DNA from: Gemella haemolysans
Lineage (GTDB): Bacteria; Bacillota; Bacilli; Staphylococcales; Gemellaceae
Length of the DNA: 64,000 bases
Direction: 5' to 3'
Assembly: GCF_012273215.1 (NCBI RefSeq)
Contig: NZ_CP050965.1
Span: forward strand, 1 to 64,000
Program-made: the position numbers and the translations under genes
Part shown: positions 1 to 64,000 of the stretch, one piece after another
How positions within the stretch are numbered: position 1 is the stretch's first letter
Layout of the letters: each line of letters opens with the position of its first letter
Notes under the pieces: model-generated
Told to the model about the DNA's origin: nothing
What the model saw: only the letters and a program-made list of their open reading frames with translations
Database searches by the model: none

Positions 1-3000
1 TGATTGACGCTGAATTGAAACCATTTCAACAAAAATGAAAGAAATGGAGAATACAGTAACTCAATCAACTAATAACGTAAAAAATAAACTTAGCGGTTTA
101 AAAAGTATGTTTTCAGATTTAGCAAAAGTAGCCGCTTTAGGGTTTCTAGCTAAAGAGTTGTATCAATTAGGTAAATATTCAGTTCAAACAGCGTTAGAAG
201 TTCAAGCTTCTATGAACCAAATTCAACGGCTTATGGGCGAAAGTTCTCAAGCTTTCTTAAAATGGGCTGAAAACAATGCATTAGCTTTTAATATGAGTAA
301 GGCTGAGGCTATAAAATACGGATCAACCTATGGAAATATACTGGCTGGTTTCATTAAAAATCAAGATAAATTAGCAGGCTATACAGCTAAACTGTTAGAA
401 ACATCTTCAATCATTGCACAGGGAACAGGACGAACTATGACTGACGTTATGGAACGTATCCGAAGCGGTTTACTTGGTAATACAGAAGCTATTGAAGACT
501 TAGGGGTAATGGTTCAAGTTAAAATGATTGAAAGTACAGAGGCGTTTAAAAAGTTTGCTAATGGTCAAAGTTGGGAACAATTAGACTTCCAAACACAGCA
601 ACAAATAAGGTTGATGGCAATTTTAGAACAAGCAACAAAACGTTATGGCGATACATTACAAGATAACGTCAACAATAGAATATCAACATTTAAAGCTTTA
701 ATGAAAGACTCAGCATTAAATATTGGTAATGCGTTTTTACCTATAATTAATGCTATTATGCCTACTTTAAATGCATTTGCTGGTGTTATTCGAACAGCAA
801 CGGCGAAGTTGGCCGAATTCATTCAATTACTATTTGATAAAAAAGTAAGTAGTACTGATGGAGTTGCAGGGGCTGTAAATAATGCTACCCAAGGGTTGCA
901 AGGTGCAGGGAATGCGGCTGGAGATTTAGCTGATAATTTAGACGATGCTGGTGGAGGAGCTGGAAACCTAGCTGACAATGTAGGTAAAGCAGGTAAAGCC
1001 GCTAAAAAAGCAGTAAAAGAACTAAGAGGTTTAATGGGGTTTGATGAAATTAACCTATTAAATAAAAAGAATGATGACTCTGACGACAACTCTGGAGGAG
1101 GTGGCGGAGGAGGTAAAGGCGGTAAAGGAAAAGGTGCTGGCGGTAAAGATATTTTACCTGATATAGACATTTCTGACAGAGGTACAAAATATAACACTAT
1201 GTTTGATGGACTTCTTGAAAAACTTAAACCTTTATTAGCTTTTCTTGAGCATTTAAAAAACTTATTTAAACTTGGTTGGAAACTTACTTTCAGAGAAGAA
1301 GGTATTGATCAACTAAAAAAATCACTTATGGGCATTAAAGAGTCTCTAGAAATAATATTTGGTGATGGTTTAGTTGCACGAACGGCCGGAACGTTCTTAG
1401 AACGACTAGCATTTGCATTAGGACAAACAACAGCGGCGTTAGCTAACGTTGTGTTAGGAATAGCCGTATTTATCGCTGAAAGTCTTAACAAATCGTTGCA
1501 AGAAACTAGACTTGACATAAAAAGTTGGCTAATGCGAAGTTTCTTAGAAATGGGAGATATAGTAGGAAGTATTGGTAATATTGCCGCTGATATCTCAAAC
1601 ATTTTCTATGATACTATTACCAGTCAACCGTCAACAGATATTGGAGCCAATATAATTTCAACATTAACTTATGCTGGAATGGGTGTTGTTGATGTTGGAT
1701 TGAAACTTGGTAGAGATTTATTAGGTGGTATTGAACGTGTAATTAGAGAAAATTCTCAACCTATCACAGATGCTTTCATTGGTATGTTAGATGCATTAAA
1801 ACCTTTCTTTGAGACATTTAAAGAAGCTGTAAGAGATGCTTTTAAAATATTTAATGATGTATACGATAACCATATAAAACCGTTTATTGATAGTTTCTTT
1901 AAAGGCATATCAGAAATTGTAACGACATTAGCTAATGCATGGAATAATCATATAAACCCAGTTTTAAAAGAGTTGGGAGAAAAATTTCATGATGTATATA
2001 GAGATTATATAAAACCAGCTATGGAAAAAACAGGTGAAGCAATTGGTGTTGTTTTCGATGTTTTAAAAGATTTGTGGGAGAATGTACTTGTCCCAGTAGG
2101 AAAACTATTATCTGAATTGGCTACAGGATCTTTAGGAGAAATAGTCAAAATATTAGGAGAAACCTTGCTAGAAGCACTAAAAACTGTTTCTGAATGGTGG
2201 AAAAAACTAATGGATGTGGTAAAAGATTTTGGTGACTGGTGTAAAGAACATAAAACGACTATAGAAGCAGTTGTTGTGGCAGTCGGTAGTTTTGCAACGG
2301 CGTTGATGGTATTAAAAGGTGCTTCAGCAATAGCCGCGACATTATCAGCTCTTTCAGGTGCTAGTATATTACTATCAGGTGCATTTACGGCCTTAACAGT
2401 CGTTGAAACAATACTTACTGGGGTTACAACAGTCTTAGGTGGAGTATTTGCATTTTTAACTTCTCCGTTAACGCTTATTGCCTTAGGTATTGCGGCGATA
2501 ATCACAATTGGGTATTTATTATATGCTCACTGGGATGAGATAAAAGCCTATGCTGAAGAAGTTTGGAACGCTATAAAAGATTGGGTTAATCAAGCTTGGG
2601 AAGGCATAAAAGAAGCGTGGAGTAACATTGGAGAGTGGTTCACTGAAAAAATGGGAAGCTGTTAAGCAATTTTCGAACCAGTAGGACAGTGGTTTAGCGA
2701 GAAATTCCAACAAGCGTGGGACTTTATAGTTAATATATTCAAAGATATAGGCCAATGGTTTAGTGAAAGGTGGAATGATGTTAAAAATATTTTATCTCCA
2801 CTAGCTGATTGGTTTAGAGAGAAATTCCAAAATGCTTGGGATAATTGACAAATATATTTAAAATAATAGGTCAATGGTTCAATGAAAGATGGACTGAGGT
2901 TAAAAACATTCTATCTCCTATAGGTCAATGGTTTAAAGATAAATTCCAAAGTGCTTGGGATGGTCTGACAGGTATATTTAAATCATTAGGCTCTTGGTTT

Positions 3001-3611
3001 GGTGCAAGATGGAACGATGTAACAAATGCACTTAGTAACGTTGCCAGTTGGTTTGGAAATACCTTCACTAGTGCATATAATGCGGTTAAAAATGCATTTA
3101 GTCTATAGGTTCATTCTTCAGCGGTGTATGGTCTACTGTAAAAAGTATATTTGTAATGCTGGTCAAATGGTCGGAAGTGCTGTTGGTGGAGCTTTTAAAG
3201 GGGCGGTTAATGCGGTATTAGGAACTATTGAGAGTATAGTAAATGGATTCATTAACATGATTAATGGTGTAATAGGAGTTATTAACGCTATACCGGGGGT
3301 TTCATTAGGATATATCAACGGAATTAGCTTACCAAGGCTTGCTCGTGTGGTATTGTTGATAGCCCAACCATTGCAATGATTGGGGAAGCTGGTAAAGAAG
3401 CGGTTGTACCTCTTGAAAACACTGGTTTCTTACAAACAATGGGACGTGTTGTAAGTAGTGCTGTTGCTGATGTAATGGAAATAACCACCAACCTCAGGCG
3501 GTTTAACTGGTGATATCGTGATCCAGTTAGGTGGCACTGAGTACGCTAGATTTACAATTGATGAAATCATAAAGAACAGGAAAGGTAGGTCAAACTCTTA
3601 TAAAAATTTAG
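1..3611 (+). pseudogene. Tape measure protein, upstream copy, 5' end outside the window, frameshifted
   Basis: Tape measure proteins span the lumen of a siphophage tail during assembly and set its length. The start codon lies left of the window. An A run near 31-35 is one base shorter than in the intact copy at 41268-44915. The frame is then open to 2665 and matches the intact copy over about 876 residues, including a Gly-rich linker near residues 350-370. From 2649 on, successive one-base gains and losses (about 2649, 2668, 2846, 3104 and more) break the Trp-rich C-terminal repeats. All changes are single-base indels, so base-calling or assembly error is as plausible as real decay. Confidence 0.85.
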
Positions 3612-3621
3612 GAGGAACAAT

Positions 3622-3970
3622 ATGGCAAAGTTAATTATTAATGGAGTAACAATTGTTACTCCTAAATCATTTCAAGTATCTATTCAAGATATCGATGGAG
3701 AAACAGGACGAGATGCTAACGGTAATATGGTTAGAGATAGAGTCACAACTAAACGAAAATTAGAGTGTGAATGGGGTTTTTAACTCAATCTGAAATGAGT
3801 ACCTTATTAAGTAGTGTTACAAGTGAATTCTTCTCAGTTTCCTACCCTGACCCTATCATAGGTCAAACAACAAAACATTTTACGTTGGGGATAGGATTCT
3901 CCAGCTTATAGTTTTAGTGAAAAATTCAAAACCATGGAGCGGTTTAAAAATGAATTTCATAGAAAGGTAG
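3622..3970 (+). pseudogene. DUF6711-like distal tail protein, upstream copy, frameshifted
   Basis: The start follows a good AGGAGG site 11 bases after the tape measure stop. The reading frame matches the 116-residue protein at 44926-45276 but is broken by a T lost from the T run near 3778, an A lost near 3875, a G lost near 3895 and an A gained near 3930. In the intact copy the protein lies between the tape measure and tail-associated genes, the usual place of a distal tail or tail-tip component. The indel pattern suggests sequence error rather than evolutionary loss. Confidence 0.75.
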
Positions 3971-3976
3971 GTTAAT

Positions 3977-6900
3977 ATGTTTAACAACAATACAAGCTAT
4001 CAAGAAGCAATAAATGCACCCTCAAGACGAATTACTGGAAACGTAACAATAAAAGGTCAGAAATTATCTGATGATATTTCATCGATGATTATGTTAGTTC
4101 AATCTCAGGTAATACACTTACTATTGGTGCTACAAATGCTTCAACAGTAGATATTAAATTCAAGAGATTAATAGAAGGCTAGAAGAAAAAGAACTTATAA
4201 GGGTTTCATTTTCTGTTCAAACATCTAGTGGAATTGTCGAGAGACAATTGGAGAGTTCTTCTTAACTGAAATAAAACTTGATAGAAACAACAAAACAACA
4301 ACGTTAAAGGCCATTGATAAGATGGCTTTTTTAAATGATAAATACACTTCTACTTTACTTTATCCAACCTTAGGAAGGAAATAGTTCAGGAAATAGCTAA
4401 TAGCTGTAATCTGAGGGTTAATAATAATCTAATATAACAAGCTTACCTAGTTTTAGTAAAAAGTTAGAAAAGTTACTTATAGAGAAATGTTAGGTTACTT
4501 AGCACAGACAGTAGGAGCTTTGTAATTTTTAATAATAATGGTGAATTAGAGTTTAGAAAATTAAATAGAACTCAAAAACAATCTCAAAAGGTTCTTACCT
4601 TTAAAAGGTTTGGAAGTGGATGAGGTAGAATACAGAATTAACGGTATTTCTATCAGTTTAAATAACCAAGAGAAAACAATATTAGCTGTTGGAAGCCCGT
4701 TAGGTACACAGGTTAAACTTACTAACCGTTAATGACTCAAGGGTGGTTAAATTCTATCTTCTCAGAGTATTCAAGATTAAGATTTAACCCTTTAAATTAA
4801 ATTGGCGTGGTGATCCGTTTGTTGAAGTGGGTGATTGGGTTTCTATAGAAATAGCTAACGGCTCTTATCGTGCTTTTCCTATATTAGAGTTAAAACTATC
4901 TTATAGCGGTGGTTTAAAGTCTACTATAGGGCTAATGTTAAGGGGACTACAACTTCAACAACAGAATATAAAGGAACAGTTGAACGTCAAATTGAGTTTA
5001 TTAATGCTCGATTAGGTGCTTCAGGTAATTATGTTTATGCTGATACCGTTGAACCAACTAATCCGAAAGATGGTGATACATGGTTTAAGCCCAACGGAGC
5101 ATTCACAGACTTATATATTTATGAAAATAATCAGTGGGTTTTAAAGACATCAACTGGGAATATTGAGGTTTAATAACTAAAATTACAGACTCAAGTGTTT
5201 CAACTCAAAAACTTAGCTACCGCAATAGCAAAAATCATAGAACTTGACGCCGCTAGAATAACAACAGGTAGTCTTTCCTTTGAACAATTAAACAGTAGTG
5301 CTGTTAGTGAAATAAGAAAGGGTATGGTTAGTGAAACAAAATTTAATAGTTTTGTAAATGATTCTAACGGTTTAAGGCAACAAATGAGTTCTGAGATTGA
5401 AAGGGTTGTTGAAAGTAAAAAATCGACACTTAAAGGACAAGATGGAAAAAGTAGTTATATTCATAAGAAATATACTAACGATGTACTTGCAGGCCCAATG
5501 ACTGATAATAGTAATTCATTATATATAGGAATTTATACAGGTGATAAGCAGTAGCACCAACTAATATGAGTGAATATGAATGGACTAGAGTAAGAGGATA
5601 TAACGGCGTTAATAGTTACATTCATAGAAAATATAGCGACAATTCAAACGGAGCTAATATGAGTGATGACTCTAATCTAAAATATATAGGTATTTACACT
5701 GGGGCTAGTGCGACACCTCCAACAACTCCAACCTCATATACTTGGAGTAAGATAAAAGGTGAAGATGGTCGCCAAGGAGTACCGGGAGTTAGAGGTGCTG
5801 ATGGTAGAACTAGCTATTTACACACCGCATACGCTAATTCACCTACAGGAGATGTTGATTTTAGTACTACTAATAGCAACGGTAAAGAGTACATAGGAAC
5901 TTACAGTGATTTTGAACTTGCTGATAGCAATGATTACCGCCGTTATAAGTGGGTCAAAATTAAAGGTGAAAATGGTCAAAATGGTAGAGATGGTAGAGAT
6001 GGACAGGACGGTAAGTCAATTAATATAAATTGGTTGCCTAATTCTAATTTTTCTTCGGCATTTAATAAATGGGAAGATGTGTTAACTAATAGCGGTTTAA
6101 ATTCTAGTTTTGAGCATGCAAAAACGCATTTTGGAAGAGGGTTGCACATTTGGGGTACTGCTAATGCTGACTATAAAGGTCTCAAAAGTTTCCAATTTAA
6201 ATTAGAAGCTAAAAAGGGTGATAAGTTAACTTTATCAATGGACTTGGGTAAAGACGCTTTAACACAAAATGCACCGTTAAAAGTAGGTTTACAGTATTCG
6301 ATAAAAATAGCTTAGTGCCTCCTGTTAAGGAAGAGCAAATTATAGATTTAGCGACGGAGAATTTTAAAATAAAAAAATATAAACGCATTTCTCGAACGTT
6401 CACAGCTAAAACAGATATTGATGAGTGTATAGTAATGTTACATGCGCCCACTAGACAACTTATTAATTTTTATATTGACAACATAAAATTAGAAATAAGT
6501 GAAGTTGCGACAGAATGGACACCAGCATATGAAGACTTACAAGGTCACACGCTAACAGCTAATCTATGGTTTAGTGGAAATTACATCAATAATGTAACTA
6601 AAAACGTTAGATTAACCTAGTGTTATTTTATGACGGTAAAGAGGTTAATGACTTTACTACAAATGTAAGATATACAAGCGGTGTAAATAGTAGTTGGCTT
6701 ACTCAAGATAATCTTAGAACACTCAGAGATGGAACTATAGATTATGGCTTTTGGGGTGATGGTGAGAAGAATGGAGAAACCTTATCCGCAATAGCAACGG
6801 TAAATTATAAAGGTTAGAAATTGTTTCTACCGCAAGGTTAGATAACGTACCAAATGTTGAAGATGTTAAAGAAACGATTAAGAAATTCAAAACTTTTGAA

Positions 6901-8414
6901 AGTACCTTAGATAGTTTCAAATCTGTTATTGGAGAAATTAAAGGTAAAGAGATTAAAACTATAGTTAAAGCACCAAATTTATGTACTGAAGATTTTCTAA
7001 CAATAAAACTAAATCAGGTAATGATTTATACTTTAACGTTTCGCCAAACCTTAAGGCTAACACCAAGTATACTATTATATTAGATGTTTCATTTAAAAAA
7101 AATGATGTTCATCAGCGAACTAAAGTGTACGGAGCTAAAAGCGGGGGTGGTGAACAATGGTTAAAAGATGGTCGGAATGTTTGGGTGGTCGATTATGCGA
7201 CAGAACAAAACAGAGTCAACATTTATCCTTTAGGGGAATTTTCACAAGTGAATAACGTTGAAATATATGAGGGAGACTATAGAGAATTCATAGAACAAAA
7301 TAATCGTTTCACATCGTTGGGATCAGCAACTAACCAAACTAGTTTTTACTCTTATAAAATAAATCATAATATAACAGGTGCAAAAGGTAAATTTTTCTTA
7401 GTGCGATTTGACTTAGCAAGTTTACCATCTGATAAATGGTTTTCAAGTGGTGACGACGGTATTCTTGCACTTTATTCATTTGGAACTAAACAGTTTACAG
7501 AAGAGTTAAAACTAAAAGATAACGAGTATATTTTTAAAGAACTTTTTAACGATAATTTTTATATTTTCCATAATACAAATTCATTAAAAATAACCAACGT
7601 GAGACTTTACGAAGTACGTTTTGGTGTAACTCTAGCTACTCAAAACTCGTTAATAGATATTAGTAGTATGATTGACCAAACTAAAGACTCCGTTACACTT
7701 AGTGCTAGAAAAGAAATTGAAAGTAAATTAACTAATTATCCAACTAATGCATACCTTTCAAACAATTATGCTAATAAACGAGACCTTGAAAGTCTAGTTA
7801 CAAAATCAGAACTAAAAGTCTTATCAGACAGGATAGAAAGTTCTGTTAATACTGGTAATTTCGGTACTACACTTTCCCAAAATGCTTATTATGTAAGAGT
7901 TGCATGGAACGGAATTTCAAATTATGTTCAATTTGAAGATGGAGGATTGAACTTTTATGAAGGTTCTAACACACAAAATAATTTGCGTGCAAGGATAGAT
8001 GATGGAAATTATACGTTTTGGCGTGACGGATATGAATTAGGAAACATGGGAACAGGATATTACAAACTAGATCGTAATAAAAAAGGTATACAATTTCACC
8101 TTGAGTATGATGGATGGTTCATGGGTTGGGCTTATAAGCAAAAAAGGACAGATAACCATTACACTTGGAAATGGTACTATACTTCCGGTTCGGTTGGTGA
8201 TACATACGCTGATACATTAAATGCAGGTTGTAATACTAATTTTAGGTGGAATGAAATATGGTACTTTAAAACAAGGACTTCTTGGTTCAACATTATGGAT
8301 GGACTAGACGGGACTATTTCAGTTGTTTCAAACATAGAAAACACTGGAGACGGTGGAATTCGCTGGTGGACTAGAAACTTAACATTTAAAAACGGAATAC
8401 TAATTGGAGGATAA
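3977..8414 (+). pseudogene. Tail-associated lysin/receptor-binding-type protein, upstream copy, frameshifted
   Basis: This is the counterpart of the intact 1484-residue protein at 45283-49737. About twenty single-base losses between about 4085 and 7020 split it into fragments (for example open stretches 5195-5554, 5566-6315, 6315-6620 and 6620-6817). The last part, 7125-8414, is open and matches the end of the intact protein. One substitution (A for G near 4043) is also seen. The protein should form the tail tip below the tape measure, with an N-terminal Tal-like domain and C-terminal host-contacting modules. Confidence 0.8.
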
Positions 8415-8418
8415 AAGG

Positions 8419-8622
8419 ATGAATGAACCTATTGAATTAAAATTTACAAATGCAAAAAATGATATTACAAAATTTATTGAGATTACTGGAAATGAAAACG
8501 GCGTGCCTCCATTTGTAATGGTTGGGATTTTATCTCAAATTTTAACTGAGTGGCAACGACGCGAACTTATTCAGTTAACGGACGCAATAAGTAGACCAAA
8601 AGGAGAAGAAGAAAATGTTTAA
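8419..8622 (+). CDS. Small phage tail-region protein, 67 aa (upstream copy)
   Basis: Unrecognised small protein between the tail-associated protein and a coiled-coil minor structural protein. The chosen ATG lies eight bases after GGAGG; an in-frame TTG five codons upstream overlaps that ribosome site and is unlikely. The protein is short and mixed in charge, with no membrane segment. It overlaps the next gene by eight bases, so translation is probably coupled. It is identical to 49742-49945 in the other copy. A baseplate or tail-module role is inferred only from position. Confidence 0.7.
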   Translation: MNEPIELKFTNAKNDITKFIEITGNENGVPPFVMVGILSQILTEWQRRELIQLTDAISRPKGEEENV

Positions 8623-9037
8623 ACTAGCTTGGAAAAATGGATTTGAACTTGGTGTAGACAACCCAAAAACAAGGGTTCAAATTACAAATGAAGATATGTC
8701 GATTATTATCACTAAAAATTTAGATGGTGATTTATCAAAGCATTCTGATTATGATTTAGTTAATTTAGTGTTAGAGAAATTTTATCAAGATACATTCCCT
8801 AATCGTGCTGAGAATGAACGATTTAATAAAGTTGATGAAAAACTTAAAGTACTAGACACTAAATTGGCTGAAATGGATAAGATGAAAAAAGAACTTGAAA
8901 TAACACAAGGTTCTTTAATGGATTTAATAACACAAATGAGCGGAAGTTTGGAGGCTGAACACCATGAAGATAATTCACAACCTAAAAATACAAGTGAAGG
9001 AGGTGACAGTAATGATGGCAATGCTATTCGCAATTAA
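8615..9037 (+). CDS. Phage minor structural protein with coiled coil, 140 aa (DUF1366-like)
   Basis: Residues 1-65 form a mixed alpha/beta domain. Residues 70-115 are heptad-like (DEKLKVLDTKLAEMDKM), indicating a coiled coil, and the tail is polar and Ser/Asn/Asp-rich. Proteins of this size and layout occupy the same slot after the tail-associated gene in streptococcal and lactococcal siphophages and are usually annotated DUF1366 or minor structural protein. That family match is from memory of the layout, not a search. The start follows AGGAGAAGAAGAAA. Same as 49938-50360. Confidence 0.75.
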   Translation: MFKLAWKNGFELGVDNPKTRVQITNEDMSIIITKNLDGDLSKHSDYDLVNLVLEKFYQDTFPNRAENERFNKVDEKLKVLDTKLAEMDKMKKELEITQGSLMDLITQMSGSLEAEHHEDNSQPKNTSEGGDSNDGNAIRN

Positions 9038-9149
9038 TATAGCAAAAGGGAAACGTACGTTTGCACAAGTACCTAAATTCCTTAAAGATAAAGTCAGAGA
9101 ATGCTTAATCGATATGGATTTAGAACATCTAGCTAAAGAGGGGGCTTAA
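9012..9149 (+). CDS. Small CD1375-like phage protein, 45 aa
   Basis: A longer frame starts at 8964, but AAGGAGG lies eight bases before the ATG at 9012, which gives a 45-residue product. It begins with a short hydrophobic stretch and continues with AKGKRTFAQVPKFLKDKV, a pattern common in tiny proteins before phage holins (CD1375 type; recognised by eye). It overlaps the preceding gene by 26 bases, and the terminator hairpin starts within its last codons. Function unknown. Same as 50335-50472. Confidence 0.7.
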   Translation: MMAMLFAINIAKGKRTFAQVPKFLKDKVRECLIDMDLEHLAKEGA

Positions 9150-9162
9150 AGCCCTCTTTTAT
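9138..9162 (+). terminator. Rho-independent terminator after the tail module
   Basis: The hairpin GGGGGC-ttaaa-GCCCTC is followed by TTTTATTTT and overlaps the stop codon of the 45-residue gene. It separates the tail module from the holin/fibre/lysis genes. The same element is at 50461-50485. Confidence 0.7.
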
Positions 9163-9186
9163 TTTGCAAAGAAAGGAGTTTAATTA

Positions 9187-9567
9187 ATGGAAATTACATT
9201 ACCAGAGTTAGCTGAACGATATTACCATTTAACGAAAGATGTTTACATGCATGCTTTTACATTAATGATAGTGCTAGATGTGTTGACTGGTGTAGCAAAG
9301 GCTTTTGTATCAAGGACACTTAATTCAACTATTAATAGAAGAGGTTTAATTCAACATATAACTGTATGGGTTATGTGTATTACTGTATATCCTTATGTAT
9401 TATATTTAGGTTTTAATGAGGCAGGGACAGCATTTTTACTATTCTTCACACTGAGTTATTGCTTATCGCTAATAGAAAATCTAAGTGTTTTAGGTGTGCC
9501 GTTTCCAACTGGTATTAAGAAACGATTAGAAAAGTTAAGAGACGAACTTGACGGAAAGAAGGAATAA
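9187..9567 (+). CDS. Phage holin, toxin-secretion/phage lysis family, 126 aa
   Basis: Holins make timed lesions in the cytoplasmic membrane that let the endolysin reach the wall. This protein has hydrophobic segments around residues 20-40, 58-75 and 78-95, a central GVAKAFVSR stretch with the Asp-Val-Leu-Thr-Gly entry motif, and a Lys/Arg/Glu-rich C-terminus (GIKKRLEKLRDELDG). This is the layout of the Bacillota holin family with PF05105-like topology. AAGGAG lies nine bases before the ATG. A fibre gene, not the endolysin, follows. Same as 50510-50890. Confidence 0.85.
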   Translation: MEITLPELAERYYHLTKDVYMHAFTLMIVLDVLTGVAKAFVSRTLNSTINRRGLIQHITVWVMCITVYPYVLYLGFNEAGTAFLLFFTLSYCLSLIENLSVLGVPFPTGIKKRLEKLRDELDGKKE

Positions 9568-9570
9568 TAG

Positions 9571-12500
9571 ATGAAAAAATTAATTAAATTAGATTTTAAC
9601 AACACTACAAGGGAACGTAAGACTGAGGATAGCTATTCAGAACTTTATTCTTATGACAAAAATAACGGATCATTTGAGTTTGAGATATTAAACGACACAC
9701 TTACGACTGAAAAAGTTATAGCTTTGTTTAAATTTACAGAAAGTAATAAAGTATGGAAGACTACTGGAACGGTAGAAGGAAATAAAGTACATGTGACTTT
9801 TGATACTACTTTAATTACTCAAAATGAAACGGTAATTTGTTACTTATATTTCGATGAAGAACAAAGAACATCTGACACATTCAGATTTAAGTTTAAAGTA
9901 AAAGTATCTGAAATTCATAAAATGAGTCGATATGAAGTTAAAGAAAGATTTATCAACAACACAGTTATTGTCGATAGATTAGACGTTGTGACAAAAGAAG
10001 AACTAAAAGAAGCGTTAAAAAATGTTGGTGGAATAGCAACAGAAGGACTATTAACAGAGGTTAAGGCTGAAGAATTGTATGCTAAAAAGTCAGAAGCAGT
10101 AGATAATACTAATTTTGAGTTAGTTAAGAACAGATTACTAGCGTTAGAACTTAAGACTGATAAGGATACGGTATATGACGATAGCGAAGTTAAAGAAAGA
10201 CTTACAACGCTTGAGAATAAACCTCCTGTAGACCTATCTGGATACGCCACTAAAGAAGAACTAAGAAATGTTAGTGGTGGTCAACCATTAGCTGACAACC
10301 TTGTGACTAAAGAGGAGCTAGAGAACAAACATTACATTTCTGATATAAGCAATTTGGCTACTAAAGAGGAGTTGCAAGAGGTTAGGAACAGTCAACCAAC
10401 AGTTGACACTTCAAACCTTGTTACTAGGGATGAATTAACAGCTAAGAATTTCTTAACAGAACATCAATCACTGGATAATCTAGTTACTAAGCAAGAATTA
10501 GAAGAGAAACAATATCTAACGGCACATCAAGATTTATCAGAGTACGCTAAGAAGTCAGAATTATACAACGATACACCGCTTAAAGAACGTGTCACGGCAC
10601 TTGAGAGCAAAGCTATCGAGGGTGGAGCATATGACGATAGCGATTTAAGAAATCGTGTTGTAACGTTGGAAAGCAAAGAAGATAAAGATACTAAATATGA
10701 TGATACAGAAGTAAAACACAGACTTACAGAACTTGAGAATAAGCCTGCGGTTGATACTTCTGTTTTTGTTACTGAAGAAAAGTTAAATAGTAAAGGATAT
10801 CTTACTCAACATCAATCTTTAGAAAATGTAGTAACTAAGGAAGAGTTAGAAAGCAAAGGTTATTTAACTTTACATCAAGATATTAGTAATTTAGCAACAA
10901 AAGAAGAGTTAGCTAATACGGTGACTAAGGAAGAATTAAACAATAAACATTATGTGACTGAAGAAGAATTAAATAACAAAGCATATCTAACTTCACATCA
11001 AGATTTATCAAACTATGCCTTAAAATCAGAAATACCGCAACCATACAACGACAGTACACTAAATGAACGTGTTACAGCGTTAGAAAGTAAAGCAATTGAG
11101 GGCGGTGCATATGATGACTCAGATTTAAGAAATAGAGTAGTAGCTCTAGAAGGTAAGGAAGATAAGGACACTAAATATGATGACACAGATTTAAGAAATC
11201 GTGTTACTAATTTAGAGAATAAACCACCTATAGATACTTCAGAATTTGTGACTAAAGATGAACTAACTAACAAAGGATATCTTACAACACATCAAAGTTT
11301 AGATCACGTGGTAACTAAAGATGAATTAGCTAGTAAGAATTACATCTCAGATATCTCAAATTTAGTTACTAAAGATGAACTAGCAAGCAAGAACTACTTA
11401 ACTGAACATCAACCATTAACAGAAGTTAATAATAGATTAGATGTGTTGGAAGCTAAGCAAGACAAAGATACAGTTTATAATGACAGTGAGTTAAGACAGC
11501 GTGTAACTAATCTTGAAAATAAATCTAATGTGGACTTAACAAACTATGTTACTAGTGAACAATTAGAGAATAAGCACTATTTAACTCAACATCAATCATT
11601 AGAAGAGTACGCTAAGAAGTCAGAATTATACAATGATACTGATATTAAACAACGTTTAACAACGTTAGAGAGTAAACCTAACATTGACACATCAAACTTT
11701 ATCACTAATGAACAGTTAGAAGCTAAGCATTACTTAACGGAACATCAAACCTTAACACACCTTGCAACAACTAGCGATTTAGAAGCATTGAGAAATGTTG
11801 CCGTTAGTAAGTCAGAGTTAAGTAAAAAAGTTGATGCGACTGAGTATAATTCTTTCAAAGATAGTGTTGTTACAAAAACTGAACTTACTGAGAAAGGATA
11901 TTTAACAGAACATCAGAATTTAGATGGATATGCTAAAAAGTCAGAATTAGAAACTTTAAATCAAACATTGTCTCTTACAAATGGAGTGTTAAGCATTAGT
12001 GGTGGGAATAGCGTTGCACTACCTGCTAGTCAATATGAAATCCACGGAACTGGAATGCCGAACGGTGTAGTAGAAGCTGAAATTGGTACAACGTATATTG
12101 ACAAAAACAAAACTAACGGAGCATTCAAATGGATTAAGACTACTAACGGCGGAAATCAGGGGTGGGAAGTGTTAACTGGAGATACTGGTTGGCGAACACT
12201 TAACTCAACTTCAAAATTAACTGTTGAGGGTAGAACTTCAACGATTAAAATAAGACGTGTTAACAACTTAGTGACTTACAATTTTGGAGGGCTTCAATGG
12301 GGCTGGTTTGGAATAGTCAGACGTGGTGGAGCAGGATACGTAGAACATAAAAGTAGTGGTGAAAGAGGAACTAAAGTATTACCTGTCGACGGAATACCTT
12401 CAGGCTTCAGAAGTGAAGCGTCATTAGTTGGTGGTACGTACGACGATAAAGGAAGACCTTACGGTGTTTGGTATTTAGGTGGAGTAAATGACTCAAATTA

Positions 12501-12612
12501 CATTCAATTCACATTTAACGACCCTATTCCAACAGATAGAGATATTAGAGATATAAGAGTGAGTGCAGTATCTTATTTAACATCCGAACCATGGCCTACA
12601 CAATTACCATAA
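9571..12612 (+). CDS. Tail fibre/baseplate upper protein (BppU N-terminal domain), 1013 aa
   Basis: The first 115 or so residues look like the BppU N-terminal beta domain that anchors fibres to the baseplate. From about residue 135 to 800 there are many short repeats of the form VTKEEL...YLT.HQ.L, alternating with ERVTALESK-type coiled-coil pieces, giving a long trimeric shaft. The last 200 residues are Gly/Trp/Tyr-rich and beta-like, a likely receptor-binding head. It sits between two holin genes, an unusual place for a fibre. Identical to 50894-53935. Confidence 0.8.
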   Translation: MKKLIKLDFNNTTRERKTEDSYSELYSYDKNNGSFEFEILNDTLTTEKVIALFKFTESNKVWKTTGTVEGNKVHVTFDTTLITQNETVICYLYFDEEQRTSDTFRFKFKVKVSEIHKMSRYEVKERFINNTVIVDRLDVVTKEELKEALKNVGGIATEGLLTEVKAEELYAKKSEAVDNTNFELVKNRLLALELKTDKDTVYDDSEVKERLTTLENKPPVDLSGYATKEELRNVSGGQPLADNLVTKEELENKHYISDISNLATKEELQEVRNSQPTVDTSNLVTRDELTAKNFLTEHQSLDNLVTKQELEEKQYLTAHQDLSEYAKKSELYNDTPLKERVTALESKAIEGGAYDDSDLRNRVVTLESKEDKDTKYDDTEVKHRLTELENKPAVDTSVFVTEEKLNSKGYLTQHQSLENVVTKEELESKGYLTLHQDISNLATKEELANTVTKEELNNKHYVTEEELNNKAYLTSHQDLSNYALKSEIPQPYNDSTLNERVTALESKAIEGGAYDDSDLRNRVVALEGKEDKDTKYDDTDLRNRVTNLENKPPIDTSEFVTKDELTNKGYLTTHQSLDHVVTKDELASKNYISDISNLVTKDELASKNYLTEHQPLTEVNNRLDVLEAKQDKDTVYNDSELRQRVTNLENKSNVDLTNYVTSEQLENKHYLTQHQSLEEYAKKSELYNDTDIKQRLTTLESKPNIDTSNFITNEQLEAKHYLTEHQTLTHLATTSDLEALRNVAVSKSELSKKVDATEYNSFKDSVVTKTELTEKGYLTEHQNLDGYAKKSELETLNQTLSLTNGVLSISGGNSVALPASQYEIHGTGMPNGVVEAEIGTTYIDKNKTNGAFKWIKTTNGGNQGWEVLTGDTGWRTLNSTSKLTVEGRTSTIKIRRVNNLVTYNFGGLQWGWFGIVRRGGAGYVEHKSSGERGTKVLPVDGIPSGFRSEASLVGGTYDDKGRPYGVWYLGGVNDSNYIQFTFNDPIPTDRDIRDIRVSAVSYLTSEPWPTQLP

Positions 12613-12626
12613 AGGAGGACAAAACA

Positions 12627-12872
12627 ATGGAACAATTACAACCTATTTTATTAACACTTATCGTGTTCGGACTTAACCTATTAGGTAAGTTTTTAAAAGA
12701 GTGGAAACCGTTTCCGACAGAACTTATCCCTCAAGTATTAGGAGTACTTGGGGGGCTTATAGGTTGGGCGGTATTTAAAGATACTAACGCAGTACTTTTA
12801 GGACTTGCAAGTGTAGGAACACATCAAGTGGTTAAGCAAAGTAGAAATAATAACAATACGGAGGATAAATAA
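12627..12872 (+). CDS. Phage holin, A118-like family, 81 aa
   Basis: A short protein with two membrane segments (residues about 5-20 and 36-60, the latter LGVLGGLIGWAVF) and an Asn/Lys-rich charged tail, typical of the small holins next to amidase endolysins. The ATG follows AAAGGAGG by eight bases; an upstream in-frame start at 12591 would overlap the fibre gene and lacks a site. It ends one base before the endolysin start. This copy keeps the full frame because its G run at 12740-12745 has six bases; the other copy has five and is frameshifted. Confidence 0.8.
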   Translation: MEQLQPILLTLIVFGLNLLGKFLKEWKPFPTELIPQVLGVLGGLIGWAVFKDTNAVLLGLASVGTHQVVKQSRNNNNTEDK

Positions 12873-12873
12873 C

Positions 12874-13677
12874 ATGACAGAAATTTATAGCGATTATTTT
12901 CAAAACGGAGTATTTTTTACTCCACCTAAAAACGATATACTAGGAATAGTAATACATAATGATGGGGGTTCGCTATCAGCTAGACAATATGACGGATTCT
13001 TAGTCGATAGAGTGAACAATGGAACTCTTGACAGAGGGTTCGCAGCGTACTATGTAGATAGAAACGACGTGTATGTATTCCAACCATCTAACCATCAAGA
13101 GTGGCACACGGCTAACCCTTACGGAAATGGTAATTTTATCGGGTTTGAAGTTTGTCAATCAATGTCAGCAAGTGATAGTGAATTTATAGCTAATGAAGAT
13201 GCTACACTATTACTAGCAGGTCAAGTACTTCAAAGCTATGGCTTACCTATCAACGAAGACACAGTTAAATTACACCACGAATTTAGTGCGACTTCTTGCC
13301 CTCATAGAAGTATGGAATTACACGGAAATGGTGGAGCTTACAACGGAGCAGGAACTGAAGCGTGTAGACAATATTTCATCAATCGAATTAAGCAATTATT
13401 AGCTGGAGACGTAACTGAACCACCAGTTGTAGAGAAAAGCATTTTAGATGAAGACGTAGAACTAGCTAAGCGTGATGAACCTTATTACGAAGCAACAGTA
13501 AGCATTGATTATGTGTTAGAAAGCCAACCAACAGAAGATAGTGAGGATAAAGAATTTGTCCCAGCTGGAACTAGAGTACGTGTGTACGAGAAAAAAGGCG
13601 GTTGGAGTAGAGTAAATTACAAGGATAGCGATCAATGGATTGAAGATAAGTACTTAACAGAAGTTACAGTATTTTAA
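12874..13677 (+). CDS. Endolysin: N-acetylmuramoyl-L-alanine amidase with SH3-like wall-binding domain, 267 aa
   Basis: The N-terminal 175 residues fit the Amidase_2/PGRP fold. Zinc-ligand-type histidines are seen in IVIHND and LHHEFSATSCPHR, with EWHTAN and GFEV between them. These enzymes cut the bond between muramic acid and the stem peptide. After a linker (residues 180-195) the C-terminus carries an SH3-type domain (residues 200-267, with GGWSRVNY and DQWIEDKYL) for wall binding. There is no signal peptide, so export depends on the holin. Same protein as 54196-54999. Confidence 0.9.
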   Translation: MTEIYSDYFQNGVFFTPPKNDILGIVIHNDGGSLSARQYDGFLVDRVNNGTLDRGFAAYYVDRNDVYVFQPSNHQEWHTANPYGNGNFIGFEVCQSMSASDSEFIANEDATLLLAGQVLQSYGLPINEDTVKLHHEFSATSCPHRSMELHGNGGAYNGAGTEACRQYFINRIKQLLAGDVTEPPVVEKSILDEDVELAKRDEPYYEATVSIDYVLESQPTEDSEDKEFVPAGTRVRVYEKKGGWSRVNYKDSDQWIEDKYLTEVTVF

Positions 13678-13684
13678 TGATTTT

Positions 13685-13716
13685 AGCCCTTACTTAAAAG
13701 TAGGGGCTTATTTTTT
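13685..13716 (+). terminator. Terminator after the lysis genes
   Basis: The stem AGCCCTTAC-ttaaaa-GTAGGGGCT (one G-T pair) is followed by TTATTTTTTAT. It ends the late transcript and insulates the promoter of the downstream peptide/HTH cassette. Same element at 55007-55038. Confidence 0.85.
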
Positions 13717-13748
13717 ATGTATTTTTTAAAAAAAGTTTTAAATATCTC

Positions 13749-13777
13749 TTGACTTTATACCTTATATAAGGTATAAT
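13749..13777 (+). promoter_or_regulatory. Promoter with perfect 22-bp palindromic operator
   Basis: TTGACT (13749-13754), a 17-base spacer and TATAAT (13772-13777). The spacer and most of the -10 box are a perfect palindrome at 13755-13776, each half reading TTATACCTTAT from its outer end. A bound dimer would cover the promoter. The HTH gene at 14082 is the obvious candidate regulator, but this is inference. The same promoter lies at 55071-55099. Confidence 0.8.
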
Positions 13778-13801
13778 TAATAATGTAAAGGAGGTGAGGT
13801 A

Positions 13802-13927
13802 GTGAGTAACAGAAGAAATAAAAAAACAGACTCTCACAAAGACAAGATGTTGGTACTAGCAACAGTGTTAGCTATCCTCGAAATAGTAAACACAATTCTT
13901 GAAATCTTTGTAAAAGTCTGTAAATAG
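13802..13927 (+). CDS. Hydrophobic 41-aa peptide, holin-like toxin type
   Basis: The GTG start follows AAAGGAGGTGAGGTA. The product has a basic N-terminus (SNRRNKK, then SHKDK), one hydrophobic segment at residues 16-38 (MLVLATVLAILEIVNTILEI) and ends KVCK. Single-span peptides of this kind in Bacillota prophages are often annotated as holin-like or type I toxins. No antisense RNA is obvious, and the assignment rests on size and layout only. The operator-bearing promoter and adjacent HTH gene suggest controlled expression from the prophage. Same as 55124-55249. Confidence 0.6.
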   Translation: MSNRRNKKTDSHKDKMLVLATVLAILEIVNTILEIFVKVCK

Positions 13928-13931
13928 ACCC

Positions 13932-13968
13932 TTAGGGAACGGAGCTTATAAAAGCTCCTAGTACCTAA
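13932..13968 (+). other. Two-tier hairpin after the 41-aa peptide gene
   Basis: Inner stem GGAGCTT-ataa-AAGCTCC (13941-13958) inside outer stem TTAGG/CCTAA. No T run follows, so it is not a standard terminator. It may stabilise or separate the peptide mRNA from the next gene. Same structure downstream at 55254-55290. Confidence 0.55.
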
Positions 13969-13987
13969 ATGTTATTCACATTATATC

Positions 13988-14070
13988 ATGAAAAAGAAAA
14001 AATACAAACTATGATTATAATATTAGGTATATTTGCCGTGATAATTTCAATTATCTTAAAACTTATTTAG
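13988..14070 (+). pseudogene. 27-aa membrane peptide gene, frameshifted in this copy
   Basis: The A run after the ATG has five bases here and six in the other copy (55310-55393). The copy there encodes a complete 27-residue peptide with one membrane span; here the frame stops after eight codons. Either copy could carry the base-call error. If real, the upstream prophage lacks this peptide. Confidence 0.5.
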
Positions 14071-14081
14071 GAGGTTTTACA

Positions 14082-14558
14082 ATGATAGATCAAGCGATTA
14101 AACAAATAGAAGAATTATTCAACAGTGATTTAACTGATTATAGAATTTCAAAAGATACAGGATTGACACTAAGTGTTATTCAAAATTACCGCAGTGGTAA
14201 GTACGAGTTAGAAAATATGAGTTTTAAAGTAGCAAAAAAATTAATCAGATATGCGGAGGAATTAAAAATGAGAAATTATGATAAAATGATGGTAGTGGTA
14301 AATGAATTAGTATTAGAAGATGGAGCAACAGTGACTTACTGGACTGAGGATAAACCTAATGATTGTACATGTTGCTATTCAGTAGAAGAGCTAAAAGCAC
14401 ATTTAGGAAATATGGAAGAAGATGACTATGAGAAATTAATATTCCAGGTTGATAATGGTGATGATTGTGACAAATCATATCAATTCTACATGAGTGAATA
14501 CAAAGCAGTTTTAGATCGTGACGAAATTACACTATCTTTCTTACACAACACTAGATAA
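14082..14558 (+). CDS. HTH-domain protein with acidic C-terminal domain, 158 aa
   Basis: Residues 1-60 contain a helix-turn-helix (DYRISKDTGLTLSVIQNYRSG, then KVAKKLIRYAEEL). Residues 65-158 form a separate acidic domain with a Cys-Thr-Cys-Cys cluster near residue 105 and many Asp/Glu. AGGAGG lies eight bases upstream of the ATG. It is the last gene of the unit before the ncRNA and attachment site, where phages often keep lysogeny-expressed cargo. It is a candidate regulator of the palindromic promoter at 13749. The C-terminal domain is not recognised. Same as 55405-55881. Confidence 0.75.
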   Translation: MIDQAIKQIEELFNSDLTDYRISKDTGLTLSVIQNYRSGKYELENMSFKVAKKLIRYAEELKMRNYDKMMVVVNELVLEDGATVTYWTEDKPNDCTCCYSVEELKAHLGNMEEDDYEKLIFQVDNGDDCDKSYQFYMSEYKAVLDRDEITLSFLHNTR

Positions 14559-14563
14559 ATTTT

Positions 14564-14590
14564 AAGCCCCAAAATAAGGGGCTTTTTTTA
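14564..14590 (+). terminator. Terminator after the HTH gene
   Basis: Perfect stem AAGCCCC-aaaataa-GGGGCTT followed by TTTTT. Separates the cassette from the downstream ncRNA promoter. Copy at 55887-55913. Confidence 0.9.
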
Positions 14591-14610
14591 AAAAAAATTT
14601 CAGTCAAACT

Positions 14611-14639
14611 TTGATTATCGGAAAATCGTATGTTAAAAT
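14611..14639 (+). promoter_or_regulatory. Promoter of the right-end ncRNA
   Basis: TTGATT, a 17-base spacer, then TAAAAT with TG one base upstream (extended -10). No open reading frame follows before the terminator at 14807. Copy at 55934-55962. Confidence 0.75.
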
Positions 14640-14645
14640 ATAGTC

Positions 14646-14833
14646 AGTTGGTATTACAACCTAAACTTTCTTTTAATACTAAAGTTTTTCAAGACGGGAC
14701 GCTATTTCTCCTTGTAATATTTATTTGGTTAATGCGATGTATCATAGTAACAAAATAGCGTCCGCAGTCGGTTTTCCTTCCATAAAACAAAATAGCAAAC
14801 ATTTTTCAACCTCCTAATGGGGGTTGTTTTTTT
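14646..14833 (+). ncRNA. Structured phage ncRNA, about 190 nt, at the right end
   Basis: The start is estimated seven bases after the -10 box. Visible structure: hairpin GTTG/CAAC (14647-14660); AAACTTT/AAAGTTT (14663-14687); an 11-bp perfect stem GGACGCTATTT/AAATAGCGTCC (14697-14707 with 14753-14763), extended by GAC/GTC; and a terminator CAACCTCC-taat-GGGGGTTG followed by seven T. The 45-nt loop carries CTCCTT, complementary to ribosome sites. A second AAATAGC at 14790-14796 could compete for GCTATTT, allowing two folds. It contains no plausible coding frame with a ribosome site. Not a family I recognise. Copy at 55969-56156. Confidence 0.7.
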
Positions 14834-14884
14834 ATGGGGAAAAAAAGGGGAAAAAGCTTCTGAATACTTGTTTTTTTCTTTTAA

Positions 14885-14991
14885 ACCTCAAATATACACA
14901 GGTGCTTTTTAAAACACCTGAAATATGCTATAATATACTGATAAATATACATTTTATACTTGAAATATATTTTTTTACACCTCAAATTTAG
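14885..14991 (+). repeat. Four direct repeats, probable integrase arm-type sites
   Basis: Four 13-bp repeats of the form AC(C/T)T(C/G)AAAT(A/T)T start at 14885, 14916, 14958 and 14979. The spacings are 31, 42 and 21 bases, close to three, four and two helical turns, so all face the same side of the helix. They lie just inside the attachment core, as arm sites of tyrosine integrases do. Repeated at 56208-56314. Confidence 0.7.
14926..14934 (+). promoter_or_regulatory. Extended -10 promoter pointing out of the phage right end
   Basis: TGCTATAAT with only a weak T-rich -35, placed among the arm repeats after the hairpin CAGGTG/CACCTG (14900-14920). Here it points at the integrase terminator. 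In the other copy (56249-56257) it points at the host HD-domain gene. Confidence 0.55.
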
Positions 14992-15016
14992 AGAAACATC
15001 TATATGAGAGAAATAT
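14992..15016. other. Phage-phage attachment junction (attP-type)
   Basis: The two copies are the same up to 15016 (ending GAGAGAAATAT) and then differ: the integrase end follows here, while chromosomal DNA follows at 56340. This marks the right end of one unit joined to the left end of the next. The left limit of the core cannot be set because attL is not in the window. Confidence 0.75.
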
Positions 15017-15020
15017 TATA

Positions 15021-15071
15021 AAAGACACGTACTGGAATTGATTAAATCAACTCTAGCGTGTGTCTTTTTTT
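15021..15071. terminator. Bidirectional terminator between attachment site and integrase
   Basis: Outer stem AAAGACAC (15021-15028) with GTGTCTTT (15060-15067), and an inner TTGATT/AATCAA palindrome. T runs lie on both sides in the respective directions. It can end integrase mRNA from the right and outward phage transcripts from the left. Confidence 0.75.
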
Positions 15072-15072
15072 G

Positions 15073-16098
15073 TTAGTAGGGAATAAATGGGGAAAGGTTG
15101 TTAAGGTTATTTCTTAAGTTGACTTTCATGTTCTCGGTAACGTGAGTGTAGATTGACAATGTTGTTTTAATATCAGAATGTCCTAATCTTTGAGATATTA
15201 CTTTGATAGGTACATTTTGTTCTATCAACAAAGCCACATGAGTATGTCTGAAAATATGTGTGTGAATATTTAAAATTTTTAAATGATTTAATATAGTTAC
15301 GTAGGTAATTTTAAAAATGAATTTATTTGAAGATATATAATCTAGCAATAATTTAGCTATAAAATCGGATATTTCTATAGTTCTAATACTCGATAAAGTT
15401 TTAGGTGAACCAAGTTCTCCATTTACTAATTTTGTTTTGCTAACAGAAATAGTTTTATTTTTAAAATCAACATCATCTGGAGTAAGTGCTAACACTTCCC
15501 CTATTCTAAGTCCTGTATGCAATTGTAAAATAGCGATACTTCTAACCGTGTTATTTTTTATTTTTTTCAAAATAACTGGTATTTCATCTTTCTCCAAATA
15601 TTTAACTTTTTGCAATTCCAATGCCTTCTCTTCTTTAGTAAACTTGAAATCAAGTTTTACATTGAAATTCGACACATAGTATTTTTTTATAAATTGGAAA
15701 AAGTTATTTAATACCATGCAGGTTAATTTAATAGCGTTAGGGGAATAGTCCTTCCTCATATCCATTAACATTTTATCGTATTTAATTTTAGTAACATCTT
15801 CTAATCTTTCATTATCATCTACTACTTTTATTCTTGTTTCATAGGCTAAATAAGAATTATAAGCTAAAGTTGGCTTTTTAAACTCTAAATATTTTTCTTT
15901 ATAATATCCTAAATTGTGAGCCTCTTGAACTGGATTAAGTATCTTATTGATCCTATCTTGTAATTCCTCAAATGCTTCCTTTTCAGTAGCACGAGTCTTA
16001 TTATTCTTAACGACAGAAACACGCTTGTTTTTACCATCTCTATCCTTGAATGATTGAACAAATCTATATTTGCCATTATGTGTGATTTCTCTGTACAT
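15073..16098 (-). CDS. int: Tyrosine-recombinase phage integrase, 341 aa
   Basis: Catalyses site-specific recombination between attP and the chromosome. The N-terminus (residues 1-55) is an AP2-like arm-binding domain (REITHNGKYRFVQSFKDRDG), followed by a SAM-like core-binding domain (about 65-160) and the catalytic domain. Active-site signatures are HTGLRIGEVLAL (Arg), HIFRHTH (His-x-x-Arg) and LGHSDIKTTLSIYTHV (His and the Tyr nucleophile). An in-frame start 25 codons upstream is rejected: AGAAAGGATGTG precedes the ATG at 16098. It is transcribed away from the immunity region and lies beside the attachment site. Confidence 0.93.
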   Translation of the reverse strand: MYREITHNGKYRFVQSFKDRDGKNKRVSVVKNNKTRATEKEAFEELQDRINKILNPVQEAHNLGYYKEKYLEFKKPTLAYNSYLAYETRIKVVDDNERLEDVTKIKYDKMLMDMRKDYSPNAIKLTCMVLNNFFQFIKKYYVSNFNVKLDFKFTKEEKALELQKVKYLEKDEIPVILKKIKNNTVRSIAILQLHTGLRIGEVLALTPDDVDFKNKTISVSKTKLVNGELGSPKTLSSIRTIEISDFIAKLLLDYISSNKFIFKITYVTILNHLKILNIHTHIFRHTHVALLIEQNVPIKVISQRLGHSDIKTTLSIYTHVTENMKVNLRNNLNNLSPFIPY

Positions 16099-16129
16099 AA
16101 ATACACATCCTTTCTTGTTAAATGTAGAT

Positions 16130-16173
16130 GTGTATGATATACTATTAGTGTAGTTTATGTGTATACCATACAC
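16130..16173. promoter_or_regulatory. Inverted repeats upstream of the integrase, operator candidate
   Basis: A perfect palindrome GTGTAT-acc-ATACAC at 16159-16173 and a degenerate relative GTGTATgATATAC at 16130-16142 lie within 75 bases of the integrase start. They probably control integrase transcription. No strong sigma-A promoter is visible here. Confidence 0.45.
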
Positions 16174-16182
16174 ATTTATTCT

Positions 16183-16238
16183 GAGATATTGCCGTATCTC
16201 ATTTTATCCTTTACTCTTGCCGGAGTAGAGGATTTTTA
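16183..16238 (+). terminator. Tandem hairpins sharing a TTGCCG loop; second has a T run
   Basis: GAGATA-ttgccg-TATCTC (16183-16200) is followed by ATCCTttACTC-ttgccg-GAGTagAGGAT (16206-16233) and TTTTATTTTG. Both loops are TTGCCG. The second looks like a rightward terminator, although no rightward gene precedes it. Confidence 0.5.
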
Positions 16239-16247
16239 TTTTGTTTA

Positions 16248-16269
16248 AACTGGTCGAATTTAACCAGTT
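16248..16269. promoter_or_regulatory. 22-bp imperfect palindrome, operator candidate
   Basis: Arms AACTGGT and ACCAGTT around an AATT centre, 25 bases before the extended -10 box of the rightward RNA at 16309. It shares GTCGAATT with the palindrome at 16696-16717. Confidence 0.45.
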
Positions 16270-16293
16270 AAAATAGTAAATTAGTTTAAAGTA

Positions 16294-16437
16294 TGTTATA
16301 ATAATTTTATAGAGGCTTCGTGTATTATTTACACGATTATTTAAAAGATATGTTAAATATCACCTTTCTAAAATCGATTTTAAAAGGTAAGGAGTTCTAT
16401 CCTTTAGTAGGTGCTTAATTGTGCCTACTTTTTTTGT
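16294..16437 (+). ncRNA. Left-end RNA unit 4 (rightward, about 130 nt) with promoter and terminator
   Basis: The extended -10 TGTTATAAT at 16294-16302 places the RNA start near 16309. Hairpins: CGTGTA/TACACG (about 16319-16335), ACCTTT...AAAGGT around a palindromic AAAATCGATTTT (16361-16388), and the terminator AGTAGGTGC/GTGCCTACT followed by seven T (16406-16436). The only frame inside (22 codons from 16350) lacks a ribosome site. It faces unit 3 tail to tail. Confidence 0.6.
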
Positions 16438-16445
16438 TAATCATA

Positions 16446-16531
16446 TAAATAAAAAAGTACTTTAAGAATTTTCACTCAAAGTACTAAAAAATCTAGATTA
16501 TTTTACCTGCCGGTTCACGCCGACAATACGT
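16446..16531 (-). ncRNA. Left-end RNA unit 3 (leftward, about 80 nt)
   Basis: Starts near 16531 from the promoter at 16538-16566. A 5' hairpin TGTCGG-cgtgaa-CCGGCA is followed by an A/T-rich linker and the terminator AGTACTTT/AAAGTACT with a T run. No credible coding frame. Confidence 0.6.
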
Positions 16532-16537
16532 ATAATA

Positions 16538-16566
16538 ATTATAGCATTTTAAACTTTTAAGTGCAA
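16538..16566 (-). promoter_or_regulatory. Promoter of RNA unit 3
   Basis: On the minus strand: TTGCAC, 17-base spacer, TATAAT, with TG giving an extended -10 (TGCTATAAT). Confidence 0.75.
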
Positions 16567-16579
16567 TATTTTTTATTTA

Positions 16580-16644
16580 AAAGAAAAAGAAGCCTTTATC
16601 CAATGATAAAAGACTTCTTCACGGTGGGCACAGCCCTCTAATCT
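16580..16644 (-). ncRNA. Left-end RNA unit 2 (leftward, about 62 nt)
   Basis: Starts near 16644. A short 5' hairpin GGGC-tgt-GCCC is followed by ACCGTGAAG and a long terminator stem whose minus-strand arms read GAAGtCTTTTATC and GATAAAgGCTTC, with loop ATTG and then TTTTTC. No credible gene product. Confidence 0.6.
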
Positions 16645-16650
16645 AATATC

Positions 16651-16679
16651 ATTATATCATATATTTAATTTTAAGTCTA
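16651..16679 (-). promoter_or_regulatory. Promoter of RNA unit 2
   Basis: On the minus strand: TAGACT, 17-base spacer, TATAAT. The palindrome at 16696-16717 lies 17 bases upstream of its -35 box. Confidence 0.7.
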
Positions 16680-16695
16680 ATTTAATATTATTCTT

Positions 16696-16717
16696 ACCGT
16701 GTCGAATTCGATACGGT
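16696..16717. promoter_or_regulatory. 22-bp near-perfect palindrome between RNA units 1 and 2
   Basis: Outer arms ACCGT/ACGGT around TCGAATTCGA, with one mismatched pair. Placed just upstream of the unit 2 promoter. It resembles the palindrome at 16248-16269 in length and centre, so one regulator may bind both. Confidence 0.5.
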
Positions 16718-16721
16718 TAAA

Positions 16722-16831
16722 AAAGAAAAAAAGGTATCTATGGAAAACCATAAATACCTTAGCAGAGCCGGTTAAAAACCTCTCTGAAAAATGTTACCAG
16801 TAGAGCCTATATTTTCATATACCTCTAAGAT
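16722..16831 (-). ncRNA. Left-end RNA unit 1 (leftward, about 105 nt) beside the PemK-like gene
   Basis: Starts near 16831 from a full-consensus promoter inside the 3' end of the PemK-like gene. It contains a nested hairpin (AGAG.GGTT-ttt-AACC.GCTCT) and ends in the terminator AAGGTATtTATGG/CCATAgATACCTT followed by seven T (16731-16760). The only start near a ribosome site reads ATG AAA ATA TAG, a three-codon frame. The terminator must also end the cI operon mRNA. Confidence 0.65.
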
Positions 16832-16837
16832 ACTTTT

Positions 16838-16866
16838 ATTATATTATAAATGTTATGGTTTGTCAA
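16838..16866 (-). promoter_or_regulatory. Full-consensus promoter of RNA unit 1
   Basis: On the minus strand: TTGACA (16861-16866), exactly 17 bases, TATAAT (16838-16843). The -35 box lies within the last codons of the PemK-like gene. An exact match to sigma-A consensus suggests strong constitutive transcription in the lysogen. Confidence 0.85.
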
Positions 16867-17644
16867 TTTTATAGGTTGTTAAATTTTTTATAAGTTCAGT
16901 TTCTAATATTTTTAAAATTCTATCTGATAATGTTATTTTTCCTATAGGATCTAAAGGATTAATAGGTTTAAAAATTCTAAATTTACTAATAGTTGTTATT
17001 GCCTGTACGTTAGCATATGTATTTTTATTATATTTAAGATAAAACTCTGCTATTTCTTTTGAATAATCTTCGTCTTTTTTTATTAATAACTTAGCTTCAT
17101 TAATTCTTAAATTACCAGTTTTATTGTGTCGTTTCGCTAAATCATTGATTAAAAGTTGAACGTCCATATTTTTCGGATAATACACTCCAGGCTTTTTTGT
17201 TAATGGATTAGCTTGAAAATCCAAAATAGCTGTTAAAAGTCTATTCCTTTCTTGAATATCTTTTACTGTTTGGTCAAAAAACTTATAAATCATGTTCTTA
17301 TCAAGATTTATAAAATCTTTCTTTTCTTTAGAGGTAAAAGGTATTACGGTTAGCGTCCCCTTTTTAGGATTATCTTTGTTGTCCATAACTACACAAAAAT
17401 GAGGATGTGAAAATTCATTCCCTATTCCTGTTCCAAAATCAACAAAGATTATAGAGCCTTTTTTATATCGTTTGAAGTGTTTTGTGTGGTTATTATTGTC
17501 ATTTCTTAATTGTTTGGCTCTAAATATTTCAGAAGATGCTAATTTTTTAAATTTTTTATTTCTTGGATTATTTGCAACACTAATCAAAATATCTCTAGCT
17601 CTACTTAGTTTTTTCTTATTATTTACATTTTCATTAGATTCCAT
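16853..17644 (-). CDS. PemK/MazF-like protein with N- and C-terminal extensions, 263 aa
   Basis: Residues 60-115 look like the start of a PemK/MazF fold (KKGSIIFVDFGTG, GNEFSHPHFCVVMDN, TLTVIPFTS). Known members are mRNA-cutting toxins. The usual size is about 110-130 residues; here a Lys/Asn-rich 55-residue N-terminal extension and about 130 extra C-terminal residues are present. AAAGGAG lies ten bases before the ATG. The gene is 17 bases downstream of cI on the same strand, so it is expressed with the repressor in lysogens. No protein antitoxin adjoins it. An RNA promoter lies in its 3' end. A superinfection or abortive-infection role is inferred. Confidence 0.65.
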   Translation of the reverse strand: MESNENVNNKKKLSRARDILISVANNPRNKKFKKLASSEIFRAKQLRNDNNNHTKHFKRYKKGSIIFVDFGTGIGNEFSHPHFCVVMDNKDNPKKGTLTVIPFTSKEKKDFINLDKNMIYKFFDQTVKDIQERNRLLTAILDFQANPLTKKPGVYYPKNMDVQLLINDLAKRHNKTGNLRINEAKLLIKKDEDYSKEIAEFYLKYNKNTYANVQAITTISKFRIFKPINPLDPIGKITLSDRILKILETELIKNLTTYKIDKP

Positions 17645-17661
17645 TTTTGTATCACTCCTTT

Positions 17662-18336
17662 CTAAAATTTCCTTCTTAACTCAACAACTCTTCCAATAAT
17701 GACTACTGGTTTTGTAAGTACTTCTTCGTTTGAAAAGTACATAGGTGAGTATTCTGAATTGTTAGATATTAGCATTATTCCATTACCAAGCTTTTCAAAT
17801 TTCTTACATGTTGCATCGTCTCCATTTACTAGAGCAATTACCACATCTCCATTGTTAGCTGTTGATTGTTGTCTGACTATAACTGTATCTCCATCGTTTA
17901 TATCTGGTTTCATACTGTCACCTTTGATTCTAAGTCCAAAGAATTCTCCTTGATTTTCCCACGATTGAGGTACTTCCTCATAGTCCAGTATATCCTCAAC
18001 AGCTGATATAGGGATACCTGCTGCGACTGTTCCTAATACTGGGATTTTTAAGCCTTGAAGGGTTTGAGGTTCATTAATTTTAGCTTCTTCTATTCTTTCG
18101 TATCTATGTACATCGTATCCTAATAACCACGCTTCTGTAACACCAAATACTTTTGATAATAGGAAGATTTTTTCGTTATCTGGATTTGATTTGCCATTTA
18201 CATATTGAGATAAGTGGCTTTTAGAAAATTTTATATTATATTTCTCTTGAAATGGTTTAGCTAAATTAAGAACGTCTATTTGTCTTAATCTTTTTTCTTT
18301 CATTATTTGATTTATTCTTTCAGTAGAAGTTGCCAT
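17662..18336 (-). CDS. CI-like phage repressor with S24/LexA autocleavage domain, 224 aa
   Basis: Maintains lysogeny by binding the operators beside its gene. Residues 1-70 are an XRE-type HTH (RQIDVLNLAKPF, KSHLSQYVNGKS). The C-terminal half is a LexA/S24 peptidase: cleavage site VAAGIP, catalytic Ser in GDSMKP and the Lys in TCKKFEK, so SOS-induced self-cleavage is expected. A GTG three codons upstream overlaps the AGGAGG site; the ATG at 18336 with eight-base spacing is chosen. It shares an operon with the PemK-like gene. Confidence 0.93.
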   Translation of the reverse strand: MATSTERINQIMKEKRLRQIDVLNLAKPFQEKYNIKFSKSHLSQYVNGKSNPDNEKIFLLSKVFGVTEAWLLGYDVHRYERIEEAKINEPQTLQGLKIPVLGTVAAGIPISAVEDILDYEEVPQSWENQGEFFGLRIKGDSMKPDINDGDTVIVRQQSTANNGDVVIALVNGDDATCKKFEKLGNGIMLISNNSEYSPMYFSNEEVLTKPVVIIGRVVELRRKF

Positions 18337-18359
18337 AACTTTCACCTCCTGTTAGAACT

Positions 18360-18388
18360 ATAATATCATGATTTGAACAAAAGTTCAA
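18360..18388 (-). promoter_or_regulatory. Promoter of the cI operon
   Basis: On the minus strand: TTGAAC (18383-18388), 17-base spacer, TATTAT (18360-18365). The -35 box is one arm of operator 1, so repressor bound there would act on its own promoter. Confidence 0.65.
18373..18388. promoter_or_regulatory. CI/Cro operator 1
   Basis: TTGAAC-aaaa-GTTCAA. Overlaps the cI promoter -35 region. Confidence 0.7.
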
Positions 18389-18396
18389 GATAAAAG

Positions 18397-18411
18397 TTCA
18401 AAAAATTTGAA
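18397..18411. promoter_or_regulatory. CI/Cro operator 2
   Basis: TTCAAA-aaa-TTTGAA, between the cI promoter and the -35 box of the cro promoter. Confidence 0.65.
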
Positions 18412-18419
18412 TTTTTGTG

Positions 18420-18448
18420 TTGACAACTAGAAAATGTTAGTATATAAT
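18420..18448 (+). promoter_or_regulatory. Full-consensus early (PR-type) promoter
   Basis: TTGACA (18420-18425), 17-base spacer, TATAAT (18443-18448). It drives the cro-like gene and the long early operon. Operators 2 and 3 flank it on either side. Confidence 0.9.
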
Positions 18449-18456
18449 AAAATTAA

Positions 18457-18472
18457 GTTCAAGAGCTTGAAC
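18457..18472. promoter_or_regulatory. CI/Cro operator 3
   Basis: GTTCAA-gagc-TTGAAC, just downstream of the early promoter and before the cro-like ribosome site. Confidence 0.75.
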
Positions 18473-18498
18473 TATAAAAACCATAGAAAGGAGATAAA

Positions 18499-18708
18499 AT
18501 GAAATTTAATTATGATAAATTACTGGGAAGAATAGTTGAGGTCTATGGAAATCAAAGTAACTTTGCTAAAGATATGAAACTCTCTGAACGTAGTATTTCT
18601 TTTAAATTAAACAATGTAAGACGTTGGAAAGATACTGAAATTAAATTAGCTATGCAACTTTTAAAAATCCCAGAAAGCAAAGTTCATTTATATTTTTTTA
18701 ATGAATAA
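18499..18708 (+). CDS. Cro-like DUF739 repressor, 69 aa
   Basis: First gene rightward of the switch, divergent from cI. The compact HTH protein opens KFNYDKLLGRIVEVYGNQSN and continues LSERSISFKLNN, matching the DUF739/Cro-like proteins of lactococcal and streptococcal phages. It should bind the GTTCAA operators and shut off cI on entry to lytic growth. The ribosome site is AAAGGAG. An operator lies at its stop codon as well as in front of it. Confidence 0.9.
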   Translation: MKFNYDKLLGRIVEVYGNQSNFAKDMKLSERSISFKLNNVRRWKDTEIKLAMQLLKIPESKVHLYFFNE

Positions 18709-18724
18709 GTTCAAATATTTGAAC
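18709..18724. promoter_or_regulatory. CI/Cro operator 4, at the cro stop codon
   Basis: GTTCAA-atat-TTGAAC, beginning immediately after the stop codon. Repressor bound here could block early transcription or loop to operators 1-3, 240-340 bases away. Confidence 0.7.
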
Positions 18725-18726
18725 AA

Positions 18727-18757
18727 AACAAAAAGCTCCCTTATTTCTAAGAGAGCA
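18727..18757 (-). terminator. Leftward terminator of the membrane-protein gene
   Basis: Minus strand: GCTCTCTT-agaaat-AAGGGAGC followed by TTTTTG. It points leftward and ends the transcript from 19144. Confidence 0.75.
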
Positions 18758-18790
18758 ATGTAAAGATTTATATTTTATTTTGTTTTATTT

Positions 18791-19144
18791 TTATTGCAAT
18801 TTATTTGGGTTCATTTTAGAAAATGCTACATAGCATAAAATGGTTTGAATTATTACAAATGGTATGTAAATAGGCATTAATACTATAGCTATTGTGTATA
18901 GTATCGCTGCTGTAAGGATAAACCCTCGTTTGTTTAGGAAGTAACCTAATGCATTCATCAATAGTGCAATTCCTGTACAAACTAAGTGAGGCATTATTAG
19001 TGCAATTCCGATTGCTGTTCCTACTTGAGTTGCTGAGTCGCCAGTAGATACTTTACTACCAGTGCTTGAAATATAATAAATTAAATATACGACATATAAG
19101 GCCGACAAAATTAGTGATGTAAGTGATAATTTACTTTTCTTCAT
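18791..19144 (-). CDS. Integral membrane protein opposite the early operon, 117 aa
   Basis: Four hydrophobic segments can be seen (about residues 8-27, 42-66, 73-90 and 90-110), separated by short polar loops; basic MKKSK start and NPNKLQ end. No enzyme motif. It is the only leftward gene right of the switch, with its own extended -10 promoter and terminator, so it should be expressed when the early operon is silent. Lysogeny-expressed membrane proteins near the immunity genes are often superinfection-exclusion proteins; that role is inferred. Early transcription runs antisense through it. Confidence 0.75.
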   Translation of the reverse strand: MKKSKLSLTSLILSALYVVYLIYYISSTGSKVSTGDSATQVGTAIGIALIMPHLVCTGIALLMNALGYFLNKRGFILTAAILYTIAIVLMPIYIPFVIIQTILCYVAFSKMNPNKLQ

Positions 19145-19179
19145 TAATAATCTCCTTTTTGTTAAATCTTTACAAACTT

Positions 19180-19188
19180 ATTATACCA
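19180..19188 (-). promoter_or_regulatory. Extended -10 promoter of the membrane-protein gene
   Basis: Minus strand TGGTATAAT, about 36 bases before the ATG, with an AAAAGGAG ribosome site between. The -35 box is weak. Confidence 0.6.
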
Positions 19189-19239
19189 CAAGTTGGTTAA
19201 TACTGAAATTTTTACTAGAGAGTAGAAAGGAGGAAATCA

Positions 19240-19398
19240 ATGGTTAAAAAAGAAGAAATTATAAATAATAAAAAAACATTAAAATCTGAAACAGTAGTTA
19301 CAGATGGGAAAAATTATTCAAGCATAAAAAATACCCCCAACTCTATTGAATTGAGGGTAGAGAAAATTAGGAGGAGTGAAAATGAAATTCACAATTAA
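19240..19398 (+). CDS. Small charged protein, 52 aa
   Basis: Too short for most gene finders but has a strong AGAAAGGAGG site eight bases before the ATG. The product is Lys/Asn/Glu-rich with no membrane segment or recognised motif. It overlaps the next gene by 17 bases. First gene of the early operon after the cro-like gene. Function unknown. Confidence 0.55.
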   Translation: MVKKEEIINNKKTLKSETVVTDGKNYSSIKNTPNSIELRVEKIRRSENEIHN

Positions 19399-19552
19399 TA
19401 ACAACAAATTCTATTTAAACGATGTTAAATTGGATAAGTTAATTAGTTATTCCATTGTTGCTGATATCAATAGAACAAAACTCACTATTGAATTAATCGT
19501 AGATGATGTTGAGATAGATTCAATAGCGAGTAAAAAGGTCAAAGAATTATGA
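19382..19552 (+). CDS. Small beta-rich protein, 56 aa
   Basis: AGGAGG lies eight bases before the ATG. The product alternates hydrophobic and polar residues (KFTINNNKFYLNDVKL, TKLTIELIVDDVEI), suggesting a small beta sheet. Its stop overlaps the next start (ATGA), showing translational coupling. No family recognised. Confidence 0.6.
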   Translation: MKFTINNNKFYLNDVKLDKLISYSIVADINRTKLTIELIVDDVEIDSIASKKVKEL

Positions 19553-19752
19553 AAGCATTTTATTTAGAAGTAAAAGAACAACTAGAACATAAAGGAATGA
19601 CAATTTACAGGTTGTCGAAAGAAACTGGAATTTTTGAACAAACATTATATTCAATGTTTAATGGCAACACATCTAGTCCTCAGTTAGATAACGCTGTTAA
19701 GATAGCTAAGGTATTAGACATAGATTTAAATAAATTAAAAGTAGGTGATTAA
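19549..19752 (+). CDS. XRE-family HTH protein, 67 aa
   Basis: A single-domain helix-turn-helix protein: MTIYRLSKETGIFEQTLYSM is the recognition region and VLDIDLNKLKVGD the usual C-terminal cap. Start overlaps the previous stop. One of several small HTH proteins in the early operon; its last residues resemble those of the product of 20229-20471, suggesting duplication. DNA target unknown. Confidence 0.85.
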   Translation: MKAFYLEVKEQLEHKGMTIYRLSKETGIFEQTLYSMFNGNTSSPQLDNAVKIAKVLDIDLNKLKVGD

Positions 19753-19753
19753 G

Positions 19754-20032
19754 ATGAAAGAAGAGGACTTTTATAATGCTTATAAGGATAAATTAGAAAA
19801 TCCAGATGATTGGGTTGAAAGACCTGATTTAAAAATATTTTTAAAGATGGAAGGTTCACATAAAAAATTTAATGATTGGTTAATAGAGATTGAAAGTTTG
19901 GAAGATAATTATTTATATATTCAAGGTACTCTTGCAACCAACGAAACTTATAACAAAGTTAGAATTTACAATTATATTAATGCCAAAAGGTCAGTAAACA
20001 AACGTGAAAAACGACTTAAGAAAGGAGCTTAA
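19754..20032 (+). CDS. Hypothetical early protein, 92 aa
   Basis: The ATG at 19754 is preferred over a GTG three codons upstream because AGGTG lies eight bases before it and it does not overlap the previous gene. The sequence is charged and soluble, with Asp/Trp-rich DDWVERPDLKIFLKMEG and a very basic C-terminus (KRSVNKREKRLKKG) that could bind nucleic acid. Not recognised. Confidence 0.65.
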   Translation: MKEEDFYNAYKDKLENPDDWVERPDLKIFLKMEGSHKKFNDWLIEIESLEDNYLYIQGTLATNETYNKVRIYNYINAKRSVNKREKRLKKGA

Positions 20033-20035
20033 GAA

Positions 20036-20242
20036 ATGAATAATTTAAAAAGAAGAAAATTAAACACATTGTATCTTGTGTTAACAACGATTGCTATTTG
20101 CACGGCAATAATGACAAGCATTGAATTTACAAGAATATTAGGAATGTTGTTGTGTGTTTTAATGATTTTATTTGTTCAATTTGACGACCGTAGCGAATAT
20201 GCATTTCCAGACCCTGATGGTGAAGAAGATGGCGAGATTTAA
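20036..20242 (+). CDS. Small membrane protein, 68 aa
   Basis: Basic start, then two hydrophobic segments (about residues 10-27 and 33-48), then an acidic tail (DPDGEEDGE). Ribosome site AAAGGAG nine bases upstream. Probably a two-span inner-membrane protein with both ends in the cytoplasm. It overlaps the next gene. Function unknown. Confidence 0.65.
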   Translation: MNNLKRRKLNTLYLVLTTIAICTAIMTSIEFTRILGMLLCVLMILFVQFDDRSEYAFPDPDGEEDGEI

Positions 20243-20471
20243 TGTTAGTGAAGTGAACAAAAGAACTAAACTTGATTATTTCAAGAAATTAATGATTACA
20301 GAAATGTTTAACAAATCAATTTCAGTTAGTGAACTAGCTAAACTTAGCGGTGTACCATCAAGCAAAATACAAGGCTTTAAATATACTCAAACAAGTATTT
20401 TAAAATTTGATGAAATTGTTAAGGTAGCAACAGCACTAAATATAGATTTAAACGTATTGAAAGGAGTATAA
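20229..20471 (+). CDS. Small HTH protein, 80 aa
   Basis: HTH signature ISVSELAKLSGVPSSKIQGF and a C-terminal cap NIDLNVLKG like that of the product of 19549-19752. The start is uncertain: the frame opens at 20172, but the ATG at 20229 near the end of the preceding gene gives a normal overlap; no strong ribosome site is seen for either, so coupling is likely. Confidence 0.65.
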   Translation: MARFNVSEVNKRTKLDYFKKLMITEMFNKSISVSELAKLSGVPSSKIQGFKYTQTSILKFDEIVKVATALNIDLNVLKGV

Positions 20472-20474
20472 CGA

Positions 20475-21011
20475 ATGAAAGAATTTCATTATGATTATGT
20501 AACTAGAATTATTGACTGGGCAAAAGATAGAGAGATTAAGGAGAAAGGTAGATTAACAAAGCAACTATTAAAATCTGATGAAGAAAATTCAGAATTGCAG
20601 AACGCTATAGAAAGTTATGAAAATGGTAATAAGGACGCTTTAATTCAAATTAAAGATAGCATAGGTGATATATATGTAACTCTTGTAGTATCAACTTATT
20701 TAGTAAGTGAACGACCTTATTTAACTTTTAGAAAGATTAAAACAAGCAAACATTCATCAGTTAGCATTGGTTGGCTGTACTTCATTAGAGAGTTAAAAAC
20801 TCAAGACAGATTACTGTTTGATGTATTTACAAATACTGAAGCTACTTTCATTGATATTGAAGTTAGATTATCAAGTTATATTAACTTCTTAGAAATGGTA
20901 GCACAGGCTTACGGATTAGAATTAGTTGAATGTATTAAATATGCTTACGATACTATTTCTAAGCGAAAAGGAAAAATGATAGACGGTACATTTATTAAAG
21001 AAGGAGAATAG
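20475..21011 (+). CDS. MazG-like nucleotide pyrophosphohydrolase family protein, 178 aa
   Basis: The N-terminal half has the spaced acidic residues of the all-alpha NTP pyrophosphohydrolase fold (EENSELQNAIESYENGN, IKDSIGDIYVTLVV). The C-terminus KRKGKMIDGTFIKEGE is typical of phage MazG-like proteins. Such enzymes hydrolyse (d)NTPs to monophosphates, possibly cleaning non-canonical nucleotides or lowering ppGpp during infection. An extra middle section (about residues 80-135) makes it longer than the usual 100-residue domain. Confidence 0.75.
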   Translation: MKEFHYDYVTRIIDWAKDREIKEKGRLTKQLLKSDEENSELQNAIESYENGNKDALIQIKDSIGDIYVTLVVSTYLVSERPYLTFRKIKTSKHSSVSIGWLYFIRELKTQDRLLFDVFTNTEATFIDIEVRLSSYINFLEMVAQAYGLELVECIKYAYDTISKRKGKMIDGTFIKEGE

Positions 21012-21013
21012 CT

Positions 21014-21349
21014 ATGTTAGATAAGGAAATGAAAATCGATAAAAAAGAAGTAGGTAGACGGATAAGAGATTTTAGAATAAGTAAAGCATACACTTTAGCT
21101 GAGTTTGGAAAGTTGTTTAAGGCTACTAAAAGCAATGTTTCAGATTGGGAAAACGGTAGAGTACTACCGAATAAAGAAAGACAAAAGAAACTAGCTAAAT
21201 TACTTCAAATAACCGTTAATGAATTGCTTTACGGAAATACTGAGAAAGATGTTGAAGAACTCTATCAAAGACTTATTAAGCTTCCTAGAGATGAGTTTAT
21301 TAATTTAATGATGAGAGCATCTATTGAATTTGAAAGCGAAGGAGAATAA
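21014..21349 (+). CDS. XRE-family transcriptional regulator, 111 aa
   Basis: N-terminal HTH (YTLAEFGKLFKATKSNVSDW, ENGRVLPNKERQKKLAKLL) followed by a helical tail. Good AGGAG site. Lies in mid early operon next to the MazG-like gene, so it probably tunes early or middle transcription. The operator is not identified. Confidence 0.85.
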   Translation: MLDKEMKIDKKEVGRRIRDFRISKAYTLAEFGKLFKATKSNVSDWENGRVLPNKERQKKLAKLLQITVNELLYGNTEKDVEELYQRLIKLPRDEFINLMMRASIEFESEGE

Positions 21350-21352
21350 AGA

Positions 21353-21589
21353 ATGTTAGTAAATATTAATGAGGATATCTTAAAGTTATTAGAATTAAAT
21401 GACTTAAAAGACACTGAAAGTAACAAGGAATTAATAGAGAATGTTGTAAATGCTTATATGGTAGGTGGTATTTTTACAGCTATTCAACAAGAGGCTAGTG
21501 AAGTGAAGGAAAAAGCAGTTAAAGATTTAATGGATTATTACGCTAAAAGAATGCTTTTACATTCTATTAAAAAATTGTTAGAAGAATAA
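21353..21589 (+). CDS. Hypothetical early protein, 78 aa
   Basis: Soluble, helical, Glu/Leu/Lys-rich (LLELNDLKDTESNKELIENV). Starts four bases after the HTH gene with GGAG upstream. No recognised family. Its mRNA ends in two hairpins before the next gene. Confidence 0.65.
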   Translation: MLVNINEDILKLLELNDLKDTESNKELIENVVNAYMVGGIFTAIQQEASEVKEKAVKDLMDYYAKRMLLHSIKKLLEE

Positions 21590-21593
21590 AAAA

Positions 21594-21658
21594 GCTCGTT
21601 GCGATAAAACAACGAGCGATAAACAAAATAAAAATCTACTGTTATTATAACGTAGATT
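21594..21658. other. Two consecutive hairpins between early genes
   Basis: GCTCGTTG/CAACGAGC (21594-21617) and a long AATCTAC-GTTAT/ATAAC-GTAGATT hairpin (21633-21658). Read leftward, the first has a T run and is a terminator; read rightward, in the sense of the operon, it has none. It may block antisense transcription or set mRNA processing. Confidence 0.55.
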
Positions 21659-21686
21659 AAAAGGAAAATCAAGGAGAATTTAGAAA

Positions 21687-21905
21687 GTGAATGAAAATCA
21701 AAAAAAGGTGCTATTTGAATTAATAGAGAACTATGGATATGAAGGCTTTATAGATGATATGTTTCATTTTAGAGATGTATTCAGATATGAAAAGGAAGAT
21801 AGCGAACTGGCTAAAGCTTACAAGAGTTTGACTGTTAGAGAAGAATTTGAAGTGATTAAAGTTTATATAGCATATTTGGAGGTAATGTATCGTGATATCA
21901 ACTAA
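21687..21905 (+). CDS. Hypothetical early protein, 72 aa, GTG start
   Basis: GTG start ten bases after AAGGAG; no in-frame ATG nearby. Acidic helical protein (YGYEGFIDDMFHFRDVFRYE). Overlaps the next gene by 14 bases. No family recognised. Confidence 0.6.
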   Translation: MNENQKKVLFELIENYGYEGFIDDMFHFRDVFRYEKEDSELAKAYKSLTVREEFEVIKVYIAYLEVMYRDIN

Positions 21906-22314
21906 TGAATTTTTAAAAGAATTAAAAGACAAAAAATATACAGTTGTTGAAACTGATGAAGAATACAAGATTATTAAGAAAGATGTAATATACGCTATTG
22001 TCGGTACAAAAGAACAATACAGCAGGACATTTAAGAATACACCAGTTGAATTAAAGAAACTGGTTAGGAAATATGAGGATACTAAAATTAAGGATAGAAC
22101 AGGATTTTATAGAATACCTTTAAAGAACTTAAATTTAGGTGGAGAACAACTTTATATTTCATTTAATAGAGTTAGTGAACAGTTCGGAGCAAAAGGAAAG
22201 CTATTATTTGATAGTGAAGATAATTTAACTCAGATATTCACTAAAGCAGACTTAGAAAGTGATTATTTTAAAGAACAAATAGGTGAATACTTACAATGGA
22301 CGGAGGAAGCTTAA
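21892..22314 (+). CDS. Hypothetical early protein, 140 aa, GTG start
   Basis: The GTG is eight bases after GGAGGT and overlaps the previous gene. Mixed alpha/beta, no membrane segment. It lies directly before the ERF annealing gene and SSB, so a recombination or replication accessory role is possible. Not recognised. Confidence 0.65.
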   Translation: MISTNEFLKELKDKKYTVVETDEEYKIIKKDVIYAIVGTKEQYSRTFKNTPVELKKLVRKYEDTKIKDRTGFYRIPLKNLNLGGEQLYISFNRVSEQFGAKGKLLFDSEDNLTQIFTKADLESDYFKEQIGEYLQWTEEA

Positions 22315-22316
22315 TA

Positions 22317-22940
22317 ATGGGTGTAGAACAAAAGATATTGATCTTAAGAAAAAGAATTAAGGATTTGAATTTAAAGCCAACTGGGTATAACAAGCACGGA
22401 CAATTTCACTACTATCAATTATCAGATTTCCTACCTCATACCATCGATATATGTTCAGAAATAGGTTTATATGAGGAATATACTGAAGATGAAGATTATA
22501 AAACTTTAGTAGTTAAGGACGTGGAGCAACCAACAGAAGCTAGAATTTTCAAAATGAAAAAAATGGAAGTCCCACCTATTTTACCTACACAACCTAATGA
22601 GAAAGTAGGGGTTGCAATGCAACGAGCAGGGAACACTGTTCAAACTGTTGGTTCAGTAGATACTTATTACATGAGGTATCTATATAGGAATTTACTAAAA
22701 TTAACTGAACCTGACTTTACGGAAATAATGGCAGAACGTAACGCTTTAATTCAGGCAATTCAACAAAATTTACCACCCCAACATATTCAATCTATTTTAA
22801 GCAAAAGGAACAAATTTAGATTAGAAGATTTAACTAACGAAGAATTAAGAGATGTTTGGCAATGGATATTAAATCAACGTCAAGCACAACAACATCAACA
22901 ACAAGAACAAGTAGAAGGAGAACAAACGAATGATAAATAA
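22317..22940 (+). CDS. ERF-family single-strand annealing protein, 207 aa
   Basis: ERF proteins anneal complementary single strands in phage recombination. The N-terminal region shows the family pattern (DLNLKPTGYNKHGQFHYYQL, then SDFLPHTIDIC) near residues 15-50. The C-terminus is Gln-rich. The ATG at 22317 follows GGAGG by nine bases; an in-frame ATG seven codons upstream lies inside the previous gene. The following SSB gene overlaps by 11 bases, the usual partner. Confidence 0.8.
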   Translation: MGVEQKILILRKRIKDLNLKPTGYNKHGQFHYYQLSDFLPHTIDICSEIGLYEEYTEDEDYKTLVVKDVEQPTEARIFKMKKMEVPPILPTQPNEKVGVAMQRAGNTVQTVGSVDTYYMRYLYRNLLKLTEPDFTEIMAERNALIQAIQQNLPPQHIQSILSKRNKFRLEDLTNEELRDVWQWILNQRQAQQHQQQEQVEGEQTNDK

Positions 22941-23553
22941 CGTAGTATTAACTGGTAGAATAACTAGAAATTTGGAGTTAAAACAAACTAACAATAATAA
23001 TTCATCTTTAAATATTACCCTTGCAGTTGAAAGAAATTTTAAAGATCAAAGCGGACAAAAACAGACTGATTTTATTAGTTGTAAAGCCTTTGGCAAACGT
23101 GCTGAAACAATAGCCCAGTATTGCCAAAAAGGTGATTTAATTGGAATTACTGGAAGTATTCAAACCGGGAGTTATCAAAAGCAAGATGGAAGTACGGTTT
23201 ATACAACTGATGTAATGGTTGATGGATTATCATTTTTCCCTAAACCAAAACAGGATAATCAAGCTAATCAATTTAACCAACATTTGAATAATTTTAATCA
23301 ACAAAATAATTTAGCCCAAAATAACGCTTATAACGGCTTTAATAATCAAAATGGGGATAACGCACTAAACTATATCAATCAACCTCATAACGTGCAAAAT
23401 AACGGCTATATAAGACAAAATAACCAACAACAAATGGAAATGAGTGGAACTGGTGGAATTAACAACACTAACAACTTATTTAATGATTTTGGCAAAGATA
23501 TTAATTTAGATAATGTATTCGAAAATGTAATTAACCCGTTTAAGCAAGAATAG
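22930..23553 (+). CDS. ssb: Single-stranded DNA-binding protein, 207 aa
   Basis: The OB-fold is clear in residues 1-105 (NNVVLTGRITRNLELK, DFISCKAFGKRAETI, KGDLIGITGSIQTGSY). The rest is a very long Asn/Gln-rich linker. The C-terminal tip reads NPFKQE after Asp/Glu-containing residues, rather than the canonical acidic tip ending in Pro-Phe, so partner binding may differ. Coats phage single strands during replication and annealing. Confidence 0.92.
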   Translation: MINNVVLTGRITRNLELKQTNNNNSSLNITLAVERNFKDQSGQKQTDFISCKAFGKRAETIAQYCQKGDLIGITGSIQTGSYQKQDGSTVYTTDVMVDGLSFFPKPKQDNQANQFNQHLNNFNQQNNLAQNNAYNGFNNQNGDNALNYINQPHNVQNNGYIRQNNQQQMEMSGTGGINNTNNLFNDFGKDINLDNVFENVINPFKQE

Positions 23554-23559
23554 TGATCT

Positions 23560-24534
23560 ATGGAGCAAAAAGTAATTAAAGTTATTCCACTAAATTTAAG
23601 TTTACTTGAAGTGTTAGGACAAGGGAAAGTCTATGAAGCTCTTGTCCTACAGCAAGTAGATTACTGGTGTACTATCAATAAGAACAAGAATGAGTATTAT
23701 ATTGAAGGTTCATATTGGATGTTTTCATCAGTTAAAAAAATGTTAGAAAGGGACTTCCCGTTATGTTTCAGTTACGACACTTTAAAGCGAACGCTAATTA
23801 ATTTAGAGGAAGGCAACTTTTTAATAACAAAAAAACATAAAAACGGTAAATTATATCGAGTGAATTACAATAAAATATCTTTTGATAAAAAACTTAAATT
23901 AGATAAAAATATTACTAAAAATGAAAATAAAAATCAAAAATCTAGGTTAGTGCAAAATGCACCAACTGAAAAAGTAAAGTTAGGGCAAAATGCATCAACC
24001 CAAAAATTAGAGGTTAGGGCAAATTGCATTAACGGTGAGGGCAAAATGCACCAACCAGTTAGGGCAGAATGCACCAACCAGTTAGGGCAAAATGCACCAA
24101 CCATAAAAGAGATTAATAAAGAGAATAATATATATATTAATTATAATAACTTTATCAAAAATAAAGAACTTAATAATAACAAGGGTTTAACTGATAAAGA
24201 TAATTTATATAATCAAACCAACAACGATTTAATTTATTCTGGTGGGTTAAAAAAAGATGTTGAGTTAGCAATAAGTCAAGTTTATCTAAAGTTAACAGGA
24301 GACTATAAAATAAACGGTGTTAGCGTTGATGTAATGAGAGTACAGGACGTGTTAAAAGATGTAACTGAAACACAAATTAATTACTGTGTACAGCAAATCT
24401 TAAAATCTAAACAAATTACTAATTTTGAAAATTATGTAATTGCTAGTTTGTATAATTCAGTGACGAGAGATAAACAAAATAAAATTAATAATCAAAATTC
24501 TACGCTAGGTAAATTTAACTGGTGGGATGAATAA
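23560..24534 (+). CDS. Phage replication initiator/replisome organiser, 324 aa
   Basis: The N-terminal 110 residues form a winged-helix domain typical of phage replisome organisers (VYEALVLQQVDYWC, SYDTLKRTLINLEEGNF). The middle is low-complexity and encoded by the iteron repeats. The C-terminus (residues 225-324) resembles a DnaB-loader-interacting domain. Probably binds the repeats in its own gene and recruits the host helicase or its loader. The start follows a modest AGAATAGTGATCT. Confidence 0.8.
   Translation: MEQKVIKVIPLNLSLLEVLGQGKVYEALVLQQVDYWCTINKNKNEYYIEGSYWMFSSVKKMLERDFPLCFSYDTLKRTLINLEEGNFLITKKHKNGKLYRVNYNKISFDKKLKLDKNITKNENKNQKSRLVQNAPTEKVKLGQNASTQKLEVRANCINGEGKMHQPVRAECTNQLGQNAPTIKEINKENNIYINYNNFIKNKELNNNKGLTDKDNLYNQTNNDLIYSGGLKKDVELAISQVYLKLTGDYKINGVSVDVMRVQDVLKDVTETQINYCVQQILKSKQITNFENYVIASLYNSVTRDKQNKINNQNSTLGKFNWWDE
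23946..24102 (+). repeat. Iteron array, probable phage replication origin inside the initiator gene
   Basis: Six copies of a 22-bp unit, consensus GTTAGGGCAAAATGCACCAA plus CC, start at 23946, 23979, 24013, 24035, 24058 and 24081. Start-to-start distances are 33, 34, 22, 23 and 23, about three and two helical turns. Each unit has a GCAAAATGC inverted core. Origins within the initiator gene are common in this phage type. Confidence 0.8.
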
Positions 24535-24548
24535 ATGGAGGTGATTAA

Positions 24549-25001
24549 GTGTTAAAATTTTTTACACCGATAGCAGTTGTGCCAAGGACTACAGCACAAC
24601 AAAAGAAATTTTCAACAAAAACTAAAAGATTTTACGAAACAGGAAAGGTTAAAAATTCAAAGGCAACCTTACAACGTGCATTAAGTGGCTTCCAGCCAAA
24701 AGAAAAATATACAACAGCTATTAGATTAAAAGTAATATGGATTTTTGAACCAACACAAAAATCTAAAGACGGTGAGAGAAAAGCAACTAGCCCCGATTTA
24801 GACAACTTACAGAAATTATTGCAAGATGTAATGTGTAAAATGGGCTTTTACAAAGATGATGGATTAATTACGGATCTAGAAGTCAGTAAGAGGTGGCATA
24901 AGAACAGTGGACTGTATATTGAGATTGAAGAAGTAGAGAAGATAGACAATGAATTTAATGAATTAATGGAGGATTTAAAAAATGGAAGAGAAACTATTTA
25001 A
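24549..25001 (+). CDS. RusA-family Holliday junction resolvase, 150 aa
   Basis: Family signature SPDLDNLQKLLQDVM (about residues 77-91), with Asp residues expected to bind the catalytic metal, followed by KDDGLITDLEVSKRW. The GTG start is seven bases after GGAGG. It cuts four-way junctions to help recombination and packaging. It follows the replication initiator and fits the ERF/SSB recombination set. It overlaps the next gene by 20 bases. Confidence 0.88.
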   Translation: MLKFFTPIAVVPRTTAQQKKFSTKTKRFYETGKVKNSKATLQRALSGFQPKEKYTTAIRLKVIWIFEPTQKSKDGERKATSPDLDNLQKLLQDVMCKMGFYKDDGLITDLEVSKRWHKNSGLYIEIEEVEKIDNEFNELMEDLKNGRETI

Positions 25002-25188
25002 TTTGGTGAGAATTATGAAAAAAGAAACAAGCGGATATAACGGAGTTAAGAAAATTAACTTTGAATACAAGGAAAGAATTTATACATTGACTGAAGAGGG
25101 ACTATATCCACTAGTAGAACACGCTGGTATTGATATTGATTTAACCAACTCACTAACAGATGTAACGGTTAAAAGTATGGAGTTTTAA
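24982..25188 (+). CDS. Hypothetical protein, 68 aa
   Basis: GGAGG eight bases before the ATG, overlapping the resolvase gene. Small mixed alpha/beta sequence with no recognised motif; no membrane segment. Confidence 0.6.
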   Translation: MEEKLFNLVRIMKKETSGYNGVKKINFEYKERIYTLTEEGLYPLVEHAGIDIDLTNSLTDVTVKSMEF

Positions 25189-25190
25189 TC

Positions 25191-25373
25191 ATGACAAAGC
25201 TTGATGATATTATGTGGAAATTGAATATGACTAATAAGAAATTAGCTAAATTAAGTGGGGTTAGTACTAATACTATCAATTTAATACGTACTGGGAACGG
25301 TAAAGGCAGTAGGAAGAGTATTAGAAAGATAGCTAGTGCATTAAATGTAAATGCAAATGAAATAGGAGATTAA
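25191..25373 (+). CDS. XRE-family HTH protein, 60 aa
   Basis: Nearly all of it is a helix-turn-helix domain (MTNKKLAKLSGVSTNTINLI, then RKIASALNVNANEIGD). Starts three bases after the preceding stop and is therefore in the operon. Regulatory target unknown. Confidence 0.85.
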   Translation: MTKLDDIMWKLNMTNKKLAKLSGVSTNTINLIRTGNGKGSRKSIRKIASALNVNANEIGD

Positions 25374-25376
25374 GAG

Positions 25377-25604
25377 ATGTTAGAGAAATTAGCTATAGTA
25401 GGATTAATAGGTATAGTTGTTGCTTATTTTGTATTTATATTTATTGAAGCAACTAATTATCAAGAACGTAAAGAAAAAGAAAAACAAGAAGCCATAGAAT
25501 TAAGGATAAAAAATGCTAGGTTAGAAGAACAACTAAAAGCACTAGACGACAAACAAGCTGAACAAACGAAAAAAACAGCTGAATTGAACGGAATTGGAGG
25601 ATAA
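25377..25604 (+). CDS. Membrane-anchored coiled-coil protein, 75 aa
   Basis: One hydrophobic segment at residues 6-25 (AIVGLIGIVVAYFVFIFI), then a charged heptad-like helix (RIKNARLEEQLKALDDKQAE). Type suggests a single-span protein with a cytoplasmic coiled coil. One of several such genes in a row. Function unknown. Confidence 0.65.
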   Translation: MLEKLAIVGLIGIVVAYFVFIFIEATNYQERKEKEKQEAIELRIKNARLEEQLKALDDKQAEQTKKTAELNGIGG

Positions 25605-25607
25605 GGA

Positions 25608-25796
25608 ATGGACGAGAAAATAAAAGAATTAGCAAAAAGAATTTTTAACTTAGAGAAGGATAATATTGTACATTATGAACTATTAAAGGAATTTCATTAT
25701 GAATTATTTAAAATTAAAATGAATTTAACTATTTTGAATTGGTTGGTAATATCTTACATACTTTATCAAGTTATACATTATATCTGGGGGAAATAA
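25608..25796 (+). CDS. Small single-span membrane protein, 62 aa
   Basis: A charged helix (residues 1-38) followed by a hydrophobic segment at residues 40-58 (LNWLVISYILYQVIHYIW). GGAGGATAAGGA ribosome site. It mirrors the preceding gene, with the membrane span at the C-terminal end. Not recognised. Confidence 0.6.
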   Translation: MDEKIKELAKRIFNLEKDNIVHYELLKEFHYELFKIKMNLTILNWLVISYILYQVIHYIWGK

Positions 25797-25797
25797 T

Positions 25798-26037
25798 ATG
25801 GTAGGTAAAAAAATGTTAAAAAAAACGTGGGATAACATAGAAATTATACTAATCACACTTTCAATGCTGTTAGCAATGTTTACAGCGGGGTTGATACTGG
25901 GGGTATATGTTTCAAGTAACACGATCGAGGAACTTTCTAACGACAATATAGTCAAGGAAAGAACTATCCAGCAACAAAAGGAACGTATTAGAGAACTACA
26001 GAAATTTAAGCAACTTAAGGAGATTTACAATGCTTAG
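25798..26037 (+). CDS. Membrane-anchored coiled-coil protein, 79 aa
   Basis: Membrane segment at residues 15-38 (EIILITLSMLLAMFTAGLIL), then a coiled coil (KERTIQQQKERIRELQKF). Begins right after the previous stop with GGGG upstream. Layout resembles phage membrane proteins with Rz-like shape, but there is no evidence for such a role in a Gram-positive host. Confidence 0.6.
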   Translation: MVGKKMLKKTWDNIEIILITLSMLLAMFTAGLILGVYVSSNTIEELSNDNIVKERTIQQQKERIRELQKFKQLKEIYNA

Positions 26038-26185
26038 ATATATTTTTGAATGGTTTGGAATCATACTGTTGTTTGGTTTCATAATGATAGTGTGTAATAC
26101 TAAGCTTACTGAAGAGGATATATATGTAATAACATTTGTGTGGGCGATATGTAGAATTTGCCTTACATTTGAGAATAGGAGATAA
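26030..26185 (+). CDS. Small membrane protein, 51 aa
   Basis: AAGGAG nine bases before the ATG; overlaps the preceding gene by eight bases. Two hydrophobic stretches (residues 4-22 and 31-46). Function unknown. Short enough to be missed by most gene finders. Confidence 0.55.
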   Translation: MLRYIFEWFGIILLFGFIMIVCNTKLTEEDIYVITFVWAICRICLTFENRR

Positions 26186-26198
26186 GGAGAAGTTAACA

Positions 26199-26657
26199 AT
26201 GAAAATATTAGATACCTGTTGTGGAAGTAGGATGTTTTGGTATAACAAAAATAATAAGGATGTAACTTTTGTTGATAACAGAAAGTTTTACGAAAAATTA
26301 TCGAGTGGCCATGTTGTTAATGTTAATCCAGATGTATTAGCTGATTTTACAAATTTGCCTTTTAAAGATAATGAGTTTGATTTAATCGTATTTGACCCAC
26401 CACATTTAATATATGCAGGTGAAAATAGTTGGCTAGCTAAAAAATACGGAAAGTTAGATAAAAAGAAGTGGCCAGAAATAATACTTAAAGGTTTTAATGA
26501 ATGTAATAGAGTTTTAAGCGATAAAGGAACTTTAATATTCAAATGGAATGATAGTCAAATTCATGTTAATGAAATTTTAAAAATAATTAACAGAACGCCA
26601 TTGTTTGGAGATAAAAGAGGTAAAACAAGGTGGTTAGTTTTTAATAAAATTAGATAA
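26199..26657 (+). CDS. SAM-dependent DNA methyltransferase-like protein, 152 aa
   Basis: The start at 26199 (AAGGAG nine bases upstream) is chosen over an in-frame upstream ATG without a site. The SAM-binding motif is replaced by DTCCGSRMFWY at the N-terminus, and the catalytic loop is FDPPHLIY (Asp-Pro-Pro-His, as in adenine-N6 methyltransferases). Compact proteins of this kind are common in streptococcal and related phages. Probably methylates phage DNA against host restriction; there is no cognate endonuclease nearby. Confidence 0.78.
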   Translation: MKILDTCCGSRMFWYNKNNKDVTFVDNRKFYEKLSSGHVVNVNPDVLADFTNLPFKDNEFDLIVFDPPHLIYAGENSWLAKKYGKLDKKKWPEIILKGFNECNRVLSDKGTLIFKWNDSQIHVNEILKIINRTPLFGDKRGKTRWLVFNKIR

Positions 26658-26673
26658 AGGAGATATACAGATA

Positions 26674-27171
26674 ATGGATAACGTAAAAACAATAAAAACA
26701 ATGGTTTGGGAATTAGGAGTATTTTCAATTTCTGGAATTACACTTTTTAGAAATTATGATAAACAAAGGAGAAAAAAGGAATTTGAATTATTAAAAGATT
26801 TAAGTAGAGGGTTCTATAGAACAAATGATATTTCTCAAGATAGTATAAGAATACCTGTATTTAACTTAGATAATGAAAAAGTGTTTACTATTCAAATAAA
26901 AAATACTGAAAATTATTATGAAGTATCATTATTATTCGCTTGTGAAGAAGATGAGATTGAATATTTTAAGAAATATCGTTCATATATAAAATACGAACAA
27001 ACTTTAACAGAGGTTGAAGTTACTATATCTAGATTTTTATGGAATATGAGTAATTTTCTAGGGGATGAAGATCTGTATTTTAGAGATGTGACGATAGAAG
27101 AACACGAAAGATTAAGAGATGAATTAGTCCCTGCATACTGTGCTTTTGAGAGAGGAGATTTAGAGAAATAA
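26674..27171 (+). CDS. Hypothetical protein, 165 aa
   Basis: Strong AAAGGAG site. Charged, soluble protein with an aromatic-rich middle; no signal peptide, membrane segment or recognised motif. Stop overlaps the next start by one base, so translation is coupled. Function unknown. Confidence 0.65.
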   Translation: MDNVKTIKTMVWELGVFSISGITLFRNYDKQRRKKEFELLKDLSRGFYRTNDISQDSIRIPVFNLDNEKVFTIQIKNTENYYEVSLLFACEEDEIEYFKKYRSYIKYEQTLTEVEVTISRFLWNMSNFLGDEDLYFRDVTIEEHERLRDELVPAYCAFERGDLEK

Positions 27172-27410
27172 TGAATTTTAGAGAAATAAGAGTAGCTGAT
27201 AAATTAATTGATGAATTAGAAAATTTGGATAGTTTTATAACGGATATTCAAAATCCTGCTAGAACTTTAACGGTATCTACCAACTTTAATGGAGTAACAA
27301 TAATAAAGAAAGAACATAGAATTAAAGTTATACAAGTGCTATTAGGAATGAGAGGTGAATTGGCTAAAAAATTGGAAGAGTTAGGTGTTACGGAGTATAA
27401 CAATGATTAA
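27171..27410 (+). CDS. Hypothetical protein, 79 aa
   Basis: Mostly helical with a beta hairpin near residues 30-48 (RTLTVSTNFNGVTIIKKEHR). Overlaps both neighbours. No family recognised. Confidence 0.6.
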   Translation: MNFREIRVADKLIDELENLDSFITDIQNPARTLTVSTNFNGVTIIKKEHRIKVIQVLLGMRGELAKKLEELGVTEYNND

Positions 27411-27687
27411 ACAAGATAGATTTAAACATTTAACTGATAGGCAAAAGTCAGCTTGTTATTTCATCATGTCGACTTTAGGAGTTTATTTGAAAGACAATGA
27501 AACTCCCGAAGAATTTTTAAATAAATATTTAGTTAAGGCTAAAAAAAAAGCTGGTTGGAGTGATCCATATAAAAAAGCAAGAGGTTATTCAGTACCGTTA
27601 CTTCCGTTAGAAGATATTAATAAATACGGTGTGAGTATTGAAGAGGATTTACAGTCAGAATTAATGGCTTATAGATATGAGTATTAG
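27403..27687 (+). CDS. Hypothetical phage protein, 94 aa
   Basis: The ATG at 27403 follows GGAG by seven bases; an upstream in-frame start is less likely. Sequence contains KARGYSVPLLPLEDINKYG. The region SDPYKKARGYSVP is Tyr/Pro-rich. Not recognised. Confidence 0.65.
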   Translation: MIKQDRFKHLTDRQKSACYFIMSTLGVYLKDNETPEEFLNKYLVKAKKKAGWSDPYKKARGYSVPLLPLEDINKYGVSIEEDLQSELMAYRYEY

Positions 27688-27699
27688 GAGGAAAATAAT

Positions 27700-28191
27700 A
27701 TGCCAAATTGGTGTGAAGGATATTTAAAAATTAGAGGTAAGAAAAAGGATTTAAAAAATTTCATAGAAAATGAAATTAGATTAGTTAAATTAAAAAGTAT
27801 TCTTTCAGAAGTTGAATATATTGATATAAAAATGATAGATGACTCGAGAGAATGTAGTTTTAAATATAACAAATCATATAGTGAATTCTTACATTTGAAA
27901 AATTCTAGAAGATTTTTTGTAGAAAGTTAAGAAATATCATTTTTTAGTGCTTATGATGATGAAGTTTGTTATTTAACTTTAGAAGTTAAACAAGCGTGGG
28001 GTATTGATGTTCAAGAACTCTTAGTAGAGCATAGTAAAAATTATCATGTTGATTTTAATATATATGCTAGTGAGAGTGGTATGGAATTTGAACAATACAT
28101 CACTGTTGTTGAAGGTGAGTTGATAAAAAATGAAGAAAGAGAATATACTGATTTTTATTTTGAAGCAATTAACCCAGAATTAGGAGGGTAA
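27700..28191 (+). pseudogene. DUF1281-like phage protein interrupted by an in-frame TAA
   Basis: The first 76 codons begin MPNWCEGYLKIRGKKKDL, a start seen in Api92/DUF1281-like phage proteins. A TAA at 27928-27930 interrupts the gene, and the same frame stays open for another 86 codons to a TAA at 28189. The second part (SAYDDEVCYLTLEVKQAWG, then EFEQYITVVEGEL) reads as the natural continuation. So one nonsense change truncates it; the product may be lost or shortened. AGGAGG precedes the ATG. Confidence 0.7.
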
Positions 28192-28194
28192 AAT

Positions 28195-28401
28195 ATGAAA
28201 TACATTTTAAGCATTGTAATGAAAAACGGTGAAACAATTAAAGTGATAGCAACTAAAAAGGATATGGATAATTTACAAGACGCTATAGTTTATGCTGATA
28301 GCTATCCGAAAGTTGTGTATTGGATAAATGATATCGAAATAAACGCTAAAGATATAAAAGATTTTTATTATGCCAAGATAATAAAGGAGATAAAAGGATG
28401 A
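28195..28401 (+). CDS. Small beta-rich protein flanking the cytosine methyltransferase, 68 aa
   Basis: Pattern MKYILSIVMKNGETIKVIAT, then a short helix and a closing strand (INAKDIKDFYYAKI). It is a paralogue of the 63-residue product of 29693-29884 on the other side of the methyltransferase gene. AGGAGG upstream; stop overlaps the methyltransferase start. Function unknown. Confidence 0.65.
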   Translation: MKYILSIVMKNGETIKVIATKKDMDNLQDAIVYADSYPKVVYWINDIEINAKDIKDFYYAKIIKEIKG

Positions 28402-29681
28402 ACTTTTTAGACTTATTTGCCGGTATTGGTGGTTTCCGATTAGGTATGGAACGAGCTGGGCATAAATGTGTAGGCTTTTGTGAAATAGATAAATTTGCAA
28501 GATCAAGCTATAAAGTAATGCACAATACAGAAAATGAAATAGAATATCACGATATAAAAGAGGTGACTAATGAAGAATTTAGAAAACTTAGAGCAAAGGT
28601 CGATGTTATTTGCGGAGGTTTCCCCTGCCAAGCCTTTTCAATTGCAGGAAAGCAACTGGGATTTGAAGACACTAGAGGAACTTTATTCTATGAAATTGCT
28701 AGAGCAACCAAAGAAATCAAACCACGCTATTTATTGCTTGAGAACGTCAGAAACTTATTATCACACGACAAAGGGCAAACATTCACTAGAATACTTAAAA
28801 TCTTGGATGAACTGGGGTATGATGTTGAGTGGCAAGTGCTTAACAGCAAAAATTTCGGAGTCCCACAGAATAGGGAACGTGTGTTCATTGTTGGACATCT
28901 TAGAGGAGGATGTACCTACAAAGTTTTTCCTATCCAAGGAGAAAACAAAGAACCTGATTTTGAACCAAAAATAAATATTATTGGAAATACTAAAAACCCT
29001 AATGGAACTAGTATAGGGACGAGAACTGTTGTTCACGATAAAAACGGTATTGTTGGAGCGTTAATGGCTACTGATTATAAAGTACCAAAGCAAGTGGCTA
29101 TTAACCACCCAAAATACAATGATATAAAGATTAAAGCTTATTTACCTTATTTTAAGTTTGAAACTACTCAGAGAGTTTATGATGTTGAAGGTATATCACC
29201 TACAATTTGTACAATGGCTGGTGGCAACTCTGAACCTAAAGTAGCAATACCGGTACTTACTCCTGATAGAGTGGAGAAAAGACAAAACGGTAGGAGATTT
29301 AAGACAAATGGAGAACCTATGTTTACTTTAACAACACAAGATAGACACGGGGTATTAATTAAAGAAGCGAATAAACAAGGTTATAGCGTTGCTTCAGTTG
29401 GTGATAGTGTTAATCTCTCACGACCTAATTCAAAGACTAGAAGAGGACGTGTTGGCAAGAATATAGCTAATACATTGCTTACAACAGATGAACAGGGGGT
29501 TGTGTTATCAGATTATAAAATAAGGAAATTAACCCCTAAGGAGTGTTGGAGATTGCAAGGTTTCTCAGATGAATTATTTGATAAAGCACAAGAGGTTAAC
29601 AGCAATAGTCAACTTTATAAACAAGCTGGTAATAGCGTAACTGTAAATGTAGTTGAAGAGATAGCTAAAAGGCTGAAATAG
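28398..29681 (+). CDS. DNA (cytosine-5-)-methyltransferase, 427 aa
   Basis: Transfers a methyl group from SAM to cytosine C5. Motif I FAGIGGFRLG, motif IV GGFPCQAFSIAG with the catalytic Cys, motif VI ENVRNL, motif VIII QNRERVF, and motif X QAGNSVTVNVVEEIAK are all present in order. The target-recognition region lies between residues 190 and 370 and includes repeated PTICTMAGG/TLTTQDRHG/NTLLTTDEQ-like segments. No restriction enzyme is next to it, so it is an orphan, probably anti-restriction, methyltransferase. Confidence 0.95.
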   Translation: MNFLDLFAGIGGFRLGMERAGHKCVGFCEIDKFARSSYKVMHNTENEIEYHDIKEVTNEEFRKLRAKVDVICGGFPCQAFSIAGKQLGFEDTRGTLFYEIARATKEIKPRYLLLENVRNLLSHDKGQTFTRILKILDELGYDVEWQVLNSKNFGVPQNRERVFIVGHLRGGCTYKVFPIQGENKEPDFEPKINIIGNTKNPNGTSIGTRTVVHDKNGIVGALMATDYKVPKQVAINHPKYNDIKIKAYLPYFKFETTQRVYDVEGISPTICTMAGGNSEPKVAIPVLTPDRVEKRQNGRRFKTNGEPMFTLTTQDRHGVLIKEANKQGYSVASVGDSVNLSRPNSKTRRGRVGKNIANTLLTTDEQGVVLSDYKIRKLTPKECWRLQGFSDELFDKAQEVNSNSQLYKQAGNSVTVNVVEEIAKRLK

Positions 29682-29692
29682 GAGGTGTAAGC

Positions 29693-29884
29693 GTGGAATA
29701 TGAAGTTATTTTCACAATGAAAAACGATGAAACGATATGTATTAAAACGGATCAAAAGACAGTCAATGATTTATATGAAGTGTTTAAAGATTTGAAACAT
29801 ATAAGGGGTAAAGTACCGTTAAAATTTGGCGGTAAGTTAATCGATTTAAAAGAAGTAGACTACTTTAGGTGGTATGTGATTTAG
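29693..29884 (+). CDS. Small beta-rich protein, paralogue of 28195-28401, 63 aa, GTG start
   Basis: GTG start after GGAGGTGTAAGC. Same arrangement as the product of 28195-28401 (YEVIFTMKNDETICIKT, then LIDLKEVDYFRW). The pair brackets the cytosine methyltransferase gene, pointing to duplication or insertion of the methyltransferase between copies. Function unknown. Confidence 0.65.
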   Translation: MEYEVIFTMKNDETICIKTDQKTVNDLYEVFKDLKHIRGKVPLKFGGKLIDLKEVDYFRWYVI

Positions 29885-29896
29885 GAGGGAAAAGAA

Positions 29897-30325
29897 ATGA
29901 ATTTAGATTTATATAACCCGTTTATTGAGGTGGAAGGGTTGAAACAACCAAAAGTATATATTAAGAGTTTAGATATGGTATTACCTGTAAAGGTAATTAA
30001 TTTTCATAAAGGAACAGTTGAAGTGTATTTAAATGATAATGCTGATTTTGTACCTTATGATTTTGATGAAGTTGAGTTTATTTATAATACTGGATATAAA
30101 GATGTGGGTGATACTTATATTTATACTGGAGACATATTAGAATATGTAAGAAATGAAGCGATATTTAACGGGAAAAAATTTTTATTGAAAAAAAGTGCTG
30201 AACAAGAATTTTACTATTTAGCTAGTAAAAAGTTTTGTGGAATTCAATTGTCAGATATGGATACAACAGAAGAGTTATCAGTAATTGGAAATATTTATGA
30301 AAATAAGTATTTATGGGAGGACTAA
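29897..30325 (+). CDS. YopX-family-like phage protein, 142 aa
   Basis: The C-terminal part has the YopX-type pattern: TYIYTGDILEYVRNE near the middle and VIGNIYENKYLW at the end. The N-terminal half is atypical. YopX proteins are widespread in phages of Bacillota and their role is not known. AGGAGG-like site GGAGGGAAAAGAA upstream. Confidence 0.7.
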   Translation: MNLDLYNPFIEVEGLKQPKVYIKSLDMVLPVKVINFHKGTVEVYLNDNADFVPYDFDEVEFIYNTGYKDVGDTYIYTGDILEYVRNEAIFNGKKFLLKKSAEQEFYYLASKKFCGIQLSDMDTTEELSVIGNIYENKYLWED

Positions 30326-30327
30326 CA

Positions 30328-30822
30328 ATGACTAACGAAGAATTACAGCAAGAGGTTGAAAGATTAGAAGAACAATTAGCTGAATTAAGAATTAAGATAT
30401 TAGAAAGTAAGACAGAGGAGAAGCCTTATAAAGTGGAATTACCTGATGATATAGGAGATTATTACACTCTAGATGTCTATGGAGCAATTTACTATTTAGA
30501 AGATTTTAGTATGAATTTTGTACGTTGTCGTTATGAACGCGGCTTAGTTTTCGAAACTAGAAAAGAAGCAGAGAAATATGATAAAGAACGTATGTTGCTA
30601 TTTAAACTTCATAAGTGGGCGGAAGAACGTAATGGAGGTTGGACACCTGACTGGAAAGATGATGAAATAAAGTATTATATTACGGATGAGTACGATAGAT
30701 TTATAATAGATTATACTGTTTGCTATAGAATGTTTACTAAACTACCTTATTTCAAATCAGAAGAAATAGCAGAACAATTCATTGAAGAGTTCGGAGATGA
30801 AATAAAAGAGGTGTTTTGCTAA
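30328..30822 (+). CDS. Coiled-coil protein with C-terminal domain shared with 31060-31716, 164 aa
   Basis: The ATG at 30328 is seven bases after GGAGG; the frame opens five codons earlier. Residues 1-35 are a coiled coil (EELQQEVERLEEQLAELRIK). Residues 85-164 (KWAEERNGGWTPDW, KLPYFKSEEIAEQFIEEFGD) are closely similar to the end of the product of 31060-31716. The shared domain is known to me from phage proteins but not by function. Confidence 0.7.
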   Translation: MTNEELQQEVERLEEQLAELRIKILESKTEEKPYKVELPDDIGDYYTLDVYGAIYYLEDFSMNFVRCRYERGLVFETRKEAEKYDKERMLLFKLHKWAEERNGGWTPDWKDDEIKYYITDEYDRFIIDYTVCYRMFTKLPYFKSEEIAEQFIEEFGDEIKEVFC

Positions 30823-30923
30823 TGTTGATTGAAATAGGTGAAAATTTAAGAATGCTATTAGATAATTTACTGTTTGTTTTGGTTATTTTGATATTTGTTT
30901 TTTATAAACTAAAAAAGAGGTAA
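30822..30923 (+). CDS. Small membrane peptide, 33 aa
   Basis: AGAGGTG eight bases before the ATG, overlapping the preceding stop. Single hydrophobic segment (LLFVLVILIFVFY) and a basic end (KLKKR). Function unknown. Confidence 0.5.
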   Translation: MLIEIGENLRMLLDNLLFVLVILIFVFYKLKKR

Positions 30924-30926
30924 AAC

Positions 30927-31094
30927 ATGGAACTAAAATCAATGTTTATAATCGATGTACTACTTTATATTATTTGTATAATCTCAAGTACAGCATTGAT
31001 AATTATACTGATGTATTTGTTCGTTATATTTATGAAATTAATAAAAGGAGGAAAATTAGATGGAAACAGTAGCAGAGATGATAAGAGTAGTTAA
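30927..31094 (+). CDS. Small membrane protein, 55 aa
   Basis: Two closely spaced hydrophobic stretches (residues 7-37), then a polar tail that overlaps the next gene in another frame. Ribosome site AGAGG weak. Could be a real small membrane protein; the overlap of 35 bases with the HTH gene lowers confidence. Confidence 0.45.
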   Translation: MELKSMFIIDVLLYIICIISSTALIIILMYLFVIFMKLIKGGKLDGNSSRDDKSS

Positions 31095-31716
31095 GGAACA
31101 TTACAATTTAAATGACACGCTATTAGCGGTTGAATTAGGTGTTAAAAGCACGGGGAATATTACTCAGTGGAGAAAGGGAGAGACAAAGCCCAACAAAGAT
31201 AGATATATTAAATTAAAAGCGTTGTATGAAAAGGTTATGAAGTTAAAAGAGGATCAAACGGAAGAAACTCAAGTTAATGTTAAAGAACGCTATGAATTGA
31301 AATACCCGGAAAATGGAACGTTGTTATTCTATAATGACATTACAACGGGTGCTATAAGAGAAATATTATATGACGCTGATGAAATGGATATAGTTAATGT
31401 TTATTCATTCGGTATGTTGTATAAGACTAGAGAAGAGGCTATACAAAAGCGATTGGAGTTTTTACTGCTTAAAAGGATAAATGATTGGGCGGAAGAACAT
31501 AATGAAGGTTGGACACCAAATTGGGAAGATGAAAACGAAAGAAGGTATTTTGTTGAATATGATAATAGGTACGAATATTTAGGTTGTTATTCTTCTATTA
31601 CAATTAATCCATTATCTAAACTACCTTATTTTAAATCAAAAGAAATAGCAGAACAATTTATTGAAGAGTTTGGAGAACAGATTAAAGAGGTACTTTTCAA
31701 CAAAGAAGGAAATTAG
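31060..31716 (+). CDS. HTH protein with C-terminal domain shared with 30328-30822, 218 aa
   Basis: Residues 1-55 form an HTH (NDTLLAVELGVKSTGNITQW, RKGETKPNKDRYIKL). Residues 130-218 match the end of the coiled-coil protein at 30328 (WAEEHNEGWTPNW, KLPYFKSKEIAEQFIEEFGE). Same effector-like domain on two different N-termini. AGGAGG site upstream. Possibly a regulator; target unknown. Confidence 0.75.
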   Translation: METVAEMIRVVKEHYNLNDTLLAVELGVKSTGNITQWRKGETKPNKDRYIKLKALYEKVMKLKEDQTEETQVNVKERYELKYPENGTLLFYNDITTGAIREILYDADEMDIVNVYSFGMLYKTREEAIQKRLEFLLLKRINDWAEEHNEGWTPNWEDENERRYFVEYDNRYEYLGCYSSITINPLSKLPYFKSKEIAEQFIEEFGEQIKEVLFNKEGN

Positions 31717-31736
31717 ATAAGTTTGAGGATGAAAAA

Positions 31737-31922
31737 ATGGCTAATATTGAGAAGGATTACGCTTTGTATTATGGAGATGAATTGATATTTGTTGGGACAA
31801 TGAAAGAGATGGCGGAATTTACCAACAAAAGAATAGAAACATTATATACTTATGGAAATAAGCGATATAAAGATAGAAATACATATTTATTGATTAAGAT
31901 TGAGGAGGATGAGGAATGTTAA
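31737..31922 (+). CDS. Small phage protein, 61 aa
   Basis: Layout YALYYGDELIFVGTMKEMAE, then a short HTH-like helix pair (FTNKRIETLYTYG), ending LLIKIEEDEE. Similar small proteins occur at this place in streptococcal phages, without known function. Overlaps the next gene. Confidence 0.65.
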   Translation: MANIEKDYALYYGDELIFVGTMKEMAEFTNKRIETLYTYGNKRYKDRNTYLLIKIEEDEEC

Positions 31923-32038
31923 GCACGATAGCAGGTTGGTTATTTTGGAGTATATGTATAATTGTATTGTTGACAGTGTTAATGATAGTACTACATATAT
32001 TAATTTCACTTGTAAAGGAGTTGTCTAATGAGAGATAA
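31916..32038 (+). CDS. Small membrane protein, 40 aa
   Basis: Ribosome site GAGGAGG seven bases before the ATG. One long hydrophobic segment (residues 6-33) and a charged end. Overlaps both neighbours by a few bases. Function unknown. Confidence 0.5.
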   Translation: MLSTIAGWLFWSICIIVLLTVLMIVLHILISLVKELSNER

Positions 32039-32480
32039 GAAAGAAAGAATAGCATATAAGAAGATTAGATATTTAGAACGTATTAGAGATTTAGAAGATA
32101 GCATTCAAGAATTACATGAGCAAATTAAAGATGAAGAAGCAAGAAAGACTAGAGTAAAAGCTATTGATTATTCGAAAGAACAAGTCAAGGGTGGTAATAA
32201 ATCAAGTTGGGAAGCTATGATAGATAGGGTAGATAGATATATTCAGAAATTGTTAAATGCTATTATTGAATTAACTGAAATGAAAGAAGAAGTGTTAGAC
32301 TTAATTATGAATGTTGAAAATACAAAATATAAACATTTGCTTATAATGAGATACATTAGATGGTATAGCTGGGATTATATCGAAAAGAAAATGGATATAA
32401 GTCAAAACACAAGATTGAAGTATCATACAGAAGCATTATCAGAGATATATATTCCTGATTTATATAAGGGGAGATATTAA
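32028..32480 (+). CDS. Late-gene transcription regulator, DUF1492/ArpU-like, 150 aa
   Basis: N-terminal coiled coil (residues 1-45) and C-terminal sigma-70 region 4-like helix-turn-helix (RWYSWDYIEKKMDISQNTRL) near residues 113-135. This is the form of the DUF1492/ArpU/RinA-like activators that close the early region and switch on terS and later genes. AAGGAG upstream. The late leader starts right after its stop. Confidence 0.82.
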   Translation: MRDKKERIAYKKIRYLERIRDLEDSIQELHEQIKDEEARKTRVKAIDYSKEQVKGGNKSSWEAMIDRVDRYIQKLLNAIIELTEMKEEVLDLIMNVENTKYKHLLIMRYIRWYSWDYIEKKMDISQNTRLKYHTEALSEIYIPDLYKGRY

Positions 32481-32535
32481 AATATATTAAAATATTCTAA
32501 TATATAGTAATATATATACATATATCTTATATTTA

Positions 32536-32636
32536 TGGTATTATATTAATGTGATCATTTGAATCAGTTCTCTTTTTTGTTAATATAACATAATCACTAA
32601 CTTACGGAAGTACCTTAACGGGTGCTTCTTTTATTT
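32536..32636 (+). promoter_or_regulatory. Late leader: extended -10 promoter and leader terminator before terS
   Basis: TGGTATTAT at 32536-32544 is an extended -10 box with no good -35, as expected for an activated promoter. A hairpin GAAGTACC-ttaacg-GGTGCTTC (32607-32628) with a following TTTTATTTTG lies between it and terS. Late genes therefore appear to start behind a terminator. Confidence 0.55.
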
Positions 32637-32658
32637 TGTCAAGAAAGGTGGTGGAAAA

Positions 32659-33108
32659 TTGGCAAAATTAAGTTTAAAACAACAAAAATTCGCTGATGAG
32701 TACATCATTAGTGGAAATGCTGAAAAATCGGCTTTGAGTGCAGGTTATTCTGAGAGTTATGCAAGGAAACAATCTCATAAATTGTTGGCAAATGTAGGCA
32801 TAAAATCTTATATTGATGAACGGATGAAAGAGATTGAATCTAAGAAGTCAGCAACACAACAAGAAGTAATTGAGTATTTAACATCGGTGATGCGGGGTGA
32901 ACATAAAGAGGAGATACTTATCGGACAGGGTCAAGGTTTTCAAGAAATAACCTATATTGATGTAAGCGCCAAAGATAGATTAAAGGCTGCTAATTTACTT
33001 AATAAAATCCATCAGGCAAGAGAGAGTAAGCAAGACGAGACCAAGAAAGAAGATAAGCTTGATATCTATATAGCAAAAGTAGATGGTGAATTAGATGAGT
33101 TTATATGA
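32659..33108 (+). CDS. terS: Terminase small subunit, 149 aa, TTG start
   Basis: Recognises phage DNA and starts packaging with TerL. The N-terminus has the Terminase_2-type HTH (LKQQKFADEYIISGNAEKSA, LSAGYSESYARKQSHKLL). C-terminal half helical. The TTG is seven bases after AAGGTGG; no ATG is available at the N-terminus. Overlaps terL by 14 bases. Confidence 0.9.
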   Translation: MAKLSLKQQKFADEYIISGNAEKSALSAGYSESYARKQSHKLLANVGIKSYIDERMKEIESKKSATQQEVIEYLTSVMRGEHKEEILIGQGQGFQEITYIDVSAKDRLKAANLLNKIHQARESKQDETKKEDKLDIYIAKVDGELDEFI

Positions 33109-34318
33109 TCTATACACGCCAAAACAAATTGAAATATTAAAAAGGGTAAAAGAAAAAGATTTCTTTATCTTGGGACTTCACGGAGCTAAAAGAACGGGTA
33201 AGACAGTAATCAACAATGATATATTCTTACGAGAGTTAAGACGTGTTAGAATGATAGCTGATAAGTTAAACATTAAAGAGCCCATGTATATTTTAGCTGG
33301 AGTATCGAGTAAAACTATTCAAAATAACGTACTACAAGAACTCTATAACCGATATGAATTAGAAATTAAGTTTGATAAACACAATTCATTTACTTTGTTT
33401 GGTGTAAAGGTCGTACAGGCTTTTACAGGGACTATTGCTGGACTTGGTGGTATTCGTGGTATGACAGCCTTTGGGGCTTATATTAATGAGGCTTCATTGG
33501 CAAATGAAACGGTATTTAAAGAGATTATCTCACGTTGTTCAGGAGATGGAGCAAGGATAGTATTTGACACCAACCCAGACAACCCCGAACACTGGTTAAA
33601 GAAAGAATATATTGACAGTGAGAGTGAAAATATAATATCGTATCATTTTAGATTAGATGATAATACATTTTTATCAGAACGATATATTAAAAACATCAAA
33701 GAATCAACCCCTTCTGGTATGTTTTATGATAGAGATATAGAAGGGTTATGGGTAACTGGTGAAGGTATTGTATATAGTGACTTTGATAGAAATAAACATT
33801 ACTTTGACGATTATTCAAATATAACGTTTAAAAAGAAATTCGCTGGAGTTGACTGGGGGTATAGTCACTACGGATCAATAGTTGTAATGGGTGAAAGTGT
33901 TGACGGTAAATTTTATTTGCTAGAAGAACACGCTTATCAATTTAAAGAAATAGATGATTGGGTTGAAATTGCTAAGGAAATAAAAGAAAGGCACGGAAAC
34001 ATTACTTTTTATTGTGATAGTGCCAGACCTGAACACGTAGATAGGTTTTATCGTGAAAGACTTAATTCAGTCAATGCGAATAAAGAAAGATTAGCAGGAA
34101 TAGAACAAGTAGCAAGGTTATTCAAGAAGGATAGCCTTTTTATTAATTCTAATGTAAAGAGATTTAAAGAAGAGATTTATAACTATATATGGGATGAAAA
34201 GACAGGGGACACAATTAAGCAATTTGATGATGTGTTAGACTCGTTAAGATATGCTATATATAGCTATATGAACAGACAAACGGCTAAAGTATTAAATAAA
34301 GCCCGTTTAGGACTTTAG
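33095..34318 (+). CDS. terL: Terminase large subunit, PBSX/Terminase_3 type, 407 aa
   Basis: ATP-driven packaging motor and nuclease. Walker A-like GAKRTGKTV near residue 30. Nuclease domain in the C-terminal half with FAGVDWGYSHYG and FYCDSARPEHVD providing metal-binding acidic residues. Size is normal for the PBSX class. With the SPP1-type portal it suggests headful (pac) packaging, which is inference. Confidence 0.93.
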   Translation: MSLYDLYTPKQIEILKRVKEKDFFILGLHGAKRTGKTVINNDIFLRELRRVRMIADKLNIKEPMYILAGVSSKTIQNNVLQELYNRYELEIKFDKHNSFTLFGVKVVQAFTGTIAGLGGIRGMTAFGAYINEASLANETVFKEIISRCSGDGARIVFDTNPDNPEHWLKKEYIDSESENIISYHFRLDDNTFLSERYIKNIKESTPSGMFYDRDIEGLWVTGEGIVYSDFDRNKHYFDDYSNITFKKKFAGVDWGYSHYGSIVVMGESVDGKFYLLEEHAYQFKEIDDWVEIAKEIKERHGNITFYCDSARPEHVDRFYRERLNSVNANKERLAGIEQVARLFKKDSLFINSNVKRFKEEIYNYIWDEKTGDTIKQFDDVLDSLRYAIYSYMNRQTAKVLNKARLGL

Positions 34319-34330
34319 AAAGGAGTATAA

Positions 34331-35728
34331 ATGCAATTATTAACTTATCCTAGAGTTGAGTTTGATGAAAAGAACATCAAGAAAGAGTTAGTACTTAAAC
34401 TAATAAGAGAACATGAGAAACAGATACCACGATTTAAGAAACTTAAGAAATATTATTTAGGTGAGCATGATATTTTAAATAAACAACGTTCAAAAAATAA
34501 ACCTAATTATAAACCTGTGTGTAATCATGCTAAAGATATAGCTGATACTTCAACAGGTTATTTCATGGGAAATACAATTTCTTATAGCAATTCTGAAGAT
34601 ACTGATATCGATGAATTATTAATTGCTTTTGATAATGCTGAGGTAGATGAATCTGATCACGATAATGCGTTAGATATGGCTATTTATGGTGTTGCTTATG
34701 AATATGTTTACGCTAGAGAAAATGAAAATATTTTAGATATAAAAAGCCTTGAAGTAGAGAATACATTTATAGTATATGATGATAGCATTGAACAACAACC
34801 GTTATTTGGGATTTATTATTTCAAACGAAAAGAAAATAAAGCAGACACTGAAACATATCAAGCTGTTATTATGACTAAACAATTTGTTTACTCTATAGTT
34901 TTAGAAGGTAAAGAAAAAGGGGTTATCTCTGATAAACCTATACCGCATAATATGGGTGATATTCCTATTATCGAATATAAAAATAATAAATATTCAATAG
35001 GTGACTTTGAACAACAGATAGGGTTGATTGATAGTTATAATTCATTAACAGCTAATAGAATTAATGATAAAGAACAATTTATTGATAGTATATTAGTTCT
35101 ATATGGTGCAAGGCTTGGAGATGATGAAGAAGAGTCTATAAAGGCTATGGAGTCTTTAGCAGAAAATAAACTACTAGAATTACACCCTGAAGCACGAGCA
35201 GAATATTTAAGTAAAACACTGAATGAGAATGAAGTAGAAACGCTAAGAAACGCTGTTAAGCAAGATATATATACTTTTAGCCATATCCCTAACTTAACTG
35301 ATGAGAATTTCGCTGGGAATAGTTCAGGCGTTGCAATGGAGTTTAAGCTTTTAGGTTTAGAAATGATAACTAAGATTAAACAAAGATATTATGTTAAAGG
35401 CTTGAAGAAACGAATTAAACTATTTGCTAATTATTTAGGGTTAACACAAATAGCTATTGACGCTAACAGCATAGTACCTCATTTTAGCCGTAGTTTACCT
35501 AAGAACTTGTTAGAAATATCTCAAATAGTTAGTAATTTAGATGGTAAAGTAAGTCAAGAAACTTTATTAAGTCAAATACCTTTCGTTGAAGATCCTATGA
35601 GTGAAATAGAGAAAGTAAACGAAGAGAAACAAGAGAATATAGCACAGAATCAATTATTATTAACAGGTGGAGAACATGTATACAATACGCCAGTAGGTGA
35701 TGAAGTAGATGAACAAGAAGAACAATAA
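34331..35728 (+). CDS. Portal protein, SPP1 gp6 type, 465 aa
   Basis: Forms the dodecameric ring through which DNA enters the head. Characteristic pieces are VCNHAKDIADTSTGYFMGN, HNMGDIPIIEYKNN and the GNSSGVAMEFKLLG region. Length fits the SPP1 portal family. AAGGAG site. The C-terminus overlaps the next gene. Confidence 0.92.
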   Translation: MQLLTYPRVEFDEKNIKKELVLKLIREHEKQIPRFKKLKKYYLGEHDILNKQRSKNKPNYKPVCNHAKDIADTSTGYFMGNTISYSNSEDTDIDELLIAFDNAEVDESDHDNALDMAIYGVAYEYVYARENENILDIKSLEVENTFIVYDDSIEQQPLFGIYYFKRKENKADTETYQAVIMTKQFVYSIVLEGKEKGVISDKPIPHNMGDIPIIEYKNNKYSIGDFEQQIGLIDSYNSLTANRINDKEQFIDSILVLYGARLGDDEEESIKAMESLAENKLLELHPEARAEYLSKTLNENEVETLRNAVKQDIYTFSHIPNLTDENFAGNSSGVAMEFKLLGLEMITKIKQRYYVKGLKKRIKLFANYLGLTQIAIDANSIVPHFSRSLPKNLLEISQIVSNLDGKVSQETLLSQIPFVEDPMSEIEKVNEEKQENIAQNQLLLTGGEHVYNTPVGDEVDEQEEQ

Positions 35729-36746
35729 GTATTGGGAACATAGAAAAGCTGAAATGATGCACTCTCAGATTGCAAGGGCTGATGTTACTTTTGATGAGAT
35801 ATCAAAGGTATATAATCACTCTAGAAAGCATATTGAAAAGAGTATTAAGGGTATATTTAATAAATTTCAGGCTGAATACGGGCTTTCTAAAAAGGAAGCT
35901 GAACAAGTTATTAAAATAATGAGGACGAAGAATAAAAAGCTAATTCCAGCTTTATCCTTATTACCAAGCACCCCTAAAATTAAACAAACTATTGAAATGT
36001 TGAGTAGTGCGGCTTATGTTTCCCGTATTAATAGACTTCAAAAGCTATTAGATGAAATTGATAATGTACAGGGATATATTGCTAGAAATGAGTTAAGAAA
36101 GACAACAGACTTGTATAAGGAAGTTGCAAAGAACGGCTATTATGGTAGTATACATCAAATTCAAACACAAACTGGTATAGGGTTTAGTTTTAATGAATTA
36201 GATGAAGATTTAGTTGAAAAACTATTAGCTGTACCGTGGGAGAATAAAAACTATAGAGATAGAGTGTGGGATAATGCAACAGAGTTATCAAATACTTTAA
36301 AAAATGAAGTAACACAAGCTGTACTTACTGGAAAAAGTGAGAAACTAGTAATTGATGAGATATCTAATAGGTTTAATGTTGGAGAATTTAAGGCTAAGCG
36401 ATTAGTAAGGACTGAAACAGCTTATATTAATAATGAAATGGAAGCTTTAAGTTATATTGAAGCTGATATAGATAAATATAGATTTGTGGCTGTATTGGAC
36501 ATTAGAACATCTCATATTTGTCGGGAACACGACCATAAAGTATATGAGGTGTCTAAAAGACAAGTCGGAGTTAACTTCCCACCATTACACCCCTTCTGTA
36601 GGTCAACAACAATACCAGTACTTGATACTGAAACCTTATCAGAACTATCTAGAAGGGCTAGAGACCCTAAAACAGGAAAGAATATAATTATACCGGGGAA
36701 TATGAGTTATAACGAATGGTATAAAAAATATGTTGATAAAGAATAA
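35709..36746 (+). CDS. Head morphogenesis protein, Mu gpF/SPP1 gp7 type, 345 aa
   Basis: Minor capsid protein packaged in small numbers. The C-terminal third carries the Mu F-like domain: RLVRTETAYINNEMEA, SHICREHDHKVYEV and FPPLHPFCRSTTIPV, with Cys/His likely binding zinc. N-terminal part is helical. Starts within the portal gene end, so translation is coupled. Confidence 0.88.
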   Translation: MNKKNNKYWEHRKAEMMHSQIARADVTFDEISKVYNHSRKHIEKSIKGIFNKFQAEYGLSKKEAEQVIKIMRTKNKKLIPALSLLPSTPKIKQTIEMLSSAAYVSRINRLQKLLDEIDNVQGYIARNELRKTTDLYKEVAKNGYYGSIHQIQTQTGIGFSFNELDEDLVEKLLAVPWENKNYRDRVWDNATELSNTLKNEVTQAVLTGKSEKLVIDEISNRFNVGEFKAKRLVRTETAYINNEMEALSYIEADIDKYRFVAVLDIRTSHICREHDHKVYEVSKRQVGVNFPPLHPFCRSTTIPVLDTETLSELSRRARDPKTGKNIIIPGNMSYNEWYKKYVDKE

Positions 36747-36750
36747 TAAC

Positions 36751-36767
36751 GTTTAATTTTATTAAAC
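36751..36767. other. Hairpin between head morphogenesis and scaffold genes
   Basis: Perfect GTTTAAT-ttt-ATTAAAC in a 129-base gap. No T run follows. The rest of the gap shows a short GTCG/CGAC hairpin near 36841 and the AGGAGG site of the scaffold gene; no clear promoter. Confidence 0.4.
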
Positions 36768-36875
36768 CGTCCTAGATATGACGTTAAACTGTCTTTTTAT
36801 TATACCCAAGCATTTAAGGTGTAAAACTGTATGGAATAATAGTCGGGGACGACTTTAAAAATAGGAGGTTCAAAC

Positions 36876-37448
36876 ATGGATCAAGAATTAAATAACGTCG
36901 AGACGGTTGAAGAAAAGGTAACAGCTGAACCAACTAAAACACAACCCAACGACAAGAAATATAGTGACGCTGAAGTCGACGAGATTGTAAATAAGAAGTA
37001 TGCTAAATGGAAAAAAGAGCAAGAGGCCGAACAAAGTGAAGCTAAGAAACTTAAATCTATGAATGCAGACGAAAAAACAAAATATAATCAAGATAAACGA
37101 CAAGCTGAACTTGATAAGCGTGAGCAAGAAATAGCAAGACGTGAATTAATGGCGGAAGCTAAGTCAATTTTAAACGAACGTGGTTTACCTGTTGATTTAG
37201 CTGGGGTTATTGATTTAACGGACGCTGACACGGTTAAAGCTTCAATTGAGGCGATTGGTAAGCAGTGGGAACAAGCAGTTCAAAAGGGTATCGCTGAGAA
37301 ATTAAAAGGTACTCAACCACTAACAAAAGCACCTCAAAATTCAAATGGTATTACGAAAGAAGCATTAACAAAAATGAAATACCAGGAAAGACTAGATTTT
37401 AAAACAAAAAATCCAGATGAATATAATAGGATAATGAAAGGACAATAA
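36876..37448 (+). CDS. Scaffolding protein, DUF4355 type, 190 aa
   Basis: Highly charged, helical protein (KWKKEQEAEQSEAKKLKSMN, RQAELDKREQEIARREL) followed by a small C-terminal domain (ILNERGLPVDLAGVIDLTDA). This is the DUF4355 pattern just before a major capsid gene. It guides procapsid assembly and leaves the mature head. AGGAGG upstream. Confidence 0.88.
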   Translation: MDQELNNVETVEEKVTAEPTKTQPNDKKYSDAEVDEIVNKKYAKWKKEQEAEQSEAKKLKSMNADEKTKYNQDKRQAELDKREQEIARRELMAEAKSILNERGLPVDLAGVIDLTDADTVKASIEAIGKQWEQAVQKGIAEKLKGTQPLTKAPQNSNGITKEALTKMKYQERLDFKTKNPDEYNRIMKGQ

Positions 37449-37453
37449 TTAAT

Positions 37454-38293
37454 ATGGCAAATGTAACAATGATGGCGGATTTATTTGATCCGCAAGTAGT
37501 AGCAGATATGTTAAATGAAACAGTAGGTAAATCAATCGTATTTTCTCCATTAGCTGAGGTAGATACAACTTTAGCGGGGCAACCCGGAACAAAATTAACA
37601 GTACCACAATGGAATTACATTGGGGATGCTGAAGACGTAGCAGAAGGAACAGCAATTCCACTTGCTAAATTAGGTAAAAAATCAACTGAAATGACAATTA
37701 AAAAAGCTGGTAAAGGGGTAGAACTTACTGATGAGTCAGTATTAGGAGGTTTAGGAGACCCGATTAATACAGCTGTAAGACAAATCGCTAAGTCTATTGA
37801 CCAAAAAGTTGATAATGATGTATTAGCGGCGGCTAAAACAGCAACTCAAACATACACAACTAAGAGTGGTTTTAAAGTAGAAGACTTATCTAATGCTCAA
37901 GATATCTTCGAAAGTGAAAATGACGATGTTTACGTTTTAATTTGTCACCCTAAAGCAGCTTCTAAACTAAGATTAAACGCTGCTAAAGAATGGTTAACAG
38001 GTACTCAAGTTGGTGCTGACAGAGTGGTAAGCGGAACATACGGAGAAGTGTTAAGTACACAAGTTGTACGTTCTAGAAAATGCCAAGAGAACGAAGCATT
38101 TTTAATTCAAACTAGTTTAAATGAGGATGTTGACACTAAAGCGTTCAAAGTATTATTAAAACGTGAAGTGTTAACAGAATTCGATAGAAATATCGTTAAT
38201 AAAACTACTGTAATTACAGCTGACCGCCATTATGGTGTTTACTTACAAAATGCTAAAAAAGTTGTTAAAATTACAGTAACGGCTGAAGCATAG
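37454..38293 (+). CDS. Major capsid protein, N4-gp56/HK97-fold type, 279 aa
   Basis: Builds the icosahedral shell. Position after the scaffold and sequence pieces MANVTMMADLFDPQVVADML, VEDLSNAQDIFESENDDVY and DRHYGVYLQNAKKV match the N4-gp56-like capsid family in Bacillota phages. Likely the most abundant virion protein. Confidence 0.9.
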   Translation: MANVTMMADLFDPQVVADMLNETVGKSIVFSPLAEVDTTLAGQPGTKLTVPQWNYIGDAEDVAEGTAIPLAKLGKKSTEMTIKKAGKGVELTDESVLGGLGDPINTAVRQIAKSIDQKVDNDVLAAAKTATQTYTTKSGFKVEDLSNAQDIFESENDDVYVLICHPKAASKLRLNAAKEWLTGTQVGADRVVSGTYGEVLSTQVVRSRKCQENEAFLIQTSLNEDVDTKAFKVLLKREVLTEFDRNIVNKTTVITADRHYGVYLQNAKKVVKITVTAEA

Positions 38294-38306
38294 GACGGGT
38301 TTTTAT

Positions 38307-38501
38307 ATGAAGTTTTTAGTTAAAAATCCAATTTTCGATACGAAAACAGAAAAGACTTATCTTACTGGAGAAGTTTTTGATGTTACAGCTAAAAGATTAG
38401 AAGAAATTAAAGAAACGTTAGAACAACAAGGCGGTTTTGATTTATATCTTGAAGAATTAACAAATGAAACTACTAGTGAAGCAGAAGTAACAGAAGAATA
38501 G
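38307..38501 (+). CDS. Small head-region protein, 64 aa
   Basis: Short protein with a beta N-terminus (MKFLVKNPIFDTKTEKTYLT, then GEVFDVTAKRLEEI) and a Glu/Thr-rich tail. It lies between capsid and connector genes. Possibly a minor head protein. Not firmly recognised. Confidence 0.65.
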   Translation: MKFLVKNPIFDTKTEKTYLTGEVFDVTAKRLEEIKETLEQQGGFDLYLEELTNETTSEAEVTEE

Positions 38502-38511
38502 GAGGTTTCCT

Positions 38512-38841
38512 ATGCTTAATGAATTAGAACTATTAACTGGAGAAAGTGACGTAAAAGTCCTTTCTCTTCTTTTGCTAAGGGCTAATAATATAGTATTAGC
38601 AGAAACTAACAGGAGAGTTTTAACTCCTGAATTAGAACGTATAGCGTTAGAAATAGCGGTAGAAATGTTCAATAAACAAGGTTGTGAGGGCGAAGCGTCA
38701 AGAACTGAAGGCGGGATAGCTATTGTTTATCGTGATGGCTTACCCTCTCATATCAAAAATACTTTATCTTCTTACAGGTTAGCGAGGTGTTCGGGTCGTG
38801 CGTTTGAAAAAGAACAGACTGAAACCTTACAAGATATTTAA
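38512..38841 (+). CDS. Head-tail connector protein, 109 aa
   Basis: Small helical protein after the capsid (LLTGESDVKVLSLLLLRANN), typical of gp6/gp15-like adaptor proteins that bind beneath the portal. AGGAGG site. Its end overlaps the next gene by 44 bases. Confidence 0.8.
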   Translation: MLNELELLTGESDVKVLSLLLLRANNIVLAETNRRVLTPELERIALEIAVEMFNKQGCEGEASRTEGGIAIVYRDGLPSHIKNTLSSYRLARCSGRAFEKEQTETLQDI

Positions 38842-39115
38842 ATACGTAGTTAAGACTAATGATGAAGGGGTACGTTTTAAAGGATACAAAGAGAATGCAT
38901 ATATTATTAATGCTGAAATATATCCAGCTTCAGGACGTATTCAAGCCCAAGTATATGGTGAAAAATTAAATTATATGTTGAATATGCTAATAGAACGTAC
39001 TACTGAAATAAATGAGCGTGATGGAATTTGTATCAACAGTGAAACACCTAACTATGAAGTAGTATCCATTAAAAAATATACATTTCATAAATTAGTGGAG
39101 TTAAAAAAACTTTGA
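38798..39115 (+). CDS. Head closure/stopper-like protein, 105 aa, GTG start
   Basis: GTG start eight bases after GAGGTG. Beta-rich sequence (NAYIINAEIYPASGRIQAQV, TPNYEVVSIKKYTFHK) as in SPP1 gp16/HK97 gp9-type stoppers, which seal the filled head and join the tail. Position supports this. Confidence 0.78.
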   Translation: MRLKKNRLKPYKIFKYVVKTNDEGVRFKGYKENAYIINAEIYPASGRIQAQVYGEKLNYMLNMLIERTTEINERDGICINSETPNYEVVSIKKYTFHKLVELKKL

Positions 39116-39630
39116 CTGAAATACAGAATGTAAGCAGATTGATTAATAAGATACATAGAATAGGTGGAACAGCAGGAGAACAAATTATAAAAGCTGGAGT
39201 CAGTAGGGGAACTAAAATAGTTCAATCTGAAGCTAAATTATTAGTACCAACTAATTCTGGACGAACTAGAAACAGTATAAGAACAAAGGTTGATGGTTTG
39301 AAAGGTTCTGTATACACTAACGAACCATCAGCTGTATTTGTTGAGTTCGGTACAGGTAGTGTAGGAGCTAGTAATCATGGTGGTATAAGTCCAAATGTTA
39401 GACCATCTTACAGAAATACTCCTTGGTGGTTTCATGAGAGTATGGTTGAGGGCGGTTACTTATCAGCGTATAATTTTTTCACGATAGATACGCCTGTTGG
39501 TAAGTTTTATAAGACTGAGGGACAAGCGGCACAACCTTTTATGTACCCAGCCTTAAAGAATAATAGGGCTAAAGTTTTAGCTGAAATGGAAAAGTATTTA
39601 AGTAGGAAATTGAAGGAGATAACAAAATGA
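39112..39630 (+). CDS. HK97 gp10-like tail-joining protein, 172 aa, TTG start
   Basis: Contains PTNSGRTRNSIRTKVDGLKG, FVEFGTGSVG and the C-terminal AQPFMYPALKNNRAKVL, all typical of HK97 gp10-like proteins. TTG start after GGAG with 11-base spacing. An insert of about 35 residues after the FGTG motif is present. Confidence 0.88.
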   Translation: MTEIQNVSRLINKIHRIGGTAGEQIIKAGVSRGTKIVQSEAKLLVPTNSGRTRNSIRTKVDGLKGSVYTNEPSAVFVEFGTGSVGASNHGGISPNVRPSYRNTPWWFHESMVEGGYLSAYNFFTIDTPVGKFYKTEGQAAQPFMYPALKNNRAKVLAEMEKYLSRKLKEITK

Positions 39631-39998
39631 TTAATGTTAAACCGTTAATATATAAAGAGTTATCTAAAATAGCGACAAATGTAACAGATACATACCCTGC
39701 TGATTGGGAGACATTCCCTGTTGTAATTTATTTAGAAGAGGAGAATAAACCTCATGAATGGCTAGATAATGGAGTAGAAGAGACTACTTATTTACGTTAC
39801 AAAGTCGATATTTTTGATAAGGAAAGTACTTCTAACATAGCCGTAGAAGTAGATAAAGTATTTAGTTCGTTAGGGTTGAAAAGAACAATGGCACAAGATA
39901 TGCCAGACCCAAGTAATTTAAGACACAAAGTAATGAGATTTGAAGGGATATATGATCCTGACACAAATATAGTATATCAATATAGAATGGAGGGCTAA
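39627..39998 (+). CDS. Tail terminator/completion-like protein, 123 aa
   Basis: Alpha/beta protein (TYPADWETFPVVIYLEEENK, YLRYKVDIFDKESTS) in the usual place of tail terminator proteins (DUF3168/gp17-like), which cap the tail tube. ATGA overlap with the previous gene. Confidence 0.78.
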   Translation: MINVKPLIYKELSKIATNVTDTYPADWETFPVVIYLEEENKPHEWLDNGVEETTYLRYKVDIFDKESTSNIAVEVDKVFSSLGLKRTMAQDMPDPSNLRHKVMRFEGIYDPDTNIVYQYRMEG

Positions 39999-39999
39999 T

Positions 40000-40416
40000 A
40001 TGTTAGCAAATGGAATTAAATTAGAATACAGTGAATCAACAAGCGGTTATACTCTATTAACAGGGCTTAAAGAAGTACCTGAACTTGGGGTTGAACCTGA
40101 GAAAGTAGAGAATACAACACTAGCTGATACTGTAAAACAATATGAGTTAGGAATTGGAGACGCTGGGGAACTAGAATACAAATTCAAGTATGAAAATAAA
40201 ACAGCAACATCACCATTTAGAGTATTACGCAAAGCTATGGACGCTAAAAAAGTTCTTAACTTTAAACAAACATACCCAGATGGAACAACAGTAACATTTA
40301 GTGGTCAAGTTTCAGTAAAACTTGGCGGTGGTGGTGTAAATGGTGTTATTGAATTTACACTAAAAGTTGCTTTACAGTCAGATTTAGTATTCGCAGACGC
40401 TTCAGTAGCAATGTAA
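40000..40416 (+). CDS. Major tail tube protein, 138 aa
   Basis: Beta-rich, with ANGIKLEYSESTSGYTLLTG at the start, TLADTVKQYELGIGDAGELE in the middle and a terminal beta strand set. This matches short tail tube proteins of streptococcal siphophages. It should polymerise around the tape measure protein. Confidence 0.85.
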   Translation: MLANGIKLEYSESTSGYTLLTGLKEVPELGVEPEKVENTTLADTVKQYELGIGDAGELEYKFKYENKTATSPFRVLRKAMDAKKVLNFKQTYPDGTTVTFSGQVSVKLGGGGVNGVIEFTLKVALQSDLVFADASVAM

Positions 40417-40442
40417 TAAGATAAGAAAGGAAATTAGCATAG

Positions 40443-40805
40443 ATGACAAAGAAACCATACACAACTTGGCAAGTAGGTAAAGAGGAATATAAACTAAAAT
40501 TAACAACATCAGCAGTATGTAAGCTTGAGGAGAATTTAGGGGTAAATATTGTTAAAATCTTTAATTTTAATGATGACTTCCCGTTACCTCCATTAAAAAC
40601 TATGTTGTATGTATTACATGGTGCTATTACAAAATATCAACATGGGTTAAAATTTGATGATGTAATGAATATTTTTGACGATTATTTAGATGAAGGACAC
40701 GATCAAATGGATTTATTAATGGAAGTATTAATTCCGTTAATGCAAGACTCGGGTTTTATTCCGAAGGAAGAGAAGAAAGCGGAAAAAGTCAAAGTTCTAA
40801 AATAA
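40443..40805 (+). CDS. Tail assembly chaperone, upstream (gpG-like) part, 120 aa
   Basis: Binds the tape measure protein during tail assembly. It is between tube and tape measure genes and has the expected size. Its end (KEEKKAEKVKVLK) has A-rich codons where a -1 shift would join it to the next frame. Ribosome site AAGGAAATTAGCATAG is moderate. Confidence 0.82.
   Translation: MTKKPYTTWQVGKEEYKLKLTTSAVCKLEENLGVNIVKIFNFNDDFPLPPLKTMLYVLHGAITKYQHGLKFDDVMNIFDDYLDEGHDQMDLLMEVLIPLMQDSGFIPKEEKKAEKVKVLK
40779..40803 (+). other. Candidate -1 frameshift site in the tail chaperone genes
   Basis: The frame of 40814-41188 stays open upstream to 40694, overlapping the end of the first chaperone gene in the -1 direction. 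GCGGAAAAAGTC (gaa aaa in frame) and CTAAAATAA near the stop both allow Lys-tRNA slippage by one base. Neither is a perfect X-XXY-YYZ heptamer. Confidence 0.5.
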
Positions 40806-40813
40806 TAGAGACT

Positions 40814-41188
40814 ATGACTGAATATATCGGGGAGTTATACCCTATTGCACTAGATGTAGGGATAACTCCTACTTTATTTTGGGAATATTCAATACAAGAA
40901 ATAACAGATATTATCGATAGTAGAAATCGTGTATTAGAATTTAACAGAAAAAATGAATATATCCGTGATTATTATTTAGCTAAAAGTGTTGTTGAATGGT
41001 TAGCACCTATGTTAAGTAAAGACGCTAAACCACCCGAATTATGGAATTGTGCTCCTGACTATGTTTTCGAGAAAGAAAAAGAAGAAATCGAGAAAAAACG
41101 TGTTGAGTATGAATTAGAATTACATAAGGAACGAATGAGAGAATTTGCAATGAGGTTTAATTCTCAGCGGGCTAATAATATGCTATAG
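40814..41188 (+). CDS. Tail assembly chaperone, downstream (gpGT-like) part, 124 aa
   Basis: Helical protein (IQEITDIIDSRNRVLEFNRK) ending in a charged tail. In siphophages this frame is normally made as a -1 frameshift extension of the preceding chaperone. The ATG here has no strong ribosome site, which fits such an origin. A terminator follows before the tape measure gene. Confidence 0.8.
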   Translation: MTEYIGELYPIALDVGITPTLFWEYSIQEITDIIDSRNRVLEFNRKNEYIRDYYLAKSVVEWLAPMLSKDAKPPELWNCAPDYVFEKEKEEIEKKRVEYELELHKERMREFAMRFNSQRANNML

Positions 41189-41214
41189 TGTCTAGCAGTC
41201 GGATATCAAAGTTA

Positions 41215-41245
41215 AAGTCAATCAATAATGATTGGCTTTTTTATT
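41215..41245 (+). terminator. Terminator between the tail chaperone and tape measure genes
   Basis: AAGTCAATCA-ataa-TGATTGGCTT (one G-T pair) followed by TTTTATTTTA. Strong on sequence, yet inside the late operon, so late transcription must read through or restart. Confidence 0.75.
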
Positions 41246-41267
41246 TTACCTGAGAAAGGAGGAACAA

Positions 41268-44200
41268 ATGGCAACATTAGAAGAATTAAAAGTCGTGATT
41301 GACGCTGAATTGAAACCATTTCAACAAAAAATGAAAGAAATGGAGAATACAGTAACTCAATCAACTAATAACGTAAAAAATAAACTTAGCGGTTTAAAAA
41401 GTATGTTTTCAGATTTAGCAAAAGTAGCCGCTTTAGGGTTTCTAGCTAAAGAGTTGTATCAATTAGGTAAATATTCAGTTCAAACAGCGTTAGAAGTTCA
41501 AGCTTCTATGAACCAAATTCAACGGCTTATGGGCGAAAGTTCTCAAGCTTTCTTAAAATGGGCTGAAAACAATGCATTAGCTTTTAATATGAGTAAGGCT
41601 GAGGCTATAAAATACGGATCAACCTATGGAAATATACTGGCTGGTTTCATTAAAAATCAAGATAAATTAGCAGGCTATACAGCTAAACTGTTAGAAACAT
41701 CTTCAATCATTGCACAGGGAACAGGACGAACTATGACTGACGTTATGGAACGTATCCGAAGCGGTTTACTTGGTAATACAGAAGCTATTGAAGACTTAGG
41801 GGTAATGGTTCAAGTTAAAATGATTGAAAGTACAGAGGCGTTTAAAAAGTTTGCTAATGGTCAAAGTTGGGAACAATTAGACTTCCAAACACAGCAACAA
41901 ATAAGGTTGATGGCAATTTTAGAACAAGCAACAAAACGTTATGGCGATACATTACAAGATAACGTCAACAATAGAATATCAACATTTAAAGCTTTAATGA
42001 AAGACTCAGCATTAAATATTGGTAATGCGTTTTTACCTATAATTAATGCTATTATGCCTACTTTAAATGCATTTGCTGGTGTTATTCGAACAGCAACGGC
42101 GAAGTTGGCCGAATTCATTCAATTACTATTTGATAAAAAAGTAAGTAGTACTGATGGAGTTGCAGGGGCTGTAAATAATGCTACCCAAGGGTTGCAAGGT
42201 GCAGGGAATGCGGCTGGAGATTTAGCTGATAATTTAGACGATGCTGGTGGAGGAGCTGGAAACCTAGCTGACAATGTAGGTAAAGCAGGTAAAGCCGCTA
42301 AAAAAGCAGTAAAAGAACTAAGAGGTTTAATGGGGTTTGATGAAATTAACCTATTAAATAAAAAGAATGATGACTCTGACGACAACTCTGGAGGAGGTGG
42401 CGGAGGAGGTAAAGGCGGTAAAGGAAAAGGTGCTGGCGGTAAAGATATTTTACCTGATATAGACATTTCTGACAGAGGTACAAAATATAACACTATGTTT
42501 GATGGACTTCTTGAAAAACTTAAACCTTTATTAGCTTTTCTTGAGCATTTAAAAAACTTATTTAAACTTGGTTGGAAACTTACTTTCAGAGAAGAAGGTA
42601 TTGATCAACTAAAAAAATCACTTATGGGCATTAAAGAGTCTCTAGAAATAATATTTGGTGATGGTTTAGTTGCACGAACGGCCGGAACGTTCTTAGAACG
42701 ACTAGCATTTGCATTAGGACAAACAACAGCGGCGTTAGCTAACGTTGTGTTAGGAATAGCCGTATTTATCGCTGAAAGTCTTAACAAATCGTTGCAAGAA
42801 ACTAGACTTGACATAAAAAGTTGGCTAATGCGAAGTTTCTTAGAAATGGGAGATATAGTAGGAAGTATTGGTAATATTGCCGCTGATATCTCAAACATTT
42901 TCTATGATACTATTACCAGTCAACCGTCAACAGATATTGGAGCCAATATAATTTCAACATTAACTTATGCTGGAATGGGTGTTGTTGATGTTGGATTGAA
43001 ACTTGGTAGAGATTTATTAGGTGGTATTGAACGTGTAATTAGAGAAAATTCTCAACCTATCACAGATGCTTTCATTGGTATGTTAGATGCATTAAAACCT
43101 TTCTTTGAGACATTTAAAGAAGCTGTAAGAGATGCTTTTAAAATATTTAATGATGTATACGATAACCATATAAAACCGTTTATTGATAGTTTCTTTAAAG
43201 GCATATCAGAAATTGTAACGACATTAGCTAATGCATGGAATAATCATATAAACCCAGTTTTAAAAGAGTTGGGAGAAAAATTTCATGATGTATATAGAGA
43301 TTATATAAAACCAGCTATGGAAAAAACAGGTGAAGCAATTGGTGTTGTTTTCGATGTTTTAAAAGATTTGTGGGAGAATGTACTTGTCCCAGTAGGAAAA
43401 CTATTATCTGAATTGGCTACAGGATCTTTAGGAGAAATAGTCAAAATATTAGGAGAAACCTTGCTAGAAGCACTAAAAACTGTTTCTGAATGGTGGAAAA
43501 AACTAATGGATGTGGTAAAAGATTTTGGTGACTGGTGTAAAGAACATAAAACGACTATAGAAGCAGTTGTTGTGGCAGTCGGTAGTTTTGCAACGGCGTT
43601 GATGGTATTAAAAGGTGCTTCAGCAATAGCCGCGACATTATCAGCTCTTTCAGGTGCTAGTATATTACTATCAGGTGCATTTACGGCCTTAACAGTCGTT
43701 GAAACAATACTTACTGGGGTTACAACAGTCTTAGGTGGAGTATTTGCATTTTTAACTTCTCCGTTAACGCTTATTGCCTTAGGTATTGCGGCGATAATCA
43801 CAATTGGGTATTTATTATATGCTCACTGGGATGAGATAAAAGCCTATGCTGAAGAAGTTTGGAACGCTATAAAAGATTGGGTTAATCAAGCTTGGGAAGG
43901 CATAAAAGAAGCGTGGAGTAACATTGGAGAGTGGTTCACTGAAAAATGGGAAGCTGTTAAAGCAATTTTCGAACCAGTAGGACAGTGGTTTAGCGAGAAA
44001 TTCCAACAAGCGTGGGACTTTATAGTTAATATATTCAAAGATATAGGCCAATGGTTTAGTGAAAGGTGGAATGATGTTAAAAATATTTTATCTCCACTAG
44101 CTGATTGGTTTAGAGAGAAATTCCAAAATGCTTGGGATAATCTGACAAATATATTTAAAATAATAGGTCAATGGTTCAATGAAAGATGGACTGAGGTTAA

Positions 44201-44915
44201 AAACATTCTATCTCCTATAGGTCAATGGTTTAAAGATAAATTCCAAAGTGCTTGGGATGGTCTGACAGGTATATTTAAATCATTAGGCTCTTGGTTTGGT
44301 GCAAGATGGAACGATGTAACAAATGCACTTAGTAACGTTGCCAGTTGGTTTGGAAATACCTTCACTAGTGCATATAATGCGGTTAAAAATGCATTTAGCT
44401 CTATAGGTTCATTCTTCAGCGGTGTATGGTCTACTGTAAAAAGTATATTTGTAAATGCTGGTCAAATGGTCGGAAGTGCTGTTGGTGGAGCTTTTAAAGG
44501 GGCGGTTAATGCGGTATTAGGAACTATTGAGAGTATAGTAAATGGATTCATTAACATGATTAATGGTGTAATAGGAGTTATTAACGCTATACCGGGGGTT
44601 TCATTAGGATATATCAACGGAATTAGCTTACCAAGGCTTGCTCGTGGTGGTATTGTTGATAGCCCAACCATTGCAATGATTGGGGAAGCTGGTAAAGAAG
44701 CGGTTGTACCTCTTGAAAACACTGGTTTCTTACAAACAATGGGACGTGTTGTAAGTAGTGCTGTTGCTGATGTAATTGGAAATAACCAACCAACCTCAGG
44801 CGGTTTAACTGGTGATATCGTGATCCAGTTAGGTGGCACTGAGTACGCTAGATTTACAATTGATGAAATCAATAAAGAACAGGAAAGAGTAGGTCAAACT
44901 CTTATAAAAATTTAG
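41268..44915 (+). CDS. Tape measure protein, 1215 aa
   Basis: Sets tail length and enters the host envelope at DNA ejection. ATG at 41268 follows AAAGGAGG; a TTG 12 codons upstream lies in the terminator. Features: N-terminal coiled coil, Gly-rich linker near residues 375-395, hydrophobic segments near residues 790-870, and a C-terminal row of Trp-rich repeats (IGQWFSERWNDVKNILSP and relatives, spaced about 35 residues). The C-terminus contains a GEAGKEAVVPLE motif usual for this family. Length predicts a tail of roughly 180 nm. Confidence 0.95.
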   Translation: MATLEELKVVIDAELKPFQQKMKEMENTVTQSTNNVKNKLSGLKSMFSDLAKVAALGFLAKELYQLGKYSVQTALEVQASMNQIQRLMGESSQAFLKWAENNALAFNMSKAEAIKYGSTYGNILAGFIKNQDKLAGYTAKLLETSSIIAQGTGRTMTDVMERIRSGLLGNTEAIEDLGVMVQVKMIESTEAFKKFANGQSWEQLDFQTQQQIRLMAILEQATKRYGDTLQDNVNNRISTFKALMKDSALNIGNAFLPIINAIMPTLNAFAGVIRTATAKLAEFIQLLFDKKVSSTDGVAGAVNNATQGLQGAGNAAGDLADNLDDAGGGAGNLADNVGKAGKAAKKAVKELRGLMGFDEINLLNKKNDDSDDNSGGGGGGGKGGKGKGAGGKDILPDIDISDRGTKYNTMFDGLLEKLKPLLAFLEHLKNLFKLGWKLTFREEGIDQLKKSLMGIKESLEIIFGDGLVARTAGTFLERLAFALGQTTAALANVVLGIAVFIAESLNKSLQETRLDIKSWLMRSFLEMGDIVGSIGNIAADISNIFYDTITSQPSTDIGANIISTLTYAGMGVVDVGLKLGRDLLGGIERVIRENSQPITDAFIGMLDALKPFFETFKEAVRDAFKIFNDVYDNHIKPFIDSFFKGISEIVTTLANAWNNHINPVLKELGEKFHDVYRDYIKPAMEKTGEAIGVVFDVLKDLWENVLVPVGKLLSELATGSLGEIVKILGETLLEALKTVSEWWKKLMDVVKDFGDWCKEHKTTIEAVVVAVGSFATALMVLKGASAIAATLSALSGASILLSGAFTALTVVETILTGVTTVLGGVFAFLTSPLTLIALGIAAIITIGYLLYAHWDEIKAYAEEVWNAIKDWVNQAWEGIKEAWSNIGEWFTEKWEAVKAIFEPVGQWFSEKFQQAWDFIVNIFKDIGQWFSERWNDVKNILSPLADWFREKFQNAWDNLTNIFKIIGQWFNERWTEVKNILSPIGQWFKDKFQSAWDGLTGIFKSLGSWFGARWNDVTNALSNVASWFGNTFTSAYNAVKNAFSSIGSFFSGVWSTVKSIFVNAGQMVGSAVGGAFKGAVNAVLGTIESIVNGFINMINGVIGVINAIPGVSLGYINGISLPRLARGGIVDSPTIAMIGEAGKEAVVPLENTGFLQTMGRVVSSAVADVIGNNQPTSGGLTGDIVIQLGGTEYARFTIDEINKEQERVGQTLIKI

Positions 44916-44925
44916 GAGGAACAAT

Positions 44926-45276
44926 ATGGCAAAGTTAATTATTAATGGAGTAACAATTGTTACTCCTAAATCATTTCAAGTATCTATTCAAGATATCGAT
45001 GGAGAAACAGGACGAGATGCTAACGGTAATATGGTTAGAGATAGAGTCACAACTAAACGAAAATTAGAGTGTGAATGGGGTTTTTTAACTCAATCTGAAA
45101 TGAGTACCTTATTAAGTAGTGTTACAAGTGAATTCTTCTCAGTTTCCTACCCTGACCCTATCATAGGTCAAACAACAAAAACATTTTACGTTGGGGATAG
45201 GAGTTCTCCAGCTTATAGTTTTAGTGAAAAATTCAAACCATGGAGCGGTTTAAAAATGAATTTCATAGAAAGGTAG
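44926..45276 (+). CDS. DUF6711-like distal tail component, 116 aa
   Basis: Opens MAKLIINGVTIVTPKSFQVS and contains VRDRVTTKRKLECEWGFLTQ, FFSVSYPDP and TKTFYVGDRSSPAYSF, a pattern I associate with DUF6711 proteins found between tape measure and tail-associated genes. Probably part of the tail tip hub. AGGAGG site. Confidence 0.82.
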   Translation: MAKLIINGVTIVTPKSFQVSIQDIDGETGRDANGNMVRDRVTTKRKLECEWGFLTQSEMSTLLSSVTSEFFSVSYPDPIIGQTTKTFYVGDRSSPAYSFSEKFKPWSGLKMNFIER

Positions 45277-45282
45277 GTTAAT

Positions 45283-48200
45283 ATGTTTAACAACAATACA
45301 AGCTATCAAGAAGCAATAAATGCACCCTCAAGACGAATTACTGGGAACGTAACAATAAAAGGTCAGAAATTATCTGATGATATTTCATCGATAGATTATG
45401 TTAGTTCAATCTCAGGTAATACACTTACTATTGGTGCTACAAATGCTTCAACAGTAGATATTAAATTCAAGAGATTAATAGAAGGGCTAGAAGAAAAAGA
45501 ACTTATAAGGGTTTCATTTTCTGTTCAAACATCTAGTGGAATTGTCGAGAGACAAATTGGAGAGTTCTTCTTAACTGAAATAAAACTTGATAGAAACAAC
45601 AAAACAACAACGTTAAAGGCCATTGATAAGATGGCTTTTTTAAATGATAAATACACTTCTACTTTACTTTATCCAACCTTAGGAAGGAATATAGTTCAGG
45701 AAATAGCTAATAGCTGTAATCTGAGGGTTAATAATAATCTTAATATAACAAGCTTACCTAGTTTTAGTAAAAAGTTAGAAAAAGTTACTTATAGAGAAAT
45801 GTTAGGTTACTTAGCACAGACAGTAGGAGCTTTTGTAATTTTTAATAATAATGGTGAATTAGAGTTTAGAAAATTAAATAGAACTCAAAAACAAATCTCA
45901 AAAGGTTCTTACCTTTTAAAAGGTTTGGAAGTGGATGAGGTAGAATACAGAATTAACGGTATTTCTATCAGTTTAAATAACCAAGAGAAAACAATATTAG
46001 CTGTTGGAAGCCCGTTAGGTACACAGGTTAAACTTACTAACCCGTTAATGACTCAAGGGTGGTTAAATTCTATCTTCTCAGAGTATTCAAGATTAAGATT
46101 TAACCCTTTTAAATTAAATTGGCGTGGTGATCCGTTTGTTGAAGTGGGTGATTGGGTTTCTATAGAAATAGCTAACGGCTCTTATCGTGCTTTTCCTATA
46201 TTAGAGTTAAAACTATCTTATAGCGGTGGTTTAAAGTCTACTATAGGGGCTAATGTTAAGGGGACTACAACTTCAACAACAGAATATAAAGGAACAGTTG
46301 AACGTCAAATTGAGTTTATTAATGCTCGATTAGGTGCTTCAGGTAATTATGTTTATGCTGATACCGTTGAACCAACTAATCCGAAAGATGGTGATACATG
46401 GTTTAAGCCCAACGGAGCATTCACAGACTTATATATTTATGAAAATAATCAGTGGGTTTTAAAGACATCAACTGGGAATATTGAGGGTTTAATAACTAAA
46501 ATTACAGACTCAAGTGTTTCAACTCAAAACTTAGCTACCGCAATAGCAAAAATCATAGAACTTGACGCCGCTAGAATAACAACAGGTAGTCTTTCCTTTG
46601 AACAATTAAACAGTAGTGCTGTTAGTGAAATAAGAAAGGGTATGGTTAGTGAAACAAAATTTAATAGTTTTGTAAATGATTCTAACGGTTTAAGGCAACA
46701 AATGAGTTCTGAGATTGAAAGGGTTGTTGAAAGTAAAAAATCGACACTTAAAGGACAAGATGGAAAAAGTAGTTATATTCATAAGAAATATACTAACGAT
46801 GTACTTGCAGGCCCAATGACTGATAATAGTAATTCATTATATATAGGAATTTATACAGGTGATAAAGCAGTAGCACCAACTAATATGAGTGAATATGAAT
46901 GGACTAGAGTAAGAGGATATAACGGCGTTAATAGTTACATTCATAGAAAATATAGCGACAATTCAAACGGAGCTAATATGAGTGATGACTCTAATCTAAA
47001 ATATATAGGTATTTACACTGGGGCTAGTGCGACACCTCCAACAACTCCAACCTCATATACTTGGAGTAAGATAAAAGGTGAAGATGGTCGCCAAGGAGTA
47101 CCGGGAGTTAGAGGTGCTGATGGTAGAACTAGCTATTTACACACCGCATACGCTAATTCACCTACAGGAGATGTTGATTTTAGTACTACTAATAGCAACG
47201 GTAAAGAGTACATAGGAACTTACAGTGATTTTGAACTTGCTGATAGCAATGATTACCGCCGTTATAAGTGGGTCAAAATTAAAGGTGAAAATGGTCAAAA
47301 TGGTAGAGATGGTAGAGATGGACAGGACGGTAAGTCAATTAATATAAATTGGTTGCCTAATTCTAATTTTTCTTCGGCATTTAATAAATGGGAAGATGTG
47401 TTAACTAATAGCGGTTTAAATTCTAGTTTTGAGCATGCAAAAACGCATTTTGGAAGAGGGTTGCACATTTGGGGTACTGCTAATGCTGACTATAAAGGTC
47501 TCAAAAGTTTCCAATTTAAATTAGAAGCTAAAAAGGGTGATAAGTTAACTTTATCAATGGACTTGGGTAAAGACGCTTTAACACAAAATGCACCGTTAAA
47601 AGTAGGTTTACAGTATTTCGATAAAAATAGCTTAGTGCCTCCTGTTAAGGAAGAGCAAATTATAGATTTAGCGACGGAGAATTTTAAAATAAAAAAATAT
47701 AAACGCATTTCTCGAACGTTCACAGCTAAAACAGATATTGATGAGTGTATAGTAATGTTACATGCGCCCACTAGACAACTTATTAATTTTTATATTGACA
47801 ACATAAAATTAGAAATAAGTGAAGTTGCGACAGAATGGACACCAGCATATGAAGACTTACAAGGTCACACGCTAACAGCTAATCTATGGTTTAGTGGAAA
47901 TTACATCAATAATGTAACTAAAAACGTTAGATTAAACCTAGTGTTATTTTATGACGGTAAAGAGGTTAATGACTTTACTACAAATGTAAGATATACAAGC
48001 GGTGTAAATAGTAGTTGGCTTACTCAAGATAATCTTAGAACACTCAGAGATGGAACTATAGATTATGGCTTTTGGGGTGATGGTGAGAAGAATGGAGAAA
48101 CCTTATCCGCAATAGCAACGGTAAATTATAAAGGTTTAGAAATTGTTTCTACCGCAAGGTTAGATAACGTACCAAATGTTGAAGATGTTAAAGAAACGAT

Positions 48201-49737
48201 TAAGAAATTCAAAACTTTTGAAAGTACCTTAGATAGTTTCAAATCTGTTATTGGAGAAATTAAAGGTAAAGAGATTAAAACTATAGTTAAAGCACCAAAT
48301 TTATGTACTGAAGATTTTTCTAACAATAAAACTAAATCAGGTAATGATTTATACTTTAACGTTTCGCCAAACCTTAAGGCTAACACCAAGTATACTATTA
48401 TATTAGATGTTTCATTTAAAAAAAATGATGTTCATCAGCGAACTAAAGTGTACGGAGCTAAAAGCGGGGGTGGTGAACAATGGTTAAAAGATGGTCGGAA
48501 TGTTTGGGTGGTCGATTATGCGACAGAACAAAACAGAGTCAACATTTATCCTTTAGGGGAATTTTCACAAGTGAATAACGTTGAAATATATGAGGGAGAC
48601 TATAGAGAATTCATAGAACAAAATAATCGTTTCACATCGTTGGGATCAGCAACTAACCAAACTAGTTTTTACTCTTATAAAATAAATCATAATATAACAG
48701 GTGCAAAAGGTAAATTTTTCTTAGTGCGATTTGACTTAGCAAGTTTACCATCTGATAAATGGTTTTCAAGTGGTGACGACGGTATTCTTGCACTTTATTC
48801 ATTTGGAACTAAACAGTTTACAGAAGAGTTAAAACTAAAAGATAACGAGTATATTTTTAAAGAACTTTTTAACGATAATTTTTATATTTTCCATAATACA
48901 AATTCATTAAAAATAACCAACGTGAGACTTTACGAAGTACGTTTTGGTGTAACTCTAGCTACTCAAAACTCGTTAATAGATATTAGTAGTATGATTGACC
49001 AAACTAAAGACTCCGTTACACTTAGTGCTAGAAAAGAAATTGAAAGTAAATTAACTAATTATCCAACTAATGCATACCTTTCAAACAATTATGCTAATAA
49101 ACGAGACCTTGAAAGTCTAGTTACAAAATCAGAACTAAAAGTCTTATCAGACAGGATAGAAAGTTCTGTTAATACTGGTAATTTCGGTACTACACTTTCC
49201 CAAAATGCTTATTATGTAAGAGTTGCATGGAACGGAATTTCAAATTATGTTCAATTTGAAGATGGAGGATTGAACTTTTATGAAGGTTCTAACACACAAA
49301 ATAATTTGCGTGCAAGGATAGATGATGGAAATTATACGTTTTGGCGTGACGGATATGAATTAGGAAACATGGGAACAGGATATTACAAACTAGATCGTAA
49401 TAAAAAAGGTATACAATTTCACCTTGAGTATGATGGATGGTTCATGGGTTGGGCTTATAAGCAAAAAAGGACAGATAACCATTACACTTGGAAATGGTAC
49501 TATACTTCCGGTTCGGTTGGTGATACATACGCTGATACATTAAATGCAGGTTGTAATACTAATTTTAGGTGGAATGAAATATGGTACTTTAAAACAAGGA
49601 CTTCTTGGTTCAACATTATGGATGGACTAGACGGGACTATTTCAGTTGTTTCAAACATAGAAAACACTGGAGACGGTGGAATTCGCTGGTGGACTAGAAA
49701 CTTAACATTTAAAAACGGAATACTAATTGGAGGATAA
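45283..49737 (+). CDS. Tail-associated/tail tip protein with repeated modules, 1484 aa
   Basis: The N-terminal 350 residues are like the Tal/gp27-type baseplate hub. Then come three copies of a module of about 55-70 residues (SSYIHKKYTND...YIGIYTG...YEWTRVRG), joined by collagen-like Gly-X-Y runs (GEDGRQGVPGVRGADG, GENGQNGRDGRDGQDG). A carbohydrate-binding-like region follows (residues 690-850), and a coiled coil precedes the C-terminal beta domain. It probably contacts the host surface. No peptidase motif noticed. Confidence 0.85.
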   Translation: MFNNNTSYQEAINAPSRRITGNVTIKGQKLSDDISSIDYVSSISGNTLTIGATNASTVDIKFKRLIEGLEEKELIRVSFSVQTSSGIVERQIGEFFLTEIKLDRNNKTTTLKAIDKMAFLNDKYTSTLLYPTLGRNIVQEIANSCNLRVNNNLNITSLPSFSKKLEKVTYREMLGYLAQTVGAFVIFNNNGELEFRKLNRTQKQISKGSYLLKGLEVDEVEYRINGISISLNNQEKTILAVGSPLGTQVKLTNPLMTQGWLNSIFSEYSRLRFNPFKLNWRGDPFVEVGDWVSIEIANGSYRAFPILELKLSYSGGLKSTIGANVKGTTTSTTEYKGTVERQIEFINARLGASGNYVYADTVEPTNPKDGDTWFKPNGAFTDLYIYENNQWVLKTSTGNIEGLITKITDSSVSTQNLATAIAKIIELDAARITTGSLSFEQLNSSAVSEIRKGMVSETKFNSFVNDSNGLRQQMSSEIERVVESKKSTLKGQDGKSSYIHKKYTNDVLAGPMTDNSNSLYIGIYTGDKAVAPTNMSEYEWTRVRGYNGVNSYIHRKYSDNSNGANMSDDSNLKYIGIYTGASATPPTTPTSYTWSKIKGEDGRQGVPGVRGADGRTSYLHTAYANSPTGDVDFSTTNSNGKEYIGTYSDFELADSNDYRRYKWVKIKGENGQNGRDGRDGQDGKSININWLPNSNFSSAFNKWEDVLTNSGLNSSFEHAKTHFGRGLHIWGTANADYKGLKSFQFKLEAKKGDKLTLSMDLGKDALTQNAPLKVGLQYFDKNSLVPPVKEEQIIDLATENFKIKKYKRISRTFTAKTDIDECIVMLHAPTRQLINFYIDNIKLEISEVATEWTPAYEDLQGHTLTANLWFSGNYINNVTKNVRLNLVLFYDGKEVNDFTTNVRYTSGVNSSWLTQDNLRTLRDGTIDYGFWGDGEKNGETLSAIATVNYKGLEIVSTARLDNVPNVEDVKETIKKFKTFESTLDSFKSVIGEIKGKEIKTIVKAPNLCTEDFSNNKTKSGNDLYFNVSPNLKANTKYTIILDVSFKKNDVHQRTKVYGAKSGGGEQWLKDGRNVWVVDYATEQNRVNIYPLGEFSQVNNVEIYEGDYREFIEQNNRFTSLGSATNQTSFYSYKINHNITGAKGKFFLVRFDLASLPSDKWFSSGDDGILALYSFGTKQFTEELKLKDNEYIFKELFNDNFYIFHNTNSLKITNVRLYEVRFGVTLATQNSLIDISSMIDQTKDSVTLSARKEIESKLTNYPTNAYLSNNYANKRDLESLVTKSELKVLSDRIESSVNTGNFGTTLSQNAYYVRVAWNGISNYVQFEDGGLNFYEGSNTQNNLRARIDDGNYTFWRDGYELGNMGTGYYKLDRNKKGIQFHLEYDGWFMGWAYKQKRTDNHYTWKWYYTSGSVGDTYADTLNAGCNTNFRWNEIWYFKTRTSWFNIMDGLDGTISVVSNIENTGDGGIRWWTRNLTFKNGILIGG

Positions 49738-49741
49738 AAGG

Positions 49742-49945
49742 ATGAATGAACCTATTGAATTAAAATTTACAAATGCAAAAAATGATATTACAAAATTTAT
49801 TGAGATTACTGGAAATGAAAACGGCGTGCCTCCATTTGTAATGGTTGGGATTTTATCTCAAATTTTAACTGAGTGGCAACGACGCGAACTTATTCAGTTA
49901 ACGGACGCAATAAGTAGACCAAAAGGAGAAGAAGAAAATGTTTAA
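49742..49945 (+). CDS. Small phage tail-region protein, 67 aa
   Basis: Same protein as 8419-8622. ATG eight bases after GGAGG, four bases after the tail-associated gene. No motif recognised; coupled to the next gene by overlap. Baseplate association is inferred from position. Confidence 0.7.
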   Translation: MNEPIELKFTNAKNDITKFIEITGNENGVPPFVMVGILSQILTEWQRRELIQLTDAISRPKGEEENV

Positions 49946-50360
49946 ACTAGCTTGGAAAAATGGATTTGAACTTGGTGTAGACAACCCAAAAACAAGGGTT
50001 CAAATTACAAATGAAGATATGTCGATTATTATCACTAAAAATTTAGATGGTGATTTATCAAAGCATTCTGATTATGATTTAGTTAATTTAGTGTTAGAGA
50101 AATTTTATCAAGATACATTCCCTAATCGTGCTGAGAATGAACGATTTAATAAAGTTGATGAAAAACTTAAAGTACTAGACACTAAATTGGCTGAAATGGA
50201 TAAGATGAAAAAAGAACTTGAAATAACACAAGGTTCTTTAATGGATTTAATAACACAAATGAGCGGAAGTTTGGAGGCTGAACACCATGAAGATAATTCA
50301 CAACCTAAAAATACAAGTGAAGGAGGTGACAGTAATGATGGCAATGCTATTCGCAATTAA
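49938..50360 (+). CDS. Phage minor structural protein with coiled coil, 140 aa (DUF1366-like)
   Basis: Same protein as 8615-9037: N-terminal alpha/beta domain, heptad-rich middle (DEKLKVLDTKLAEMDKM) and polar C-terminus. Slot and shape fit DUF1366-like minor structural proteins between tail-tip and holin genes. AGGAGAAG ribosome site inside the previous gene. Confidence 0.75.
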   Translation: MFKLAWKNGFELGVDNPKTRVQITNEDMSIIITKNLDGDLSKHSDYDLVNLVLEKFYQDTFPNRAENERFNKVDEKLKVLDTKLAEMDKMKKELEITQGSLMDLITQMSGSLEAEHHEDNSQPKNTSEGGDSNDGNAIRN

Positions 50361-50472
50361 TATAGCAAAAGGGAAACGTACGTTTGCACAAGTACCTAAA
50401 TTCCTTAAAGATAAAGTCAGAGAATGCTTAATCGATATGGATTTAGAACATCTAGCTAAAGAGGGGGCTTAA
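50335..50472 (+). CDS. Small CD1375-like phage protein, 45 aa
   Basis: Same as 9012-9149. AAGGAGG eight bases before the ATG fixes the start, rather than the frame opening at 50287. Short hydrophobic beginning, then AKGKRTFAQVPKFLKDKV. Function unknown. Confidence 0.7.
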   Translation: MMAMLFAINIAKGKRTFAQVPKFLKDKVRECLIDMDLEHLAKEGA

Positions 50473-50485
50473 AGCCCTCTTTTAT
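50461..50485 (+). terminator. Terminator after the tail module
   Basis: GGGGGC-ttaaa-GCCCTC and TTTTATTTT, overlapping the stop of the 45-residue gene. Same as 9138-9162. Confidence 0.7.
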
Positions 50486-50509
50486 TTTGCAAAGAAAGGA
50501 GTTTAATTA

Positions 50510-50890
50510 ATGGAAATTACATTACCAGAGTTAGCTGAACGATATTACCATTTAACGAAAGATGTTTACATGCATGCTTTTACATTAATGATAGTGCTAG
50601 ATGTGTTGACTGGTGTAGCAAAGGCTTTTGTATCAAGGACACTTAATTCAACTATTAATAGAAGAGGTTTAATTCAACATATAACTGTATGGGTTATGTG
50701 TATTACTGTATATCCTTATGTATTATATTTAGGTTTTAATGAGGCAGGGACAGCATTTTTACTATTCTTCACACTGAGTTATTGCTTATCGCTAATAGAA
50801 AATCTAAGTGTTTTAGGTGTGCCGTTTCCAACTGGTATTAAGAAACGATTAGAAAAGTTAAGAGACGAACTTGACGGAAAGAAGGAATAA
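50510..50890 (+). CDS. Phage holin, toxin-secretion/phage lysis family, 126 aa
   Basis: Same protein as 9187-9567: three hydrophobic segments, LDVLTGVAKAFVSR motif and charged C-terminus GIKKRLEKLRDELDG. Since the second holin gene of this copy is frameshifted as written, this would be the only intact holin here if that frameshift is real. Confidence 0.85.
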   Translation: MEITLPELAERYYHLTKDVYMHAFTLMIVLDVLTGVAKAFVSRTLNSTINRRGLIQHITVWVMCITVYPYVLYLGFNEAGTAFLLFFTLSYCLSLIENLSVLGVPFPTGIKKRLEKLRDELDGKKE

Positions 50891-50893
50891 TAG

Positions 50894-53800
50894 ATGAAAA
50901 AATTAATTAAATTAGATTTTAACAACACTACAAGGGAACGTAAGACTGAGGATAGCTATTCAGAACTTTATTCTTATGACAAAAATAACGGATCATTTGA
51001 GTTTGAGATATTAAACGACACACTTACGACTGAAAAAGTTATAGCTTTGTTTAAATTTACAGAAAGTAATAAAGTATGGAAGACTACTGGAACGGTAGAA
51101 GGAAATAAAGTACATGTGACTTTTGATACTACTTTAATTACTCAAAATGAAACGGTAATTTGTTACTTATATTTCGATGAAGAACAAAGAACATCTGACA
51201 CATTCAGATTTAAGTTTAAAGTAAAAGTATCTGAAATTCATAAAATGAGTCGATATGAAGTTAAAGAAAGATTTATCAACAACACAGTTATTGTCGATAG
51301 ATTAGACGTTGTGACAAAAGAAGAACTAAAAGAAGCGTTAAAAAATGTTGGTGGAATAGCAACAGAAGGACTATTAACAGAGGTTAAGGCTGAAGAATTG
51401 TATGCTAAAAAGTCAGAAGCAGTAGATAATACTAATTTTGAGTTAGTTAAGAACAGATTACTAGCGTTAGAACTTAAGACTGATAAGGATACGGTATATG
51501 ACGATAGCGAAGTTAAAGAAAGACTTACAACGCTTGAGAATAAACCTCCTGTAGACCTATCTGGATACGCCACTAAAGAAGAACTAAGAAATGTTAGTGG
51601 TGGTCAACCATTAGCTGACAACCTTGTGACTAAAGAGGAGCTAGAGAACAAACATTACATTTCTGATATAAGCAATTTGGCTACTAAAGAGGAGTTGCAA
51701 GAGGTTAGGAACAGTCAACCAACAGTTGACACTTCAAACCTTGTTACTAGGGATGAATTAACAGCTAAGAATTTCTTAACAGAACATCAATCACTGGATA
51801 ATCTAGTTACTAAGCAAGAATTAGAAGAGAAACAATATCTAACGGCACATCAAGATTTATCAGAGTACGCTAAGAAGTCAGAATTATACAACGATACACC
51901 GCTTAAAGAACGTGTCACGGCACTTGAGAGCAAAGCTATCGAGGGTGGAGCATATGACGATAGCGATTTAAGAAATCGTGTTGTAACGTTGGAAAGCAAA
52001 GAAGATAAAGATACTAAATATGATGATACAGAAGTAAAACACAGACTTACAGAACTTGAGAATAAGCCTGCGGTTGATACTTCTGTTTTTGTTACTGAAG
52101 AAAAGTTAAATAGTAAAGGATATCTTACTCAACATCAATCTTTAGAAAATGTAGTAACTAAGGAAGAGTTAGAAAGCAAAGGTTATTTAACTTTACATCA
52201 AGATATTAGTAATTTAGCAACAAAAGAAGAGTTAGCTAATACGGTGACTAAGGAAGAATTAAACAATAAACATTATGTGACTGAAGAAGAATTAAATAAC
52301 AAAGCATATCTAACTTCACATCAAGATTTATCAAACTATGCCTTAAAATCAGAAATACCGCAACCATACAACGACAGTACACTAAATGAACGTGTTACAG
52401 CGTTAGAAAGTAAAGCAATTGAGGGCGGTGCATATGATGACTCAGATTTAAGAAATAGAGTAGTAGCTCTAGAAGGTAAGGAAGATAAGGACACTAAATA
52501 TGATGACACAGATTTAAGAAATCGTGTTACTAATTTAGAGAATAAACCACCTATAGATACTTCAGAATTTGTGACTAAAGATGAACTAACTAACAAAGGA
52601 TATCTTACAACACATCAAAGTTTAGATCACGTGGTAACTAAAGATGAATTAGCTAGTAAGAATTACATCTCAGATATCTCAAATTTAGTTACTAAAGATG
52701 AACTAGCAAGCAAGAACTACTTAACTGAACATCAACCATTAACAGAAGTTAATAATAGATTAGATGTGTTGGAAGCTAAGCAAGACAAAGATACAGTTTA
52801 TAATGACAGTGAGTTAAGACAGCGTGTAACTAATCTTGAAAATAAATCTAATGTGGACTTAACAAACTATGTTACTAGTGAACAATTAGAGAATAAGCAC
52901 TATTTAACTCAACATCAATCATTAGAAGAGTACGCTAAGAAGTCAGAATTATACAATGATACTGATATTAAACAACGTTTAACAACGTTAGAGAGTAAAC
53001 CTAACATTGACACATCAAACTTTATCACTAATGAACAGTTAGAAGCTAAGCATTACTTAACGGAACATCAAACCTTAACACACCTTGCAACAACTAGCGA
53101 TTTAGAAGCATTGAGAAATGTTGCCGTTAGTAAGTCAGAGTTAAGTAAAAAAGTTGATGCGACTGAGTATAATTCTTTCAAAGATAGTGTTGTTACAAAA
53201 ACTGAACTTACTGAGAAAGGATATTTAACAGAACATCAGAATTTAGATGGATATGCTAAAAAGTCAGAATTAGAAACTTTAAATCAAACATTGTCTCTTA
53301 CAAATGGAGTGTTAAGCATTAGTGGTGGGAATAGCGTTGCACTACCTGCTAGTCAATATGAAATCCACGGAACTGGAATGCCGAACGGTGTAGTAGAAGC
53401 TGAAATTGGTACAACGTATATTGACAAAAACAAAACTAACGGAGCATTCAAATGGATTAAGACTACTAACGGCGGAAATCAGGGGTGGGAAGTGTTAACT
53501 GGAGATACTGGTTGGCGAACACTTAACTCAACTTCAAAATTAACTGTTGAGGGTAGAACTTCAACGATTAAAATAAGACGTGTTAACAACTTAGTGACTT
53601 ACAATTTTGGAGGGCTTCAATGGGGCTGGTTTGGAATAGTCAGACGTGGTGGAGCAGGATACGTAGAACATAAAAGTAGTGGTGAAAGAGGAACTAAAGT
53701 ATTACCTGTCGACGGAATACCTTCAGGCTTCAGAAGTGAAGCGTCATTAGTTGGTGGTACGTACGACGATAAAGGAAGACCTTACGGTGTTTGGTATTTA

Positions 53801-53935
53801 GGTGGAGTAAATGACTCAAATTACATTCAATTCACATTTAACGACCCTATTCCAACAGATAGAGATATTAGAGATATAAGAGTGAGTGCAGTATCTTATT
53901 TAACATCCGAACCATGGCCTACACAATTACCATAA
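50894..53935 (+). CDS. Tail fibre/baseplate upper protein (BppU N-terminal domain), 1013 aa
   Basis: Same protein as 9571-12612. N-terminal BppU-like anchor (residues 1-115), long shaft of VTKEEL/YLT.HQ.L repeats mixed with coiled-coil segments, and a Gly/Trp-rich head (residues about 820-1013, GWFGIVRRGGAGYVEHKSSG). Near-identical shaft repeats at DNA level (for example AIEGGAYDDSDLRNRVV occurs twice) would allow change of length by recombination. Confidence 0.8.
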   Translation: MKKLIKLDFNNTTRERKTEDSYSELYSYDKNNGSFEFEILNDTLTTEKVIALFKFTESNKVWKTTGTVEGNKVHVTFDTTLITQNETVICYLYFDEEQRTSDTFRFKFKVKVSEIHKMSRYEVKERFINNTVIVDRLDVVTKEELKEALKNVGGIATEGLLTEVKAEELYAKKSEAVDNTNFELVKNRLLALELKTDKDTVYDDSEVKERLTTLENKPPVDLSGYATKEELRNVSGGQPLADNLVTKEELENKHYISDISNLATKEELQEVRNSQPTVDTSNLVTRDELTAKNFLTEHQSLDNLVTKQELEEKQYLTAHQDLSEYAKKSELYNDTPLKERVTALESKAIEGGAYDDSDLRNRVVTLESKEDKDTKYDDTEVKHRLTELENKPAVDTSVFVTEEKLNSKGYLTQHQSLENVVTKEELESKGYLTLHQDISNLATKEELANTVTKEELNNKHYVTEEELNNKAYLTSHQDLSNYALKSEIPQPYNDSTLNERVTALESKAIEGGAYDDSDLRNRVVALEGKEDKDTKYDDTDLRNRVTNLENKPPIDTSEFVTKDELTNKGYLTTHQSLDHVVTKDELASKNYISDISNLVTKDELASKNYLTEHQPLTEVNNRLDVLEAKQDKDTVYNDSELRQRVTNLENKSNVDLTNYVTSEQLENKHYLTQHQSLEEYAKKSELYNDTDIKQRLTTLESKPNIDTSNFITNEQLEAKHYLTEHQTLTHLATTSDLEALRNVAVSKSELSKKVDATEYNSFKDSVVTKTELTEKGYLTEHQNLDGYAKKSELETLNQTLSLTNGVLSISGGNSVALPASQYEIHGTGMPNGVVEAEIGTTYIDKNKTNGAFKWIKTTNGGNQGWEVLTGDTGWRTLNSTSKLTVEGRTSTIKIRRVNNLVTYNFGGLQWGWFGIVRRGGAGYVEHKSSGERGTKVLPVDGIPSGFRSEASLVGGTYDDKGRPYGVWYLGGVNDSNYIQFTFNDPIPTDRDIRDIRVSAVSYLTSEPWPTQLP

Positions 53936-53949
53936 AGGAGGACAAAACA

Positions 53950-54194
53950 ATGGAACAATTACAACCTATTTTATTAACACTTATCGTGTTCGGACTTAAC
54001 CTATTAGGTAAGTTTTTAAAAGAGTGGAAACCGTTTCCGACAGAACTTATCCCTCAAGTATTAGGAGTACTTGGGGGCTTATAGGTTGGGCGGTATTTAA
54101 AGATACTAACGCAGTACTTTTAGGACTTGCAAGTGTAGGAACACATCAAGTGGTTAAGCAAAGTAGAAATAATAACAATACGGAGGATAAATAA
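53950..54194 (+). pseudogene. A118-like holin gene, frameshifted in this copy
   Basis: The G run at 54071-54075 has five bases here and six in the copy at 12627-12872. The frame stops at a TAG at 54083-54085 after the first membrane segment. Downstream sequence keeps the full coding potential. Because the change is one base in a homopolymer, it may be a base-call error. Confidence 0.65.
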
Positions 54195-54195
54195 C

Positions 54196-54999
54196 ATGAC
54201 AGAAATTTATAGCGATTATTTTCAAAACGGAGTATTTTTTACTCCACCTAAAAACGATATACTAGGAATAGTAATACATAATGATGGGGGTTCGCTATCA
54301 GCTAGACAATATGACGGATTCTTAGTCGATAGAGTGAACAATGGAACTCTTGACAGAGGGTTCGCAGCGTACTATGTAGATAGAAACGACGTGTATGTAT
54401 TCCAACCATCTAACCATCAAGAGTGGCACACGGCTAACCCTTACGGAAATGGTAATTTTATCGGGTTTGAAGTTTGTCAATCAATGTCAGCAAGTGATAG
54501 TGAATTTATAGCTAATGAAGATGCTACACTATTACTAGCAGGTCAAGTACTTCAAAGCTATGGCTTACCTATCAACGAAGACACAGTTAAATTACACCAC
54601 GAATTTAGTGCGACTTCTTGCCCTCATAGAAGTATGGAATTACACGGAAATGGTGGAGCTTACAACGGAGCAGGAACTGAAGCGTGTAGACAATATTTCA
54701 TCAATCGAATTAAGCAATTATTAGCTGGAGACGTAACTGAACCACCAGTTGTAGAGAAAAGCATTTTAGATGAAGACGTAGAACTAGCTAAGCGTGATGA
54801 ACCTTATTACGAAGCAACAGTAAGCATTGATTATGTGTTAGAAAGCCAACCAACAGAAGATAGTGAGGATAAAGAATTTGTCCCAGCTGGAACTAGAGTA
54901 CGTGTGTACGAGAAAAAAGGCGGTTGGAGTAGAGTAAATTACAAGGATAGCGATCAATGGATTGAAGATAAGTACTTAACAGAAGTTACAGTATTTTAA
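54196..54999 (+). CDS. Endolysin: N-acetylmuramoyl-L-alanine amidase with SH3-like domain, 267 aa
   Basis: Same protein as 12874-13677. Amidase_2 domain with His ligands in IVIHND and LHHEFSATSCPHR, linker near residue 185, and C-terminal SH3-type wall-binding domain (RVYEKKGGWSRVNYKD). GGAGG precedes the ATG with a ten-base gap. It is exported through holin lesions because it has no signal peptide. Confidence 0.9.
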   Translation: MTEIYSDYFQNGVFFTPPKNDILGIVIHNDGGSLSARQYDGFLVDRVNNGTLDRGFAAYYVDRNDVYVFQPSNHQEWHTANPYGNGNFIGFEVCQSMSASDSEFIANEDATLLLAGQVLQSYGLPINEDTVKLHHEFSATSCPHRSMELHGNGGAYNGAGTEACRQYFINRIKQLLAGDVTEPPVVEKSILDEDVELAKRDEPYYEATVSIDYVLESQPTEDSEDKEFVPAGTRVRVYEKKGGWSRVNYKDSDQWIEDKYLTEVTVF

Positions 55000-55006
55000 T
55001 GATTTT

Positions 55007-55038
55007 AGCCCTTACTTAAAAGTAGGGGCTTATTTTTT
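55007..55038 (+). terminator. Terminator after the lysis genes
   Basis: AGCCCTTAC-ttaaaa-GTAGGGGCT followed by TTATTTTTTAT. Same as 13685-13716. Confidence 0.85.
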
Positions 55039-55070
55039 ATGTATTTTTTAAAAAAAGTTTTAAATATCTC

Positions 55071-55099
55071 TTGACTTTATACCTTATATAAGGTATAAT
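55071..55099 (+). promoter_or_regulatory. Promoter with perfect 22-bp palindromic operator
   Basis: TTGACT, 17 bases, TATAAT, with the palindrome (half TTATACCTTAT) at 55077-55098 filling the spacer and most of the -10 box. It drives the peptide/HTH cassette at the phage right end. Confidence 0.8.
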
Positions 55100-55123
55100 T
55101 AATAATGTAAAGGAGGTGAGGTA

Positions 55124-55249
55124 GTGAGTAACAGAAGAAATAAAAAAACAGACTCTCACAAAGACAAGATGTTGGTACTAGCAACAGTGTTAGCTATCCT
55201 CGAAATAGTAAACACAATTCTTGAAATCTTTGTAAAAGTCTGTAAATAG
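55124..55249 (+). CDS. Hydrophobic 41-aa peptide, holin-like toxin type
   Basis: Same as 13802-13927. GTG start after AAAGGAGGTGAGGTA. Basic N-terminus, one membrane segment (LVLATVLAILEIVNTILEIF), end KVCK. A membrane-active lysogeny peptide or type I-like toxin is the best guess; not established. Confidence 0.6.
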   Translation: MSNRRNKKTDSHKDKMLVLATVLAILEIVNTILEIFVKVCK

Positions 55250-55253
55250 ACCC

Positions 55254-55290
55254 TTAGGGAACGGAGCTTATAAAAGCTCCTAGTACCTAA
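55254..55290 (+). other. Two-tier hairpin after the 41-aa peptide gene
   Basis: Inner GGAGCTT/AAGCTCC inside outer TTAGG/CCTAA, no T run. Same as 13932-13968. Confidence 0.55.
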
Positions 55291-55309
55291 ATGTTATTCA
55301 CATTATATC

Positions 55310-55393
55310 ATGAAAAAAGAAAAAATACAAACTATGATTATAATATTAGGTATATTTGCCGTGATAATTTCAATTATCTTAAAACTTATTTAG
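55310..55393 (+). CDS. Membrane peptide, 27 aa
   Basis: Open here because the A run after the ATG has six bases. Product: five charged or polar residues (KKEKIQ), then one hydrophobic span (MIIILGIFAVIISIILKLI) to the end. No clear ribosome site, so translation is uncertain. The AGGAGG of the HTH gene begins at its stop codon. It may act with the 41-residue peptide or be a coupling leader. Confidence 0.45.
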   Translation: MKKEKIQTMIIILGIFAVIISIILKLI

Positions 55394-55404
55394 GAGGTTT
55401 TACA

Positions 55405-55881
55405 ATGATAGATCAAGCGATTAAACAAATAGAAGAATTATTCAACAGTGATTTAACTGATTATAGAATTTCAAAAGATACAGGATTGACACTAAGTGTT
55501 ATTCAAAATTACCGCAGTGGTAAGTACGAGTTAGAAAATATGAGTTTTAAAGTAGCAAAAAAATTAATCAGATATGCGGAGGAATTAAAAATGAGAAATT
55601 ATGATAAAATGATGGTAGTGGTAAATGAATTAGTATTAGAAGATGGAGCAACAGTGACTTACTGGACTGAGGATAAACCTAATGATTGTACATGTTGCTA
55701 TTCAGTAGAAGAGCTAAAAGCACATTTAGGAAATATGGAAGAAGATGACTATGAGAAATTAATATTCCAGGTTGATAATGGTGATGATTGTGACAAATCA
55801 TATCAATTCTACATGAGTGAATACAAAGCAGTTTTAGATCGTGACGAAATTACACTATCTTTCTTACACAACACTAGATAA
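55405..55881 (+). CDS. HTH-domain protein with acidic C-terminal domain, 158 aa
   Basis: Same as 14082-14558. A longer frame from 55291 exists here only because of the A-run length; AGGAGG eight bases before 55405 marks the true start. HTH at residues about 20-45 (SKDTGLTLSVIQNYRSG), acidic second domain with a Cys cluster (DCTCCYS). Candidate autoregulator of the palindromic promoter. Confidence 0.75.
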   Translation: MIDQAIKQIEELFNSDLTDYRISKDTGLTLSVIQNYRSGKYELENMSFKVAKKLIRYAEELKMRNYDKMMVVVNELVLEDGATVTYWTEDKPNDCTCCYSVEELKAHLGNMEEDDYEKLIFQVDNGDDCDKSYQFYMSEYKAVLDRDEITLSFLHNTR

Positions 55882-55886
55882 ATTTT

Positions 55887-55913
55887 AAGCCCCAAAATAA
55901 GGGGCTTTTTTTA
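55887..55913 (+). terminator. Terminator after the HTH gene
   Basis: AAGCCCC-aaaataa-GGGGCTT with T run. Same as 14564-14590. Confidence 0.9.
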
Positions 55914-55933
55914 AAAAAAATTTCAGTCAAACT

Positions 55934-55962
55934 TTGATTATCGGAAAATCGTATGTTAAAAT
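55934..55962 (+). promoter_or_regulatory. Promoter of the right-end ncRNA
   Basis: TTGATT, 17 bases, TAAAAT with TG extension. Same as 14611-14639. Confidence 0.75.
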
Positions 55963-55968
55963 ATAGTC

Positions 55969-56156
55969 AGTTGGTATTACAACCTAAACTTTCTTTTAAT
56001 ACTAAAGTTTTTCAAGACGGGACGCTATTTCTCCTTGTAATATTTATTTGGTTAATGCGATGTATCATAGTAACAAAATAGCGTCCGCAGTCGGTTTTCC
56101 TTCCATAAAACAAAATAGCAAACATTTTTCAACCTCCTAATGGGGGTTGTTTTTTT
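55969..56156 (+). ncRNA. Structured phage ncRNA, about 190 nt
   Basis: Identical to 14646-14833. Main 11-bp stem GGACGCTATTT/AAATAGCGTCC around a 45-nt loop that exposes CTCCTT, smaller 5' hairpins, alternative partner AAATAGC near 56113, and the terminator CAACCTCC/GGGGGTTG with T run. It sits between phage cargo and attachment site, so it should be transcribed in the lysogen. Confidence 0.7.
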
Positions 56157-56207
56157 ATGGGGAAAAAAAGGGGAAAAAGCTTCTGAATACTTGTTTTTTT
56201 CTTTTAA

Positions 56208-56314
56208 ACCTCAAATATACACAGGTGCTTTTTAAAACACCTGAAATATGCTATAATATACTGATAAATATACATTTTATACTTGAAATATATTTTTTTA
56301 CACCTCAAATTTAG
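56208..56314 (+). repeat. Four direct repeats, probable integrase arm-type sites
   Basis: Repeats of AC(C/T)T(C/G)AAAT(A/T)T start at 56208, 56239, 56281 and 56302 (31, 42 and 21 bases apart). Same as 14885-14991. Confidence 0.7.
56249..56257 (+). promoter_or_regulatory. Extended -10 promoter facing the host HD-domain gene
   Basis: TGCTATAAT inside the phage end, about 118 bases upstream of the HD-domain start with no terminator in between. The prophage may thus supply the promoter of a chromosomal gene. Confidence 0.55.
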
Positions 56315-56339
56315 AGAAACATCTATATGAGAGAAATAT
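56315..56339. other. attR: right boundary of the prophage
   Basis: Identity with the phage-phage junction at 14992-15016 ends at 56339; chromosomal DNA starts at 56340, 35 bases before the HD-domain gene. Insertion is thus intergenic or in the leader of that gene. Core left limit not definable here. Confidence 0.8.
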
Positions 56340-56374
56340 AGTAAAAATTATCGGTTATGATAGGGGGAATAGGG

Positions 56375-57592
56375 ATGGAATTAAAAAGATTAGATGAAAC
56401 TAAAGTATTAAAGGATCCAGTGCATAGTTATATTCATATCCATTATGAGGTAATTTGGAATTGTCTTGATAGCAAGGAGTTCCAAAGATTACGTCGTATT
56501 AGACAATTAGGGGGAGATTTTCAAGTTTATCCAACAGCAGAACATTCAAGATTTTCTCACTCGTTAGGGGTGTATGAGATTGTTAGAAGGATGGTAACTG
56601 AGATAAAGTCTTTATGTGTTGAGTTAACTGAATATGAAAAAGTGTGCGTGATGCTTGCTGGGTTGCTACATGACGTAGGACACGGCCCGTTTTCTCATGC
56701 TTTTGAACATGTAACTAATCATAGTCACGAGGAATATACCGCAAAAATTATATTGGGGAATACAGAATTAAATTCTATTTTACGAGCTGTATCTAGAAAA
56801 TTGCCTGAAGATATCGTTTCTATTATCCAACATACTCATGAAAATGATATATTAAACCAAATTGTTTCTGGGCAACTCGATGCAGATAGAATGGATTATC
56901 TACTACGTGATTCTTACTTTACAGCTACGAGTTATGGACAATTTGACTTAGAAAGAATATTGCGTACGATGCGTGTTAGAAAAACAAGTGAAGGTAGGAA
57001 GGTGATTGTAGTAAAACATACAGGTATCCATAGTGTAGAAGACTATATTATGGCGAGGTACCAAATGTACTGGCAAGTTTACTATCACCCTGTAGCTAGA
57101 AGTTATGAAGCAGTGTTTATTCAACTATTTAATAGATTAAAAGATATTTTTAAAGACAATAAAGATTATTTTGAAGATATGAAGGTGCTAATTCCATTTT
57201 TAGAAAAAGCCGAAGTTAGAGAAGAGGAGTATTTCAGATTAGATGAGAATTCATTATTATACTGTTGTGCTCTTATTCAAGATAAAGCTGATGCGATAGC
57301 TGCAGACTTAGCGAAGAGATTGCAAAATAGAAAACTTTTCGAGTATGTAGATTATAATGAAGAGAATTTAGCTCAAATTCAAAATATGCTACGTGATAAT
57401 GGATATGATGAACAATATTATTTAAGAATAGAGAATGTGGAAGCGAGTGTCTATAGTCCATATAAAGGTAGAAAAATTTTAATTGAGAAATTAGATGGAC
57501 AGATAGTTGCTCTTGAAAAAGCTAGCACAATCGTTGAATCTATCACAAAAGGTCAGACTAAAAAAGAGGGGACTATATTTTTCCCTAGATAA
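56375..57592 (+). CDS. HD-domain phosphohydrolase (SAMHD1/YwfO-like), 405 aa
   Basis: Metal-dependent phosphohydrolase; relatives act on dNTPs. HD motif set: HSRFSHSLGVYEI, LLHDVGHGPFSHAFEH (His-Asp) and LDADRMDYLLRDSYFTATSYG. The ATG at 56375 follows AGGGGG by seven bases; a start six codons upstream is less likely. First chromosomal gene right of the prophage. Everything upstream of 56340 is phage, so its natural promoter has been displaced or replaced. Confidence 0.9.
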   Translation: MELKRLDETKVLKDPVHSYIHIHYEVIWNCLDSKEFQRLRRIRQLGGDFQVYPTAEHSRFSHSLGVYEIVRRMVTEIKSLCVELTEYEKVCVMLAGLLHDVGHGPFSHAFEHVTNHSHEEYTAKIILGNTELNSILRAVSRKLPEDIVSIIQHTHENDILNQIVSGQLDADRMDYLLRDSYFTATSYGQFDLERILRTMRVRKTSEGRKVIVVKHTGIHSVEDYIMARYQMYWQVYYHPVARSYEAVFIQLFNRLKDIFKDNKDYFEDMKVLIPFLEKAEVREEEYFRLDENSLLYCCALIQDKADAIAADLAKRLQNRKLFEYVDYNEENLAQIQNMLRDNGYDEQYYLRIENVEASVYSPYKGRKILIEKLDGQIVALEKASTIVESITKGQTKKEGTIFFPR

Positions 57593-57603
57593 AATAAAAT
57601 TTT

Positions 57604-57678
57604 AAGGTAATGTAGAAGTGTTTGGAAAGAGAAATGTGCTCTTTTGATAAGAAATACTTCTATGTTACCTTGTTTTAT
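57604..57678 (+). terminator. Long palindromic terminator after the HD-domain gene
   Basis: AAGGTAA-tg-TAGAAGT pairs with ACTTCTA-tg-TTACCTT around an inner AAAGAG/CTCTTT hairpin, then GTTTTATT. At 68 nt it is far longer than a usual terminator and may be a dispersed palindromic element. Confidence 0.65.
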
Positions 57679-57750
57679 TATTGGATTTAAAGAGTATAAT
57701 TTTAAATTTTTATAATAATTGTCAGAAAATAAAATATTTTTAACTTACTA

Positions 57751-57779
57751 TTGATTTTAGTTTTCGGAAATGTTATAAT
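57751..57779 (+). promoter_or_regulatory. Promoter of the alcohol dehydrogenase gene
   Basis: TTGATT, 17 bases, TATAAT with TG extension; 55 bases before the ATG, with AAAGGAGAG ribosome site. Confidence 0.8.
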
Positions 57780-57833
57780 CGTAATTACATTATAAAAAAC
57801 AAAAATAAATTAACAACAAAGGAGAGATGTAAA

Positions 57834-58910
57834 ATGTTTGAATTAGCAAATGTAGCGAGACCAGGGGTAAGTGAATATATTTCAGGAAGTGGGGCATTAT
57901 CTGCACTTGATAATAGATTAGAAGGGTTTAAAACTCCTTTGATTGTTACTGGAGAAAAATCTTACGCGGCGTTTACGAAGTTTTATAAAGGAAATAGAGA
58001 ATTTAGAGTAGCGAAATATGATGGATCGGCATCTTTTGAGGATATGCAACGTATTGCAGATGAATTTGGTGAAGGTGTTGACGTAGTTCTTGGAGTAGGT
58101 GGAGGTCGTGTTATCGACACTGCCAAAGGTGTAGCACAAAACTTAAACGTTGAGTACATGACAGTACCGACGGTAATCGCAACTTGTGCACCTTATGCAC
58201 CTGTAGCTGCGGTTTATCACCCAGACCACACATTTAGAGAAGTTGCATACTTTAAACGTACTGCATATGCTTGTGTGGCAGACTTAGATTTATTATTAGA
58301 ATCACCAAAAGAATATTTCGTAGCAGGTATCGGTGATACTTTAGCAAAATGGTATGAAGCAGTAGTTTTAGTTGAAAGAAATAATAAATTTAACGATCCT
58401 TTTGTAAGAATGGGATTAGAAGCAGCTAAAATCACTCGTGATGTGCTTTTACGTGATGCTAATGGTGCATTAGAAGCTATGGAGAAAGGTGAAGTAACAG
58501 AAAGTTTCAAAAATGCTGTAGACACAGTATTTGCAATCTCAGGATGTGTTGGATGCTTCGGTGTTCACTATGGACGTATGGCAGGAGCTCATGCAGTGCA
58601 CAATGGTATGAGTTTAGTTAAAGAAACACACTCTGTGTTACATGGTACAAAAGTATCTTATGGTATCTTAGTTCAATTACTTGCTGAAGGTAAGAGAGAA
58701 GAAGTTGAGAAACTTGTTCCATTCTATAAAGACAATAACTTAGCTTACAACTTAGCTTGTGTTAATGTAACTGAAGATGTAGAAGAAAAAATGAAGAAAA
58801 TTGCAGAATTTGCAGCTAGTGAAAAAGAAACATTTAAACTTGCAGTTGATGTTTGTACTCCAGAAGTTGTATTTAATGCGATGAAAGAATTAGAAGAATT
58901 AACAAAATAA
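57834..58910 (+). CDS. Iron-containing alcohol dehydrogenase family protein (glycerol dehydrogenase-like), 358 aa
   Basis: Cytosolic NAD(P)-dependent oxidoreductase of the group III fold. NAD-binding loop GVGGGRVIDTAKGVA near residues 85-100. Metal ligands are expected from the Asp in GIGDTLAKWYE and the His residues in GAHAVHNG and ETHSVLHGTKVSYG. Size fits glycerol dehydrogenase and its 2-hydroxycarboxylate-reducing relatives; the substrate cannot be told from sequence by eye. Single-gene unit with its own promoter and terminator. Confidence 0.85.
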   Translation: MFELANVARPGVSEYISGSGALSALDNRLEGFKTPLIVTGEKSYAAFTKFYKGNREFRVAKYDGSASFEDMQRIADEFGEGVDVVLGVGGGRVIDTAKGVAQNLNVEYMTVPTVIATCAPYAPVAAVYHPDHTFREVAYFKRTAYACVADLDLLLESPKEYFVAGIGDTLAKWYEAVVLVERNNKFNDPFVRMGLEAAKITRDVLLRDANGALEAMEKGEVTESFKNAVDTVFAISGCVGCFGVHYGRMAGAHAVHNGMSLVKETHSVLHGTKVSYGILVQLLAEGKREEVEKLVPFYKDNNLAYNLACVNVTEDVEEKMKKIAEFAASEKETFKLAVDVCTPEVVFNAMKELEELTK

Positions 58911-58920
58911 TAAAATAGTA

Positions 58921-58956
58921 AAAGACCTCGGATAAGTTAATCTGAGGTCTTAATTT
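58921..58956. terminator. Bidirectional terminator between convergent genes
   Basis: AGACCTCgGAT-aagtta-ATCtGAGGTCT followed by TAATTTTT, with an A run on the left that serves the leftward gene. Confidence 0.85.
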
Positions 58957-58963
58957 TTGTGTT

Positions 58964-59539
58964 TTATAAGTTGTTTTTTAATACTGGTACTAGCATAGCG
59001 TTGCTAATGTTTTGTGCAGTATCGTCTTGAAGTAGATAATTAACGATTTCGTAACCGAATAGAATTGCGACAGCTGGGCCTTGGGCAGTAATTACATTTT
59101 TATCAACGATTACCGCTTTTTCGTTATTGTATGTTTTGCAGTTTATTTCTTTATCGAATCCTGGATAAGAAGTTACTTCTTTATCTTCTAGTATACCCGC
59201 TTTGCTTAAAACGATAGGTGCGGCACAGATAGCTGCAACAAGTTTTCCGTTGTTATACATTTCTTGATAAAATTCAATTATTTTATCGTTGTCGCGAAGT
59301 AGTGTGCTTCCAGGCATTCCACCAGGGATTACTATAGCATCATAGTCAAGGATGTTGTCGATATCGTTAATTTTTTTATCTACTATTATTTTCACATCGT
59401 GTGAGCTTGTTATGTGATCTTCGTTGTTGGCAGAAATTAGATCAACATGAATATTAGCACGGCGTAATATATCGAGAGGTGCGATAAATTCTAATTCCTC
59501 ACTTCCGTTTTCAACGAATAAAGCAACTTTTTTAGTCAT
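58964..59539 (-). CDS. DJ-1/PfpI family protein, 191 aa
   Basis: DJ-1-type fold: the N-terminal KKVALFVENGSEELEFIAPL has the conserved Glu, and the nucleophile elbow is VAAICAAPIVLSKAG with Cys near residue 105. Members act as glyoxalase/deglycase-like or chaperone proteins in carbonyl and oxidative stress. AGGAGG before the ATG. A long structured leader lies upstream. Confidence 0.9.
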   Translation of the reverse strand: MTKKVALFVENGSEELEFIAPLDILRRANIHVDLISANNEDHITSSHDVKIIVDKKINDIDNILDYDAIVIPGGMPGSTLLRDNDKIIEFYQEMYNNGKLVAAICAAPIVLSKAGILEDKEVTSYPGFDKEINCKTYNNEKAVIVDKNVITAQGPAVAILFGYEIVNYLLQDDTAQNISNAMLVPVLKNNL

Positions 59540-59606
59540 AAAAAATCCTCCTAATGGTATTGTATGTAGTTATAGAAAAGGTATTTTGCAAGTTTATATT
59601 TTCTCT

Positions 59607-59750
59607 CCTTACTATTTTTGTGTAGCTTGCGACACCTCCATATCTTTTGTTGTACAAAAGGATATTCCGGTTAAGAAATAAGCCTGTAGTCTTATTTCTT
59701 CGCAGTAAAACACTATTGTGTTTTACTTTAGCTACTATAAAATAGTAAGG
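59607..59750. repeat. Multi-branched palindromic element, about 144 nt
   Basis: A 12-bp perfect outer stem CCTTACTATTTT/AAAATAGTAAGG plus GTAGC/GCTAC encloses three hairpins: ATATC.TTTTGT/ACAAAA.GATAT, AGAAATAA/TTATTTCT and GTAAAACAC-tatt-GTGTTTTAC. It fills most of the 377-base gap between hpf and the DJ-1 gene. It could be a mobile palindrome (MITE-like) or a leader RNA of the DJ-1 gene. Confidence 0.6.
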
Positions 59751-59865
59751 GGAATAAAAAACTAATTGGATACAATAAGAGTACAGAAAAAATACATATA
59801 AGAGAGTGTTTCTTCTATATCGTATATCATTTCTTATTAGTTTTATTTTATTGTATTTATAAAGA

Positions 59866-59897
59866 AAAATCAACCACCTACGGAAGATGGTTGATTA
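59866..59897 (-). terminator. Terminator of hpf
   Basis: Minus strand AATCAACCA-tcttccgtagg-TGGTTGATT followed by TTTC. Directly after the hpf stop. Confidence 0.8.
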
Positions 59898-59916
59898 AGT
59901 TTAAACTCATTGTTAA

Positions 59917-60462
59917 TTATTTAGAAATTTCTAGAACTCCGTATCCAGTGTCACGGCGTTTGTATACTACTGAAATTTCGTTTGTATTGCTGTCTAAGAA
60001 TGCGAAGAAATCGTGTCCTAGAAGTTCCATTTGGAATACAGCTTCTTCTCTTGTCATTGGTTCTACTTTAAGTTGTTTAACTTTACCGAAATCTAATGTA
60101 GTTTCTTCAGCTTCTTCTAACTCGTTAGTAAGAAGATTTTCTTCAACAAATCCTTTTTCGCGTCCTTTTCTATTGATTTTAGTTTTGTGTTTTCTCATTT
60201 GACGTTCAAGTTTGTCTACAACTAAATCAACAGCTGCGTATAAATCTTCGTTAGTTTCTTCTGCACGAAGTGTTACACCTTTAAGTGGCACAGTGATTTC
60301 AATTTTTTTCTTATTATTTTTGTATACTTTAGCATTAGCATAAACGTTTGCTTCTAAACTGTCAGCAAAGTATTTTTCTAATTTAGAAACTTTGTTTTCA
60401 ACATACTCTCTAATTGCTTGAGTAATCTCTAAATTTTCTCCTCGTACTTGATATCTTAACAT
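59917..60462 (-). CDS. hpf: Ribosome hibernation promoting factor, long form, 181 aa
   Basis: Pairs 70S ribosomes into inactive 100S dimers in stationary phase or stress. Residues 1-105 are the 30S-binding S30AE domain (LEITQAIREYVENKVSKLEK, GVTLRAEETNEDLYAAVDLV); residues 125-181 are the dimerising tail (EPMTREEAVFQMELLGHDFF, FLDSNTNEISVVYKRRDTGYG) of the long form. AAAGGAG site. A promoter with a hairpin leader precedes it. Confidence 0.95.
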   Translation of the reverse strand: MLRYQVRGENLEITQAIREYVENKVSKLEKYFADSLEANVYANAKVYKNNKKKIEITVPLKGVTLRAEETNEDLYAAVDLVVDKLERQMRKHKTKINRKGREKGFVEENLLTNELEEAEETTLDFGKVKQLKVEPMTREEAVFQMELLGHDFFAFLDSNTNEISVVYKRRDTGYGVLEISK

Positions 60463-60479
60463 TTTAAAGCACTCCTTTC

Positions 60480-60516
60480 ATAAAGTAGCCTAGCTACTTT
60501 ATAGGGGGTTCCCCCT
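60480..60516 (-). promoter_or_regulatory. Two back-to-back hairpins in the hpf leader
   Basis: Minus strand: AGGGGG-aa-CCCCCT followed at once by ATAAAGTAGC-tag-GCTACTTTAT, ending five bases before the AAAGGAG-type site. The structure could control translation or RNA stability. The upstream promoter reads TTGCTA, 17 bases, TATAAT (60533-60561). Confidence 0.65.
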
Positions 60517-60532
60517 CTTTTTATAGTTTTAT

Positions 60533-60561
60533 TATACCACTTTTTGATAACGTTAGCAATA
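60533..60561 (-). promoter_or_regulatory. Promoter of hpf
   Basis: Minus strand TTGCTA, 17-base spacer, TATAAT with TG extension (TGGTATAAT). No sigma-B-type box noticed. Confidence 0.65.
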
Positions 60562-60604
60562 TAGTTTGCATAAAAATGTCGCTTTTATAAAATGGATATT
60601 TATT

Positions 60605-60633
60605 TTGCTTTATAAATATATTTTTGTTAAAAT
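60605..60633 (+). promoter_or_regulatory. Candidate promoter of comFA-comFC
   Basis: TTGCTT, 17 bases, TAAAAT with TG extension, 121 bases before comFA. I did not see a clear competence-sigma (cin/com) box, so natural regulation is open. Confidence 0.5.
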
Positions 60634-60753
60634 AAAATTAAATATAGCAAACATAGAAGTTAGAAAGAATTGTAAAAGCTTAAGATGTTAACTAAATGAG
60701 TAAAAATAATCTGAAAATTTAATAAATATTTACAGATAAGGAGGGGAGAAATA

Positions 60754-62292
60754 ATGTTTTTTAGGGAGTACTGTGAATTTATAGAAGCACTTTATATAAT
60801 TTATTATTCAAAAATGGATGACTATGAGAAAAAAATTAATTATAGAAGAATCAAAGACAGTTATGATAGTTTTGGGAAAAGAAACGATGATTTTGAAGAA
60901 ATTTATGATGAGATAATTACAGGAGCAGTCTATACTTTGAAAGAAAGTGATTTAACTTTTTTGAAGAAGTACGATGGGCTGCTTTTGTCTATTTCTAGAT
61001 TACTCAATTTAAAAATTAAATTACACTGTTTAGATAATTGTCCGTATATCCAAAAGTTGTATTCAGTTGAGTTGGTCGGAGATAAATATCATTGTCTACA
61101 ATGTGATAATAGAGATCAAAATTTATTTTTTAGTTTTGAAAATAATAATCTAAAGACTACATATTGTAGGAGATGTATTTCTTTTGGAAGAAGTGATGAT
61201 AATTTTATAAAATTTCATGTTAATATTCCAGTATCAAAAATTGAGGCACCTAAACGACCAAGTGTAAAGCTGAGTGATATTCAGGAACTAGCGAGTATAG
61301 GATTGGTAGAGAATACTAGAAAAGATTTAAGTACACTAGTTTGGGCTGTTTGTGGAGCGGGAAAGACAGAAATAGTTTACGAGGTGATTTATCAAGCGAT
61401 CCTAGAAAATAAAACTATTTGTTTAGCTATTCCAAGGAGAGATGTAGTTAAAGAATTATTTGAAAGATTTTCTCGCGATTTTAGTGGTTATCCTATAAAC
61501 GTCTTACACGGAGAAGAGAAGGTACTAGAAGAATCTAATTTTTATATAATGACTACTCACCAACTTGTGAAATACTACAATTATTTTGATATAGTGATAA
61601 TTGATGAGGTAGATGCTTTTCCGTATTCTGGAGATGAATGTTTAGAAAATGGTGCGAAAACAAGTTTAAAAAATAATGGAGTACTTGTGTTTTTATCAGC
61701 TACACCATCAAATAGAATTAAGGCTAGTGTCGATGAAATTATTAAAATACCTATAAGATATCATAGATATTTGTTGCCTGTTCCGAAAATTAAAATTGAA
61801 AAGACAGAGGTGTTTGATTTTACGAAGAAATCCAAATTTATAGAGAAATTTATAAAAGGCAGGTTAGCTAAAAACAGACGAATTTTAATATTTGTCCCTG
61901 AAATAAAAATGTGTGAGACGGCAGTACTTTATCTTAGAAATATTTTTCCAGATGATATTATTATAGATTTTGTGTATAGTGAAGATAAAAATAGAAGCGA
62001 GAAGATTAGGAAGTTTTATGATAGGAAAATAGATATTTTTGTAACTACTACTATATTAGAACGCGGTGTGACTTTTGATTATTTAGATGTGATAATTTTT
62101 GATGCAAAACATATAAATTTCACAAAGTCAGCATTAATCCAAATTTCTGGGAGAGTAGGAAGAAAGGATTATGATAATAGTGGGGATATAGTATTTTTAT
62201 CAGATAAAATTAGCGGGGAGATGAAATCGGCGATTAAGGAAATAGAATACATGAATAACCTGGCTAAATATAGAAAGTTAAATAGGCGGTAG
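60754..62292 (+). CDS. comFA: ComFA DEAD/DEAH-box-like DNA translocation ATPase, 512 aa
   Basis: Helps pull transforming single strands across the membrane. Zinc-finger Cys pairs lie near residues 108-145 (YHCLQCDN, TYCRRC). Helicase motifs: Walker A WAVCGAGKTEI (about residue 200), DEVD box IIDEVDAFPY, motif III FLSATPS, and motif VI region QISGRVGRKDYDNSG. AGGAGGGGAG site. Forms an operon with comFC. Confidence 0.95.
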   Translation: MFFREYCEFIEALYIIYYSKMDDYEKKINYRRIKDSYDSFGKRNDDFEEIYDEIITGAVYTLKESDLTFLKKYDGLLLSISRLLNLKIKLHCLDNCPYIQKLYSVELVGDKYHCLQCDNRDQNLFFSFENNNLKTTYCRRCISFGRSDDNFIKFHVNIPVSKIEAPKRPSVKLSDIQELASIGLVENTRKDLSTLVWAVCGAGKTEIVYEVIYQAILENKTICLAIPRRDVVKELFERFSRDFSGYPINVLHGEEKVLEESNFYIMTTHQLVKYYNYFDIVIIDEVDAFPYSGDECLENGAKTSLKNNGVLVFLSATPSNRIKASVDEIIKIPIRYHRYLLPVPKIKIEKTEVFDFTKKSKFIEKFIKGRLAKNRRILIFVPEIKMCETAVLYLRNIFPDDIIIDFVYSEDKNRSEKIRKFYDRKIDIFVTTTILERGVTFDYLDVIIFDAKHINFTKSALIQISGRVGRKDYDNSGDIVFLSDKISGEMKSAIKEIEYMNNLAKYRKLNRR

Positions 62293-62295
62293 AAT

Positions 62296-62892
62296 ATGAA
62301 TTGTAGTTTTTGTGGATCGGAAATTAGGAGTAAGTTAGGTTTCGATACAATTTTCAAAACAAGAGAAAAATTTCAACTGTGTGCTGAATGTAAGGAACAT
62401 CTTGATATAAATGTGTTAGAAGTAGGAGAATACACGCTCTATTATTTCTCTGATTATGAGTTTGTCAAAGATGATATTTATTCGATAAAATATTTTGGAG
62501 ATGTAGCGTGTGCGCTGAAGTTTAAAAATTTGTTTAAACAATTTCTATCTTTAAATAAGTTTGATTTGATAACGATTGTACCTGCTAATGAGATTCGGGA
62601 GATTATACGTGGATTTGATCATATTGAACAGCTATGCAAAATGTGCGACATTAATTTTGAGAAGATACTAGGCTGTGAATATAGAGAAAAACAGGCGAAA
62701 CTTCATAAAGAGAGAGGGGAGAATAAATACTATATTCTACCTAATGGACAAAATTTGGGAACTGTTAGAAGTATGTTGATTATTGATGATATATTTACAA
62801 GTGGTAATACCTTACTAGGTTGTGCTAAAACTATAAGAGAACTTTATCCAAAGATAAATATAAGTTTTTTAACGTTATCGAAAGTAATATAA
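62296..62892 (+). CDS. comFC: ComFC phosphoribosyltransferase-like competence protein, 198 aa
   Basis: N-terminal zinc ribbon (CSFCGSEIRSK, QLCAECKEHL) and a C-terminal phosphoribosyltransferase signature MLIIDDIFTSGNTLLGCAK near residue 160. Required with ComFA for DNA uptake in related naturally competent bacteria. Starts four bases after comFA; coupled expression. Confidence 0.95.
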   Translation: MNCSFCGSEIRSKLGFDTIFKTREKFQLCAECKEHLDINVLEVGEYTLYYFSDYEFVKDDIYSIKYFGDVACALKFKNLFKQFLSLNKFDLITIVPANEIREIIRGFDHIEQLCKMCDINFEKILGCEYREKQAKLHKERGENKYYILPNGQNLGTVRSMLIIDDIFTSGNTLLGCAKTIRELYPKINISFLTLSKVI

Positions 62893-62914
62893 TAATAATC
62901 TGAGTATTTTTTAC

Positions 62915-62942
62915 TTAACAACTTAGATATTTGTGGTATAAT
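62915..62942 (+). promoter_or_regulatory. Promoter upstream of hairpin elements and transporter
   Basis: TTAACA, 16-base spacer, TATAAT with TG extension (TGGTATAAT). The RNA would start near 62950 and run through both hairpins at 62978-63091 toward the transporter gene. Confidence 0.6.
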
Positions 62943-62977
62943 GTTAAAGTTGATTTTAAATGTTGTCTTAGAAAGGT

Positions 62978-63091
62978 TGGGAGTGACTCAAAAATCGTGA
63001 TTTCGTAGAAATCGATTTTGTCGAGTCACCCCCGCAAAGTTTATTAGATATCTAAAAAGCTCTTATAAAGCGCATTTAGATATCAATAAAC
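62978..63091 (+). repeat. Two long hairpins in the intergenic leader, candidate dispersed repeat or sRNA
   Basis: Hairpin one: GTGACTC (62983-62989) and AAAATCG pair with CGATTTT and GAGTCAC (63023-63029), with an inner GATTTC/GAAATC; flanks GGGA/CCCCC. Hairpin two: GTTTATT-GATATCTAAA (63039-63056) pairs with TTTAGATATC-AATAAAC (63075-63091), one bulged A. The GGTTGGGAGTG start recalls intergenic repeat RNAs of staphylococci (from memory). No T-run terminator follows. Confidence 0.6.
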
Positions 63092-63170
63092 CACTGCGTC
63101 TATGAATTCTCATATAAATTATGTTAATTTTTAGAACTTTTGGAACAACCTCAAATTATACAGCTAGGAG

Positions 63171-64000
63171 ATGGTTAAAACAAAAATTTTATTTTCATTT
63201 ATAATGATCGCATTAATTTTAATTTTAGTAGTTTTCTTATCTAAGAAATTTGAATTAAATAAAGATCAAATTATTATATTCTGGATATTAGTTTTATTTT
63301 GGTCGGCAATAAGTATTATTAGAGCATATAGAAAATTATATGCCATAACGCCGATTGAACAAGGGGGACTTTCGTTAACTCCTGTACTTGCTGCACAGAT
63401 TGCTGCAGGGTATGGACTTATGAGTTTAATTGTAAGGTTGCCGATGTTTTTAGCGAGTGATATTTTTAAGAGAAGAAAAATATTCGTACAGATCTCATTA
63501 TTTTTACTAATTGTAACATCGTTTTTAGTTGCATTTAACGGAAGTTATGTGACGTTATACCTATCTTCATTATCTTTAGGTATAAGTGCAACAATGCTTG
63601 CCTTATTTAATGTTATTTTCTCAGAAACATTTTCGAGAGATAAGGCTGCGGTATCAGTTTCGATATTATCTGTAGCACCGTTATTAGCTGAATTTATCGC
63701 TGCACCGATACAATATGTTTTCACTATGAATACATATAAACACTTTGATTATATGTGGATAGTAGCGGGAGTTATAGCGGTAGTAACGTTCATATTATCA
63801 TTTATGATGAAAGATTATCGCCCAATCGATAGTGATTTCTCATTTGATAAAGTAAAAGTAGTAATTAAGCATAAGAGTTTTATTTATATTTGTTTATTAG
63901 CATTGTTACTTTCATTTATTAAATTCTCAACAAGTGGAGCTAATATGATAGCTTATGGTAAAACAGAGCTAAACATGACGCCACTTATGCTTGCGTATAT
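63171..64000 (+). CDS. Major facilitator superfamily transporter, partial (runs off the window)
   Basis: Open from 63171 to the window end, at least 276 residues. Many hydrophobic helices (FSFIMIALILILVVFL, IIIFWILVLFWSAISII and later ones) and the MFS-type loop LPMFLASDIFKRRKIFV after the second helix pair. Substrate unknown. The start is uncertain: AGGAG directly abuts the ATG at 63171, a TAG lies two codons upstream, and the next ATG (63204) lacks a site. Confidence 0.8.
   Translation, partial: MVKTKILFSFIMIALILILVVFLSKKFELNKDQIIIFWILVLFWSAISIIRAYRKLYAITPIEQGGLSLTPVLAAQIAAGYGLMSLIVRLPMFLASDIFKRRKIFVQISLFLLIVTSFLVAFNGSYVTLYLSSLSLGISATMLALFNVIFSETFSRDKAAVSVSILSVAPLLAEFIAAPIQYVFTMNTYKHFDYMWIVAGVIAVVTFILSFMMKDYRPIDSDFSFDKVKVVIKHKSFIYICLLALLLSFIKFSTSGANMIAYGKTELNMTPLMLAY

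Follow-up and report, generated by a model that had tools for sequence, protein, structure and literature searches.

A cluster of promoter–RNA–terminator units beside a PemK-like gene in a Gemella haemolysans prophage: a probable RNA-controlled toxin–antitoxin module with putative orphan antitoxin RNAs

Genomic setting of the RNA cluster

The window analysed here is a stretch of 64 000 nucleotides of Gemella haemolysans (contig NZ_CP050965.1, positions 1–64 000), from a genome of 2.08 Mb that was compared with a set of 15 genomes of the same family. The RNA cluster lies between a tyrosine integrase gene and a gene for a PemK-like protein, in a prophage of about 41.3 kb. The prophage is apparently present as tandem copies, judging from the nucleotide sequence. 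Positions 1–15023 of the window correspond to positions 41296–56346 at 99.7 per cent identity, and a second, identical copy of the RNA cluster is found near the contig end (G000:C1:2071608).

A sequence-only reading of this DNA had proposed four independent promoter–RNA–terminator units at 16290–16866. All four are found at these positions, and units 1–3 have the promoters described for them, each with a spacer of 17 nt (table 1). The four units are real, but independence does not extend to unit 1, whose start lies within the PemK-like gene, at its 3′ end.

Table 1. Genes and promoter–RNA–terminator units of the RNA cluster and its surroundings (positions in the window).
Feature	Position	Strand	Promoter	RNA and terminator	Remarks
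Tyrosine integrase gene	15073..16173	-			start probably about 16100
Unit 5	16115..16243	+	present	two hairpins	just outside the reported four-unit cluster
Unit 4	16290..16437	+	extended -10, TGTTATAAT at 16294-16302	several hairpins; terminator stem 16406-16429	
Unit 3	16450..16566	-	TTGCAC 16566-16561 (weak -35), 17 nt, TG-extended TATAAT 16543-16538	one hairpin; terminator stem 16485-16456	
Unit 2	16582..16679	-	TAGACT 16679-16674, 17 nt, TG-extended TATAAT 16656-16651	hairpin GGGCUGUGCCC; terminator ending about 16587	putative orphan RNA; homologues directly upstream of Abi_2 (AbiD/F) genes
Unit 1	16723..16866	-	16866-16838: TTGACA 16866-16861, 17 nt, TATAAT 16843-16838 (12/12 consensus)	RNA about 16831-16723, two hairpin pseudo-repeats; terminator stem 16760-16731	promoter within 3′ end of PemK-like gene
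PemK/MazF-fold toxin gene (putative)	16853..17644	-			263 aa; directly after S24 CI repressor gene
CI-type S24 repressor gene	17662..18345	-			17 nt upstream of toxin gene

Terminators are strongly enriched, with five in 2.1 kb against 0.5 ± 0.7 in shuffled sequences. A strict scan for promoter plus terminator finds three units, against a shuffle mean of 0.125 and with four or more in none of 200 shuffles; it misses unit 2 because of a bulge in the terminator of that unit. Promoter-like matches by themselves show no enrichment in DNA this rich in AT (15 versus 12.3 ± 4.0 in shuffles). The RNAs of units 1–4 are more stable than shuffled sequence, with z-scores of −4.3, −2.9, −2.7 and −4.5, respectively. 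Rfam matches on the units (mir, snoR, PyrR and L20) are weak and were taken as chance.

Fold and family of the PemK-like protein

The protein matches Pfam family PF02452 (E = 9e-8) and PHROG 1412 (E = 1.5e-55), and PemK_toxin is the sole Pfam family above the cut-off in seven proteins. NCBIfam has no curated family for it. The AlphaFold (AF2) structure, with a pLDDT of 87, models as a MazF fold: it superimposes on Bacillus subtilis MazF (4mdx_A) with a Z-score of 12.7 and 2.2 Å over 110 residues spanning positions 57–258. To the MazF core are added an N-terminal two-helix hairpin (residues 4–51) and a helical insertion of about 90 residues (117–203). Two motifs can be aligned with MazF: KRG..GSE.SG.HF and, at the C-terminus, TISK.RI. 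An invariant His stands at the position of the catalytic Arg of MazF; because of this replacement, nuclease activity of the PemK-like protein is an assumption in what follows. Among the best 50 Foldseek matches, the only type III toxin is CptN (4rmo_A), and the fold match is weak (E = 0.065).

PHROG 1412 is labelled 'antitoxin mazE-like'. This label seems inverted, since the family member modelled here has a MazF fold and is likely a toxin. No small antitoxin gene accompanies the toxin gene in the window, where its neighbour is the S24 CI repressor gene.

An RNA unit follows PemK-like genes in related elements

The sequence-only reading had suggested looking for co-occurrence of the units with the PemK-like gene. 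This co-occurrence is clear for unit 1. Under fixed criteria, a promoter and a terminator are present at 24 of 28 distinct 3′ flanks of PemK-like genes and behind one of 91 control genes, defined as genes of the same loci with at least 100 nt of intergenic DNA behind them (Fisher p = 6e-20). The strict scan fails at the remaining four flanks; three of them (L079, L087 and L120) show the unit by eye, and L113 shows none. The relatives were drawn from prophages and satellite islands of the Gemella family, Staphylococcus and Streptococcus. Typically, a sigma-A promoter at the toxin stop codon is followed by an RNA of 80–110 nt with two (one to three) hairpin repeats and by a terminator.

Single-query protein scans gave no match for PemK in the genome contigs and none for AbiF in the viral contigs. 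A protein search of the family revealed six further full-length PemK-like genes. At all six, a consensus promoter overlaps the stop codon or adjoins it and is followed by an RNA with two hairpin repeats and by a terminator. A search of the viral contigs with an alignment as query gave 58 PemK-like relatives, and their 3′ flanks show the same promoter–RNA–terminator pattern. So do intact PemK copies in staphylococcal genomes, some of which overlap with the first set, and, by inspection, named phages of S. aureus, S. suis and S. pneumoniae as well as satellite islands. The closest PemK genes, L054 and L055, have homologues of unit 1 itself immediately on their 3′ side. One tandem arrangement, PemK–RNA–PemK–RNA (G132:C126:4530-5944), provides each PemK gene with its own RNA unit. 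The gene upstream of the toxin varies among relatives (CI, lipoprotein, integrase or small HTH protein) and the RNA at the stop codon is retained. The toxin and its 3′ RNA appear to form a family that is widespread in phages and genomic islands of Staphylococcus and Streptococcus and so far unrecognised. The sequence-only reading knew of no phage module with this layout; this stands for the four-unit cluster, but the core of toxin plus RNA is common in lysogeny regions.

Other RNAs are found beside some of these units. In L070 an Rfam skipping-rope RNA (RF02924; 4911–4981) comes directly after the PemK-associated RNA, and in streptococcal phages the Rfam Spy779816 sRNA is convergent to it (L064 4922–5006, L081 4793–4879 and L201 2326–2412, minus strand).

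Repeats and divergence of the unit 1-type RNAs

The two repeats of unit 1 are degenerate in the window and perfect in relatives. The RNAs of L088 and L089 carry perfect 31-nt repeats, and that of S. aureus phage SA13 has repeats of about 38 nt whose stems (GCCGC/GCGGC versus GTCGC/GCGAC) differ by compensatory changes. In the four repeats compared, 20 of 20 cells pair, with two-sided changes at three of the five pairs; coming from four sequences, this covariation would alone be modest evidence. The outer-stem pairs of eight hand-aligned repeats of the unit 1 family are kept in 40 of 40 cases, again with two-sided changes at three of five positions.

RNA and toxin diverge together. The RNA regions are alike in 23 of 24 toxin pairs with at least 45 per cent identity, in 11 of 56 pairs with 35–45 per cent and in 17 of 700 pairs below 35 per cent; at least some of these 17 are alike through common last repeats and terminators.

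The Rfam model sau-63 (RF02394) matches neither the window nor the family, despite the same position and layout. It matches the L089-type RNA at 51.7 bits, under the curated cut-off of 100. Its genomic matches lie directly 3′ of a PemK-like gene in three of three cases above the cut-off and in five of nine weaker ones. Sau-63 was detected by Northern blotting as an RNA of about 100 nt from SaPIn2 (PMC3053349); at least one relative is therefore a real, stable transcript.

At two loci (L087 and L105) the toxin genes are broken by different lesions and the RNA has one repeat, where intact relatives have two. AntiQ clones with 0.8 repeat are inviable alongside intact AbiQ, at least 1.8 repeats being needed (PMC5086642); a single repeat beside a broken toxin is therefore what a toxin–antitoxin link predicts. 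Such cases are few, and the two may have a common ancestor. There is no RNA beside L260, a heavily broken toxin copy, or L265, a short fragment; at L258, L270 and L274 the toxin is broken and the RNA is still present.

Unit 1 and the PemK-like gene as a toxin–antitoxin module

With the gene linkage, architecture, covariation, co-divergence and MazF fold of the model obtained here, unit 1 and the PemK-like gene very probably constitute an RNA-controlled toxin–antitoxin module that is type III-like with reversed gene order. The explanation as a whole, in which unit 2 is added as an orphan AbiF-type antitoxin and units 3 and 4 as similar RNA genes, we consider likely. The toxicity of the protein, its binding by RNA and the trigger of the pair are elements that we infer. 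A MazF-fold endoribonuclease would be made from the CI–toxin transcript of the lysogen. Unit 1 has a strong promoter of its own in the toxin gene's 3′ end, from which an excess of its RNA would be made; the hairpin repeats of this RNA would bind the toxin directly and keep it inactive, and the terminator of unit 1 would also end the mRNA of the toxin. Once superinfection or induction stops transcription, or the prophage is lost, the RNA would run out and the toxin be freed.

The pair resembles the type III systems ToxIN/AbiQ, CptIN and TenpIN (PMC5086642) in the MazF/Kid-type fold of the toxin, in a short RNA whose structured repeats stand in tandem before an intrinsic terminator, and in the co-divergence of RNA and toxin with variable repeat number. 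Type III antitoxin RNAs neutralise their toxins by binding them directly and are processed by them into repeats. According to the review, the order promoter–RNA–terminator–toxin is common to every type III locus (PMC5086642), whereas in unit 1 and its relatives the RNA is downstream of the toxin with its own promoter. The protein, moreover, belongs to Pfam PemK and not to the ToxN/AbiQ, CptN or TenpN families, it carries additional helices in a hairpin and a long insertion, and its RNA usually has only two repeats. Because gene order and sequence families differ, the pair is not a member of a described type III family. A counterpart in context is Sau-63 (RF02394; SaPIn2; PMC3053349), a staphylococcal RNA of what would be the same kind of module, directly 3′ of a PemK-like gene; it is unlike unit 1 in sequence, and the papers found give it no function. 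Searches of the open-licence literature gave no earlier description of a MazF/PemK toxin paired with an RNA antitoxin.

The toxin fold is shared with MazEF/PemIK, and a MazF fold is typical of type II toxins. A type II system, in which the PemK-like toxin is held by CI or some other protein antitoxin and the RNAs are unrelated sRNAs, would also agree with the close spacing of the CI and toxin genes. We nevertheless regard it as very unlikely: no protein antitoxin is seen, the toxin of the window has no small antitoxin gene with it, and among relatives the RNA at the stop codon is retained beside differing upstream genes. The His at the catalytic Arg position and the helical extensions also distinguish the protein from MazEF/PemIK toxins. 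The other proposals of the sequence-only reading, trans-acting sRNAs or immunity regulators of the lysogen, the latter considered here as P4-CI-like RNAs, would fit strong promoters of their own and a location between repressor and integrase. They seem even less probable, since RNAs of the unit 1 type track the toxin and are present where no repressor lies upstream of it (e.g. L056 and L084).

Antisense pairing of the RNA with the toxin mRNA, as in type I systems, has the least to commend it. The RNA of the window forms a slightly favourable duplex with the start of its toxin mRNA (z = −2.4), but duplex z-scores across 28 loci centre near 0, and in view of this lack of systematic complementarity to the mRNA start antisense action was rejected. 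The RNA is also encoded on the toxin's own strand, and its covarying stems suit recognition of structure. An RNA-controlled module of the type III-like kind remains our preferred reading for unit 1.

Should it be correct, a gene common in temperate phages and genomic islands of Staphylococcus and Streptococcus, which currently goes under the label 'PemK/MazF family toxin' or 'antitoxin mazE-like' (PHROG 1412), would be the toxin of an RNA-controlled system. Earlier surveys, requiring the RNA upstream, would have missed the order toxin-then-RNA. Sau-63, an sRNA listed without a function since at least 2011, would acquire one, and a counter-defence role of orphan antitoxin RNAs in phages would become directly testable.

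Unit 2 and AbiF-type systems

Homologues of unit 2 are found directly upstream of Abi_2 genes (Pfam PF07751; PADLOC AbiD) in two loci (L009 and L021; genomes G011 and G003), where a promoter, a short structured RNA and a terminator precede the Abi_2 gene. In these relatives AAAGGAGG, the ribosome site for Abi_2, lies within the terminator. The same layout is known for AbiF/Abi_2 and its upstream RNA antitoxin RCd22 (RF03085), established experimentally in C. difficile (PMC12373285). As its relatives precede Abi_2 genes and an RNA antitoxin of AbiF is known, unit 2 is best read as an RNA antitoxin from an AbiF-type (HEPN) system whose toxin is absent here; on the synteny of two loci we hold this to be somewhat favoured. 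The suggestion of the sequence-only reading that the units could be antitoxin RNAs thus gains strong support for unit 1 from co-occurrence and support for unit 2 from synteny; for units 3 and 4 it has the architecture alone.

Unlike AbiF/RCd22, unit 2 adjoins no Abi_2/abiF gene in the window, and its own genome contains only weak, broken Abi_2 remnants. The Rfam abiF model (RF03085) does not match unit 2, which says little, as the other tested Abi_2 loci escape this model too. The core pattern of unit 2 has no match in the viral contigs. An orphan relative in L056 is 91 per cent identical to unit 2, and both have a longer terminator without the Abi_2 ribosome site; the orphan form is therefore older than one recent loss.

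At L215/L233 a sau-63-like RNA is found near Abi_2. That one RNA might serve both PemK and AbiF was rejected, since a promoter–RNA–terminator unit belonging to Abi_2 intervenes and makes the sau-63-like RNA a mere neighbouring orphan. In L009 (1048–1485) and L021 (1583–1960), genes of 125–145 aa without a Pfam match above the cut-off lie upstream of the AbiF RNA, and the unit 2-like promoter begins right after their stop codons.

Units 3 and 4 and the origin of orphan units

Units 3 and 4 would be further RNA genes of similar architecture. They have no homologues in the 15 family genomes beyond short chance matches and no relatives by profile search of the retrieved loci. The sequence AACCGGC, pointed out earlier as common to units 1 and 3, is not a signal of homology; searches with a profile for each unit gave no relative of unit 3 in any of the retrieved loci. 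The core pattern of unit 3 has 55 matches in viral contigs, none in an AT-rich context, and these were taken as chance.

Units 2–4 could be non-functional relics, left where recombination at the toxin–integrase junction swapped toxin modules; we give this nearly an even chance. Such leftover RNA genes are indicated by L062, where a partly broken version of the L056 toxin's RNA follows the locus's own RNA, and by the chimeric RNA of L072/L073, whose final repeat and terminator are of the L088 type. An orphan unit 1-like RNA also stands by itself in locus L003 (G000:C1:655504-655640), 74 per cent identical to unit 1, with promoter and terminator and no adjoining toxin gene. Against decay, units 2, 3 and 4 retain intact promoters, folds and terminators, and the terminator lacking the Abi_2 ribosome site that unit 2 shares with the L056 orphan does not point to one recent loss. 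The intact units and this shared derived terminator allow for selection.

A phage-borne antitoxin RNA without a toxin has a precedent in the pseudo-ToxI of phage PhiTE, which acts as a counter-defence (PMC3475682). PhiTE is a myovirus in which escape mutants expanded the repeats, whereas here intact orphan units are found in a prophage. By analogy, the cluster might be an array of antidotes, with the antitoxin of its own toxin and expressed RNAs against toxins that it does not carry (AbiF-type HEPN for unit 2, perhaps others for units 3 and 4), resisting toxin-based defences or addiction modules of co-resident elements. We consider this rather unlikely.

Unit 5 is conserved in four family genomes, where it precedes integrases of both the tyrosine and the serine type, and its fold is more stable than shuffled sequence (z = −6.6). 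Both of its hairpins, the second of which is terminator-like, have the same UUGCCG loop; in L006 and L007 both loops are UUGCAG, a concerted change.
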